Shown: positions 1 to 42,262 of the stretch, in pieces | Position numbering within the stretch: position 1 is the stretch's first letter | Layout of the letters: each line of letters starts with the position of its first letter | Source: an uncultured Lachnospiraceae bacterium | GTDB taxonomy: Bacteria; Bacillota; Clostridia; Lachnospirales; Lachnospiraceae | Assembly (NCBI GenBank): GCA_902775555.1 | Contig: CACYMQ010000015.1 | Coordinates: 1 to 42,262, forward strand | Length of the DNA: 42,262 bases | Direction of reading: 5' to 3' | Notes under the pieces: model-generated | Told to the model about the DNA's origin: nothing | Seen by the model: the letters and a program-made list of their open reading frames with translations, nothing else | The model's database searches: none | Position numbers and translations under genes: made by a program

Positions 1-36
1 TTAGATCAGGTAGAGGCATTAGGCTAGTGCCATTAA

Positions 37-246
37 AGGACCGGGGCAGAAAAGCTTCGGGAATTTACAAATATCAACCACGAGTTGGTAAATAGCCATT
101 TCTTTTCACCCCTGGACAGACCTGCAAAGGGAATGCCAGGAGTGATCGGGAAAACGGAAACCGTATTCTTTCGTGCTGCCAGATACTGCGAAGCAAAGGG
201 AGTCGATTTCCTGGTCCAGATCCCACGGACCTCGATCCACATCTGA
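37..246 (+). pseudogene. Possible 3' gene fragment, unknown
   Basis: An open plus-strand frame of 69 codons runs from just after an in-frame TAA (34-36) to a TGA at 244-246. Its predicted residues look protein-like (for example KTETVFFRAARYCEAKGVDF) but it has no convincing start codon or ribosome binding site, and the left part is interrupted by stops. I do not recognise a family. It may be the tail of a decayed gene, or chance. Nothing else is visible in bases 1-259. Confidence 0.2.
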
Positions 247-259
247 TCCCGACACGACA

Positions 260-293
260 AAAGGGCTGCGATACCGATGTACCGCAGCCCTTT
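260..293 (-). terminator. Intrinsic terminator of the lipoprotein transcript
   Basis: A perfect 11-bp stem (AAAGGGCTGCG / CGCAGCCCTTT) with a 12-nt loop lies 55 bases beyond the stop codon of the lipoprotein gene. On the minus strand it is followed by a short T-containing run. It is a plausible end for the transcript that comes from the ECF-type promoter at 1206-1233. Confidence 0.6.
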
Positions 294-347
294 ACCGGGT
301 TCCTCCGGGTCACGATCCGTATGGTCATTTCACCCTGAATATGGTCT

Positions 348-1124
348 CTACTTCATTTCCGCTATATTGGAAACCTCAGCATTTCCCTTAAGGTCTGCAT
401 ATACCGTAAGGATAGCCCAGCCCGTTCCGGATCCGTTCGTGGAGGATTTCGTCTCACACAGGATCCTGTAATTGGTCCCTGCAACCACCTGTGAACCCAG
501 AAGCATGACTGCTTTGTACTCTGCTCCCGTAAGCGTCTTTGTTGCAAGATCAAATGCCTTTGTTGCCTCTTCGGTCATAGCCGGATTCGCAGCCTGATCA
601 TAAGCTCCTACCAGCATTTCATCCTGTGCGGGAACCTCTACCTCCGAAGCATAACTCTCGGTGATACTTGCATTTCCCTGAAGGTCCTTATAGATCACTA
701 CCACTGCATATACCGGCTTTGAATTCAGCTCCTGCACGGATGCTTCCATCTTGCAGAGGAACCGATAATTGGTTCCTGCTACTACCTGGCTGCCGAGAAA
801 TGCAAGCGGTGTATAGGTTGCTCCCGCAAGGGTTTCCTGAGCCTTTTTAAAGAGCTCCTTATGCTCATCGGTAACCTTCATGGACGAAGCCTGCTCCCAT
901 CCTCCGGAAATCATCTCACCATCACCTCCTGTTTCCTTTGCCTCCGTAGTCACCGGAACCACTTCCGGTTTCGTTGACGGAGCCACATCCTCACTCTTCT
1001 TTTCGATCAGGTCCGGCTGTGCTGCGGCCTTCTCTGCCGTAGTCCCCGATGTGGAGCTTCCGCATCCCATAAATGCCGCTGCCATAACGCCTGCAAGTGC
1101 CAATACACATAATCTCTTTTTCAT
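348..1124 (-). CDS. Lipoprotein with two cystatin-like repeats
   Basis: This 258-aa protein begins with a lipoprotein signal peptide (MKKRLCVLALAG, lipobox AFMGC) and a low-complexity linker to about residue 70. Two homologous repeats of about 85 residues follow. Each carries an identical GSQVVAGTNYR(F/I)LC segment, and the first starts with GGW. QxVxG is the protease-binding loop signature of cystatins/stefins, and a preceding Gly is also typical, so a cystatin-like fold on the outer face of the membrane is likely. Whether it inhibits papain-type proteases is inference; the second hairpin (PW) of true cystatins is not obvious. The start at 1124 is preferred over the upstream ATG at 1136 because that ATG overlaps the AAAGGA ribosome binding site. 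The gene has its own ECF-like promoter and sits behind the sigma/anti-sigma pair. Confidence 0.85.
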   Translation of the reverse strand: MKKRLCVLALAGVMAAAFMGCGSSTSGTTAEKAAAQPDLIEKKSEDVAPSTKPEVVPVTTEAKETGGDGEMISGGWEQASSMKVTDEHKELFKKAQETLAGATYTPLAFLGSQVVAGTNYRFLCKMEASVQELNSKPVYAVVVIYKDLQGNASITESYASEVEVPAQDEMLVGAYDQAANPAMTEEATKAFDLATKTLTGAEYKAVMLLGSQVVAGTNYRILCETKSSTNGSGTGWAILTVYADLKGNAEVSNIAEMK

Positions 1125-1205
1125 AATTCTTACCATCCTTTCTTTTTCAGTCCTTTTATTCTGTCATCCTCCGGATCGGTCCGGATTCAGGTTCTTATAT
1201 CTTAT

Positions 1206-1233
1206 ATACAACCGGTGTGGAAATATTGTTGCA
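1206..1233 (-). promoter_or_regulatory. ECF sigma-type promoter of the lipoprotein gene
   Basis: On the minus strand TGCAAC (1228-1233) is followed after exactly 16 bases by TTGTAT (1206-1211), with an internal TTTCCA. The same two hexamers at the same spacing, also with TTTCC, lie before the ECF sigma gene at 2593-2620. A TGCAAC-like -35 box is typical of promoters read by ECF sigma factors of Firmicutes. The element sits between the anti-sigma stop and the lipoprotein start. Confidence 0.65.
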
Positions 1234-1246
1234 GAATATATTTTTT

Positions 1247-1942
1247 TTATTCAATGATCTCTTCCGCCAGGGTACGTACATCCTTCTCCGTGATTCCCTG
1301 TTCCGAATAAAGGGAATATGCATACTTCCCATCTGTCCAGCGGACCAGAGAGATCAGGCTTCCGTCTCCGGACAGGTTCAGCCGGGTTCCCCGGACATCC
1401 AGCGGCTTATTTACCTTGTATTCCGTATAAACGCCGGATCGGTCCTCTGTCCCTTTCGCCTTCCGGTAGGTCAGCTCCTCCTTCGTTCCCCGGTATTCCT
1501 CTTCGGCAATGGATCCCGAGATCAGCCGGTAGGACCGGTCCGTCACGGTAAATGGAACCGCTTTCAGCTCCTTTACCGAAAACCCGGCAGCCTTCTCCAG
1601 CTCCTCTGCAGAGGGATACTCCGTCATATGATAGATCCCGGGTGCCATATCCTCCGTACCGGGTTCAGCGCCCCCGGTAGAGACTCCGCCGGTCACGTTC
1701 GGTGTCCCGGTCACCGTCGCAGTCTCCGTACTCTGCACCGTATTTCTTCCACTCCACGGTTTTGCCACCAGGAGGATAACAGCTGCCGCTGCCGCCATGC
1801 CGATCACCGGAAGAACGATACGGATCGTCTTTCGTCGTCTCCTTTTCGCGAAATGATGATCTGCATGGGAAAGGATACGGTTCTTCATTTCCTCCGTCAT
1901 TTCCACATGATCCATGATCTCATTATATTTAGCCAAAGTCAA
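1247..1942 (-). CDS. Probable membrane-anchored anti-sigma factor
   Basis: This 231-aa protein has a short cytoplasmic N-terminus with MTEEMKNRIL, a basic stretch (KRRRRK), one membrane segment at about residues 41-59 (IRIVLPVIGMAAAAAVILLV) and a roughly 170-residue extracytoplasmic part. It shows no zinc-binding anti-sigma motif. The start overlaps the 3' end of the ECF sigma gene by 14 bases, which implies translational coupling and is the usual arrangement of sigma/anti-sigma pairs. The topology fits a sensor that holds the sigma factor and releases it on an envelope signal. The anti-sigma role is inferred from position and topology, not from a recognised domain. Confidence 0.75.
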   Translation of the reverse strand: MTLAKYNEIMDHVEMTEEMKNRILSHADHHFAKRRRRKTIRIVLPVIGMAAAAAVILLVAKPWSGRNTVQSTETATVTGTPNVTGGVSTGGAEPGTEDMAPGIYHMTEYPSAEELEKAAGFSVKELKAVPFTVTDRSYRLISGSIAEEEYRGTKEELTYRKAKGTEDRSGVYTEYKVNKPLDVRGTRLNLSGDGSLISLVRWTDGKYAYSLYSEQGITEKDVRTLAEEIIE

Positions 1943-2573
1943 ACTCCTCCTTCAGGATTTCTTTCAGGCGTTCCCTGGCCCGCTTCAGATCCGAGCGGAT
2001 CGTCGCTTCCTTTCTTCCCAGGATCTCAGCGATCTCCGCTGTCTTATACCCTTCCTGATAAAAGAGGTGGATCACCTCGCGTTGTGTATCCGGAAGGCCC
2101 TTTACCGCCTCCCAGACAAACCTGAGGTCCTCCCTTTCTTCCGCCACCAGCTCCTCATTCAGCTCGTCCGTGGTTCTGCGGGTGTTATACAGGATCCGGT
2201 TCTTCGCCACATTTGAAGCCGCCGTCATAAGGTACGCCTTCTCATGCGCTGCATTCTCAAAAACGGGTTCCGCCTCCAGGACGCGGATCAGTGTGTCCTG
2301 CAGGACCTCCTCCGCATCCGCCATATTATGTACATAGGAATAGGCAAGCCGCAGGATGGCATTTCCATAATCCTTCAGGAGATGTTCTGCATATAGCTCC
2401 TTCGATCCCGCTGCATTTCCACTCCTTCGGGCGCTGTCCGTCTCCTCTGCCCTCCGTATCGGCTCTGTCCTTACGATCTGCCGTGTTGTCAGTTTGGACA
2501 GGATCTGCCGGAGGAGCCCGAAGAGATCCGTTCTTCTTATCCCTATCCTCTTTTCGCCGAAAGCGAGCTGCAT
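1929..2573 (-). CDS. ECF RNA polymerase sigma factor
   Basis: This 214-aa protein has sigma-70 region 2 at about residues 65-125 (YGNAILRLAYSYVHNMADAE, EEVLQDTLIRVLE) and region 4 at about 145-205 (LPDTQREVIHLFYQEGYKTA, EIAEILGRKEATIRSDLKRA). The roughly 60 residues before region 2 are longer than usual for an ECF sigma factor. I chose the start at 2573 because AGGAGGGG sits 5 bases upstream; the longer frame to 2633 has no such site. The same TGCAAC-N16-TTGTAT element precedes this gene and the lipoprotein gene, so autoregulation is likely. It overlaps the anti-sigma gene and lies 94 bases behind the protease fusion gene. Confidence 0.93.
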   Translation of the reverse strand: MQLAFGEKRIGIRRTDLFGLLRQILSKLTTRQIVRTEPIRRAEETDSARRSGNAAGSKELYAEHLLKDYGNAILRLAYSYVHNMADAEEVLQDTLIRVLEAEPVFENAAHEKAYLMTAASNVAKNRILYNTRRTTDELNEELVAEEREDLRFVWEAVKGLPDTQREVIHLFYQEGYKTAEIAEILGRKEATIRSDLKRARERLKEILKEEFDFG

Positions 2574-2592
2574 TTTGCCCCTCCTGTTATAG

Positions 2593-2620
2593 ATACAAGT
2601 CTTCTTTGGAAAATGTTGCA
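2593..2620 (-). promoter_or_regulatory. ECF sigma-type promoter of the sigma operon
   Basis: TGCAAC (2615-2620, minus strand) and TTGTAT (2593-2598) are separated by 16 bases and followed by the AGGAGGGG ribosome binding site and the sigma start at 2573. It matches the element before the lipoprotein gene in both hexamers, spacing and an internal TTTCC. It implies a very short leader of roughly 15 bases and positive autoregulation. Confidence 0.65.
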
Positions 2621-2667
2621 GGTACCGATCCATATTTTACCGCATTATGTAAAAAACGTCATAGGTT

Positions 2668-5600
2668 TTATTCTTTCAGGAGTTCCTCCATCTCTTCTGC
2701 CGTCAGTTTGTTCTTCTTCAGCAGTTCCGTCACCATCCGGTCCAGCCGGCTCTTATTCTTCTGAATGATCTCAACAGTTGCCCGCATCTCCCGTCCCAGG
2801 AATTCATTTACCTTCCTGCGGAATTCCGGATCCCGCATCGCTTCTCCCGGATCCATATACGCAAGTCCGAACTCTTCATCCATTCCGTAGGCACTGATCA
2901 TGGCCGCTGCCAGCTTCGTAGCCTGCTCCAGATCACCCGAAGCACCGGTTGAAACACCGTCCTCTTCGCCATAGTACGCGATCTCGGCCGCGCGTCCTCC
3001 GAGGCTTGTCCGGATACGGGCGATCAGTTCCTTCTTCGTGGACAGAGGCCCCATCTCCCTTGCGGAATGCTCCATATATCCGCCATGGCCGCCACGCGCC
3101 ACAATGGTAAGATAGGACGGCGTATTGCCTCCCAGATAGCAGAGGAACGCATGTCCGCTCTCATGTCTGGCAACCCGCTCCAGATATTCGTAGCCCCAAT
3201 CCTTCTTCTCGCCGTGCTTCGTCAGCTCAAAGGCTTCATCCAGTATCGCATCGTCCACTGCCTTACCGGCCTTTACCGCCATGCGGTTTGCCAGCTCCAC
3301 CACGCTCGTCAGGTTCGCGGGACTCATCCCGACGGCCCGTTCGGCGGTGCGCCGGATCATTTCCTCCGTCACTTCGCAGGTGATGCTCTTATAGAGAAGC
3401 AGGCGCAGCAGCTTCTCCCTGTCCTCCGCATTCGGGAGATCCACCAGGATCTTCCGGTCAAATCTCCGTGCCAGCGCGGGATCGATCACTCCCATCCCGC
3501 CCCGGCCTTCTTCCACGTCAAAATTTGTGGCAGCCAGTACAAATACCGGGCGTCGGGGATCCACGGAGAATCCGTCCATTTCCGTAAGAAGGGCATTCAG
3601 TGCCATCTCCTCCCCATGGGCGTTATGGGATGCGTCTCTTTTTCTCCCTATCGCATCGATCTCATCTATGAAAATGACCGAAGGCGCATAGCGGCGTGCC
3701 TTCTTAAACAGTGCCCGGACGGATTCCGGCCCGCTGCCCTGATATTTCGTGACAAATGAACTGGCGACCGCCGGAATGAACGCTACATCTGATTCTCCTG
3801 CCATAGCCTTCGCCAGCATGGTTTTCCCGGTTCCCGGAGGGCCATAGAGGAGTACGCCCTTCGGAGGCGTGAGTCCCTGAGCTGTAAATTTCCTGGGATT
3901 CTTCAGATAACGGATGAAGAATTTCAGCTCGTCCTTAGCATCCCTGGCACCTATCACATCATCGAAATGAAGATCCGGTTTCTCAACCTCATCCAGCACA
4001 CTTCCCGTATCCTCTGCGGAAGGCGCCCTCCTGAGAGAGAAATCCCGCAGTCGGATGGTCACTTCCTTTTCATCCTCCGATAATTTCGGAGCCGTATCAA
4101 AATTCAGGACCTTTCTCTCTGCCGCAAGCATCGCTGCCGCATTTTGCATATAGAGTTCATGACAGATCTCCTTCAGCATATCCTCGAATATGCCGAAATC
4201 GTCCTCGGGCTCCGTGATCTTTCCTCTTGCTCCTGCCCGGACGAAGCTCATAAGGAGTTCCTCATCTATCTGAAACTCCCCGGACTCAAGAAGATAGACC
4301 GGAAGCTCCGGAAGTCTCTCCCGAAGTGTCCGGAACAGATCTCTTCCATCCTGGAACAGGCTTGCAGCCATAGGGATATAATCAAATGCTCCTGCGGAGA
4401 GCATCATCTTCTCTTCCGGCACTTCCTCCAGGATCGTTGCCATCGGATCAGCCGGCATCTCATTTTTCCCGGATGCATCAAGCAGGATCAGTCTGATATC
4501 CTTTTCTCCTGCCTTTTCCAGGGCTTCATTCACATTACAGGTATCGTAAAAGACATAATCCGGCAGCTTCTCCCTGCAGCTTCGGGCGAATTCAGGATCT
4601 CCGTAGATCAGTATCTCCGGCTTTTCATCGCTGAAGAAGAGAGGTTCCGTCTCCGGAGTCAGGGAATCCGTCTCGACCGTAAATCTGACGGTATCCAGCT
4701 TCCCCAGCGCCTCTTCAAAGCTTTCCTCGCTCCAGAGCCTGCACAGCTTGAATATCTCATTTTTAAAGAATAATTCCGTCTGGGCACGCAGGGTTCTGGC
4801 GTCAGCCTCTCCTCCTTCACGGAACAGAAGCGCCGTTGCGGTAAGGTCATCAAACTCCGTCTTAAAATCGTACTGTTCTTCAAAGAGCTTTCCGAACCGC
4901 TTTATCTCCCTTGCGCTGATCCGTTCAAGATCATACGGATCCAGGTGGTTGAACAGCAGCGGCCATCCGGTGGCAAGACGGCTTGTGATAGCCGCCGGGA
5001 AGAAGGGCTCACCTGTCCTGGGATCCTTCTCGGTTTCCAGAGCTCCAAGCAGGGTCTTCCTCGCAACGCCGGCAGCGTTCTGCCGGTTCTCTCCTTCGTA
5101 AAGGGATTTCCCCGCATTGCTTGTAAATATGATCATCGTATCCCGGAAGCTCACGGTCTTTCCGGTATACCTGTCATTTAAACGTCCCGCATCCAGGATC
5201 TGGAGGAATAGCTGGATCGTATTAAGATGCGCCTTCTCGATCTCGTCAAAAAGCAGGATGGACTTCGGATTCTCTTCCACAAACTCCGTAAGCTGTCCTT
5301 TGGCAGCGCCGGAATAACTCTTCTCAAAGCCTACCAGGCCCATATAGGACTGATGGTCCGCATAGGAAGACATATCGAACCGCTTGAAGGGAAGTCCGAG
5401 GGATTCCGCGGCCTGTTCCGCAAGAAATGTCTTACCGACTCCCGGAGGTCCTACAAAAGCAAAGATCGCACCCGGTCGCTTCCTCGATTCATCGCTTTTT
5501 GCCAGGACCTCGGCGGCAAATACGCCTTCCGTAAAGGCATGAACCACGTGATCCTGACCCTGAACGGTACTGAGAAGCCTGGCCCTCAGCTTTCTGATCT

Positions 5601-6207
5601 TTGATGTCAGCTCTGCCAGGAAGGCTGCACTCTGCCCTTCACCGGACGGAATCTCATCATCGTTACCGTCAGCATCCGCCGGGTTATCCGGATTCTGCTT
5701 TTCACCGGCACCGGCCGATCCGTCCTTCCGACCGGATTTCTTCTCTGCTTCCTCCTCATCATCCGTATTCAGGATCCAGCCGACGCTTCCGCAGACCTGC
5801 TTCAGGACCATGGTGGGCTTTTCCAGGATCGCATTCAGAAGATCTGTCGGGAAAATTTCATCTGATTTCCGCGCTTTTGCGATCTCATCCGCCCTGCTCA
5901 GGTATTCATCAACATGTACCGTTTCCGCCATTCCCCCGATCGCCAGTTGAACTCTGAGAAGGCTCCGCAGCTGCCCGGTATCCACTTTATAAATATCCTT
6001 AAAAAGGATATTTAATGCCTTGATCTCGGTATTTGTCACCCGCAGAATGATCGCCGGCGCCTTGAGAAAATCCTCGGCCTTCAGCTCACAGAGCTTCAGT
6101 ATCCCCAGAAAATAATCCTCTACTCCCGCTTTGCTCTGTTTCCTGAACTTTGCCTCGGCATTTGCCCTCTGCATTACCACGGCCCTCATCGTTGTTGAAT
6201 ATTGCAT
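2668..6207 (-). CDS. ClpB-type AAA+ / pseudo-receiver / FtsH-M41 protease fusion
   Basis: This 1179-aa soluble protein contains, in order: a Clp-N-like helical domain (1-140) matching that of the kinase at 7438-11154; an acidic linker (to about 200); a ClpA/B-D2-type AAA+ module (Walker A GPPGVGKT near 255, Walker B ILLFDEIEKAH, sensor TSNAG); a receiver-like domain (about 530-690) that keeps LILLDAS but has Glu where the receiver Lys should be (GKITEPEDD); an FtsH-type AAA+ (GPPGTGKT near 790, VIFIDEIDAIGRKRD, ARRFDRKI); and an M41 zinc peptidase with HESGH near 1017 and the third ligand in GASGDLEQATK. FtsH's membrane segments are absent. Presumed role: ATP-driven unfolding and degradation of cytoplasmic substrates. 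The start at 6207 is set by AGGGGGG 6 bases upstream. It follows the 93-aa gene in the kinase/phosphatase operon. Confidence 0.93.
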   Translation of the reverse strand: MQYSTTMRAVVMQRANAEAKFRKQSKAGVEDYFLGILKLCELKAEDFLKAPAIILRVTNTEIKALNILFKDIYKVDTGQLRSLLRVQLAIGGMAETVHVDEYLSRADEIAKARKSDEIFPTDLLNAILEKPTMVLKQVCGSVGWILNTDDEEEAEKKSGRKDGSAGAGEKQNPDNPADADGNDDEIPSGEGQSAAFLAELTSKIRKLRARLLSTVQGQDHVVHAFTEGVFAAEVLAKSDESRKRPGAIFAFVGPPGVGKTFLAEQAAESLGLPFKRFDMSSYADHQSYMGLVGFEKSYSGAAKGQLTEFVEENPKSILLFDEIEKAHLNTIQLFLQILDAGRLNDRYTGKTVSFRDTMIIFTSNAGKSLYEGENRQNAAGVARKTLLGALETEKDPRTGEPFFPAAITSRLATGWPLLFNHLDPYDLERISAREIKRFGKLFEEQYDFKTEFDDLTATALLFREGGEADARTLRAQTELFFKNEIFKLCRLWSEESFEEALGKLDTVRFTVETDSLTPETEPLFFSDEKPEILIYGDPEFARSCREKLPDYVFYDTCNVNEALEKAGEKDIRLILLDASGKNEMPADPMATILEEVPEEKMMLSAGAFDYIPMAASLFQDGRDLFRTLRERLPELPVYLLESGEFQIDEELLMSFVRAGARGKITEPEDDFGIFEDMLKEICHELYMQNAAAMLAAERKVLNFDTAPKLSEDEKEVTIRLRDFSLRRAPSAEDTGSVLDEVEKPDLHFDDVIGARDAKDELKFFIRYLKNPRKFTAQGLTPPKGVLLYGPPGTGKTMLAKAMAGESDVAFIPAVASSFVTKYQGSGPESVRALFKKARRYAPSVIFIDEIDAIGRKRDASHNAHGEEMALNALLTEMDGFSVDPRRPVFVLAATNFDVEEGRGGMGVIDPALARRFDRKILVDLPNAEDREKLLRLLLYKSITCEVTEEMIRRTAERAVGMSPANLTSVVELANRMAVKAGKAVDDAILDEAFELTKHGEKKDWGYEYLERVARHESGHAFLCYLGGNTPSYLTIVARGGHGGYMEHSAREMGPLSTKKELIARIRTSLGGRAAEIAYYGEEDGVSTGASGDLEQATKLAAAMISAYGMDEEFGLAYMDPGEAMRDPEFRRKVNEFLGREMRATVEIIQKNKSRLDRMVTELLKKNKLTAEEMEELLKE

Positions 6208-6259
6208 ACGCTTCCCCCCTGTTCTTTCCCGGTTATACACTCATGACCACCGGCTTTTC

Positions 6260-6541
6260 CTATTCCCTCTCATCCTCAGACAGAAGATCATTTGCCTTCA
6301 GATATTCTTCAAATGCAGCGATCATCTCTTCGCCGGCTTTCTCCCTTTCTGTTTCCGCAAGGATGGAGATCCTTCCTCCGATCCCTTTTTGCTTTACGAC
6401 AAATCTTCCTTCTTCTCCAAGCTCCGTACCCAGTTTTGATATATATTCACCTATCGCCGGATCCGTGTTAAGATCCATTGCTTTACGAAGGCGGTATTCC
6501 CGGATGATAACATGTTTATCCGAACCGTAACTCTTCTCCAT
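6260..6541 (-). CDS. Small protein, unknown function (93 aa)
   Basis: A 93-aa charged cytoplasmic protein starts at 6541 behind GGAGA at a 6-base spacing. A longer upstream frame would overlap the phosphatase gene and lacks a ribosome binding site. The sequence ends in a strand-helix pattern (GGRISILAETEREKAGEEMI, then AAFEEYLKAN) and an acidic tail. I do not recognise a family. It lies between the PP2C gene (64 bases upstream) and the protease fusion (52 bases downstream) in the same orientation, so it is probably co-transcribed and may be an adaptor, inhibitor or substrate of this system. Confidence 0.8.
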   Translation of the reverse strand: MEKSYGSDKHVIIREYRLRKAMDLNTDPAIGEYISKLGTELGEEGRFVVKQKGIGGRISILAETEREKAGEEMIAAFEEYLKANDLLSEDERE

Positions 6542-6605
6542 ATCATTTCTCCGCTTATTATGCACTCCTGTTTCCGCCTTGCAACCCCGGCACTCCTGCG
6601 CCGTT

Positions 6606-7364
6606 TTACCCGATCCTGATATATGCGGCGGATATATTGTCTCTTCCTCCGTTGGCATTTGCTTCCAGGATCAGCCTTTTACATACCACCTCGGGATTCT
6701 CGGAGGAACGCATGATCCTTGCGATGACACTTTCTTCCGCCATTCCGTATAACCCATCAGAGCAAAGCAGTATCCTGTCTCCGGGCTTAACATCCACAAT
6801 AAAGGTCTCCGGTGTCGCAGGCTTCGGCATACCGACAAATGCGGTCAGCTGGGAGCTTCGGTAATCATTCTTTGCCTGCTCCTTCGTCATCTCACCGTTC
6901 CGCACCAGGTATCCCGCAACATTCATATCATTTGTGATCTGCCGAAGCTGCTTTTTATACTTCGGAAGAAGATATCCCCTGCTGTCTCCCAGGCATACGA
7001 AGATTGCCTTATCCCTGTGCAGCAGAACGCCTGCCAGTGTTGCTCCATAGCGGATGGACCATCCCGTATTTCCCTGATCATAGAGCCTGTCACTCACCAG
7101 CCGGACAACATCCGTAAGATAGTCTGCCATTTCCTCCGCTCGGAGCGAAGACCGGTCATGATCACCCGCTTCTATGGTAATGGGCATCGCTTTTCTCACA
7201 TATTCCGAAGCCTTCCCGCCCTGTTCCAGTCCTCCCATTCCATCGGAGACCGCAAAAAAACCGGTTTCCGGGGAAAGGATCACCTCATCCTGATTGCTCT
7301 CCCTGCATTTTCCGATATCTACCAGCCCTGCATATCGGTATGTGAAATTAAAATGTCTGTTCAT
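6606..7364 (-). CDS. PP2C-type Ser/Thr protein phosphatase
   Basis: This 252-aa single-domain phosphatase has all PPM metal-site motifs: SNQDEV near residue 23, FFAVSDGMGG near 36, GATLAGVLL, VCLGDSRGYL, ILLCSDGLYGM and the C-terminal GGRDNIS. It should remove phosphate from Ser/Thr residues using two Mn/Mg ions, and so oppose the two kinases encoded just upstream. No membrane segment or extra domain is present, so it acts in the cytoplasm. The start at 7364 has GAGGA about 10 bases upstream. The layout kinase, kinase, phosphatase resembles the Fha/PpkA/PppA phosphoswitch of some type VI secretion systems, but no secretion genes are present here. Confidence 0.95.
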   Translation of the reverse strand: MNRHFNFTYRYAGLVDIGKCRESNQDEVILSPETGFFAVSDGMGGLEQGGKASEYVRKAMPITIEAGDHDRSSLRAEEMADYLTDVVRLVSDRLYDQGNTGWSIRYGATLAGVLLHRDKAIFVCLGDSRGYLLPKYKKQLRQITNDMNVAGYLVRNGEMTKEQAKNDYRSSQLTAFVGMPKPATPETFIVDVKPGDRILLCSDGLYGMAEESVIARIMRSSENPEVVCKRLILEANANGGRDNISAAYIRIG

Positions 7365-7422
7365 CCTGTATCATCCTCATTTCTGTACCTTCATTCGTCC
7401 GCAAACACCCATGGTGCCTGTC

Positions 7423-7452
7423 CTATTCGGTGTACTCCTATTCGATGTACTC
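7423..7452 (-). repeat. 15-bp tandem duplication spanning the kinase stop codon
   Basis: CTATTCGGTGTACTC (7423-7437) is followed directly by CTATTCGATGTACTC (7438-7452). On the minus strand this reads EYIE-stop-EYTE-stop. The last four codons and the stop have been duplicated with one substitution. Confidence 0.85.
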
Positions 7453-10400
7453 CCACTCGATGGCATAACTCTTCGGTCCGTGATCGAGCTTCAGAAGCTG
7501 ACAGCCATCCCGGCTTATGGAGCTGACCCTGTCAACATCGATCACATCCGAAGATGCGGAATATACACATTCGCCGTCCGAAACGCGGTAGATCATAAAC
7601 CGTTGCGGTTCATTATACGAACCCGCGTCCCTTATAAATACAAAGTCCATGGAGGCAGTACCGAAGACTTCCCTGATCAGCTTTCCTTCGTATATGTTCT
7701 TCCACCTTTTCTCCGTCATATCATATATGGCCACATACATAACACTGTTCTCTCTGCCGACAAAAAGAAGCTTCCTTTCATCCCCGGACAACTGAACCGA
7801 GGATAACGTCATTTCCGGTCTGTCGATCTCCTCTTCCGTGCCGCTCACCACATCCCGTATGAGTACAGGAGAAGAGGAACTGAAATCCGACCAGAATATG
7901 ACTGTCGGGGATTTTGTGAGCACAACCGCCTTCCTGCGCCTGTATACGTTGCTGCCTCCGCTCCGGAGATAACGTTCCTCTCCGGAAATGATATCCTTCA
8001 GGATATACTCATACTGCTCTTCCTTCTTATCCCCGACCATCAGAACCGCATTTTCCCCGTTTCTGCAAACCGCCGTCACGGTGACAAGTCTTTTACTCCT
8101 GTCGTTCAGTCGAATGATCCTGCGGTCCCGTTGTCCGTCCCTGGTACGGGTCACCATAACAAAGGAATCGTATTCCCTGAGCGCCTTCTGCTGCTTCGGC
8201 GGCGAGAGCTTATAGATCGGCGGATCTCCCACATCCATATATACATAAACCACGGAATCTCCGATATAAATGACATGATCATCCCCGTTGGCCAGAGTGT
8301 CGACACTCTTCCACCATTCATCATACCGTTCCGACGGATCATAAATGTCATGAAGACCGGCTACGGAAATGGGCCTGCAGACCTTCATCAGTTCCCGGTT
8401 CATGTCGGATATAAAATCCCCGCCCTCTACGGAGGGAAGCTGCCTTGCCGTGTCATAGGCCTTCAACATAGCACTGATATCCCTGACTTCTTTCGCTTCC
8501 TCAAATGCCCGGATCGCTGCCTCCAGAAGTCCTTCATTTTCGATTGCCGACGAAACATCCACCGGATGTGACAGCCGGTAGGGCGCTGTATATCCGCTCA
8601 CCCGCGGCGTATCCGGGATATACCAGAAGCAGGTCTCCTTTCCTGTTTTACAGAGCACCAGAAGTTCCTTCTCCTGATCAGAGTACAGGGAGGGAATCCC
8701 ACCGTCCCGTCCTTCCCTGCAGAAGTCATGGATTCTGGGTAGCTTTATGGTGGCAAGCCTTCTTTTCTCCTTTGTCTCCGCACAGATCTCGCTCGACCCT
8801 GCATTCAGATAAACATCCAGGCCGTCATGTGTTTTGATCCTTCCCCGGTATACCGGAAGAAATACAGGAAATTCCGCCGGATAGGTCTTTCGGTCCGGAT
8901 ATTCCTTCACCACACATTGTTTTCTTACATCCCAGAGCTTTGCTGTTCCGTTCCTCTTTGAGATAAATAAATGTTCCGCATCCTTTGTCAGCCCGGTCAT
9001 ACTTTCATCGGCTTCGTACGGGATTCTGGCCAGGATCAGGTTCTCGGGGAATTCTTCCAGAAATTCACCGGTATATGCATTGAATCTCTTCACCGCATAG
9101 AAGACAGACTGCGTCCCGTATCTCACGCGTACCGCAAAGGATATGATGTCCCCGTCCAGCCGTACAGCGGAGTTTTCGCCTTCCGGCAGACTTCCTCTTT
9201 TCCCTACGATGGGCGACGGATATGAGAAGTCGATCTCAAGGCCCCGTTCTTTCTGAAGATCATCCAGCGCTGCCGCCCTTTCTTCTTCATCCGTGACCTC
9301 CTGCAGCCGGGCATAGGCCTCCAGGTCGGTTATCTCTGCCTCTCTCCATAAGTAGAAAGTTTCATTGATCCGGGCATTTGTATCCCTGTTATCCATTTTA
9401 AGTGCTTCCTGAAAGGCTCTTTTTGCATCCTCCTTTTTCCCGATATCCAGGAAGGAAAGCGCTCTGTTATTGAGCGTACCCGCTGTGTCCTTTGCAGCAT
9501 CCGGCTCCGGTCTTCCGTATGCTTCGCCGGTCGTTGTCCGGTATATTTCCTTCAGTACCGTTTCCACCTTACCAAAATCATGATATCTGTCATCCGGATC
9601 CATGGCCATACACCTGGCCAGCATCTTCTGAAGCCGTTCGGGAACCGGAACGCGGCACATTTCATAATACTCATAGCATACGGAGCCGACCATCGGCCCG
9701 GTGAGCTCTCTGCCATGGGCCCAGGGCTTGCTTCCCAGGTACATCTCAAGAACGCTGACCGCCCAGCTGTAAATATCCGTCCTTCTGGAAAGCGGCTGCG
9801 AACTGCTTTGTTCCGGTGAACAGTACGCGGGCGTCATTCCCCCGGAGGGTGCGATGATGGTTCCATCCGGATCCCCATCCTTCCCCATCCATCCGTCCTC
9901 TGAGATGCTGAGCACGGAGCGCGCCTTAGCCAGACCGAAATCGCTTACCTTGGCCTCCCAGTTCTTCGTGAGAAGAAGATTGTCCGGCTTCACGTCCTGG
10001 TGGATCAGCCCGTTCTCATGAGCGTAGTGAAGCCCGCGGGCAAACTGGATCGCGATATCCAGGAGCCGCTTCGACACATCTTCCTCCGAGCCCTCATAGA
10101 GGCTCTCATTATTAATGTGATCCTCCAGACTGCCGTTCTCCATCCATTCGGAGAAGATCGTCGGGATCCCGTCCACTTCACGCACATAGTAGCAGGATAC
10201 GATGTTCGGATGCAGACCGAGCCGGATCCAGGAATCGCATTCCCTGATAAAGGTTTCCTTCTGCTTTTCCGATACGAAAAATGCGGGCTTCGGACGCTTC
10301 ATGGCCAGATCTACGTCCCAGTTCTTATGATGCACACGCCATACGGAACCCATACCGCCCTCTATGGCATCGGAATCGACACGGTACTGATCCAGGATGA

Positions 10401-11154
10401 CCTTTTCCTTCTTATCATTCTTATCATTCTTATCTTCATGATATGAAGTAGAAGCTTCATCCTCTTCGTATACTGTCCCGGCGGAATCCTCCTCTTCTTC
10501 TTCGTATATGGTGCCGTCAGAATCGTCGTCTTCTTCGTATACTGTCCCGGCGGAATCGTCGTCTTCTTCGTATACTGTCCCGGCGGAATCGTCCTCTTCT
10601 TCGTATACGGTGCCGTCAGAATCGTCATCTTCGTACACCGTGTTTGTGCTGACAGAATCGTCCTCCTCATATACCGTGCTGGTGCTGACGGAATTGTCTT
10701 CCTCGTACACCGGGGCTGCCGGGGTCTTCCAGCCTTCCACCTTCATGACATACTTCAGGGTGTCCGTAGGATCCTCAAGGATCGCATAAAGCATATCTAT
10801 GGTACGACAAACGGATGCACCCCTTTTCTCTGCGATCTCCATAGTCCGTGTCTGCAAAGCGGACATATCCACCTTTGACACTTTTTTGTTCAACATTGTT
10901 TCCAGCCGAAGAAGAGCTGCCATATGCGCAATATTGATCCCATATGTCTGCTCGAACAGCTGCTTTAATTCTTCGATTTCTCTGCTTATTCCCTCAGGAT
11001 CCACATATCCGCCGTGGACGTCGGACACATTTTTCCCTGTCAGATCCAGAAGTCCGAGAAAGAGAATCTCCTGTGTCGTAAAGCTTTTCCCCAGCTTGGG
11101 AGCCTCTTTCATTGCAAACTCCGTTACATAAATAATCGCTTTTGAAACCTCCAT
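7438..11154 (-). CDS. Ser/Thr kinase with Clp-N-like, acidic-repeat, TPR and propeller regions
   Basis: This 1238-aa protein has a Clp-N-like domain at 1-140 (FLGLLDL, LYAILEDP, VEGW) homologous to that of the protease fusion; an acidic array at about 148-234 with eight (T)VYEED-type units; a protein kinase domain at about 257-537 with EGGMGSVW, AMKRPKP, HQDVKPDN and SDFGLAKA; a TPR-like stretch near 550-600; and a C-terminal half rich in short beta strands with WD/PQQ-propeller character. The catalytic Asp, Lys and Asn are present, but the Arg of HRD is Gln, making it a non-RD kinase. There is no membrane segment. The start at 11154 has GGGGGGAG upstream. It lies 45 bases behind the FHA kinase gene. 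Likely role: phosphorylating partners of the protease system; the shared N-domain suggests both proteins dock to the same thing or to each other. Confidence 0.93.
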   Translation of the reverse strand: MEVSKAIIYVTEFAMKEAPKLGKSFTTQEILFLGLLDLTGKNVSDVHGGYVDPEGISREIEELKQLFEQTYGINIAHMAALLRLETMLNKKVSKVDMSALQTRTMEIAEKRGASVCRTIDMLYAILEDPTDTLKYVMKVEGWKTPAAPVYEEDNSVSTSTVYEEDDSVSTNTVYEDDDSDGTVYEEEDDSAGTVYEEDDDSAGTVYEEDDDSDGTIYEEEEEDSAGTVYEEDEASTSYHEDKNDKNDKKEKVILDQYRVDSDAIEGGMGSVWRVHHKNWDVDLAMKRPKPAFFVSEKQKETFIRECDSWIRLGLHPNIVSCYYVREVDGIPTIFSEWMENGSLEDHINNESLYEGSEEDVSKRLLDIAIQFARGLHYAHENGLIHQDVKPDNLLLTKNWEAKVSDFGLAKARSVLSISEDGWMGKDGDPDGTIIAPSGGMTPAYCSPEQSSSQPLSRRTDIYSWAVSVLEMYLGSKPWAHGRELTGPMVGSVCYEYYEMCRVPVPERLQKMLARCMAMDPDDRYHDFGKVETVLKEIYRTTTGEAYGRPEPDAAKDTAGTLNNRALSFLDIGKKEDAKRAFQEALKMDNRDTNARINETFYLWREAEITDLEAYARLQEVTDEEERAAALDDLQKERGLEIDFSYPSPIVGKRGSLPEGENSAVRLDGDIISFAVRVRYGTQSVFYAVKRFNAYTGEFLEEFPENLILARIPYEADESMTGLTKDAEHLFISKRNGTAKLWDVRKQCVVKEYPDRKTYPAEFPVFLPVYRGRIKTHDGLDVYLNAGSSEICAETKEKRRLATIKLPRIHDFCREGRDGGIPSLYSDQEKELLVLCKTGKETCFWYIPDTPRVSGYTAPYRLSHPVDVSSAIENEGLLEAAIRAFEEAKEVRDISAMLKAYDTARQLPSVEGGDFISDMNRELMKVCRPISVAGLHDIYDPSERYDEWWKSVDTLANGDDHVIYIGDSVVYVYMDVGDPPIYKLSPPKQQKALREYDSFVMVTRTRDGQRDRRIIRLNDRSKRLVTVTAVCRNGENAVLMVGDKKEEQYEYILKDIISGEERYLRSGGSNVYRRRKAVVLTKSPTVIFWSDFSSSSPVLIRDVVSGTEEEIDRPEMTLSSVQLSGDERKLLFVGRENSVMYVAIYDMTEKRWKNIYEGKLIREVFGTASMDFVFIRDAGSYNEPQRFMIYRVSDGECVYSASSDVIDVDRVSSISRDGCQLLKLDHGPKSYAIEWEYIE
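10451..10714 (-). repeat. Coding tandem repeat: eight TVYEED units in the kinase
   Basis: Imperfect 33-39 bp units encode (T)(V/I)YE followed by a run of Glu/Asp, then Ser with Asp/Ala-Gly or Val-Ser-Thr. There are eight units, seven beginning with Thr. Thr at position 0 with Glu at +3, or Asp in one unit, matches the preference of many FHA domains for pThr-x-x-(D/E/I/L). The upstream gene encodes an FHA kinase, so this may be a multivalent phospho-docking array; that is inference. Near-identical units at DNA level suggest recent expansion. Confidence 0.85.
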
Positions 11155-11199
11155 ACTACTCCCCCCGCTCATGTCACCGAAAAAATGAAATAGAATCAT

Positions 11200-13005
11200 T
11201 TACAGAATATCCATACAGTAATTTCTGGTCCCTTCCGGAAGTGCCCTGACGATATCATCATGAAGGACCGCAGCCGAAGAATACACGATCTTCGGTCTTT
11301 CGATCAGTGCTCTGTCTATCACCTCCGCCAGCTTAACCGGTATGGACGGATCTCTCTGTCTGATGGGGACCGCGTTTTCCGAAACCACGATCTGCCACAT
11401 GTTCGCACCCCGTCTGAAATTCTTCGGGAACTGACCGGTAAGCATATGATAGTAGGTGGCTGCCGCTGCCCATATATCCACCTCGGGCTTTGCATATCTG
11501 CAATTAAGCGCCTGCTGCCTCGGCATGAAGGGGACGGTTCCCTTGACCATGCCCGGAACATCGCTTATATTTGACAATCCTGCCGCCTGAAAAGCCTTCG
11601 CCATACCAAAGTCCGCAACCTTTGCGACAGGGTGATCACTGTTATCCGCCAGGAATATATTTCCCGGCTTGAAATCCCGGTGCACAAGCCCCTTTGCATC
11701 CATTGATTTTTCTTTCTCACCGCCAAACAGACCTTTTTTTATGATCTGGGCCTGCACCGGTGCATTATGTACATAATCCAGTCCATCCAGAGCCTGCAGT
11801 ATGATGAAGGTAGCAAGATTTAACGGAAGCTTTCCTCCGTAATGCTCCATCAGCGAATCCACACTCCCGCCCTCACAGAGATCCATCATGATATAATAAA
11901 CTTTATTACTGAATCCTGTTTTATAGGTGCGGACTACATTTTCATGATCCAGGAACTCAGTCAACTTTGCTTCTCTGAGAAACATGTCTTTTGCTTTTCT
12001 ATCTCCTGCGAGTTCCGGCAGCATGGTCTTTAATGCATAAACCTTGCCGGTCTTTCTCTCCTTAACCTTCCATACCTCTCCCATTCCGCCCTTCCCCAGA
12101 AGAGCCACTTTATCAAAACCTTCCACCGGAGCAGGACCCGCAGGCTGTTCCATTTTCAGACCACCGAGGATTTCGATGAGAAGATTGGCAAGCGCTTGTT
12201 CCATCACCTTGTTATGCTCTGCATCTGCTTCATCTTCCTCTTCTTCCGGCTCTTCCGCTGCGGGTTCTTCCCCGGCTGCTTCTGCCGGTGCTTCCTCAGC
12301 TGCTGCTTCCGGCTCTTCCTCTGCAGGTGCTTCCGCTGCCACAGCCTCTTCTTCAAGCGATTCCTCTGCAGATTCCACCGCGGGTTCAGCTTCTTCTGCC
12401 GATGCTTCTTCTGCCGATGCTTCTTCTGCCGATGCTTCCTCCGCGAGCTCTGCCTCTTCCTCTAACGGCAAACCTTCCGACTCCTCAGCCGGCACTTCTT
12501 CTGCACTCCCACCTTCCATTGCAGAAGCATACACATTTCCATCTTCCGGCTCTTCGACTTCTTCAACATCGCGGCCCTGCTGCGATTCATCCCACTCTCC
12601 GGAGATTGCCAGGATATCCGCCTTTTCTATGGTGCATTTCAACTCGCATCTCTTACCGAGCCTTATCACATCTCCGTCGTGAAGCTCATACTCCTCATGA
12701 GCCTCTCCGCCCGCTTCCTCTCTTGATTGTTCCCGCTCTCTCTGCCCGATCTTCCGGCCATTCAGGAATGTCCCGTTCAAACTCCCGAAATCCTGCAGCT
12801 TTATCAACGGCGGATTGATATCCAGCAGGCAATGATATCTTGAGACCGTATTTTCCGGAAGAACGATGCCACAATCCTCCTGACGTCCGACGAAAATGCG
12901 ATCCGCCTCTACATATTCATACTTCCGGCCCGCTGCTTCACCCTTTATTATCTCGATCGTAACCTTCTCTCCCATTTTCTCCCCCTGATAGTTTTGACTG
13001 TCCAT
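11200..13005 (-). CDS. FHA-domain Ser/Thr protein kinase
   Basis: This 601-aa cytoplasmic protein has an N-terminal FHA domain at about 12-95 with the canonical residues (RIFVGRQ, SRYHCLL, DFGSLNGTFLNG), an Ala/Glu-rich linker to about 285, and a protein kinase domain at about 299-590 (LLGKGGMGEVW, YALKTMLPE, HRDFKPGNI, VADFGMAKA). FHA domains bind phosphothreonine peptides, so the protein can both write and read the signal. The APE motif after the activation loop is replaced (GTVPFMPRQQ), which is unusual. Two good starts exist: 13005 (AAAGGGGGTG upstream), used here, and 12975 (AGGGGGAG upstream); the second would remove ten residues before the FHA domain. It is the first gene of the operon, preceded by a promoter and structured leader. 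Confidence 0.94.
   Translation of the reverse strand: MDSQNYQGEKMGEKVTIEIIKGEAAGRKYEYVEADRIFVGRQEDCGIVLPENTVSRYHCLLDINPPLIKLQDFGSLNGTFLNGRKIGQREREQSREEAGGEAHEEYELHDGDVIRLGKRCELKCTIEKADILAISGEWDESQQGRDVEEVEEPEDGNVYASAMEGGSAEEVPAEESEGLPLEEEAELAEEASAEEASAEEASAEEAEPAVESAEESLEEEAVAAEAPAEEEPEAAAEEAPAEAAGEEPAAEEPEEEEDEADAEHNKVMEQALANLLIEILGGLKMEQPAGPAPVEGFDKVALLGKGGMGEVWKVKERKTGKVYALKTMLPELAGDRKAKDMFLREAKLTEFLDHENVVRTYKTGFSNKVYYIMMDLCEGGSVDSLMEHYGGKLPLNLATFIILQALDGLDYVHNAPVQAQIIKKGLFGGEKEKSMDAKGLVHRDFKPGNIFLADNSDHPVAKVADFGMAKAFQAAGLSNISDVPGMVKGTVPFMPRQQALNCRYAKPEVDIWAAAATYYHMLTGQFPKNFRRGANMWQIVVSENAVPIRQRDPSIPVKLAEVIDRALIERPKIVYSSAAVLHDDIVRALPEGTRNYCMDIL
12389..12448 (-). repeat. 15-bp tandem repeat in the FHA-kinase linker
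   Basis: Three exact copies and one degenerate copy of GCTTCTTCTGCCGAT encode successive EEASA units of the Ala/Glu-rich linker between the FHA and kinase domains. The repeat length keeps the frame, so copy-number change would alter linker length only. Confidence 0.85.
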
Positions 13006-13051
13006 CCAGGCACCCCCTTTCAAATAAACCGGCTATCATCATAGCTGGTAT

Positions 13052-13127
13052 AAAAAAAGCGGACCTGCAAGGGGATTCACAATTTATAAAAGCAATATTG
13101 TAGTAATCCAAAATGCGGTTCCGCTTT
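13052..13127 (-). terminator. Terminator-like stem in the kinase operon leader
   Basis: On the minus strand AAAGCGGAACC (right arm at 13117-13127) can pair, with one bulge, with GGTCCGCTTT, which is followed by a run of seven T and sits 46 bases before the first start codon of the operon. A smaller local fold (GCGGAACCGC) uses the same left arm and would compete. This could be an attenuator of the operon, or the end of a separate small RNA of about 110 nt. Confidence 0.45.
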
Positions 13128-13169
13128 ACCTATGATATAGCCCTCAGGCTACTAAATGCATCCGATCAT

Positions 13170-13199
13170 AGTATAACATAGCCGGATGTGTGCATACAA
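13170..13199 (-). promoter_or_regulatory. Candidate vegetative promoter of the kinase operon
   Basis: TTGTAT (13194-13199) and TATACT (13170-13175) on the minus strand are separated by 18 bases. This fits a housekeeping promoter with a good -10 and a weak -35. It would give a leader of about 155 bases before the FHA kinase start, containing a CTATGAT...ATCATAG stem, a TAGCC/GGCTA hairpin and the terminator-like element. The 13006-13261 interval holds no protein gene that I can support. Confidence 0.45.
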
Positions 13200-13261
13200 C
13201 ATGATGTTGCTGATTGCTTTGCCTATCATCCCTTTCATATCTTCTTCTCCATTCACCGTCT

Positions 13262-13900
13262 CTATTCTATCGTTTGCAACTCAATGAGGACTACCTGCAG
13301 TCCGGTCATGAGATACCATTTCCCTCCCTGTCGGTAGGTAAGGACCGTGTCCTTCCGATCCGATGTTTTAGTCCCGTCCTCCACTACATAGCTGATCTCT
13401 ACCACGGCGATCTCATCCTTACTTTTCAGGAATGGATAAGCAACATCGTCAGTCCTACCCCCAAAAAAGTTTTCAGTATAAGTCTCCGTGGACATTTTGT
13501 GCACCTCACCCACCTCAGCCTTCACGATCTTCTTCCCGTTCATAGGATCCGTGATGGATGCGGCATGCTCCAACGCCCAGGACCGAAGCTCATTTACAGA
13601 AGTCAGATTTCTCTTCTGCATTTCCCCGGCGCCTGCGGACATGAGAACCTCCAGCACCTCATCCGGAGTCTTATCGATGATCTTCTTCCAGTCCTTCGCC
13701 AGCGACGCATCGATAACCTCCTGTGCAAGGCTTTCCGGCGTGTCCGTCCCCCTGAATACGAAAAACCAGAGGGACAGTCCCCCTGTCACAAGGACCAGGG
13801 CCGCGATCAGTACGATCACGAGTCCCTTTCTGCTCCTCCCCCGGGGAACGTTCCGTTCTTCACCTGTATTCAGTTCTTCCGTGTTCAGTTCTTCATCCAT
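13262..13900 (-). CDS. Single-pass membrane protein, NTF2-like extracytoplasmic part
   Basis: This 212-aa protein has an acidic N-terminus with a repeated EELNT, one membrane segment at about 26-48 (GLVIVLIAALVLVTGG) and a roughly 160-residue outer domain. That domain begins with a helix (SLAQEVIDASLAKDWKKII) and continues into several strands (EIAVVEISYVVED, KDTVLTYRQGGKWYLMTGLQ), a pattern like DUF4878/NTF2-like lipoproteins. No catalytic motif is seen. The start at 13900 rather than 13906 leaves a 6-base gap behind GGGGAGG. It lies upstream of the kinase operon but is separated by that operon's own promoter, so a link is uncertain. Confidence 0.85.
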   Translation of the reverse strand: MDEELNTEELNTGEERNVPRGRSRKGLVIVLIAALVLVTGGLSLWFFVFRGTDTPESLAQEVIDASLAKDWKKIIDKTPDEVLEVLMSAGAGEMQKRNLTSVNELRSWALEHAASITDPMNGKKIVKAEVGEVHKMSTETYTENFFGGRTDDVAYPFLKSKDEIAVVEISYVVEDGTKTSDRKDTVLTYRQGGKWYLMTGLQVVLIELQTIE

Positions 13901-13989
13901 GTTCATCCTCCCCTACAATACGTCCGTCAATACAGTATAGCAAAATCGGAACATGAATTCCATGAATCATCCGACTTTAAACTAAACCG

Positions 13990-14472
13990 TCACAGGATCC
14001 GTTTCCGAATCACCTCATTGCAAAATGCTTCGATCTCCCCTGCCGGAAGCATAGGCGCCGCATCCAGCCGATAATCTCTATGGTTGTAGTCACTGTGTTC
14101 ATCCGTTTTGAAGATATATCCTGTAAGACGAACGAACGCAAACCGGGCTTTCATGTCAGGCGCCTCCCATATGGCTGCCTTCAGAAGTCCGATGTCCTCC
14201 ACTCTTTGCACCTGCTCCCGTAGCAGCCAGTACATCTCGTCATAGAAGCCATCCCTGACATACTCCCCTCGGATCTCCGGTTCCTCCTCGATCTTCAGAA
14301 CCCGATATGCCATTTTCTTTCTTGTTCCATCCCCGTTTCTTGCCAGATTCTCCAGCAGGAGCAGGTCTTTGGATGGATGAAGTTTTTTTATCTCCACGGA
14401 GGAATACAGAAAATGGATCAATTCCGGATCCATCAGATTCCAGTTCTCCCTCTGGTATAATTTGCTGTCCAT
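13990..14472 (-). CDS. Hypothetical protein (160 aa)
   Basis: A 160-aa soluble protein is preceded by a perfect AGGAGG 7 bases before the ATG. It is mostly helical, with patches such as LLLLENLARNG, VEDIGLLKAAIWEAP and FCNEVIRKRIL, and no membrane segment or signal peptide. I do not recognise the family. It lies 49 bases behind the open frame at 14522-14917 and 89 bases before the next gene, all in the same orientation. Confidence 0.75.
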   Translation of the reverse strand: MDSKLYQRENWNLMDPELIHFLYSSVEIKKLHPSKDLLLLENLARNGDGTRKKMAYRVLKIEEEPEIRGEYVRDGFYDEMYWLLREQVQRVEDIGLLKAAIWEAPDMKARFAFVRLTGYIFKTDEHSDYNHRDYRLDAAPMLPAGEIEAFCNEVIRKRIL

Positions 14473-14521
14473 CCAACTACCTCCTGATCAATTACCTGGC
14501 CGGATACTCTTCCTCTACATT

Positions 14522-14917
14522 CTATTTGCTGTCTATATATCTGGCAACCTCCATTTGCGCCTCATAGAGATCATACGAAAATTTCTCAAACTGATCCATT
14601 TTTTTGAGAAGACCTGACTGATCTGATACAGTTCCTGAAGGCAGACTGTTGCTCGCTGATTGTATCTTCCCTTTTAAGGTCTGCAATTCCGTATGATTGC
14701 TGCATAGATTATATGCCTCACTCAGTTTCGTATAAACCATACTGATCTTTGACTGATTTTCATTATATGCGTTTACAGGATCTCCGGAGTTCAGAGCCCG
14801 AAGAAAATCATCAACCGTATTGGAGGCAGACCATAATGCATCATTGATCTTTCTGTATACGGCATCCAGATCTACCTTATCCTCCTTGGCCTGGAACCCT
14901 TTTTTCCCCGCTTCCCG
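14522..14917 (-). pseudogene. Helical protein frame without a start codon, behind a response regulator
   Basis: An open frame runs from directly behind the TGA of the response regulator (14918) to a stop at 14522. The first ATG in frame (14740) is deep inside. Upstream of it the frame is clearly protein-like (WSASNTVDDFLRALNSGDP) and continues to GKKGFQAKEDKVDLDAVYRK. An AAGGAGG lies in the frame but is followed by no ATG, GTG or TTG, only by CTG. Either the protein starts at a non-standard codon or from 14740 (72 aa), or this is a gene whose 5' end, possibly with a signal peptide, was deleted and joined to the regulator stop. Family not recognised. Confidence 0.5.
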
Positions 14918-15664
14918 TCACAGTTTTCTCAGTCGGTACCCCATTCCCCAGACAGTCTCGATGTAATCAAAATCATCTTTCTTCGCAAGCTTCTTCCGAA
15001 GATTGCTCATATGCACCTTCAGGGACTGATCTTCCGGAAAATACTCCTCATTCCAAACACTTTCGTAGAGATTTGCTTTTGAGAAAAGCTTCGTGGGATA
15101 GGACAGGAGGATCACCAGGATATCATACTCCCGTGCAGTAAGGGTCAGCTCTTTGCCCCCGACGGTCACCGACCTGTTCTCCTGATCGATAACGATCCTT
15201 CCGTAGGTAAGGAGCTTCGCTCCCTTCATCCCCTGTCCGATATCGTTGGTTTCTCTCGCGGCGTTCTCTTCCTTCCCCTCCTCATCGGTCCGGAGCGGGA
15301 TCCGTGAACGACGGGCCACTGCCTCGATCCGCACCAGAACATCCGGCAGTTCAAAGGGTTTTATGATATAATCATCCGCTCCGGCGCGCATCATGGACAT
15401 CCGTTGGTCCAATGCGGACACAGCGGAAATGACGATGACGGGAATATCGGTTACTTCGCGGAATTTCGGAAGGAGCTCATCCCCCGAGAAGCCGGGGAGC
15501 ATCATATCCAGGAGCACCATTCCGTATTCCTTAACATGCGCCTTCAGTTCATTCAGTCCTCCGACACCGTCGTATCTCTGAACCGTCCGATATCCGTGCT
15601 TCTCCAGATACGTAGCCAGAAGCTGCGCTATTTCTTTATCATCCTCTATGATCAGTAGTTTCAT
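14918..15664 (-). CDS. OmpR-family response regulator
   Basis: This 248-aa protein has a receiver domain at 1-120 with the acidic pair IEDD, the phosphoacceptor Asp in MVLLDMMLPG near 53, and Lys in DYIIKPFE near 102. A linker rich in Glu/Asn follows, then a winged-helix DNA-binding domain at about 150-247 (LTAREYDILVILLSYP, VHMSNLRKKL, ETVWGMGYRL). It is the partner of the histidine kinase 76 bases upstream and ends the ABC-transporter/two-component operon. AAGGAAA lies before the ATG. Confidence 0.95.
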   Translation of the reverse strand: MKLLIIEDDKEIAQLLATYLEKHGYRTVQRYDGVGGLNELKAHVKEYGMVLLDMMLPGFSGDELLPKFREVTDIPVIVISAVSALDQRMSMMRAGADDYIIKPFELPDVLVRIEAVARRSRIPLRTDEEGKEENAARETNDIGQGMKGAKLLTYGRIVIDQENRSVTVGGKELTLTAREYDILVILLSYPTKLFSKANLYESVWNEEYFPEDQSLKVHMSNLRKKLAKKDDFDYIETVWGMGYRLRKL

Positions 15665-15740
15665 CCGTTATTTCCTTCCGCTTTCCCGAAATCATTCTGA
15701 CCTCGAAATGCCGGGATTCTTACAACCGGTCTGCGCTGTA

Positions 15741-16841
15741 TCATTTGACAGGATCCTTCGGGACAGCGCCCTCAGGATGACAGGACATCTCATCTTTACA
15801 GGATGGCATCACAAGTTCCGTCTCAAAGATCCCGTCACGTATCTCTCCCCGTAATTCAAAATGCATGGCATCCGCCAGTTCCTTACAGACATACAACCCC
15901 AGCCCTGTCCCCGGACCTGTCCGGCCCGGCGCGCGATAAAAGGGATCAAAAATGTGGGAGGGATCGATCCTCAGATTCTCTTCAATATCATTTCGCATGA
16001 CCAGTCTGACACATGGTCCTCCGGTACTTCCGGGGCCTCCTGTCTGACCGCCTGCTTCGCTCTGACCGCCTGCTTCGCTCTGACCGCCTGCTCCGGTCTG
16101 TCTGCCTGCTCCGGTCTGTCTGCTCGTTTCGGTCTTCTCGACGCGGATCTCCAGGAAACTCCTCGCATATTTCTCTGCGTTGGAGAAGAGGTTCTCCAGG
16201 ATCCGTTCCAGATAATGCCGGTCCGCCCGGACCTGCATCTGCTCCTCCGGTACATCCAGCCGCATATCAACCCGCCGTTCCTGCATTTTATCATACTGTC
16301 CCAAAGCCACCTCGGAAAGCACCGTATCAAACCGCACAGCTTCCAATGGCAATGTCTGTCTTGCATCCAGATAGGTCACTTCAAAGAATTCATCCGAAAG
16401 CTGACGGAGATAACGGATCCGTTCCGAAACGATCTTCAGATAATCCCGAAGTTCCTTTAGATCCTGCTCTGTCATCTCCTTTCCTTCCAGGAGTTCCTTT
16501 GACATTTGCAGATATCCGTCCGCTGCGGTAAGTGGTGTCCGAAAATCATGGGACACGCCTGCCATGATGGTCCGCACTCTTTTCTCTTCCTCAGCGGAAC
16601 GGATCGCACTCCGCCGAAGATCCAGGATCAGCCGGTTGATCTCCTGCGCCAGCCCGACCGTAGACGCATCAAAGGAAGCAACCTTGATAGGCTGCTCCCT
16701 GTCTGTGGTCCTTATTTCATTGATCTGTTCTCTGAACGCCTTCATTTCCGCCCGCATCCTCAGATTCCTGATCAAAAAGACCAGGGCAAGGACAGCGGAT
16801 ACGGTGACGGCGATCAGAAGACCTATAGTCAGACCGTCCAT
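15741..16841 (-). CDS. Sensor histidine kinase with one membrane segment
   Basis: This 366-aa kinase has an N-terminal membrane segment (about 3-24), almost no extracytoplasmic part, a short coiled region, a HisKA domain with the phosphoacceptor in VSHDFRTPLT near 97, and an ATPase domain (LENLFSNAEKYA, GTGLGLYVCKEL). Such kinases usually sense through their partner ABC transporter, here encoded upstream. Two oddities: an insertion of about 35 residues rich in Gly/Gln from an 18-bp tandem repeat lies between the N box and the next strand, and the last 13 residues (CHPEGAVPKDPVK) and stop are encoded by a dispersed repeat. AGAGGT lies before the ATG. Confidence 0.93.
   Translation of the reverse strand: MDGLTIGLLIAVTVSAVLALVFLIRNLRMRAEMKAFREQINEIRTTDREQPIKVASFDASTVGLAQEINRLILDLRRSAIRSAEEEKRVRTIMAGVSHDFRTPLTAADGYLQMSKELLEGKEMTEQDLKELRDYLKIVSERIRYLRQLSDEFFEVTYLDARQTLPLEAVRFDTVLSEVALGQYDKMQERRVDMRLDVPEEQMQVRADRHYLERILENLFSNAEKYARSFLEIRVEKTETSRQTGAGRQTGAGGQSEAGGQSEAGGQTGGPGSTGGPCVRLVMRNDIEENLRIDPSHIFDPFYRAPGRTGPGTGLGLYVCKELADAMHFELRGEIRDGIFETELVMPSCKDEMSCHPEGAVPKDPVK
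15748..15782. repeat. Dispersed TGTCAT...GGATCC repeat inside the kinase 3' end
   Basis: On the minus strand TGTCATCCTGAG-GGC-GCTGTCCCGAAGGATCCTGT belongs to the same family as the repeats at 16861-17012 and 17801-17870 (TGTCATTCTGAG...CGAAGAATC). It supplies the last codons of the histidine kinase, with the stop just behind. Confidence 0.75.
16043..16132 (-). repeat. 18-bp tandem repeat in the histidine kinase gene
   Basis: Five units of an 18-bp sequence (TCTGACCGCCTGCTTCGC and variants) encode six-residue units of the GGQSEA / GRQTGA type. The units lie in a loop of the ATP-binding domain. The length keeps the frame, so the loop can vary in length without breaking the protein. Confidence 0.85.
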
Positions 16842-16860
16842 GCTGGTACCTCTTACAATA

Positions 16861-17012
16861 AGATTCTTCGCACTTCGTGCTCAGAATGACAATACTCCTG
16901 CCGACTCCGGTATAAGATTCTTCGCACTTCGTGCTCAGAATGACAATACTCCTGCCGACTCCGGCATAAGATTCTTCGCACTTCGTGCTCAGAATGACAA
17001 GCTCAGAATGAC
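16861..17012. repeat. 54-bp tandem array between permease and histidine kinase genes
   Basis: Two full 54-bp units (16861-16914, 16915-16968) and a third partial unit carry AGATTCTTCGCACTTCGTGC followed by TCAGAATGACA and a spacer ACTCCTGCCGACTCCGG. A further half copy follows at 17001-17012. The core matches the other members of this repeat family in the cluster. The array fills the gap upstream of the histidine kinase ribosome binding site. Confidence 0.9.
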
Positions 17013-17020
17013 ATCCGGGT

Positions 17021-17773
17021 TTAGTAGTCCTTCTTCTCATATATCATATAGGAAATCACGAACCACAGCAATACCTCAACAACAAATCCGATGACGACTT
17101 TCAGTACCAGACTGCTGTCCACCGGCTGTGCCAGGAGGACGCCCTGCTGGGAGAGGCAGACCGTATTCATGACCGTATTCGTGGTATTGGCCGTTACCAG
17201 ATCGGCGCCGCCCTCCATCAGATCCTGGCCGGTGATGGCGGAAGCGACGATCATCCCGATGCTCTCCAGCAACATCCGTACATATACCAGAACCGGTCCG
17301 GCCATGTTTCTCACGCACAGGGTAAGCAGCGTTCCGAAACAGGTCATCCGAAGAATAGTCAGAAAAAGGAGCGGTTCCCGCAACAGGACATCCTCTATCC
17401 CCTCGCTGCTGATCCCGCAGGCGATGCCAAGACCTATCAGATGCGGAACATATACCACCAGGGCGATCGGAACTGCGATGGAGAGACATTTGGATAAAAT
17501 GATCCGGAAGGAACTGTTTCCTGCCATCACTTCATACATACAGGTTCTATGATGATATCCCCGTCCGGTGATATATGCCGCCATCAGAGAGACAAGCATC
17601 CCGAGTATTGCGAAGATCCCGAACGTCCCCCTGGAGAAGGAGGCTGCTGAATTTGCACTCGTTTCATTCACAAATGGAACAACGATCATCGTCAAGGTGA
17701 TGAAGAACACGCATACCCAAAATCCTGTGATCCGTTTTGTGCGGAACAGCTCCGCTTTTATCAGTTTTCCCAT
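17021..17773 (-). CDS. ABC-2-type permease, six membrane segments
   Basis: This 250-aa integral membrane protein begins with a cytoplasmic KAELFRTKR segment, typical of ABC-2 and bacteriocin-immunity permeases, and has about six hydrophobic segments, starting at residues 17-38. It pairs with the ATPase gene 79 bases upstream. The small size and the neighbouring two-component genes resemble LanFEG- or Cpr-type antimicrobial peptide immunity exporters; the substrate is inferred only by analogy. GAGGAAA lies before the ATG. It ends in YEKKDY just before the repeat array. Confidence 0.88.
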   Translation of the reverse strand: MGKLIKAELFRTKRITGFWVCVFFITLTMIVVPFVNETSANSAASFSRGTFGIFAILGMLVSLMAAYITGRGYHHRTCMYEVMAGNSSFRIILSKCLSIAVPIALVVYVPHLIGLGIACGISSEGIEDVLLREPLLFLTILRMTCFGTLLTLCVRNMAGPVLVYVRMLLESIGMIVASAITGQDLMEGGADLVTANTTNTVMNTVCLSQQGVLLAQPVDSSLVLKVVIGFVVEVLLWFVISYMIYEKKDY

Positions 17774-17800
17774 ATTTTTTTCCTCGTAATTATTATTTTT

Positions 17801-17870
17801 AAGATCCTTCGCTTCGCTCAGGATGACACATTCCCGGTGTCATTCTGAGGAGCTAGCGACGAAGAATCCT
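17801..17870. repeat. Inverted pair of dispersed repeats at the ATPase 3' end
   Basis: Two members of the same family lie head to head: GATCCTTCGCTTCGCTCAGG followed by ATGACA (17803-17828), and TGTCATTCTGAGGAGC with CGACGAAGAATCC (17839-17869). The right copy encodes the last residues of the ATPase gene (ending DRILRR) and its stop at 17853. The pair could also fold into a hairpin in the mRNA between ATPase and permease genes. Confidence 0.8.
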
Positions 17871-18818
17871 GTCCTTGAACATCCCCGGGCCCCGCTGTCC
17901 CTTCTCCTCTCCTGCCTTGCCATGCGTCACCTTGGACAGATAGTATTCCTCCAGGCTGTCGCTGGTCTCTGCAAACCGGATGATCGCGAATCCCGCGTCC
18001 GTTATGGCCCGGGAGATCTCCGCCACATTTTCCGGATATTCGTAAAGCCTGATCTCACCGGTTTCCATCACCTTGTAATCCCGGATCTTCCGTTTCTGCT
18101 CCAGCATGGCTACCGCTTCCTCCGTCCGGTCTGTCCGGATGGAGATGTAACTCCGGGAGTGCTGCATCAGTTCCTCCCGGGAAAGGGACTCCACGATCCG
18201 CCCCTCATTGATAATGACATAGTCCGTGCAGAGTTCAGACAGCTCCGCCAGAAGATGACTGGAGATGATGATCGTCTTCCCCTCCTTCTCGCAGAGTTCC
18301 CGTAAAATGTGCCGTACCTCCACGATTCCTTCCGGATCCAGCCCGTTTACGGGTTCATCCAGTACCAGGACCTCCGGATCGGGAAGCAGTGCCATGGCAA
18401 TCCCCAGCCGCTGCTTCATTCCCAGCGAAAACCGTTTTGCCGCTTTTTTTCCCGTATCCGCCAGCCCCACATATTCCAAAAGGCTCCTGCACCTTGAGTC
18501 ATCCGCCACTCCCCGGACTCTCCGCACATACTCCATATTCTCCATGGCCGTGAGGGATCCGTCGATGATGGGATTCTCGATCATGAAGCTGAGACGATCC
18601 CGGTTCTTATCCAGACTTTCATCGGATTCAAACAACCGAAGCTCCCCGTCCGTCGGATGTACAAGCCCGCCGATGATCTTCATGATGGTTGTCTTCCCCG
18701 CACCATTCGGCCCGATCAGGCCGACAATATGCCCCTTCTCCACCGAGAAGGATACATGCTCCAGTGCAGGAGTGTTTTTATAGACCTTATGGATCTCTCT
18801 TAGTTCGATCACCTTCAT
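17853..18818 (-). CDS. ABC transporter ATP-binding protein
   Basis: This 321-aa ATPase has Walker A GPNGAGKTT near 36, the signature FSLGMKQR, Walker B VLVLDEPVNGLDPEG and a C-terminal regulatory extension of about 100 residues, as in the bacitracin/lantibiotic immunity (BcrA-like) group. It energises the permease encoded just downstream and is the first gene of the four-gene cluster. AAAGGACAG lies before the ATG. The C-terminus (DRILRR) and stop come from a dispersed repeat, so the ancestral protein probably ended slightly differently. Confidence 0.95.
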   Translation of the reverse strand: MKVIELREIHKVYKNTPALEHVSFSVEKGHIVGLIGPNGAGKTTIMKIIGGLVHPTDGELRLFESDESLDKNRDRLSFMIENPIIDGSLTAMENMEYVRRVRGVADDSRCRSLLEYVGLADTGKKAAKRFSLGMKQRLGIAMALLPDPEVLVLDEPVNGLDPEGIVEVRHILRELCEKEGKTIIISSHLLAELSELCTDYVIINEGRIVESLSREELMQHSRSYISIRTDRTEEAVAMLEQKRKIRDYKVMETGEIRLYEYPENVAEISRAITDAGFAIIRFAETSDSLEEYYLSKVTHGKAGEEKGQRGPGMFKDRILRR

Positions 18819-18916
18819 CTTTCTGTCCTTTCTGCTTAGCCTCTTGCATTCATTGATGTCACGTGTTCATTTATGCCAAATGTGCCGTCTTCGATATTCA
18901 TTCTAAAACACCATGG

Positions 18917-18959
18917 TTAAGAAAAAGTAAAGATGCTGCAGGTTTTCACCCACAGCATC
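18917..18959 (-). terminator. Intrinsic terminator behind the amidohydrolase gene
   Basis: On the minus strand GATGCTG...CAGCATC closes an extended stem with inner GGT-GAAA-ACC, followed by TTTACTTTTTCTT. It lies about 75 bases behind the amidohydrolase stop and before the ABC cluster, and so separates the two transcripts. Confidence 0.8.
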
Positions 18960-19035
18960 CTCTCTGTCTGATCATTCTGTCAATCTGTTTGTCCCATGAA
19001 GCATGGAAATCATCAGGTAGATCAGGTGATCCGCG

Positions 19036-20715
19036 TCACTCCGCAGCTTCCATCTTCTTTCCGCTGAAATATACTTCCTCCGGGAAGTTATAACTGAAGC
19101 CTTCCTTCTCCGCAGTAAGAAGGTCCTTATCGAATACCAGGAAGTCCGCATCCTTTCCGACCTCGATGGAACCCTTGGAGGCTTCAATGCCCAGCTGCTT
19201 TGCTCCATTGATCGTGTAACCGAGTATCATTTCCTCAATACTCATTCGTTCACTTAACGGCGGATTTGCCACAACAGTCCGATGATAATCTTCCTGTCTC
19301 GTTTTCTCCGTGATCTGACGTGTCATTCCGACTTCCATGCCGAGATAGGGGTTCCATTCCGTGAAGTAGCCGTAGAAAACCTCATCGCTTGACCAGGTAA
19401 CGATGGCGCCGGTATCCCAGATGGTTTTGCAGCGGTACATTTTGGCTGCACGTTCATCTCCGATCAGAACACGCCATGTCTCAAACGGATTGCCGACCAT
19501 ATTTCCGCAGTGCCACCAGGGTGAATAATTGGCGAAGACACCAAGCTCTGCGAAACGTCCCAGATCCGCATCATCCTGAATCTCCAAATGTGCACAGGTA
19601 ACCTTTACACGATAACTGTCTCCAAGCTCCTTCTTTACGATCTCCACAGCATCCAGAACGCTGCGGGACGCCTGCTCGCCAACCGTATGTAAATGCAGAT
19701 CCATCCCCTCTTCATTCAGTATTCTGAGGATTTTCACGAGCTGATCTACGCTTTGTGCGGTTACCCCGGTGGCGCCGGTATCAGCGTAAGGCGTTACCAG
19801 TGCAGCCGTTTCGATCTTCAGGGTTCCGTCCATGAAGAGCTTTAACGTATGAACCTTCAGGTGTTCTGTATTGTATTCTCTGTTGAAGCGCCGCAGTTCC
19901 ACGGCAAAATCATCCAGTCTCTTCGGATCGGTAACGCAATAGCATCCATCGATATAGATGGGAAGCTTTCCCTGCCTGTCCATCTTACAAAGACACGCAT
20001 AGACCCGTTCGTGAAGCTCATATTGCTCCGGGAATCCGGAATCGAAAACCGCGCAAACGCCTGTCTCCTTGGAGAACTCGATCCAACGTGTAACCGCGTC
20101 TTCGATCATTTCATCGGTCAGAGTGTCCTTTAAATGATCGAAAAGGAACCGCATTTGCAGAGACTCAAATATATTTCCGGTAACATGCCCGTCCTTCCGC
20201 ACAAAATAACTGAGTCCGGTGACAACATCCGGCGTTTCATCCGTGACTCCGTGCTTTGCAAGGAGCTTGGAATTCACCCAGATGCTATGGTTCTCTCCTT
20301 CCATGATCAGGATCTCGCTGTCCGGACAGATCGCATCCAGATCCTCCTTCACGATCTCCTCACCCTTCAGATAAGCACGTTCCAAAATGAACCGGTATCT
20401 TTCCTGACCCGGATTTTCTTTAATATGATCCGCGATAAAAGCCAGTACCGCTTCTTTGCCTTCACATTCGATCCGCTCTCCCATTTCCGTGTATTCAAAG
20501 CCTACACTCATGGTCACATGGACATGACTGTCAATGATACCGGGCATGACAAACCTTCCTCCGAGATCCGTAACCTCGCCCTCATAATCCGCAAGGCCGG
20601 ACTCATCACCTACATACACAAATTTTCCGTCATTCACCACAAAAGCAGTGGCCTGCAAGCTGTCGGCATTCGATGTAAAGATTTTCGCGTTTTTGATGAT
20701 CTGATCTGCTTTCAT
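19036..20715 (-). CDS. Metal-dependent amidohydrolase (YtcJ-like)
   Basis: This 559-aa protein belongs to the amidohydrolase_3 group: N-terminal beta sandwich (IIKNAKIFTSNADS), metal-binding loop FVMPGIIDSHVHV near 60-70, long TIM-barrel with HLHTVGEQAS and TCAHLEIQ, WSSDEV, and a C-terminal GSIEVGKDADFLVFDKDL strand set. These enzymes hydrolyse C-N bonds of amides or cyclic amides; the substrate cannot be read from sequence. It is cytoplasmic. The start at 20715 has GAAAGG nearby; a longer frame upstream lacks family similarity. It lies 67 bases behind the ABC permease gene. Confidence 0.92.
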   Translation of the reverse strand: MKADQIIKNAKIFTSNADSLQATAFVVNDGKFVYVGDESGLADYEGEVTDLGGRFVMPGIIDSHVHVTMSVGFEYTEMGERIECEGKEAVLAFIADHIKENPGQERYRFILERAYLKGEEIVKEDLDAICPDSEILIMEGENHSIWVNSKLLAKHGVTDETPDVVTGLSYFVRKDGHVTGNIFESLQMRFLFDHLKDTLTDEMIEDAVTRWIEFSKETGVCAVFDSGFPEQYELHERVYACLCKMDRQGKLPIYIDGCYCVTDPKRLDDFAVELRRFNREYNTEHLKVHTLKLFMDGTLKIETAALVTPYADTGATGVTAQSVDQLVKILRILNEEGMDLHLHTVGEQASRSVLDAVEIVKKELGDSYRVKVTCAHLEIQDDADLGRFAELGVFANYSPWWHCGNMVGNPFETWRVLIGDERAAKMYRCKTIWDTGAIVTWSSDEVFYGYFTEWNPYLGMEVGMTRQITEKTRQEDYHRTVVANPPLSERMSIEEMILGYTINGAKQLGIEASKGSIEVGKDADFLVFDKDLLTAEKEGFSYNFPEEVYFSGKKMEAAE

Positions 20716-20782
20716 ACCTTTCTTTCCCCCATATTCTTCTTTATTTAGGCTTTCCTTCTTCTTTTTGATCCGGGCATCAGGC

Positions 20783-23158
20783 CTATACCTCATCCTTTGT
20801 AGTGATCGCCACAAGCCAGCCCATGAAAATGATGGCGCCTCCGGTTACCAGGATAGCTATCCAGTCCGGCGTAAAGCGGATATGCATGATCTCCGGAAGA
20901 TAGCTTCCCGTGATACCGTTTCCGTTATATACCACGATGGCCAGCAGGAACGCCAGGCAAAGCCCCAGCAGGGTTCCCACGATCACCGCCAGGATGGAGG
21001 AAGCCATACCCTCTGCCAGCAGCATGGTCCTCTTCTGCTTCTCGGAAAGACCGATGCACCGGAGAGTTTTGAATTCATCCCTGCGGTTGTGCAGCTGGCT
21101 GCGGTGAACATTGATGGTATTGGTAATGATCAGCACCAGGATAAATGCGATCACGCACAGGATTCCCAAGTGCAGGAAGCTGACCATACGGAAGGCCGCT
21201 CCGATATTTGCTACCTTGTAAGCCCCGCCGTCATAGAGCTCCTTCTGCAGCTCCTCATAGTCTCTTCCCCGGATCCCGGTCAGAATATCTGCCTCCAGGG
21301 AGACATCCATGACCTCCCTGTCACCGGACTCCTTCTTCACTGTGTACATGGACTTGGGTACCACTTCGCCGATGGGCATGTTATCCGCATCCATCTTGTA
21401 GATATAATAATCCGACATGGACCATACCGAAGCATAGTTGGTGGTCAGGAACTTCTCCGCCAGCTCAGGATCCATGGTTCCGGCCACATAAAATTCCTTA
21501 TCCGAGTACTTCACCTTGAAGGTGTCGCCCACGTTCCATTTGGTTGAACCATACAGGTTCGGCACCTGGATCACGGGCACCTTGCCGGAATCCCCCGCAT
21601 CCTGCATCTGAGATTCCTCTGCAAAGATCTGATAGAGTGCGTCGGTCATACCGATTACCTGGAAGGAATCCTTGGAGAAACCGGTCTCCTTCGCTTCATC
21701 CGTAAGGGTATATTCCGTATAACCGTATACTGCATCCGTATTCGGATCCGATTTCCGTGCATCCCAGGCCTTCTTCCAGCCCTCATAATCCGTCCATGCT
21801 GCAACTGCATCATATTCATTTGCCATACGGAGCTCCGTACTCTTCATGGTGCGAAGCGCCGTGCCGGAAGCAACCACAAGGGCTACGCCCAGTCCCAGCG
21901 TGATCACGCCGGCGATGAAGCGGCCTTTGGCACGCTTGGCGTTATGCAGTCCGTAAGCGATGGCCACGCCGTAGCGCTTTACCTTTGCTTCCGAGAGTCC
22001 GCCCTTCCGTCCGTGCTTTCCCAACTTCTCCGGCTGACTGCGGGTCTCGATGGGGTTCATCTTGAACAGCTTCTGGATGGGTGACACCATGGAAAGACAG
22101 GTGGCAAGGATCACCACGATCAGTGTTCCCAGGATTGCCCGGATGTAGAAGCCTGCCTGAAGCGAAACCACGGTTCCGGTAAGGATCGTCTTCAGGATTC
22201 CGGATGCATTCACCAGGGCGAAAAGTCCGATAGAAAGCAAATGTCCCACTGCCATTCCCAGTACGGCTCCGATCAGCGCAACGATCAGCGCTTCCTTAAT
22301 GATCATTCCGATGATCTGCTTACGGGTCAGTCCGATACAACGAAGGATACCGTAATCCTTCATACGCTCATTGACCGAGATATTAAATGCGTTTCGGATG
22401 ATGACCATCAGGATCAGTCCGAAGACGGCTACGATCATGAGAATGAAGGCGTCGATGGCAGCCTTGCTGAAATCCAGTTCGCGGTTTCCGTCCCGGTACA
22501 GCTCCTGTGCAAGTTCGTTTACCTCGCCTCCGTCTATACCGTAGGCGGAAGCAACGGTTCCCAGTTTCTCCTCAAAACCGCTCTTCTCCTCAAAGGCGAT
22601 ATATACCAGAACGCTCTCTGCCGACTTCAGCTTCTCATCCGTAAGCAGCGCATAGTTTGGCGCATCATACTCCTTGTCCGTGGTAAGACCTACGATCTTA
22701 CCTACGGGGAAGTTCCCGTCTTCTCCGTACCGTTCCACAAGCTGACCCATTTCGTTGTATTCCTTCGGTGCCAGCACCTCCTGATCCTTCTTCGGATAGG
22801 TTCCCTTGTCAAGCGCTGTCGGATAAGCCATATCATCAAAGCTGTCGATACGGATCACATTATCCGTTTCGTCGTTCCAGGAGATCCAGAGCTTCGGAAC
22901 GGCCAGCCCGCCCACGGTCTTGGAATCCCGGTAATCCTTCCTCAGCTTCTCCGCCACATCCGGCGTTACCGCGTAGCTGACATCATATCCGCCGGTATCC
23001 GCATATTTTTTCTCATCCAGGCTGTGCTGGACGCTGTATACCATGCAGAAGATGGTGTAGATCAGTACGGCCGCCAGGAAGACTCCGACGATAGTGGTGA
23101 TGGTCCTCTTTCTGTTCGTCCACATGTAACGATACGTAAGTGTAGAAAGACTCTTCAT
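20783..23158 (-). CDS. FtsX/MacB-type ABC transporter permease
   Basis: This 791-aa membrane protein has one membrane segment near 15-38 (RTITTIVGVFLAAVLIYTIF), a large outer domain, three segments at about 240-375 forming an FtsX domain (NERMKDYGILRCIGLTRKQI), another segment near 420, a second outer domain, and a C-terminal FtsX domain (RRDEFKTLRCIGLSEKQKRT and three segments). Two FtsX domains in one chain is the usual layout for the large Gram-positive LolCE/MacB-like permeases that move lipophilic or peptide compounds. AAGGAGGGG lies before the ATG, 10 bases behind the partner ATPase gene. Confidence 0.94.
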   Translation of the reverse strand: MKSLSTLTYRYMWTNRKRTITTIVGVFLAAVLIYTIFCMVYSVQHSLDEKKYADTGGYDVSYAVTPDVAEKLRKDYRDSKTVGGLAVPKLWISWNDETDNVIRIDSFDDMAYPTALDKGTYPKKDQEVLAPKEYNEMGQLVERYGEDGNFPVGKIVGLTTDKEYDAPNYALLTDEKLKSAESVLVYIAFEEKSGFEEKLGTVASAYGIDGGEVNELAQELYRDGNRELDFSKAAIDAFILMIVAVFGLILMVIIRNAFNISVNERMKDYGILRCIGLTRKQIIGMIIKEALIVALIGAVLGMAVGHLLSIGLFALVNASGILKTILTGTVVSLQAGFYIRAILGTLIVVILATCLSMVSPIQKLFKMNPIETRSQPEKLGKHGRKGGLSEAKVKRYGVAIAYGLHNAKRAKGRFIAGVITLGLGVALVVASGTALRTMKSTELRMANEYDAVAAWTDYEGWKKAWDARKSDPNTDAVYGYTEYTLTDEAKETGFSKDSFQVIGMTDALYQIFAEESQMQDAGDSGKVPVIQVPNLYGSTKWNVGDTFKVKYSDKEFYVAGTMDPELAEKFLTTNYASVWSMSDYYIYKMDADNMPIGEVVPKSMYTVKKESGDREVMDVSLEADILTGIRGRDYEELQKELYDGGAYKVANIGAAFRMVSFLHLGILCVIAFILVLIITNTINVHRSQLHNRRDEFKTLRCIGLSEKQKRTMLLAEGMASSILAVIVGTLLGLCLAFLLAIVVYNGNGITGSYLPEIMHIRFTPDWIAILVTGGAIIFMGWLVAITTKDEV

Positions 23159-23168
23159 ACGCCCCTCC

Positions 23169-23846
23169 TTACTTCGTCGTATCGCTGACGATATGTCCGT
23201 CCTCGATCTGCAGCACCCGGTCCGCCATCTCGGCGATCTCCGGCTCATGGGTGATCAGTACCAGCGTCTGGTTGCGGGTCTTCACTGCATCGATCAGCAT
23301 ATTCATCACTTCGGTTGTATTCCTGGAATCCAGATTACCGGTGGGCTCATCCGCAAGGATCACCGGAGGGTGATTGATCAGGGCCCGTCCGATGGACACT
23401 CTCTGCTGCTGGCCGCCGGAAAGTTCATTCGGCAAATGTGTACGCCGGTTCTCCAAACTCAGGATCCGGAGGAGCTCATCCATTTCCCCGGGATCCACCT
23501 TCTTCCCGTCCAGCAATGCCGGCATGGCGATATTTTCTTCTACACTGAGAACCGGGATCAGATTGAAATTCTGGAAGATAAAACCGATCTTCTCTCTCCG
23601 CAGGACGGAACGCTTTTCATCACTCAACGTATAAATGTCTGTTCCGTCGATCATAACGGACCCTTCGGTGGGTGTATCCAGGCCTCCGAGAAGATTCAGA
23701 AGCGATGATTTCCCGGACCCGGAAGAACCGATGATGGCAGTAAACTGTCCGGATTCGATCTCCAGGTTGAGATGATCCACCGCAGTCACGGCTGTGTCTT
23801 TGCTTCCGTATACCTTGGTAAGATTATTGGTTGTAATGATCTTCAT
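23169..23846 (-). CDS. LolD/MacB-type ABC ATP-binding protein
   Basis: This 225-aa ATPase has Walker A GSSGSGKSSLLN near 38, Q-loop, the signature ELSGGQQQRVSIGRAL, Walker B VILADEPTGNLDS and His-switch LITHEPE. It is the partner of the FtsX-type permease encoded 10 bases downstream. The start at 23846 has GGGGGT 5 bases upstream, better than the ATG 15 bases earlier. No regulator is encoded next to this pair. Confidence 0.95.
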   Translation of the reverse strand: MKIITTNNLTKVYGSKDTAVTAVDHLNLEIESGQFTAIIGSSGSGKSSLLNLLGGLDTPTEGSVMIDGTDIYTLSDEKRSVLRREKIGFIFQNFNLIPVLSVEENIAMPALLDGKKVDPGEMDELLRILSLENRRTHLPNELSGGQQQRVSIGRALINHPPVILADEPTGNLDSRNTTEVMNMLIDAVKTRNQTLVLITHEPEIAEMADRVLQIEDGHIVSDTTK

Positions 23847-23915
23847 AACTACCCCCTTCATAATAAGTTGATTTACCCCATAAACGTATTATGACACAGG
23901 CCCACCGTCTCTTTC

Positions 23916-25025
23916 TTATTTCCAGTCAAACTCCGGATAATCCCCTGAACCACTCAGAGTAAATGTCGTCGCACAACTCGTGTTCTCCCATGGTAAATTC
24001 ATATAGTCATTGTCCCATCCGAAGAACCAGATCTGATAACCCACACGCGTGATATCGTACTTCTCCGTATCGATCTTCATGGTGGTACTCTGTCCTTTGG
24101 CGCGGCTGTCGGAGTACAGCCAGAGATACTCCTGCTTCGCCTCGTCCCAGACCTCTACCTCCAGGCGGGCCACATACCAGCCCTCCTGATAAAATGTGAA
24201 TTCCGTAGTTCCGTTTGTACCCGCGGGGATGGTATCCATGGGTTCTGCTTTCGGAACACTCCTGATCGTCACACCGTCCCAGGCACCGTTCTCATCCACA
24301 AAATACTTCTTGTCTATATAAGCGTTCGAATACATACGGCCCTTCTGGTCGAAATAATACCAGGTGCCATCGATCTCTTTCCAGCCGGTCTGCATCTTCC
24401 CGTCTTTCCCAAGGAAATACCATATGTCCTTCAGCTTCTTCCAGCCTGTGATCATGGCACCATTCTTCCCGAGATAATACCATTTGCCGCCGGATTTCTT
24501 CCAGCTGTCCGCCGACATGGCGCCGTTTTTATCAAAGAAATACCATCTGCCATTGATCTTCTTCCATGTATTCTTCAGTTTGGTTCCGTCTGACAGGTTG
24601 AAATACCATTCCCCGGCAGTTTCCTTCCAGCCGGGAACCTTACCCTTCCCGTCCCGGGAACCGTCTTTACCCAGGTAATATCCGTCCCGGTATGCGTCAC
24701 ATTCAAGGTATCCGTCGGCATCGAAATAGTACACTTTTCCATCAATCGTCTGCCAGCGTTTCTTCGGATACCAGCCGGAAATATCCTGGTACCATTTTCC
24801 TTTATTGTTCTTCATCCATTTGCCTTTATAGGAATCGCTCCGGGTGCCGTCAGCCTCATACCAGCTTCCGTTTACCCATTCGGAATGATAGCCGGCATTC
24901 TTTCCGGTTTCTTCATCGGCATATGCAGTAAGCCCTGTTCCCACGTAGCTTCCCAGTATTACTGCCGCTGACAGTATTCCGCCAAGAAGCCGGCCTGCGA
25001 TCCGTGCTCTTCTTCCTCTTCTCAT
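23916..25025 (-). CDS. Secreted choline-binding-repeat protein
   Basis: This 369-aa protein has a basic N-terminus and a signal peptide (LLGGILSAAVILGSYVGTGL, cleavage near AYA-DE). About ten cell-wall-binding repeats of some 20 residues follow, between residues 50 and 250 (GWKKLKDIWYFLGKDGKMQT, GWKEIDGTWYYFDQKGRM). A C-terminal beta-rich domain of about 110 residues with many aromatics completes it (GWYVARLEVEVWDEA, GYQIWFFGWDND). The repeats bind choline or similar residues on wall polymers and hold the protein at the surface. No catalytic domain is recognised, so it may be structural or an adhesin. GGAGG lies before the ATG. Confidence 0.92.
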   Translation of the reverse strand: MRRGRRARIAGRLLGGILSAAVILGSYVGTGLTAYADEETGKNAGYHSEWVNGSWYEADGTRSDSYKGKWMKNNKGKWYQDISGWYPKKRWQTIDGKVYYFDADGYLECDAYRDGYYLGKDGSRDGKGKVPGWKETAGEWYFNLSDGTKLKNTWKKINGRWYFFDKNGAMSADSWKKSGGKWYYLGKNGAMITGWKKLKDIWYFLGKDGKMQTGWKEIDGTWYYFDQKGRMYSNAYIDKKYFVDENGAWDGVTIRSVPKAEPMDTIPAGTNGTTEFTFYQEGWYVARLEVEVWDEAKQEYLWLYSDSRAKGQSTTMKIDTEKYDITRVGYQIWFFGWDNDYMNLPWENTSCATTFTLSGSGDYPEFDWK

Positions 25026-25102
25026 ATTTGTAACCTCCGTTTTCTACCTTGGATCCATCGGATCATTACTCCGCTACAGTCTATTTTACCATACCCGGAA
25101 CG

Positions 25103-25138
25103 AAAAAGGGAGAGTGGCTATATGGAAATATAGCTCAC
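25103..25138 (-). terminator. Terminator-like hairpin behind an acyltransferase-like gene
   Basis: On the minus strand GTG-A-GCTATAT and ATATAGCCAC form a stem with a TTCC loop and one bulge, followed by TCTCCCTTTTT. It lies behind palindrome copy 1 and about 100 bases behind the stop of the gene at 25235. Confidence 0.5.
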
Positions 25139-25154
25139 CCTGGAACGATTGGGG

Positions 25155-25207
25155 TGGGACGATTGGGGACGGTTCTGGGACGCCCAGAACCGTCCCCAAT
25201 CGTCCCA
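25155..25207. repeat. Palindromic repeat, copy 1
   Basis: A perfect inverted repeat with 25-bp arms (TGGGACGATTGGGG...) and a 3-base loop ACG. It lies 28 bases behind the stop of the minus-strand gene at 25235-26503. A partial duplicate (TGGAACGATTGGGG) precedes it. Confidence 0.95.
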
Positions 25208-25234
25208 CCTCCGTCCCCTGTCGTACCACTCAGT

Positions 25235-26503
25235 TTACTGCGGAAAAGGTGGAAGGATGATCTCAGGCAGCCTTCGTTCATCAACCTCGCCTACCGTATA
25301 GGATATCCCTTCCTCTTCAAGGATATTCAGGAACTCATCCAGGTATTTTCTGTCCTTTCGTACCGTCTGGAAGCTGATGCAGAAATCATCTTCCGTCGCA
25401 TTGATCTCGAGCATGACATGTCCAAGAGTCAGGCTGAACACGCCTTTAATATAAGGTGCCAGGCCACCCCATCCCACCTTACCGACATAACTGATAACGA
25501 AAGTGGATGGTATTCCGTGTGTGGTCGGACTGTTATCTACAGCATAATCCACCTTGTTCATCAAATCCGGCTGTTCATCGATTGCCTGTCGGAAATCCCG
25601 GACTTTTCTTGCCTCCATCCAGCTGACTTCCGGCTGCATCTGGATATACATCCGGCTCCTTGTTATCGTTGACAGTTTTTCCATCGGCCAATCCTTCATG
25701 GAACCGTCATACGGAATAAAGAGCTGTCTGACTATATCCCTGTATGTCTCCGGGCATCCGACATCCGCACGATAATTACACGAAATTCTTCCGCTGATCT
25801 TTGTCTGGTCCGGAAATGTGCGTGCAAGCATCTTAAACAATACGGCAGAGATGATAGAGTTCGGACTCCCATCATTTGCTCTGGAATACTTCATTAGATC
25901 CTTCTTCGGGATCGTTATCGGATAATACAGTGCTTTACAATCCGGATGTGTGTAAAACTCCATATAATCCTGCCTCAAAGTAAAAGAATCCTTTGCAAAA
26001 TCAAAATCCCCGAGCGGAAGATCTTCCGGCAGGGCGTCAATGTCCGGTTCCGCACACTCCTCGGGTGTGATCTGCGTGTCAGGGGTCAGGATGCCGGTGC
26101 TGTCGATCTGATATCCCAAATCAGTAAAATACTGCCACAGAGTTGTCTTGATCCAGCGCATGGATCCGCAGCCCCCGCAGAAATTATGCGCGAAATTGAA
26201 GTATATAGTATCCTTCTCGTAGGTGATCGAAAAGAGAAGTGAATTTGTCTCTTCCGTTCCCAGCTTCACGATATGATCATCCGGTGATACCGTGATCGGC
26301 AGGTCACATGGTTCAAGGATATAAGCCCCATCTTCATTAACCACAGCTTTTCTCGAATAATACGAAAATCTTGAGAAAGCCTTCTCAGCCGCCGCTTTCA
26401 AAACACTTTCCTTAACATTTTCTGTCAATGTCACTTTGATCCTGCAGGAATAGACATTCCTTTTCTTGATCTCATAAAGCAGATACGAATCAAAATCATG
26501 CAT
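25235..26503 (-). CDS. CAT-fold/condensation-like acyltransferase, altered motif
   Basis: This 422-aa soluble protein resembles alcohol acyltransferase/condensation-domain proteins and is a paralogue of the product of 27519-28784: shared features are an N-terminal substrate strand, a central active-site segment, a SYVGKVGWGG segment (SYVGRVSFNG in the paralogue) and a C-terminal LEINATEDDFCIS strand. These enzymes normally use HHxxxDG, whose second His is the base. Here the segment reads AHNFCGGCG: His is kept but Asp is Gly, so activity is uncertain. Substrate unknown. AGGAGA lies 9 bases before the ATG, and a palindromic repeat sits on each side. Confidence 0.8.
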   Translation of the reverse strand: MHDFDSYLLYEIKKRNVYSCRIKVTLTENVKESVLKAAAEKAFSRFSYYSRKAVVNEDGAYILEPCDLPITVSPDDHIVKLGTEETNSLLFSITYEKDTIYFNFAHNFCGGCGSMRWIKTTLWQYFTDLGYQIDSTGILTPDTQITPEECAEPDIDALPEDLPLGDFDFAKDSFTLRQDYMEFYTHPDCKALYYPITIPKKDLMKYSRANDGSPNSIISAVLFKMLARTFPDQTKISGRISCNYRADVGCPETYRDIVRQLFIPYDGSMKDWPMEKLSTITRSRMYIQMQPEVSWMEARKVRDFRQAIDEQPDLMNKVDYAVDNSPTTHGIPSTFVISYVGKVGWGGLAPYIKGVFSLTLGHVMLEINATEDDFCISFQTVRKDRKYLDEFLNILEEEGISYTVGEVDERRLPEIILPPFPQ

Positions 26504-26535
26504 AATATGTTTCTCCTAATAATATATTCTTCTCT

Positions 26536-26588
26536 TGGGACGATTGGGGACGGTTCTGGGACGCCCAGAACCGTCCCCAGTCGTCCCA
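26536..26588. repeat. Palindromic repeat, copy 2
   Basis: Inverted repeat with 25-bp arms, one mismatch (CAGTCG for CAATCG in the right arm), loop ACG. It lies 9 bases behind the stop of the minus-strand gene at 26597-27289 and in front of the next gene. Confidence 0.95.
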
Positions 26589-26596
26589 TCCCTTGT

Positions 26597-27289
26597 TTAC
26601 TCTACTCCGTACATATGACGGAGGATCACACGTTTAGCAGTTTCTTCTCCGAACAGGCTGGTGATCATATCCACCGCCGGACCACCTTCCGCATACAGCC
26701 GTTCAGCGAAGTCCCGTATCTTATCCATTTTGACAGCCGGGTCACAATCCGGCGCCTTTGCCGCCTGTGCCAGGTATACCCTTGCGCAGTCTCTGCCGGC
26801 ACGATGCAGCTTAGCAGACACCGTCTTTCGTCCGGTTTTTTCATACGTGCAGGAATAACGGATATCATCATACCAATGCTCTTTACCGCTGGTATAATCG
26901 GCAATCCCGGCATCCCGGTCTTTGATCATCTCATACTTTTTCTGCAGCCAATCCGGTTGAAATTCGATCTGAACATCGTACAGTTCGGCGATCTGTACTT
27001 CCTTTCCGAAAACAGCGAGCCAATCCAAATTAAAGAGTGGTACATCCTTTTCCGTCACGGAAAGCACAATCGTCTCCATGCCCATCAGCCCCCCGAGGCC
27101 TGCCATCCTCATGATACAGAGATGCCCGAGCCCCTGAACATCATAGGACTCCGTCCTTAACTCGATCCCTTTCTTGGAAAGCAGGGCATCCTCTCCGATA
27201 TCACACTCATTTATAGTATATTTTTCAGAAAGCAACTGAAAAACATATGCGCCAAACCCCGGTGTATTGATTTTCTTTTTTTCCATCAT
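26597..27289 (-). CDS. Unknown protein, possibly bilin-reductase-like
   Basis: This 230-aa soluble protein follows a strong GGGGGAG site. Its centre (ETIVLSVTEKDVPLFNLDWL followed by AVFGKEVQIAELYDVQ) has the strand pattern, the P-L-F/x-D block and the acidic strand end seen in ferredoxin-dependent bilin reductases, but overall similarity is weak and I cannot name catalytic residues. Treat the family as a guess; a plain hypothetical protein is the safe call. It lies between two paralogous acyltransferase-like genes in the same orientation. Confidence 0.8.
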   Translation of the reverse strand: MMEKKKINTPGFGAYVFQLLSEKYTINECDIGEDALLSKKGIELRTESYDVQGLGHLCIMRMAGLGGLMGMETIVLSVTEKDVPLFNLDWLAVFGKEVQIAELYDVQIEFQPDWLQKKYEMIKDRDAGIADYTSGKEHWYDDIRYSCTYEKTGRKTVSAKLHRAGRDCARVYLAQAAKAPDCDPAVKMDKIRDFAERLYAEGGPAVDMITSLFGEETAKRVILRHMYGVE

Positions 27290-27368
27290 TGTCTCCCCCT
27301 TTTTCTCTTTAAAGATATTTCTTTCCTAACTGCATACTACCAAAGTCGCAAAAAGATTTCAACGGTGG

Positions 27369-27421
27369 TGGAACGATTGGGGACGGTTCTGGGCGTCCCA
27401 GAACCGTCCCCAATCGTCCCA
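27369..27421. repeat. Palindromic repeat, copy 3
   Basis: Inverted repeat with 25-bp arms, one mismatch (TGGAACG opposite CGTCCCA), loop CGT. It lies behind the gene at 27519-28784, directly next to a coding remnant. Confidence 0.95.
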
Positions 27422-27518
27422 TAGCAGAAAGATTTCTCGAGCATCTGCAGTCATCATTTCAATGTCCGCCAGAGCAAACCCCATATCCTTAAGTGCAGCA
27501 TTGTGGTGGCGAATATTC
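27422..27518 (-). pseudogene. Orphan coding remnant between gene end and palindrome
   Basis: Between the stop of the acyltransferase gene and palindrome copy 3, one minus-strand frame reads like protein (HHNAALKDMGFALADIEM, then MTADAREIFLL) without a start or its own stop; it runs into the palindrome. It looks like a fragment of a lost gene. Family not recognised. Confidence 0.35.
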
Positions 27519-28784
27519 CTACGGAAGCACGAAATCACTGATCTCAAAATGATCCGGTGCTTCCGTCTCACACTGAATGCCGTTCTCCCGGAGGAGGCCG
27601 ACGAAGCGATCCACATATTTCGTGTCAGCGTTTCGTTGCATGATATGGATGCAGAAGGCATCCGCCACGGGGAAGATCTCGATCGAGATCCCGCCACTGA
27701 GGCTCATGTCCAGGGTCGGGGAGAAATTGGAAATGTACTTCTCCATCCCATTGAAGGAAACCCGCCCCACGTAGCTTACTTCAAATGTGTTCTTTCCTAT
27801 CCCCTTCCGCACGAACTCCTTCATGTGTTCATGCTTCTCCTCCAGGGTCAGTCCCCGGATCTTCTTTTCATTCATCACATGCTCATTAATGGACAGCAGG
27901 TCATTTGCATCGTCTCCCCTGACGATCATGACGCCCCGCCCCATGGTGTTCAGCAGCTCCAGGGATCTGCTGCGCATTTTCTCAGTGTAAACGATGGGGA
28001 TGATATTCACATGACAGTTATGGCTGTAGGGTTTCCGCAGTGCCCTTCTGTACTGGTGCTGCATCCCGCAGACCACGGGCAGCTTCCTATCCGGATGCAG
28101 TTCTGCGATGGCCCGGTACATGACCGAAGCGATAAATGAGGCAGGGCTCCCGTCCACGCTCGACGCGAACCGCATCATTTCCTTCTGTTCCACCTTCATC
28201 CGGAAGGAGGTCCAGCCGTCCCGGCCCGTGTATCCCTCCGGTTGATCCTGAAGCATCAGAACTTCCTCCGGCCGCCGGTCCAGGCCGATCTCGTCTGTGG
28301 GTACCGGTTCCTCCGGAAATGGATCGTCATCCGCCTCATCAACCCCCGGCTCACTGTCCGGAAGCGCGATGCCGGAGAGATCGAACTCCTCCTCCGGGTG
28401 CAGGGTCACCAGATAACAGTACAGCAGCGTTTTGATGAATGGAAACTGCCCGCCCCCATCCATAAAAAAATGTGATGTGTCCACATAGATCAAATTCCCT
28501 GTCCAGGCCACGGCCATCAGGTGCCCTCCGCTTTCCTCTCCGCCGAGGGGAATCGCCCTGCCGCCGGGAGTGACCGGCATCGGGGCATCATTTGATACCA
28601 GCACGTATTCTTCATTTCGCCGGATCATTTTCACCGAAAAGTACGGATACCTCCGGACCGTCAGATCCACTGCCCTTCGCAGGGCGTCCGGATCCACCGG
28701 CTCCGTCATCTCCAGGCGGACCCTGAACGTATTATGAAGGTCTTTCCCGGCCGCATAAAAAAGGTTGTTTACTTTATATTCCAT
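27519..28784 (-). CDS. CAT-fold/condensation-like acyltransferase
   Basis: This 421-aa protein is a paralogue of the product of 25235-26503. It keeps the active-site motif in a form close to HHxxxDG (TSHFFMDGGG near 108), so the catalytic His and the structural Asp-Gly are present. Other features are a SYVGRVSFNGMEKY segment and the C-terminal AFCIHIMQRNADT strand. Proteins of this superfamily move acyl groups from CoA or carrier-protein thioesters to alcohols or amines. No carrier protein or synthetase is encoded nearby. GGAG lies about 10 bases before the ATG. It begins a same-strand series of three genes. Confidence 0.85.
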   Translation of the reverse strand: MEYKVNNLFYAAGKDLHNTFRVRLEMTEPVDPDALRRAVDLTVRRYPYFSVKMIRRNEEYVLVSNDAPMPVTPGGRAIPLGGEESGGHLMAVAWTGNLIYVDTSHFFMDGGGQFPFIKTLLYCYLVTLHPEEEFDLSGIALPDSEPGVDEADDDPFPEEPVPTDEIGLDRRPEEVLMLQDQPEGYTGRDGWTSFRMKVEQKEMMRFASSVDGSPASFIASVMYRAIAELHPDRKLPVVCGMQHQYRRALRKPYSHNCHVNIIPIVYTEKMRSRSLELLNTMGRGVMIVRGDDANDLLSINEHVMNEKKIRGLTLEEKHEHMKEFVRKGIGKNTFEVSYVGRVSFNGMEKYISNFSPTLDMSLSGGISIEIFPVADAFCIHIMQRNADTKYVDRFVGLLRENGIQCETEAPDHFEISDFVLP

Positions 28785-28960
28785 TGATCTTTAACTCCAT
28801 TCATTTTCTTACCGGCAGGCGGTCGCGAAAAACATGCTGAAAAATAATGCCCGAAAATAATGCCAACAGTTTAACACAGAATTCACGAAATCGGAACACT
28901 CGGATTGCAACTCAGCCGTGGAATCGAAATCGGAATCGGAATCAGAACCAATTTATGGTG

Positions 28961-28998
28961 CCCGACAAAATGTAATATATACTTGACATTTTGTCGGG
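28961..28998. promoter_or_regulatory. Operator: perfect 13-bp inverted repeat over a -35 box
   Basis: CCCGACAAAATGT (28961-28973) and ACATTTTGTCGGG (28986-28998) are perfect inverse copies separated by 12 bases. The right arm overlaps the -35 hexamer of the promoter for the membrane protein/XRE operon. The XRE regulator encoded at the end of that operon is the most likely ligand, giving negative autoregulation. Confidence 0.75.
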
Positions 28999-29011
28999 TG
29001 CGTGTTAGTAT
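28983..29011 (+). promoter_or_regulatory. Sigma-A promoter of the membrane protein/XRE operon
   Basis: A consensus TTGACA (28983-28988) is followed after 17 bases by TAGTAT (29006-29011). The leader of about 95 bases contains a TGGCTA...TAGCCA hairpin and ends in AAAGGA before the ATG at 29115. The rest of the 28785-29114 gap holds only simple GGAATC repeats near 28920-28945. Confidence 0.85.
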
Positions 29012-29114
29012 GCAGACAACAAGGCTGAGTCGTGGCTAAGACTAAGGCGTAGCCAAGTCGTAACGGGGAGTCGTAACCATCGACGGAGGTAGTTCTCCGG
29101 GAAAGGATACATTT

Positions 29115-30206
29115 ATGCGAAAATCAGGTTTTATTCTCACTACTCTCCTTCTGATGATCATTCTTGCCGGGGTCGGAGTTTTCATTCTGATCAAAGGACG
29201 GGGAGACAGCTGGAGCAGCAATTGGAATCATACGGTCAGCGTGCAGGGCGGCAAGGCGGACCCGGGAAATACGGTCGTTGATTTTACCATCGATAAAAGC
29301 GGTGATTACAATCTCCGGCTTTCCTGGAATCTGGAGGGCCAGGGGACGGACCTCTCCAAGGTGTCCGACGACGGCCCGGGCTTCGTGACCGGTTGCGTGA
29401 TCACGGATCCGAACGGAAATGTGATCTACGGCTCCTCCGCAACCGCAGTATTTCTGGACACGGAACTGCATATGGAGGCCGGAACCCACAGGATCACATT
29501 TTCCTACATTTCCAATGAAGCTGAGTATATTGAATATGCAAAGAAATACCTCTGCGGAGAGGTTTCCGCCAGGGAATGGGCGAAGAATATCGACTTTGCG
29601 AAGAACACGAAGAACGGCACCTGGAATATGGATTATGAAATGAAGGTCCGCACCGCGGCATCCGGCATTTCCATGATCTTCCCGGCGCTCTTCCTCATCC
29701 TGTTCTCCGTCTGTGTGGTGATCATCCTGCTCATCGCCATGTCCAAGGAGCGAAGGCTACAGAGTCCGCAGTACGATGAGCGGCAGGAGCTGGAGCGGGG
29801 CCGCGGTTTCCGCTATGGATTCTTCACGATGCTCATTTTCAACGGTGGCGTTCTCTGCTTTGACTGGACCGGAGTCATTCCCGGAAGCAACCAGATGATC
29901 CTCTATGCCAGCGGGCTTTTGGCCGGCATACTGGTCTATGCCGTCTACTGTATCTGGCACGAAAGCTACTTTGCACTGAATCAGCAGACAAATGTGATCA
30001 TCGCCTTCTTCACCTTCATCGGTCTCTTCAACCTGGCGATCGCCATTATCGCGATCGTAAGAGGGACCATGATGGAAAACGGCCGGTTCACGGAGAAGTT
30101 CCTGAATCTGGAGTGCGCTCTCCTGTTCCTGATCCTGATGGTCACCATGCTGATCAAGAAGCTCCGCGACAGAAAAGCCGACGCGCTTGCCGGGGATGAA
30201 GAGTGA
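29115..30206 (+). CDS. Multi-pass membrane protein, partner of XRE regulator
   Basis: This 363-aa protein has a membrane segment at about 6-26, an outer beta-rich domain of about 160 residues (SGDYNLRLSWNLEGQG, GTHRITFSYI), and four more segments at roughly 180-205, 235-255, 263-285 and 295-350. Between the second and third lies YDERQELERGRGFRYGFF, a motif typical of membrane proteins encoded next to YozG-type XRE regulators. Its biochemical role is unknown. The regulator gene follows 17 bases downstream; both are read from the promoter at 28983-29011. Confidence 0.88.
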   Translation: MRKSGFILTTLLLMIILAGVGVFILIKGRGDSWSSNWNHTVSVQGGKADPGNTVVDFTIDKSGDYNLRLSWNLEGQGTDLSKVSDDGPGFVTGCVITDPNGNVIYGSSATAVFLDTELHMEAGTHRITFSYISNEAEYIEYAKKYLCGEVSAREWAKNIDFAKNTKNGTWNMDYEMKVRTAASGISMIFPALFLILFSVCVVIILLIAMSKERRLQSPQYDERQELERGRGFRYGFFTMLIFNGGVLCFDWTGVIPGSNQMILYASGLLAGILVYAVYCIWHESYFALNQQTNVIIAFFTFIGLFNLAIAIIAIVRGTMMENGRFTEKFLNLECALLFLILMVTMLIKKLRDRKADALAGDEE

Positions 30207-30223
30207 TCCGGGGAGGTGGTGCG

Positions 30224-30415
30224 ATGAAGAATCTCAGATTAAAATCCGCCAGGGCTGCCCTGGATCTGTCCCAGGAGGATCTGGCGAAGAAAGTCGGCGT
30301 ATCCAGACAAACGATCAATGCGATCGAGAAAGGGGATTACAACCCCACGATCAACCTCTGCAAGGAAATCTGCAAGGTATTGGGGAAGACATTGGACGAA
30401 CTCTTCTGGGACTGA
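30224..30415 (+). CDS. YozG-type XRE transcriptional regulator
   Basis: A 63-aa single helix-turn-helix protein: ARAALDLSQEDLAKKVGVSR then QTINAIEKGDYNPTINLCKE. The length and C-terminal LGKTLDELFW are typical of this small cytoplasmic regulator group. The start at 30224 has GGGAGGTGG upstream; the ATG at 30203 would overlap the previous gene. It probably binds the inverted repeat at 28961-28998 and controls its own operon. Confidence 0.95.
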   Translation: MKNLRLKSARAALDLSQEDLAKKVGVSRQTINAIEKGDYNPTINLCKEICKVLGKTLDELFWD

Positions 30416-30429
30416 CCATAGAAAAAGCA

Positions 30430-30502
30430 GGGACGGTGGTGGAACGATTGGGGACGGTTCTGGGCGTCCCAGAACCGTCCCCAATCGTTCCACCACCGTC
30501 CC
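30430..30502. repeat. Palindromic repeat, copy 4 (longest)
   Basis: A perfect inverted repeat with 35-bp arms (GGGACGGTGGTGGAACGATT...) and loop CGT. It begins 14 bases behind the XRE stop, between convergent transcripts. Confidence 0.95.
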
Positions 30503-30508
30503 CAGTCG

Positions 30509-30651
30509 TTACACTTCCACCGGATTCTCACATTCATACCCCGGCAGGGCCTCCTCGAGTTTCTTATCATATCGTTCTTCAAAGAACATGCATTTCGCAG
30601 GATTATGGGCCAGCGTATCCTGAAACAGGGCAAATGCGATCAGCCGGCAGC
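30509..30651 (-). pseudogene. Orphan C-terminal coding remnant
   Basis: A minus-strand frame reads LIAFALFQDTLAHNPAKCMF and continues FEERYDKKLEEALPG to a TAA at 30509. It lies out of frame with the phosphatase gene that overlaps its left part and has no start codon. It looks like the tail of a deleted gene joined to the phosphatase 3' end, next to palindrome copy 4. Family not recognised. Confidence 0.4.
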
Positions 30652-31985
30652 CTCATGCACAGCATCGTCATATCATCAAACTGCGGTGCATCCCCTGCAA
30701 AGCCATCGACCACCTCTTGCACATGCGTCAGCAGATCCTTTGGATTCGTGAAGGGCGTGCCATTTACAGTCTCAAGTAACCGGTCCTCACCGAACATTTT
30801 CTTCTCCGCATCCGTCGCCTCAGTCACGCCGTCGGAATACTGGAAGATCGCATCCCCGGGGTTAAGCTGAAGTGTGAAGTTCCTGTACGCACGCCTCGCG
30901 GTCCTGCCGACAAATTCCGATGTATGGAAAATGGCAAGCGCCATACCTTCCGCCTTCGGCATCACCTTCCATTTTCCCTCATGATACAGGAATAATCTTT
31001 CATGTCCGGCATCAGAATAGGTTAAAAGCCCGGTATGAATATCCAATATACCAAGCCATACCGTGACAAACATGTTGTTGGCATTATTCTCAAACAGCGC
31101 ATCATTTACTTCCCTCAACACCTGCATCGGATCCGGATGCAGGCGGGTATGTGTCTTGATCATGGTTTTCGCTGTCATCATAAACAGAGCCGCCGGAATC
31201 CCCTTACCTGACACATCCGCAACAACCATGGCCAGATGCCGGTCATCGACCATGAAGAAATCGTAGAAATCACCGCCAACTTCCTTCGCCGGCTCCATAC
31301 GGGCATAGATGTCAAATTCGTCACGATCCGGAAAGGCCGGAAATGCGGTCGGCATCATATTCTGCTGGATTCTCGCTGCTATGCTAAGCTCCGCTTTGAT
31401 CCGTTCCTTTTCCGCAGTGATCCGTTTCAGATCTTCCATGTAATACATATTGGCAATACTGATCGCTGCCTGTGAGGAAATGGCGGAAACCAGCTGCTCA
31501 ACCCCGGGGTCAAAGGGAACCGTCTCTCCGGCCTCATTCTTCGCATTTATGAGCTGTGTTACCCCGATCAGTTCTCCACCGTCATTTGTCATCGGGATCA
31601 CCAGCATGCTGATGGTGCGATAGCCGGTCATTTCATCATATTGCCCCGAACCTGTAAAATCAAAAGCCGTATTTTCCCGGACATCCGGTACGTTGATCGC
31701 CTTATTGTTAAGAGCCACCCACGCGCACACATATTTCGGATCCAGGGGCACAGGAGGCAGATCGATCGGCGCATCATGACCGCCTCTTCTCACATTCTGC
31801 GAGCGGGTAACCATCCGCCGAAAATGTAATCCGTCTTCCCGAAGCAGATACAGGGTCCCGGCGTCGCAATTGGCTGCATCCATCGCGCAATCCAGGATCC
31901 GTGAAAGCAAAACATGACGATCACGTTCTGAAGTCAGTTCGATGCTTATAGCCAGAAAGCGTTCAAATATACTCTCTTTATCCAA
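30603..31985 (-). CDS. GAF-domain SpoIIE/RsbU-type phosphatase
   Basis: This 460-aa cytoplasmic protein has a GAF sensor domain at about 20-185 (CDAGTLYLLREDG, INVPDVREN), a coiled linker (KRITAEKERIKAELSIAARI) and a PP2C-like SpoIIE domain at about 220-450 (EVGGDFYDFF, MVVADVSGKGIPAAL, FQYSDGVTEA, QFDDMTMLCM). Such enzymes dephosphorylate anti-anti-sigma proteins; none is encoded nearby. I chose a TTG start at 31985 (AGAGGATGG upstream) because the ATG at 32045 lies within the 3' end of the ROK remnant and lacks a ribosome binding site. The last residues after LCMRL look altered by the junction with a foreign fragment. Confidence 0.9.
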   Translation of the reverse strand: MDKESIFERFLAISIELTSERDRHVLLSRILDCAMDAANCDAGTLYLLREDGLHFRRMVTRSQNVRRGGHDAPIDLPPVPLDPKYVCAWVALNNKAINVPDVRENTAFDFTGSGQYDEMTGYRTISMLVIPMTNDGGELIGVTQLINAKNEAGETVPFDPGVEQLVSAISSQAAISIANMYYMEDLKRITAEKERIKAELSIAARIQQNMMPTAFPAFPDRDEFDIYARMEPAKEVGGDFYDFFMVDDRHLAMVVADVSGKGIPAALFMMTAKTMIKTHTRLHPDPMQVLREVNDALFENNANNMFVTVWLGILDIHTGLLTYSDAGHERLFLYHEGKWKVMPKAEGMALAIFHTSEFVGRTARRAYRNFTLQLNPGDAIFQYSDGVTEATDAEKKMFGEDRLLETVNGTPFTNPKDLLTHVQEVVDGFAGDAPQFDDMTMLCMRLPADRICPVSGYAGP

Positions 31986-32022
31986 TGGTCGATCACCATC
32001 CTCTCTGTCGGACAATATTCCT

Positions 32023-32460
32023 TTACTGCGCTTCGGTAAGCGCATTCAGTCCCAGCTTCACGGCACCCATGATCCCCTGATCATCGTTACAGCCCGCAGG
32101 AACGATATAATTCTCCGGGTCCGCAAGTTCCCCGGTTTCGATATAGCGATTCAGCTTCTCCGCAACCCTTCTGCGGATCATCGGGAAGAGATGCATCTGG
32201 TGCATCACTCCGCCTCCCAGGATCACCCTGGCGTGTCCCATTTCCGGATGCAGCATTCCATGCACAACCCTGCCGCCGGACAGGATCCCGCCGCCGATGC
32301 CGGTACCGACCGTGATATATACCACATCCGTAAGCCCCTTCGCAGCGCCCCAGGTCACCTCTCCCAGAAGAGACCCGTTCACGTCCGTATCAAAGCCGAT
32401 CGGAACGCCGAGGGCTTCCAGAGCACCTATCTTCATCTGCGTCCTCCTCATTTTGAACAT
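32023..32460 (-). pseudogene. Decayed ROK-family sugar kinase
   Basis: The 145-codon frame keeps the central ROK block ([39 protein letters not shown]) and the C-terminal [14 protein letters not shown]. The N-terminal ATP-site half (about 100 residues) is missing, and about 80 residues between GHAR and VILGGG, including the zinc-finger CxxHxxCLEG of ROK fructokinases, are deleted in frame. It cannot be an active kinase. Its 3' end overlaps the upstream ATG of the GAF-SpoIIE gene. Confidence 0.85.
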
Positions 32461-32535
32461 ATCATATCATTTACCAACGGATACAAAAAGCCCTGTGTCA
32501 GACTTTTTCAGAAGCATTTCAGAATCGCCATTTTC

Positions 32536-32718
32536 CTACTCCCGATTGATCACGAAGGATATGTCTCTGTCAGAATACTCCCCAACAGCAGACATTGTTT
32601 TCTTCAAGTGGGATATATCAGAATACGCAACAAAGTGTTTTGCTTCAGCAAGCATCAACGCATTAAAATGGCTGATGTCAGCAGCGCTAAGTCTTTTTAC
32701 ATCATATCGGTAGGGCAA
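32536..32718 (-). CDS. Possible small protein or gene fragment (60 aa)
   Basis: A minus-strand frame of 60 codons begins with TTG directly behind an in-frame TGA and reads plausibly as protein (LSAADISHFNALMLAEAKHF). It has no clear ribosome binding site and no recognised family. It may be the tail of a decayed gene, as its surroundings (32461-33168) hold only fragments. Confidence 0.25.
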   Translation of the reverse strand: MPYRYDVKRLSAADISHFNALMLAEAKHFVAYSDISHLKKTMSAVGEYSDRDISFVINRE

Positions 32719-32851
32719 TCATCCGGTAATTTAACATTTACACGGACCTCACTGTCGGTTAACAGTTTAAAGAAAACACTCATAGAGAGTACAGCAAGCC
32801 TTTTTGACAGGGGAAATACCGTATAATCATGAGGAGTCAGCATGGAGGCAA

Positions 32852-32998
32852 TTACGAAATGGAACTAACAATCAGATATTTTTTTAGTGTAAACAACTCA
32901 TCAGCATTCAGGGAAATACTATACCTCGCATTTTCCAACTTCTGATGGTAAAGATTTGCGAATAAGTGTTCTGCCTTCGTGCTTAACTCCTTTTCCAT
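32852..32998 (-). CDS. Possible 48-aa protein or truncated 5' gene end
   Basis: A 48-codon frame starts at 32998 behind GAAGGG at a 7-base spacing and has a promoter 50 bases upstream. The residues are protein-like (KAEHLFANLYHQKLENARYS) and it ends at TAA 32852. It may be the surviving 5' end of a regulator or membrane-associated gene; family not recognised. On the opposite strand an 8-codon frame (start 32841) with a GAGGAG site overlaps its 3' end. Confidence 0.4.
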   Translation of the reverse strand: MEKELSTKAEHLFANLYHQKLENARYSISLNADELFTLKKYLIVSSIS

Positions 32999-33048
32999 CG
33001 AAAATCCCTTCCACAATTCCTTCCACGACTTCCAGTTTATTGCTTACT

Positions 33049-33078
33049 ATTATAGTCGTATTCGTACTTTTTTGTCTA
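33049..33078 (-). promoter_or_regulatory. Promoter flanked by an inverted repeat
   Basis: TAGACA (33073-33078) and TATAAT (33049-33054) on the minus strand are separated by 18 bases. The promoter is framed by GCTTACTATTATAG (33042-33055) and its imperfect inverse CTATAAATAGTAAAC (33076-33090), which could be an operator. It would drive the 48-aa frame. Confidence 0.5.
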
Positions 33079-33091
33079 TAAATAGTAAACG

Positions 33092-33165
33092 TGGAACGAT
33101 TGGGGACGGTTCTGGAACGATTGGGGACGGTTCTGGGCGTCCCAGAACCGTCCCCAATCGTCCCA
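33092..33165. repeat. Palindromic repeat, copy 5, with duplicated left arm
   Basis: The core 33113-33165 has 25-bp arms with one mismatch and loop CGT. A second 21-base copy of the left arm (33092-33112) directly precedes it. The core ends 3 bases from the stop codon of the histidine kinase at 33169. Confidence 0.95.
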
Positions 33166-33168
33166 CGG

Positions 33169-34470
33169 CTATACCTTCTTCACATACAACTCCACGACAA
33201 ATCCCTTATCGTTATAATATTCCATGCCGCCGCCCTGCATCTCCATATAGGATTTTACCAGGTACATACCGACGCCGTAACCGCTCTTATCCTTTGCGGC
33301 CGTACCCCGGTAGTACTTCTCCGTGATCAGCGGCAGCTCATCCTCATCCACTCCCGGTCCGCTGTCACTGATCCGGACACGGATAAAGGTATTTGACGCA
33401 TCCCGGGTCTCATCAAAGGACACGTGGATGTCGGTTCCCGCATACTTGTGGGAATTCCCCACCACATTGTCGATCACCTGCTCCATCCGGAGCTTATCCA
33501 TCCGGACAAGGCACCGGGGAATCCGGTTATCCATGATGATCCTGCCATAATGCTTCAGGTTCATGAAGCAGATTTCGATCCACACCGAGCTTTCCTCCGT
33601 GGGATTCACCCGGATCTGCTCCAGTTCGTTCATCGTCGCCTGGAATACATTTCCCATGATCTGATTGATGGTCTCTGTCTTTACGGAAATGGTTTCCACC
33701 TTTTCCGTCATATCCTTCAGTTCCGCTTCCGTAATCTCCATGGGCTGTCCGGGAGCTGCACTCTCCAGCTTTCGCCGGTTCTTCATTTCCAGAACCTCGC
33801 ATGTTGCCTGGATGGTAGCCACCGGTGTTTTGATATCGTGGCTCAGCTCCGCCACCAGCTCCTTCTTCGCCTTCTCCGCAGCCGCCTCTCTCTCCCTGGC
33901 CGCCTTCAGTTCCTCCCGCATGAGGTCAAAGCTCTCCGTAAAGGAATCCGACAGGCCGTTCTTACGGATCGGCAGAGGGACATCCAGATTTCCCCTGGCG
34001 ATCTCCGTGGAATAGGCGCTCAGCTCCTTCACCGGCTTCACCACCCGCAGGTAAATGTAGATGATGAGAAGGATACCCACCAGAAGTAAACTCCCCCACA
34101 GGATCAGCGCAGTCCGAAGGAACCCGCTTCGGTATACTTCATAATCCCCTTCCGTATCATCCCAGACCACTTTACCGATATACTCCCCGCCGGGCATGAA
34201 ATCCAGGATCATGGCTTTCCTACCGTAATAATCCGCCAGTTCCGCGTTCAGCAGTTCCTTTGAGAAAATGATCCGGCAGCCGTACTTCTGTTCCAGTTCC
34301 TCCACGGATCGACCCTCTTCATACTCTTTCGTGATCCGGATGATCTGATCATTGTACCGGGCGATATCCCGCTTCTCAAATCCCATATCTCCGGCAAGGA
34401 CCAGAAGAACCAGAAGGACCGCTGCCATAAGCAGCACAAATGCAATTGTGATTCCGCGGAGCTTCTTCAT
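33169..34470 (-). CDS. Sensor histidine kinase, two membrane segments
   Basis: This 433-aa kinase has membrane segments at about 8-27 and 132-155 around an outer domain of about 100 residues, a HAMP region, a HisKA domain with ELSHDIKTPVATI near 215, and an ATPase domain (VDNVVGNSHKYA, DSGPGVDEDELP, GYGVGMYLVKSYM). Its gene starts 6 bases behind the response regulator stop, within AAGTAGGAAGG. It is the last gene of the transporter/two-component cluster and should phosphorylate the adjacent regulator. Confidence 0.95.
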   Translation of the reverse strand: MKKLRGITIAFVLLMAAVLLVLLVLAGDMGFEKRDIARYNDQIIRITKEYEEGRSVEELEQKYGCRIIFSKELLNAELADYYGRKAMILDFMPGGEYIGKVVWDDTEGDYEVYRSGFLRTALILWGSLLLVGILLIIYIYLRVVKPVKELSAYSTEIARGNLDVPLPIRKNGLSDSFTESFDLMREELKAAREREAAAEKAKKELVAELSHDIKTPVATIQATCEVLEMKNRRKLESAAPGQPMEITEAELKDMTEKVETISVKTETINQIMGNVFQATMNELEQIRVNPTEESSVWIEICFMNLKHYGRIIMDNRIPRCLVRMDKLRMEQVIDNVVGNSHKYAGTDIHVSFDETRDASNTFIRVRISDSGPGVDEDELPLITEKYYRGTAAKDKSGYGVGMYLVKSYMEMQGGGMEYYNDKGFVVELYVKKV

Positions 34471-34476
34471 TCCTTC

Positions 34477-35181
34477 CTACTTCTCCTCAAGTATATAACC
34501 GGTTCCCCACACGGTCTTGATCCGTTCCGGATGGTTGGGGTCGGTTTCCAGCTTCTCCCGCAACTTCCGGATATGTACATTTAACGTTCCGTCACTGTAG
34601 AAGGCATCTCCCCAGACTTCGTTGAAGAGGGTCTCCTTGGTGACGATGGTATTCCTATGCTCATAAAGACAGGACAAAAGCGCAAATTCCTTAGCCTTCA
34701 GAGGAATCTGTTCCTCGTTCAGAAAGACGGACATGGTTTGGGCTTCCAGCCGCAGATGTCCTTCCTCCACCGGTACCTCATCCTGCTTTTCCGCATCCCT
34801 CTTCAGTTTCTCCATCTCTTTTACCCGCTTCAGATTGATCCGGACCTTTGCCAGCAGGACGGACAGGCTGTAGGGCTTCTTGATATAATCATCTCCGCCG
34901 ATACTGAGAGCCACCAGTACATCGTCGTCGCTTTGCCGCGCACTGATAAAGAGGATGGGCAGCTGCATTTCCTCCCGCACCTTCCGGCAGACTTCAAAGC
35001 CCGAACCGTCGCCCAGGTTGATGTCCAGCAGGATCAGATCCACGGTGTTCTGCTCCAGGAAGGAATAACACTCTTTTGCACTGCAGACATACGCAGTACT
35101 TACGTCGAACATCTGAAAGTATTCTGCTGTCATTTTGGCGAGTTCCGTTTCGTCATCTACGATCAGACAATGATAATGCAT
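34477..35181 (-). CDS. OmpR-family response regulator
   Basis: This 234-aa protein has a receiver domain (IVDDE at the start, LILLDINLGDG near 50, DYIKKPYS near 100) and a C-terminal winged helix (LKAKEFALLSCLYEHRN, VHIRKLREKL, KTVWGTGYILEEK). The start at 35181 has GGGGGAAGAGG upstream; the frame also opens 21 bases earlier without support. It is the likely controller of the ABC genes through the direct repeat at 38716-38733. Confidence 0.95.
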   Translation of the reverse strand: MHYHCLIVDDETELAKMTAEYFQMFDVSTAYVCSAKECYSFLEQNTVDLILLDINLGDGSGFEVCRKVREEMQLPILFISARQSDDDVLVALSIGGDDYIKKPYSLSVLLAKVRINLKRVKEMEKLKRDAEKQDEVPVEEGHLRLEAQTMSVFLNEEQIPLKAKEFALLSCLYEHRNTIVTKETLFNEVWGDAFYSDGTLNVHIRKLREKLETDPNHPERIKTVWGTGYILEEK

Positions 35182-35218
35182 ACCTCTTCCCCCTGTCTTC
35201 ATAACTTCCTGATAACAA

Positions 35219-35233
35219 ATAGTATTCTACTAT
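35219..35233. promoter_or_regulatory. Short inverted repeat near the regulator promoter
   Basis: ATAGTA-TTC-TACTAT is a perfect inverted repeat 38 bases upstream of the response regulator start. On the minus strand it overlaps a candidate -10 (TAGAAT) 17 bases behind a weak TTGTGA, so the regulator/kinase pair may have its own promoter in addition to reading from the ABC genes. Confidence 0.35.
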
Positions 35234-35269
35234 ACTTTGCTTCCGTTCACAATTATTTCCACGGGCAAA

Positions 35270-35300
35270 GTCCCCATACCGCCAATAGCGGAATGGGGAC
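35270..35300. terminator. Stem-loop between permease and regulator genes
   Basis: GTCCCCAT-A-CCGC-CAATA-GCGG-A-ATGGGGAC forms a 12-bp stem with one mismatched pair. There is only TTTG behind it on the minus strand, so termination would be partial; processing or stabilisation of the mRNA is an alternative. Confidence 0.4.
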
Positions 35301-35331
35301 CTTTTCGTATCCTCTCCCGGTAAGAAGCCCC

Positions 35332-35350
35332 CCCCTCCTCTCAGGAGGGG
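35332..35350. terminator. GC-rich stem-loop directly behind the permease gene
   Basis: CCCCTCCT-CTC-AGGAGGGG forms an 8-bp stem 12 bases behind the permease stop. No T run follows. It may slow or stop transcription between the ABC genes and the two-component genes. Confidence 0.35.
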
Positions 35351-35361
35351 CGGGGAGGAGG

Positions 35362-37758
35362 TCACTCCTCGGTGATCATCTCCACCGGATTCAGTTTCCG
35401 GACCTTCAGTCCCAGCAGTCCCGAGGTGATCAGGGCCACCAGGAGGATTGCTCCAACAGAAAGCAGGATGGCCGGGATGGATATCCCATATTCGATCTTC
35501 TTTATTCCGAACATGGCAAGTATTCCCTTCATGAATCCGACACCTGCCGGTCGGGAAAGAACCGCTCCGATCACCGTACCGAGGGCGATGGCCGGAAGAT
35601 TCGAAAGCATGATCTCCGCGATCAATCCCCGGGATGTAACTCCCAGGGCCTTGCTGATACCCATGCTCCGCCACTCTCTTACGATCTTTGCCCGGATCAC
35701 CAGTGATTCCACGAAGATCACGATGAGCAGCGTTACCACAAAGAACACATAGCAAAGTGCCGTCATGGCTCCGGAGGTTCCGCGTACGGATTCCCGCACC
35801 AGCTTGTCTATGTCGGCATAGGTTGCTTCCACCCCCTTCTCCTGCATGAGCTTCTCCACCTTCGCCTTCAGCTCCTCATAGGTGCGGCCTTCCTCTGCAC
35901 TGAGTATATAATGCGCAGTCTCCATTTTTTTCTCACGAACCCGCTCAGCGCCCTCCCAGGTAAGAACCATGGTCCTTCCCATATTCTGCATCCTTTGATT
36001 CAGGCCTACGATCATGTACTCTGCTTTTCTTTCCGCAAAGTTGATGGTCACCACATCTCCCACCTTCACTCCAAGGTCCTCTGCAGCGATTGCCGTCATC
36101 ATCACCTCATTGTCATGCCTGGGACATCTTCCCTCCAGAACGGTGAGATCCGCGGTTCCTTCCGGATCGTCCACCACCTCTGTATTGATCATCTCACTCC
36201 TGTCCCCTGCGATCACCTTCGGTTCTATCGCATAATACATTCTTACCTTTGTCACACCGGGAAGCTTGGCAAAATCCTCCTTGAATCCGGCATCCGTATC
36301 CACCTGGATCCCTCCGACCACAGTTCCCGTCAGCCGGATCATCTGATCCGGATCATCTGCGAAATTCTCCTTCAGCCCAAAGCCATTTGTCATGGCAACG
36401 GCAAGGATCACCGTGATCAGTACCATGGCGATATTTCTTCCCACATTTCCAAAGGTATCCTTTAACGACAGCACCAGCGATACCGGGAGAGAGCTTTTCT
36501 CGAAGGAGAAACGATTCTTCCTGTAATTGTGCGTTCCGAGTCCCCCACGAAGCGCCTCCAAAACCGTGATCTTCTGATATCTTCTGCTGATCCAGACAGC
36601 TACAAGCAGGATCAGCAGGAGCAGTCCCAAAACCGTTCCAACCGCAACAAATGGATTTACCGGCTGATTCCAGGTGACACCGAGAATCCCACTGACTACA
36701 TTTCCAAAGCTTCCGAAGGTAAGGATTCCCGTCACAAGTCCAAGCAGAGAGCCAAGCCCTCCATCCAGGAGTATCTGTACATAAAGCGCTCTCCGGATCT
36801 CACGGACCGTGTAGCCGGAGGCCTCCAGGATCCCCGTATTCAGCATATTCCTGTGGATGTAATTCCGGATGCTGAAGGATATGATCACCACGGCAACGAT
36901 GAGAATGATCAATGCAAAGATCAGAACGATCGCCATAATGATGAGCGGAAGGATCTGACAACCACTCTTCATGGTTTCCCAGTTCAGCAGCAGGTAAGGA
37001 GCAGACTCGGCATCCGGATGATTTCGTATGTACTCTGCGTGGGTCGTCTTGTAGACATCGGCCACCTCCTCCTCCAGCTTTCTCATGTTATAACCTTCAG
37101 GGAAAAGAGACGTATCGGCCTTTCCCTTATACATGAAACCTTCCCGGGCGATCTTCGGATCCAGCTTTGCAAGCCTTTTCATCATAGCTTCCGACATAAA
37201 GACATGAAAGACGGAAATATTCAGTGACGAGCACATATACGGATCCTCGGCATATCCCGCAACACGGAAGGAAACGATCTCGTCACCCAGCTTAAGCTCC
37301 ATGGTATCTCCCACAGGAAACCGTCCCTTTACGTAGTAAGGAAGCAGGATATCCTTTTCTGAAAGGCCCGTACGGTCGAAGGTTAAATGCATGTACTTCG
37401 GTTCCGTCTCAAAGGATTCAGCGATAAAATCAAATTCTTCATAGTCCTTTTCCTTTGCGTTTTTATAATCCGTGTCAAACCTGAGAATCGGTGTCATTTC
37501 CCAGTCAACGATATACGGATGTTCACTGATCGCCTTTTCCGCGGAAACACTTCCTGCCTCCTTATTGAAGGTGGCCAGAAGGATCTCCGTTCCCTTCACC
37601 TCCTGAAATTTATCCTCCAGTACATTTCCCATACCGAAAATGGCGGAGAAGGCATCAAAGATCAGGAATGTTGCAAGAAAAGCAAGGATGAAGAATGTGA
37701 TCATGTCGCCCTTCTGACGCTTCATATTATTTTTTGCAATGAAAAATAATCTGTACAT
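35362..37758 (-). CDS. BceB-like FtsX-type ABC permease
   Basis: This 798-aa membrane protein has an N-terminal segment near 17-40, an outer domain of about 200 residues, an FtsX domain (NMLNTGILEASGYTVREIRR, segments near 250-400), a further segment near 435, a second outer domain and a C-terminal FtsX domain (EWRSMGISKALGVTSRGLI, three segments). The ATG at 37758 overlaps the reading of the ATPase stop (TGGTAAAAATG), with GGGGTGG as ribosome binding site, so translation is coupled. With the ATPase and the two-component genes it resembles antimicrobial-peptide sensing and resistance modules; substrate not known. Confidence 0.93.
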   Translation of the reverse strand: MYRLFFIAKNNMKRQKGDMITFFILAFLATFLIFDAFSAIFGMGNVLEDKFQEVKGTEILLATFNKEAGSVSAEKAISEHPYIVDWEMTPILRFDTDYKNAKEKDYEEFDFIAESFETEPKYMHLTFDRTGLSEKDILLPYYVKGRFPVGDTMELKLGDEIVSFRVAGYAEDPYMCSSLNISVFHVFMSEAMMKRLAKLDPKIAREGFMYKGKADTSLFPEGYNMRKLEEEVADVYKTTHAEYIRNHPDAESAPYLLLNWETMKSGCQILPLIIMAIVLIFALIILIVAVVIISFSIRNYIHRNMLNTGILEASGYTVREIRRALYVQILLDGGLGSLLGLVTGILTFGSFGNVVSGILGVTWNQPVNPFVAVGTVLGLLLLILLVAVWISRRYQKITVLEALRGGLGTHNYRKNRFSFEKSSLPVSLVLSLKDTFGNVGRNIAMVLITVILAVAMTNGFGLKENFADDPDQMIRLTGTVVGGIQVDTDAGFKEDFAKLPGVTKVRMYYAIEPKVIAGDRSEMINTEVVDDPEGTADLTVLEGRCPRHDNEVMMTAIAAEDLGVKVGDVVTINFAERKAEYMIVGLNQRMQNMGRTMVLTWEGAERVREKKMETAHYILSAEEGRTYEELKAKVEKLMQEKGVEATYADIDKLVRESVRGTSGAMTALCYVFFVVTLLIVIFVESLVIRAKIVREWRSMGISKALGVTSRGLIAEIMLSNLPAIALGTVIGAVLSRPAGVGFMKGILAMFGIKKIEYGISIPAILLSVGAILLVALITSGLLGLKVRKLNPVEMITEE

Positions 37759-37760
37759 TT

Positions 37761-38597
37761 TTACCACCCCATATCACTTAAGAAATCCTTAAGCCTTCTG
37801 TGCCGCTCTACCGCCTTCTCTTTCTCCGGATTTGCTTCATCCTTATAGTCTCCCAGGAAGGGGCCCAGATCCACCTCATCCGTGATCACCCCGTCCGCCA
37901 GATAGATGACCCGGTTGGCTCTTTCCGCCGCCTTTACCGTATGGGTCACCATCACGATGCTCTGACCCTCCTGATTCAGATCCGAAAGGATATCCAGAAC
38001 GTTGGTGGTATTCTGGGAATTCAGTGCCCCGGTGGGTTCGTCTGCGAAGAGGACCTCGGGACTGTTGATCACTCCCCGGACCACTGCGACTCTCTGCTGC
38101 TGTCCGCCGGAGAGCTGCGTGGGGAATTTCTTCCAGTCCTGCTCCCCGATCTCCACTCTCATGAGAAGTCCCTTTGCTTTCTCCGCCAGGGCCTTCCTGT
38201 CCTTCGTCCTCAGCAGTCCGCTGACCATCACATTGTCCAGGGCGCTCATGGAGTCGTTCAGATAATTCTGCTGGAAGACAAAGCCGCAATGATTTCTGCG
38301 GAACAGGGCCAGCTGATCGTTGCTGAAGGTTGAGATCTCGATCTCACCGTCCTTACTTTTCATCTTCTTATCCGGATCCTCCGTATGATAAGTGATGGTT
38401 CCGAGACTCGGACGATCCATTCCCGAGAGCGCATAGAGAAGCGTGCTCTTTCCGGAACCGGAGTTCCCCATGATCACCGTGAAATCTCCCTTGTAGATGG
38501 AAAGATTCAGGTTCTTCAGTACATGCTGCTGTACCGATTCATTGGAAAAGGTCTTGGACAGATCCTTTGCGGTTAAGATAGCTTCCTTTGCACTCAT
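37761..38597 (-). CDS. BceA-like ABC ATP-binding protein
   Basis: This 278-aa ATPase has Walker A GNSGSGKSTLLY near 45, the signature LSGGQQQRVAVVRG, Walker B VLFADEPTGALNS and MVTHTVKAAE. A C-terminal extension of about 45 residues rich in Lys/Glu is longer than usual for this group. It is the first gene of the four-gene cluster. AAGGAGATAAG lies before the ATG, downstream of a long stem-loop and a direct-repeat operator. Confidence 0.95.
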   Translation of the reverse strand: MSAKEAILTAKDLSKTFSNESVQQHVLKNLNLSIYKGDFTVIMGNSGSGKSTLLYALSGMDRPSLGTITYHTEDPDKKMKSKDGEIEISTFSNDQLALFRRNHCGFVFQQNYLNDSMSALDNVMVSGLLRTKDRKALAEKAKGLLMRVEIGEQDWKKFPTQLSGGQQQRVAVVRGVINSPEVLFADEPTGALNSQNTTNVLDILSDLNQEGQSIVMVTHTVKAAERANRVIYLADGVITDEVDLGPFLGDYKDEANPEKEKAVERHRRLKDFLSDMGW

Positions 38598-38640
38598 TTT
38601 CTTATCTCCTTCTTTTCGTCCTTTTCGGTGAACGATACGA

Positions 38641-38698
38641 AAAGACTTCCGTATCCGGTTCTGATCTTACTTTACATCAACCGGATGCGGAAGTCTTT
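38641..38698. promoter_or_regulatory. Long stem-loop in the leader of the ABC genes
   Basis: Two 20-base arms (AAAGACTTCCGTATCCGGTT and its inverse with one G-T change) enclose an 18-base loop, 44 bases before the ATPase start on the minus strand, where TTTTCG follows. It could attenuate the operon or protect its mRNA. Confidence 0.6.
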
Positions 38699-38715
38699 AT
38701 CTGTCCCCTGTGTAA

Positions 38716-38733
38716 TTCTTAACTGTTTCTTAA
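38716..38733 (-). promoter_or_regulatory. Direct-repeat operator for an OmpR-type regulator
   Basis: TTAAGAA occurs twice on the minus strand with an 11-base period (TTAAGAAACAGTTAAGAA), one helical turn apart, about 120 bases upstream of the ATPase start. Such 11-base-spaced repeats are the usual target of OmpR-family dimers, and the cluster encodes one at 34477-35181. A possible -10 (GATAAA) lies 15 bases downstream. Confidence 0.5.
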
Positions 38734-38875
38734 ATGACCTTCTGTGAAATGACGGAAGACTCCGCCCCAATGATACGGACGAAGTCAGTGAGGGGGAAAA
38801 GCAGTGTTGGCAAACATCCACGTCTGTGTTATTGTTTGATATGGTTGTACCTATGTTTGATCCCGGAAGCACAGC

Positions 38876-40012
38876 ATGCAAAGCGAGGAGGCCGGAAAGG
38901 AGAAAAGGAAATTGACGACTTTTCACTACATCTTATGGTTTGCGCTGACTCTCGCAGGTTTCGCGCTCCTGCAGCTGGCTGACCGATATTATCGCCGGAA
39001 GAACAGGACCTGGATGTATATCACTGCCTTTGTTCTGAAAATTCTCGCAGGTGTGGGGCTTGCCTTCTGCAGCATGGCCCTGTCCATCCCCATCATCTGG
39101 AGAACCGGTTATCTCTCCATGGCCATCAGCATTTCTCTCTTCACAGATGCCTGGACGGACCTGTACGCTGTGATCTTCCGATCCATCAGGAAGAAAGCCC
39201 CCGGCCGGAAAAGCATGGTGGTGATCAGCCTTTGTCTTACGGTAGTTTATCTTACCTACGGCACCGTAAATATGCAGATCATTCACCCAAACGAGCATAC
39301 CTATACCTCAGATAAGCTGACCCACGAATATACCTTTGTATTTCTATCAGACCTTCATTACGGATCCGCCCAAAGTGAACAGACCGTGGATAATGCCCTT
39401 GCAGAGATCGCGCAGCTGAAACCGGATTTTGTCCTGTTGGGCGGCGATATTACCGATGAAAATACCACCGCGGAGGAGATGCGGAGTATTTATCAAAAAC
39501 TGGGCGCACTTCCAGCTCCTGTGTACTTCATCTATGGTAATCATGACCGTCAGGGGCTCGGGGACTATGTGGGAGGTGCAAACTATACACCTGAGGAGCT
39601 TACCGCCGCCATCGAGGCAAACGGGATCACGATCCTTCAGGATGAGACTGTTATGATCGCGGATGACCTGACCCTCCTCGGGCGGGAAGACGTCAGCGCG
39701 GGAGAGCGCCGGTGCAAGGTATCCGGGCTTCCGCCCGTCTCCCGGGATTCTTTTCTTCTTACCGTGGATCATAACCCCTTTTCGGAAACGGACATTCAGG
39801 AAACGGGCTCAGACCTTCAGCTTTCCGGCCACTCCCATGCCGGACAGTTCTTTCCTCTGAAATATATCTACATGTTCGGAGAGAAATATGTCTATGGGGA
39901 TTATCAGGTCGGTAACACCAGACTCTATGTCAGCTCAGGGATCACCGGCTGGTACTACCCCTTCCGTACCTCCGCACACTGTAATTACGAGGTGGTTCAC
40001 CTGGCTCCGTAG
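38876..40012 (+). CDS. Membrane-anchored metallophosphoesterase
   Basis: This 378-aa protein has about four membrane segments in the first 130 residues and a calcineurin-like phosphoesterase domain from about 150 on, with all metal-site motifs: LSDLHYG, LGGDITDE, YGNHDR, TVDHNP and SGHSHAGQ. The YkuE/YaeI-like group is the closest match; substrates of this group include lipid and nucleotide phosphates, but none can be assigned here. The ATG at 38876 has only a weak GGAAG upstream; a TTG at 38912 behind AAAGGAG would start at MTTFHYILWF and is a good alternative. No partner gene is adjacent. Confidence 0.9.
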   Translation: MQSEEAGKEKRKLTTFHYILWFALTLAGFALLQLADRYYRRKNRTWMYITAFVLKILAGVGLAFCSMALSIPIIWRTGYLSMAISISLFTDAWTDLYAVIFRSIRKKAPGRKSMVVISLCLTVVYLTYGTVNMQIIHPNEHTYTSDKLTHEYTFVFLSDLHYGSAQSEQTVDNALAEIAQLKPDFVLLGGDITDENTTAEEMRSIYQKLGALPAPVYFIYGNHDRQGLGDYVGGANYTPEELTAAIEANGITILQDETVMIADDLTLLGREDVSAGERRCKVSGLPPVSRDSFLLTVDHNPFSETDIQETGSDLQLSGHSHAGQFFPLKYIYMFGEKYVYGDYQVGNTRLYVSSGITGWYYPFRTSAHCNYEVVHLAP

Positions 40013-40036
40013 CTTCTCCGGCCGCGGAACGATCGG

Positions 40037-40091
40037 GTGGAACGATTGGGGACGGTTCTGGGCGTTCCAGAACCGTCCCCAATCGTTCCAC
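40037..40091. repeat. Palindromic repeat, copy 6
   Basis: Perfect 25-bp arms (GTGGAACGATTGGGG...) with a 5-base loop GCGTT. It lies 24 bases behind the stop of the metallophosphoesterase gene and 36 bases beyond the end of the convergent M13 peptidase gene. A partial unit (CGGAACGATCGGG) precedes it. Confidence 0.95.
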
Positions 40092-40127
40092 GCATACTGC
40101 GAGCCCGGGAACAGGGTTGTTTTTGCC

Positions 40128-42191
40128 CTACCAAACAGCGATCCGATCCTCCGGCGCAAGATACATGCCGTCCCCCGGTTTTATATCGTAGGTCTCATTA
40201 AACTCATCAAACTGCTGAAGCGCAATATTGCACCTGAGGTATTCCAGCGGGTGCTCATCATTTTGGATCAGCCGTACAGCATTGCTCTTAGACAGCAGCC
40301 TCCTCGATATAGCGGCACGGGCTCTGAAATACTTGTCATAATCAAATCCCTGAACCTTTTCAGCCAGCTTCAGCGCACATTTCACCCCTCCCATATCCGC
40401 AATAGCTTCTGTGGTGATATCATGCGTTCCGTCATAGGACCAGGATCCGTCCGGGAATACGATCTTACTGTAATACTCCTGAACCTTACCTGCCTTCTTC
40501 TTGAAGGTACTCATATCACTCCCCTCGATCACCGGATTCGGTTTTCCTTCGGAATCAAACTCCACCCCACCGGAATCAAACGCATGGGTCAATTCATGTC
40601 CGATGACGTCACCGATCCGTCCCAGTTTCTCCTCGTAAGACATATCTTTCGAATAAAAATCTCCGGTCACAATACCGAGCTGAATGATAAATACATTTCT
40701 GCTACGCAGATACATACCGTTTGGCGTCGTCGTACTGTAATTGGTATCATAGATATTCCAATAATCCCGATCAACTTCCCCTGTCGGGAGTTTTCCCATA
40801 GTCTCCAGATTGCAGCGGTTGATCTCAGAGACCGCATCCAGAATAGTTCCGCCCTCTCCTTTGGATTTAAGACAGAGATCCGAATAATCTGCTTCATTAT
40901 CAGGTTTCATGATCAAAAAACGTATGGCGTCAAGCTTCCCGCAGATTCGTTCCTTATTCTCCTGACTGAGCCAGTCCTTCTCCATAATGATATTACGGTA
41001 CTCCTTGATAAAATCCCTGCACATGGTTTCAATTTCATTTTTCTCTTCTTCGGAATAGAACCTGTCCAGATAGATCTGATCTCTCAGTGCCGAAAGCGGT
41101 GAATTCAGTACTTCTCTGTTGAAATAGGTATCCATGGGAGTTTCGACAACCTCATCATAGGGGTTGGTCCTGTCCAGCTTGATCTCCTTCTCTTTCAGAA
41201 AACATTCATGATCCAGATATCTCATGGATTTCCACATAAGATAGACTTTGAAATATGCCTTGATCTCCTCCAGATTCTTTTCTGTACAGATTCCGGAAAG
41301 CCCCTTAAGGTAATCCACATCAACACAGTAACCCGCAACCTTATCCATTCCGAAGTGTTCCAGGATTCTTTGGATTGGGAAATCACCCGTAGCATTTACA
41401 ACCTCAGAGAGAGGTACCTCATCAGAGAGATTCACAAAGATTTCCCCACCGGGACTAAGCTCTGCCATCTTCAGCTCAAAAGCGAAATTCCGATCGATCA
41501 GCGTATCTGCCTCCTCCTCAGAATATCCCAGGCGTCCCATCATATAATGAATCTTATTCTTTACCTGCTCTTTCTTCTGCAGTCCGTCTTCCCCAAGCAT
41601 CACATATCGATTAGATTCACCCAAAGAATAATCCGACTGGTTGATCTGAATGACAAGATGCTCCCTCTGATCCATGGAACATTTGAATAGCATGGCTGCA
41701 AAGGGATTTTTACTGCAATCCATCATATACTGATATACATCTTCGATGGAATGAATCTCATCGATATAGCCAAGATACGCCCGTAACGGTTCGATCCCCA
41801 GCTGATCCCTGTATTCCCAATCCGTATAGATGTCGTAGAAGGTCCGCAGTTTTTCAACGTTCGGATCATGATCCGTCGGATCCTTCAGAACATCAATGAT
41901 CCGCTGGTTGACGATTCTTTCCGAATCCGCAATCCCTCCGTAGCTCTCCGAAGGATCAAAATTCTGAGCCATGGTCCACTCCGCATTGACCGCTGCCGCA
42001 AAATCGTCCTGAAGCCGCTGCTCTGCACACAGGCTTGCATTGTCCGGCAGGTTGGAATTGATCCATTTTCCATGTCCGGGCTGGTCACCGCCGGCTCCCG
42101 CGGAGCCGCAGCCTGAAGCCGAAAGCAGCAAAGCAGTTGCAAGGAAAAGCCCGGTCAGTTTTCTGATATGTACCCAGAAAACTGGACACAT
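40128..42191 (-). CDS. M13-family zinc metallopeptidase lipoprotein
   Basis: This 687-aa protein has a lipoprotein signal (IRKLTGLFLATALLLSASGC) and the full neprilysin/PepO layout: an N-terminal helical domain (to about 420) and a zinc domain with VIGHELTHAFDSGG near 535, EAIADMGGVK as third ligand, and the typical C-terminal end APEDRIAVW. It should cleave short peptides at the outer face of the membrane. The first residues (MCPVFWV) are not native: the ATG and these codons match an insertion-sequence end at 42169-42190. No ribosome binding site precedes this ATG, so expression may be reduced or dependent on a promoter in the inserted element. Confidence 0.92.
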   Translation of the reverse strand: MCPVFWVHIRKLTGLFLATALLLSASGCGSAGAGGDQPGHGKWINSNLPDNASLCAEQRLQDDFAAAVNAEWTMAQNFDPSESYGGIADSERIVNQRIIDVLKDPTDHDPNVEKLRTFYDIYTDWEYRDQLGIEPLRAYLGYIDEIHSIEDVYQYMMDCSKNPFAAMLFKCSMDQREHLVIQINQSDYSLGESNRYVMLGEDGLQKKEQVKNKIHYMMGRLGYSEEEADTLIDRNFAFELKMAELSPGGEIFVNLSDEVPLSEVVNATGDFPIQRILEHFGMDKVAGYCVDVDYLKGLSGICTEKNLEEIKAYFKVYLMWKSMRYLDHECFLKEKEIKLDRTNPYDEVVETPMDTYFNREVLNSPLSALRDQIYLDRFYSEEEKNEIETMCRDFIKEYRNIIMEKDWLSQENKERICGKLDAIRFLIMKPDNEADYSDLCLKSKGEGGTILDAVSEINRCNLETMGKLPTGEVDRDYWNIYDTNYSTTTPNGMYLRSRNVFIIQLGIVTGDFYSKDMSYEEKLGRIGDVIGHELTHAFDSGGVEFDSEGKPNPVIEGSDMSTFKKKAGKVQEYYSKIVFPDGSWSYDGTHDITTEAIADMGGVKCALKLAEKVQGFDYDKYFRARAAISRRLLSKSNAVRLIQNDEHPLEYLRCNIALQQFDEFNETYDIKPGDGMYLAPEDRIAVW
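42169..42190. mobile_element. Probable IS3-family terminal inverted repeat
   Basis: TGTACCCAGAAAACTGGACA, then CA, resembles the ends of IS3-family (IS150-like) elements, which begin with TG and carry a CCxxAAAAxTxGGACA-type core. It sits at the very start of the M13 peptidase gene, where native coding should begin. The body of the element would lie to the right, outside the window. Confidence 0.5.
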
Positions 42192-42211
42192 TTATCATTA
42201 GTAACCGGAAC

Positions 42212-42251
42212 AAATGGATGTTTCCCTATATTTTACGGGAGGCATCCATTT
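42212..42251 (+). terminator. Stem-loop at the right edge, T-rich tail
   Basis: AAATGGATG and CATCCATTT pair, with an inner TCCC/GGGA stem, followed on the plus strand by TTGTTTTT. It may shield the presumed inserted element from incoming transcription. Confidence 0.55.
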
Positions 42252-42262
42252 TGTTTTTGCCT

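Follow-up and report, generated by a model that had tools for sequence, protein, structure and literature searches.

The window, the 42,262-nucleotide stretch of bacterial DNA analysed here, carries on its minus strand, from 13005 to 2668, genes for an FHA-domain kinase, a second kinase (kin2), a PP2C phosphatase, a 93-aa protein and a single-chain AAA+ protease, of which the kinases, the phosphatase and the protease form one conserved unit. We infer from the encoded proteins that phospho-controlled proteolysis is its best reading, and put at roughly 0.5 the probability that it is a conserved unit of cytoplasmic phospho-signalling with targeted proteolysis as its output. The features of the locus are listed below.

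11200..13005 (-): first kinase, a Ser/Thr kinase of 601 aa with the FHA motif GR..S.H..NGT and the kinase motifs HRD/DFG
12655..12894 (-): FHA domain of that kinase, residues 38-117 (Pfam PF00498, E 6.8e-16)
7438..11154 (-): kin2, second Ser/Thr kinase, 1238 aa (Pfam and motifs)
10720..11154 (-): ClpC-like N-domain of kin2, 31% to that of the protease (E 6e-13)
10465..10677 (-): array of seven T-[VI]-Y-E in the kin2 linker (motif count), candidate phosphothreonine docking for FHA
9583..10362 (-): kinase domain of kin2 (Pfam PF00069, E 3.1e-34)
6606..7364 (-): PP2C phosphatase, 252 aa; DGMGG, SDGL and GGRDNIS motifs (PP2C_2, E 1.5e-8)
6260..6541 (-): 93-aa small protein of a phosphohexomutase domain IV-like family (family profile)
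2668..6207 (-): single-chain AAA+ protease, 1179 aa; AAA, AAA_2 and Peptidase_M41 (2.5e-27) by Pfam
5758..6207 (-): ClpC-like N-domain of the protease (shared profile)
4888..5622 (-): Clp D2-type AAA domain (AAA_2) of the protease (Pfam)
3973..4620 (-): pseudo-receiver (REC-like) domain and linker of the protease
2671..4005 (-): FtsH AAA and M41 peptidase, with HESGH and, as candidate third ligand, Asp1092
13990..14472 (-): 160-aa protein upstream of the module here, possible further partner; homologues near the protease elsewhere
1247..2633 (-): ECF sigma factor (Pfam) and the next gene (anti-sigma by position only)

Conservation of the gene set

A sequence-only reading of this DNA had described five same-strand genes with gaps of 45-74 bases; all five appear in the list of open reading frames, separated by 45, 73, 64 and 52 bases with the starts used here, earlier start codons being possible for some of them. 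Co-occurrence was scored in 61 genomes, the window's own and 60 relatives, with kinase cut-offs of our choosing (E 1e-40 for co-occurrence, E 1e-15 for the FHA-kinase search). At E<=1e-40 the FHA kinase and kin2 were found in 5 of the 61 genomes, precisely those that hold a close orthologue of the protease (67-100% identity), and in none of the remaining 56; the 11 or 21 highest-ranking first-look candidates were scored per genome, and weaker kinases may exist beyond them. The kinases, PP2C and protease also recur as a set in a second family, in two genomes (G529 and G682) where the small protein was not detected, and they stay together while gene order varies between loci. Since the set recurs elsewhere in rearranged order, the neighbourhood is more than chance, and co-occurrence together with this retention rules out a chance arrangement. 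The five-gene observation is therefore confirmed, and the co-conservation check, named beforehand as the refutation test, found the set in those 5 of 61 genomes and at further loci. The idea of a module of five genes has to be narrowed, as the kinases, PP2C and protease are conserved as a set whereas the small gene is found in 7 of 14 loci. Carriers are some gut and rumen bacteria, and the window belongs to a Lachnospiraceae-type genome.

Catalytic motifs are retained in the close set. For the protease, the two kinases and PP2C, pairwise distances are correlated with r 0.88-0.96 (28-36 pairs, no species-tree control), and the FastTree topologies of the four proteins differ, with G010, G036 and NE2001 changing place. 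By their lengths, the contigs of L049 and L050 are those of L021 and L022, and each was counted once; L056 and L057, weak AAA matches making up 2 of the 10 loci in one set, were left unused; the alignments omit L043, a contig of 3.8 kb, while L042 (a segment of 454 aa) was dropped from alignment A10, L046 from alignment A9 and the contig-cut PP2C of G024 from the distance test.

At L052 the protease is present and no module kinase or PP2C lies within 21 kb. The other module genes are absent from the loci of eight distant homologues of the protease (26-37% across the whole length, 28-47% by tblastn segment), and the protease can therefore work alone. G035 keeps the PP2C, adjoining a HAD-like gene, and has neither kinase; four HAD-like genes follow PP2C in module loci. 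The middle region of the protease has no relative in plasmids or phages, and the protease, searched with close-relative patterns only, has no match in viral contigs; a mobile element was rejected on these grounds.

The ECF sigma/anti-sigma pair and lipoprotein described as adjoining the module are there in part: the sigma factor is recognized by Pfam, its neighbour has no Pfam family match and is called anti-sigma by position, and the gene after that is called a lipoprotein by its lipobox-like start. None of the three has a homologue in the 15 other loci searched (E<=1e-4), so they are apparently not part of the module and were rejected as members. Homologues of the 160-aa protein (25-34%) follow the protease in L048, L053 and L023 and lie further downstream in L022. 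An RNA leader was also rejected: the window has no Rfam match, and shuffled versions of the 257-base region that precedes the first kinase fold almost as well as the region itself (z -1.25). Promoter-like sites (17 vs 13.2 expected) are uninformative; terminator-like sites number 24 vs 11.4 expected.

Architecture of the module proteins

The protease is ordered as a ClpC-like N-domain, a Clp AAA domain, a pseudo-receiver, an FtsH AAA domain and an M41 peptidase, with motifs intact. It had been taken for a ClpB/FtsH-M41 fusion, of which the FtsH-M41 part stands (AAA motifs, HExGH and a candidate third zinc ligand are present), whereas the rest differs in its ClpC-type N-domain, single Clp-type AAA and extra pseudo-receiver. 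Its scores are 328.6 bits against the FtsH family (TIGR01241, cut-off 600), 153.6 against ClpA (cut-off 993.15) and 128.8 against ClpB (cut-off 1232.1); one Clp-type AAA stands in place of the two Clp AAA rings of ClpB/ClpA, and no N-terminal membrane helix was found (highest 19-residue hydropathy 1.17). Walker motifs are intact in the first AAA, where Leu occupies the position of the pore tyrosine (GYVG) of Clp D2 domains. When the pseudo-receiver is compared at the canonical receiver positions (Asp acceptor, Thr/Ser, Lys), the acceptor Asp is present in 9/9, the Thr position is Glu in 9/9 and the Lys position is Glu, Ala or Cys. Having lost the Thr and Lys of a phospho-acceptor, it does not qualify as an active receiver domain, and it probably mediates interaction or coupling between the two rings rather than accepting phosphate. 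The N-domain family matches the ClpC NTD by profile, with a weak match when repeats are taken singly (best domain E 0.06). Ser4 and Glu30 are invariant in 15 of 15 N-domains (alignment A9), and Glu30 aligns with ClpC Glu32, a phosphoarginine-binding residue.

The first kinase combines its FHA domain with a Pkinase match of E 2e-35. In kin2, a ClpC-like N-domain is followed by the Thr array, a kinase domain in which HQD replaces HRD, a TPR-like stretch (Pfam match below cut-off) and a beta-rich C-terminal half. That kin2 and the protease share an N-domain, as had been proposed, is borne out in the window by a single comparison over 137 columns at the identity and E-value listed above. The tie is seen in the window and in L053 but is not general: Clp_N is found on 2 of 12 kin2 proteins, and of the 10 others, nine have none (tblastn E<=1e-3) and that of L048 is cut there. 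The C-terminal part of kin2 is variable among homologues, and its poor model (pLDDT 52.3), with a TM of 0.15-0.27 by model length among the 50 structure matches listed, suggests beta-propeller-like repeats at most.

The repeats earlier considered a likely FHA docking array are real and far above chance, although two of the 12 kin2 proteins lack them. T-[VILM]-x-[DE] occurs in 2–13 copies in the linkers of 10 of 12 homologues (68 observed vs 5.7 expected in all 12), T.[DE] is depleted in the same linkers (8 vs 36.5), and in L044 and L045 the Tyr is mostly lost while the Thr and the +3 acid remain. The genomes of the two proteins without the array have no FHA-kinase match at E<=1e-15; the FHA kinase and a tandem array of Thr-x-x-acid on kin2 occur together. 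For L051, L052 and L055, absence of the FHA kinase holds only as far as their genomes are complete. L052 and L046, which have no kin2 in reach, stand outside this count, the linker of L048 is truncated where its contig begins, and the L055 linker was taken as the 140 residues ending 10 before the glycine loop. The same spacing is found in DLPpTVVEI, which is bound by the Fha of A. tumefaciens (PMC3953482).

The family profile of the small protein matches phosphoglucosamine mutase (E 2.9e-8). PF00408 falls below cut-off on the L048 and L053 homologues and does not match the window copy; the family resembles phosphohexomutase domain IV.

Phosphorylation as a proposed gate for proteolysis, and the rival readings

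The retention together of kinases, phosphatase and two-part protease suggests that the timing or the targets of destruction by the protease are set by phosphate tags. A bolder version, less likely than not, is an undescribed complex in which the multivalent pThr array on a sensor kinase would recruit the FHA kinase and the assembled complex would feed clients via the shared ClpC-like N-domain to the single-chain Clp-FtsH protease. In the main reading, about as probable as not, either kinase could phosphorylate the array threonines, the FHA kinase would dock on them with an avidity set by copy number, the variable C-terminal part of kin2 would read the input, and PP2C would reset the kinase complex. 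Once active, that complex would deliver or license clients at the ClpC-like N-domain of the protease, to be pulled through the Clp-type ring and then the FtsH ring into the M41 chamber; where present, the phosphohexomutase-IV-like protein may be a phosphate-binding adaptor.

The likeliest rival, clearly less probable than the main reading, is a phospho-degron, a Ser/Thr counterpart of McsB-ClpC-YwlE in which the kinases tag clients, the N-domain reads the tag and PP2C removes it. It has in its favour the same division of labour among kinase, ClpC-type NTD reader, unfoldase-protease and phosphatase, and the invariant Glu30 at the ClpC Glu32 position; yet the ClpC NTD reads phosphoarginine whereas Hanks kinases produce pSer/pThr, for which the FHA domain is the only pThr reader seen. 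McsB (PF00217) was not found in the window genome (G000), nor in any of 24 same-genus genomes lacking a close protease (24 of 32 such genomes tested), and matched in one of 12 hosts of Clp_N-type proteases, that of L052. The search was silent in all 14 controls, including B. subtilis, which presumably has McsB, and the absences are therefore uncertain. Because McsB was also not found in genomes without a close protease, its absence is no sign of replacement, and we dropped the idea that the module replaces it: McsB was not found in the tested genus genomes with or without the module. It is unlikely, too, that the protease regulates the kinases, destroying kin2 or an inhibitor and so ending or starting the signal, with kin2 competing through the shared N-domain for the protease's adaptor; kin2 of the window and L053 does carry the protease's own N-domain, but the other kin2 proteins, apart from the truncated L048, have none at tblastn E<=1e-3.

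About as unlikely is a general stress response tied to Ter-type systems, in which the protease would clear proteins damaged by chemical stress and the kinases serve as an alternative input. The L052 protease (58%) does follow, on the same strand, four TerD-domain genes, AIM24, PRTase_2-TRSP, StiP-PELOTA and a HAD gene, but this is one locus only, and the window genome has no TerD match in a search that found its control in B. subtilis. A role in anti-phage defence with variable sensors, which patchy occurrence and variable kin2 ends might suggest, is not supported and is improbable. The kinases are akin to PD-T4-6 and MAD6 and the AAA to IetA, all by general kinase or AAA homology, the only kind of match that PADLOC gave on module genes; a DNA/RNA non-specific endonuclease is encoded after the module in L021 (PF13930, E 4.5e-20), yet in L021 only, flanks having been scanned for some of the loci. 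Against defence also speak the lack, among the Pfam matches listed for the five conserved genes, of any nuclease, methyltransferase or toxin family, and the lack of relatives of the tested protease region in plasmids and phages and of the protease in viral contigs. Mere co-inheritance of neighbours without joint function is equally improbable: relatives do have the protease with no kinases nearby, but in two families the set is kept although its order is rearranged and its flanks differ.

Proteolysis under the control of phosphorylation has a central role in eukaryotes, and its clear bacterial case is phosphoarginine with ClpCP. Were phospho-controlled proteolysis the function of this module, it would parallel, in a prokaryote, the kinase-gated degradation carried out by SCF-type ligases and offer a tractable bacterial model of such degradation, with kin2 sensor ends swappable so that the same core could be wired to different inputs. 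It raises the questions of whether multivalent pThr-FHA docking sets a switch threshold in bacteria and whether ClpC-type N-domains can also work with proteases that are not ClpP. Lachnospiraceae bacterium NE2001 (L054), which is not labelled a MAG, may be a cultured carrier.

Comparison with known systems

Among the papers listed by literature searches aimed at the set, none describes a system of this composition, in line with what had been supposed. A PASTA kinase in cell-wall control does not fit: the two kinases score 127.8 and 133.8 bits against a cut-off of 450, with no PASTA match by Pfam and no hydrophobic helix by hydropathy. MADS defence, in which a MAD kinase acts together with a methyltransferase, was set aside as well, the MAD6-like matches being far below the NCBIfam cut-off and no methyltransferase appearing among the matches listed for the 20 window proteins scanned by Pfam. 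The same Pfam scans of 20 window proteins, by which secretion and cell-wall genes were sought, gave no secretion genes. On the protease Clp AAA region, AAA_3, the MoxR type, is below cut-off (best 25 of 41 families). No vWA was found in 10 proteins scanned by Pfam (for the protease, the best 25 of 41 families), and no Ubl or caspase match is among the matches listed for the module; with no vWA or MoxR partner seen there, it does not fit an FtsH ternary conflict system. Those vWA-MoxR-FtsH systems (Kaur et al. 2020, PMC7159879) share with the module a two-AAA protein with an FtsH-type ATPase and contain propellers and ClpN domains, but the first AAA of the module protease is Clp-type and Walker-intact rather than a dead copy of FtsH. 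Regulation of type VI secretion by PpkA-Fha-PppA (PMC3953482) likewise combines a Hanks kinase, an FHA reader and a cognate phosphatase, with an FHA ligand, pT-V-x-E, of the same spacing as the kin2 array, whereas the module links a protease and carries its FHA on a kinase.

Ter stress operons touch the module in that the L052 protease lies directly after one, unlike in the window genome, which has no TerD match. With FtsH and ClpA/ClpB/ClpC the protease shares an FtsH AAA and M41, a Clp AAA_2 and a ClpC-like NTD; it differs in their fusion on one chain with no apparent membrane helix and one Clp-type AAA, and from ClpA/ClpB/ClpC in having its peptidase on the same chain. McsB-ClpC/ClpP-YwlE of Firmicutes is alike in that a kinase and a phosphatase go with an AAA+ protease bearing a ClpC-type N-domain, which in the module has an invariant Glu at the phosphoarginine site of ClpC (Glu32). 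The module, however, has Ser/Thr Hanks kinases and a PP2C rather than a guanidino kinase and YwlE, and carries FtsH/M41 on one chain in place of ClpP, together with a pseudo-receiver.

The module and its distribution

The placement of the five genes proposed by the sequence-only reading was confirmed in the ORFs of the window, as were their domains in Pfam. The start positions used for the ORFs, in the order of the genes along the minus strand, were:

13005, minus strand: FHA kinase
11154, minus strand: kin2, the second Ser/Thr kinase
7364, minus strand: PP2C phosphatase
6541, minus strand: small protein
6207, minus strand: protease

Outside the module, the window holds a second PP2C-class gene, a GAF-SpoIIE phosphatase (PP2C type; 30603-32015), a histidine-kinase-like protein (15741-16841) whose translated C-terminal half carries imperfect short RQTGAG/GQSEAG repeats, and a weak match to ferredoxin-dependent bilin reductase (26597-27289; E 4.9e-4, below the cut-off), odd for a Lachnospiraceae-type genome.

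Among 61 genomes (the window's own, G000, plus 60 relatives), close protease orthologues (67-100%) were found in five (G000, G002, G010, G024 and G036), while G018 and G035 hold distant ones (39-40%) and G008 two protease segments (34-36%). When the co-occurrence search suggested by the sequence-only reading was run, FHA kinase and kin2 (E<=1e-40) were found together in exactly the five of 61 genomes that hold the close protease. PP2C orthologues (63-67%) were present in G002, G010, G036 and G035, with two contig-cut pieces (74% and 56%) in G024. In G035, where PP2C has a HAD-like gene behind it, kin2 was not found at E<=1e-40, nor FHA kinase at E<=1e-15. The G035 locus itself (L071, G035:C102, 593-2131) looks like the remnant of a lost module: its PP2C shares 65% identity with that of the module and is followed by the usual HAD-like gene, neither kinase is present, and the genome's distant (40%) protease lies elsewhere.

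In a wider census with a profile of the protease middle region (E<=1e-8, counts including the window's genome), the region was detected in 6/397 genomes of the family (the other five being distant or fragmentary types), 3/295 of the order (G529 and G682 close) and 3/398 of the phylum (G843 close, G1056 distant). Ten loci came from a scan of named genomes; eight are close relatives (58-78%), two of which are the G036 and G024 contigs again. The module is rare and patchy in the genomes sampled.

We then compared 14 loci with a ClpC-N-type protease. kin2 lies near the protease in 12; of the other two, L052 has none within 21 kb, and the L046 contig, at 4.4 kb, is too short. FHA kinase and protease share a locus in seven cases (window, L021, L023, L053, L054, L044, L045), and in G010 and G024 the FHA kinase sits beside PP2C on a contig separate from the protease. 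The L022 and L048 contigs start past the expected FHA kinase position, and searches of the L051, L052 and L055 genomes, which may be incomplete, turned up no FHA kinase at E<=1e-15. Of PP2C, L051 shows only a 35-residue end, at the edge of the contig and 8.4 kb away from the protease. The small protein is present at 7/14 loci (window, L021, L022, L023, L048, L053, L054) and undetected in L044, L045, L051, L052 and L055; L024 and L046 are cut. The genes usually run FHA kinase, PP2C, (HAD-like), kin2, protease, small protein; in the window they run FHA kinase, kin2, PP2C, small protein, protease. The loci of eight distant proteases hold no other module gene (L025 is truncated on the protease side).

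Further genes recur in subsets of loci: a 160-aa protein; a HAD-like gene (by motif) after PP2C in L022, L023, L071 and L072 (75-86%); and, preceding the FHA kinase in L054, L072 and L073, a protein that has an HTH-like segment recognised by eye (no Pfam match in L054) and is 65-70% identical among these loci. LRR, DUF6273 and DUF5050 proteins are interposed between module genes in L023 and L024. In L053 the FHA kinase is immediately preceded by a further Ser/Thr kinase gene, the third at this locus (2456-3820; PF00069, E 6.5e-30), and the distant proteases of L025 and L026 share neighbours that we named from translations as an ABC-ATPase-like gene, a large permease-like protein and a nucleoside-phosphorylase-like gene.

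Pairwise distances for protease, FHA kinase, kin2 and PP2C correlate at r 0.88-0.96 over 8-9 genomes, without species-tree control; the four tree topologies differ, with G010, G036 and NE2001 changing placement. That the module genes form one unit is well supported, and we consider it highly probable.

Protease and small protein

The protease comprises a ClpC-like N-domain, an acidic linker, a Clp D2-type AAA domain, a REC-like domain, an FtsH AAA domain and M41, with no apparent membrane helix in the window copy. Because it falls far under the NCBIfam cut-offs for FtsH, ClpA and ClpB, it is not a standard member of either the FtsH or the Clp type. In its close relatives the Walker motifs, HExGH and Asp ligand are all intact (L046 is truncated ahead of the peptidase). 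One distant protease (L047:8573-11434, 29%) preserves the first Walker A and HEAGH, but its other three Walker motifs appear degenerate as aligned.

The N-domain profile matches ClpC NTDs (best E 4.3e-5 for whole sequences, 0.06 for single domains). Its invariant Glu30 aligns with ClpC Glu32, which PMC12583610 describes, with Glu106, as crucial for phosphoarginine binding; among eight distant proteases, two (L039, L040) have Glu at this column. Sequence matches of the middle domain to response regulators are weak (best E 9.4e-4; other folds rank below), and it was modelled as a beta-alpha fold with pLDDT 66, dropping under 50 at residues 62-98 and 206-226. The best Foldseek match has E 9.5e-6, and the 50 matches listed are, judging by title or name, receiver or response-regulator structures, except six 6oec matches (fusion to 3H5I) and a single 'sensor protein' (3grc). 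Since the phospho-acceptor Asp is retained and Thr and Lys are lost, we class the domain as a pseudo-receiver.

The small-protein family profile matches the phosphoglucosamine mutase C-terminal domain (E 2.9e-8). Individually, the L048 and L053 proteins match PGM_PMM_IV below the Pfam cut-off (4.7e-4 and 1e-3), and the window copy has no Pfam match to it. An R-x-x-S-x-E-P loop, which resembles the mutase phosphate loop, is kept in L053 and L048 and absent from the window copy.

Kinases, phosphatase and the kin2 array

All FHA kinases (9/9) and kin2 proteins (9/9) examined carry the HxDxKxxN and DFG motifs; kin2 reads HQD instead of HRD in 8/9, and its ATP-site Lys motif is present in 9/9. The PP2C motifs (8/8) and the FHA motif residues (9/9, with VGR in seven and an IGR reading in two) are likewise present. 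The C-terminal half of kin2 varies among genomes, with Pfam matches to TPR and, in L044, L055 and weakly L053, propeller repeats.

The likely FHA docking array noted from sequence shows an excess of T-[VILM]-x-[DE] motifs, with 68 observed in 12 pooled kin2 linkers versus 5.7 expected from shuffles, and 2 to 13 copies in 10/12; T.[DE] is depleted (8 versus 36.5 expected). The L044/L045 arrays mostly lose Tyr but keep Thr and the +3 acid, suggesting that the conserved site is Thr. The genomes of both linkers that lack an array (L051, L055) yielded no FHA kinase, but their number is small and they may be incomplete. Docking of the FHA kinase on this array is likely. Agrobacterium Fha binds DLPpTVVEI with a Kd of 1.58 mM and a 20-mer with 0.54 mM (PMC3953482); an array could overcome such weakness of single sites.

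Output of the module and related systems

In L052 (1607-13423), the Clp_N-type protease directly follows four TerD-domain genes, AIM24, PRTase_2-TRSP, StiP-PELOTA and HAD; TerD has no match in the genome of the window. McsB (PF00217) was detected in the host of L052 alone and not in the other 11/12 hosts of Clp_N-type proteases, absences that are not firm, because the search control matched 0/14 named genomes, B. subtilis included. Of the 50 genomes searched for it, 15 had a match. As McsB was also undetected, with the same caveat, in all 24 genomes tested out of 32 in the genus without the close protease, lineage would explain the pattern, and we set aside a link between its absence and the module.

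For a role in defence, the module genes offer only generic homology, together with one adjoining gene: in L021 (G036) the next gene after the module (14247-15338) encodes a DNA/RNA non-specific endonuclease (PF13930, E 4.5e-20), and none like it was found among the other neighbours scanned. The most economical reading of the module's output is phospho-controlled proteolysis, to which we assign a probability of about 0.5.

In keeping with the sequence-only reading, which knew of no described system of this composition, no paper on this gene set was among those listed by searches of the openly available literature, a body from which subscription papers are mostly absent. Among the papers listed, the closest describes vWA-MoxR-FtsH systems (Kaur et al. 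2020, PMC7159879), with related work on McsB (PMC8370763) and the ClpC1 NTD (PMC9604228).
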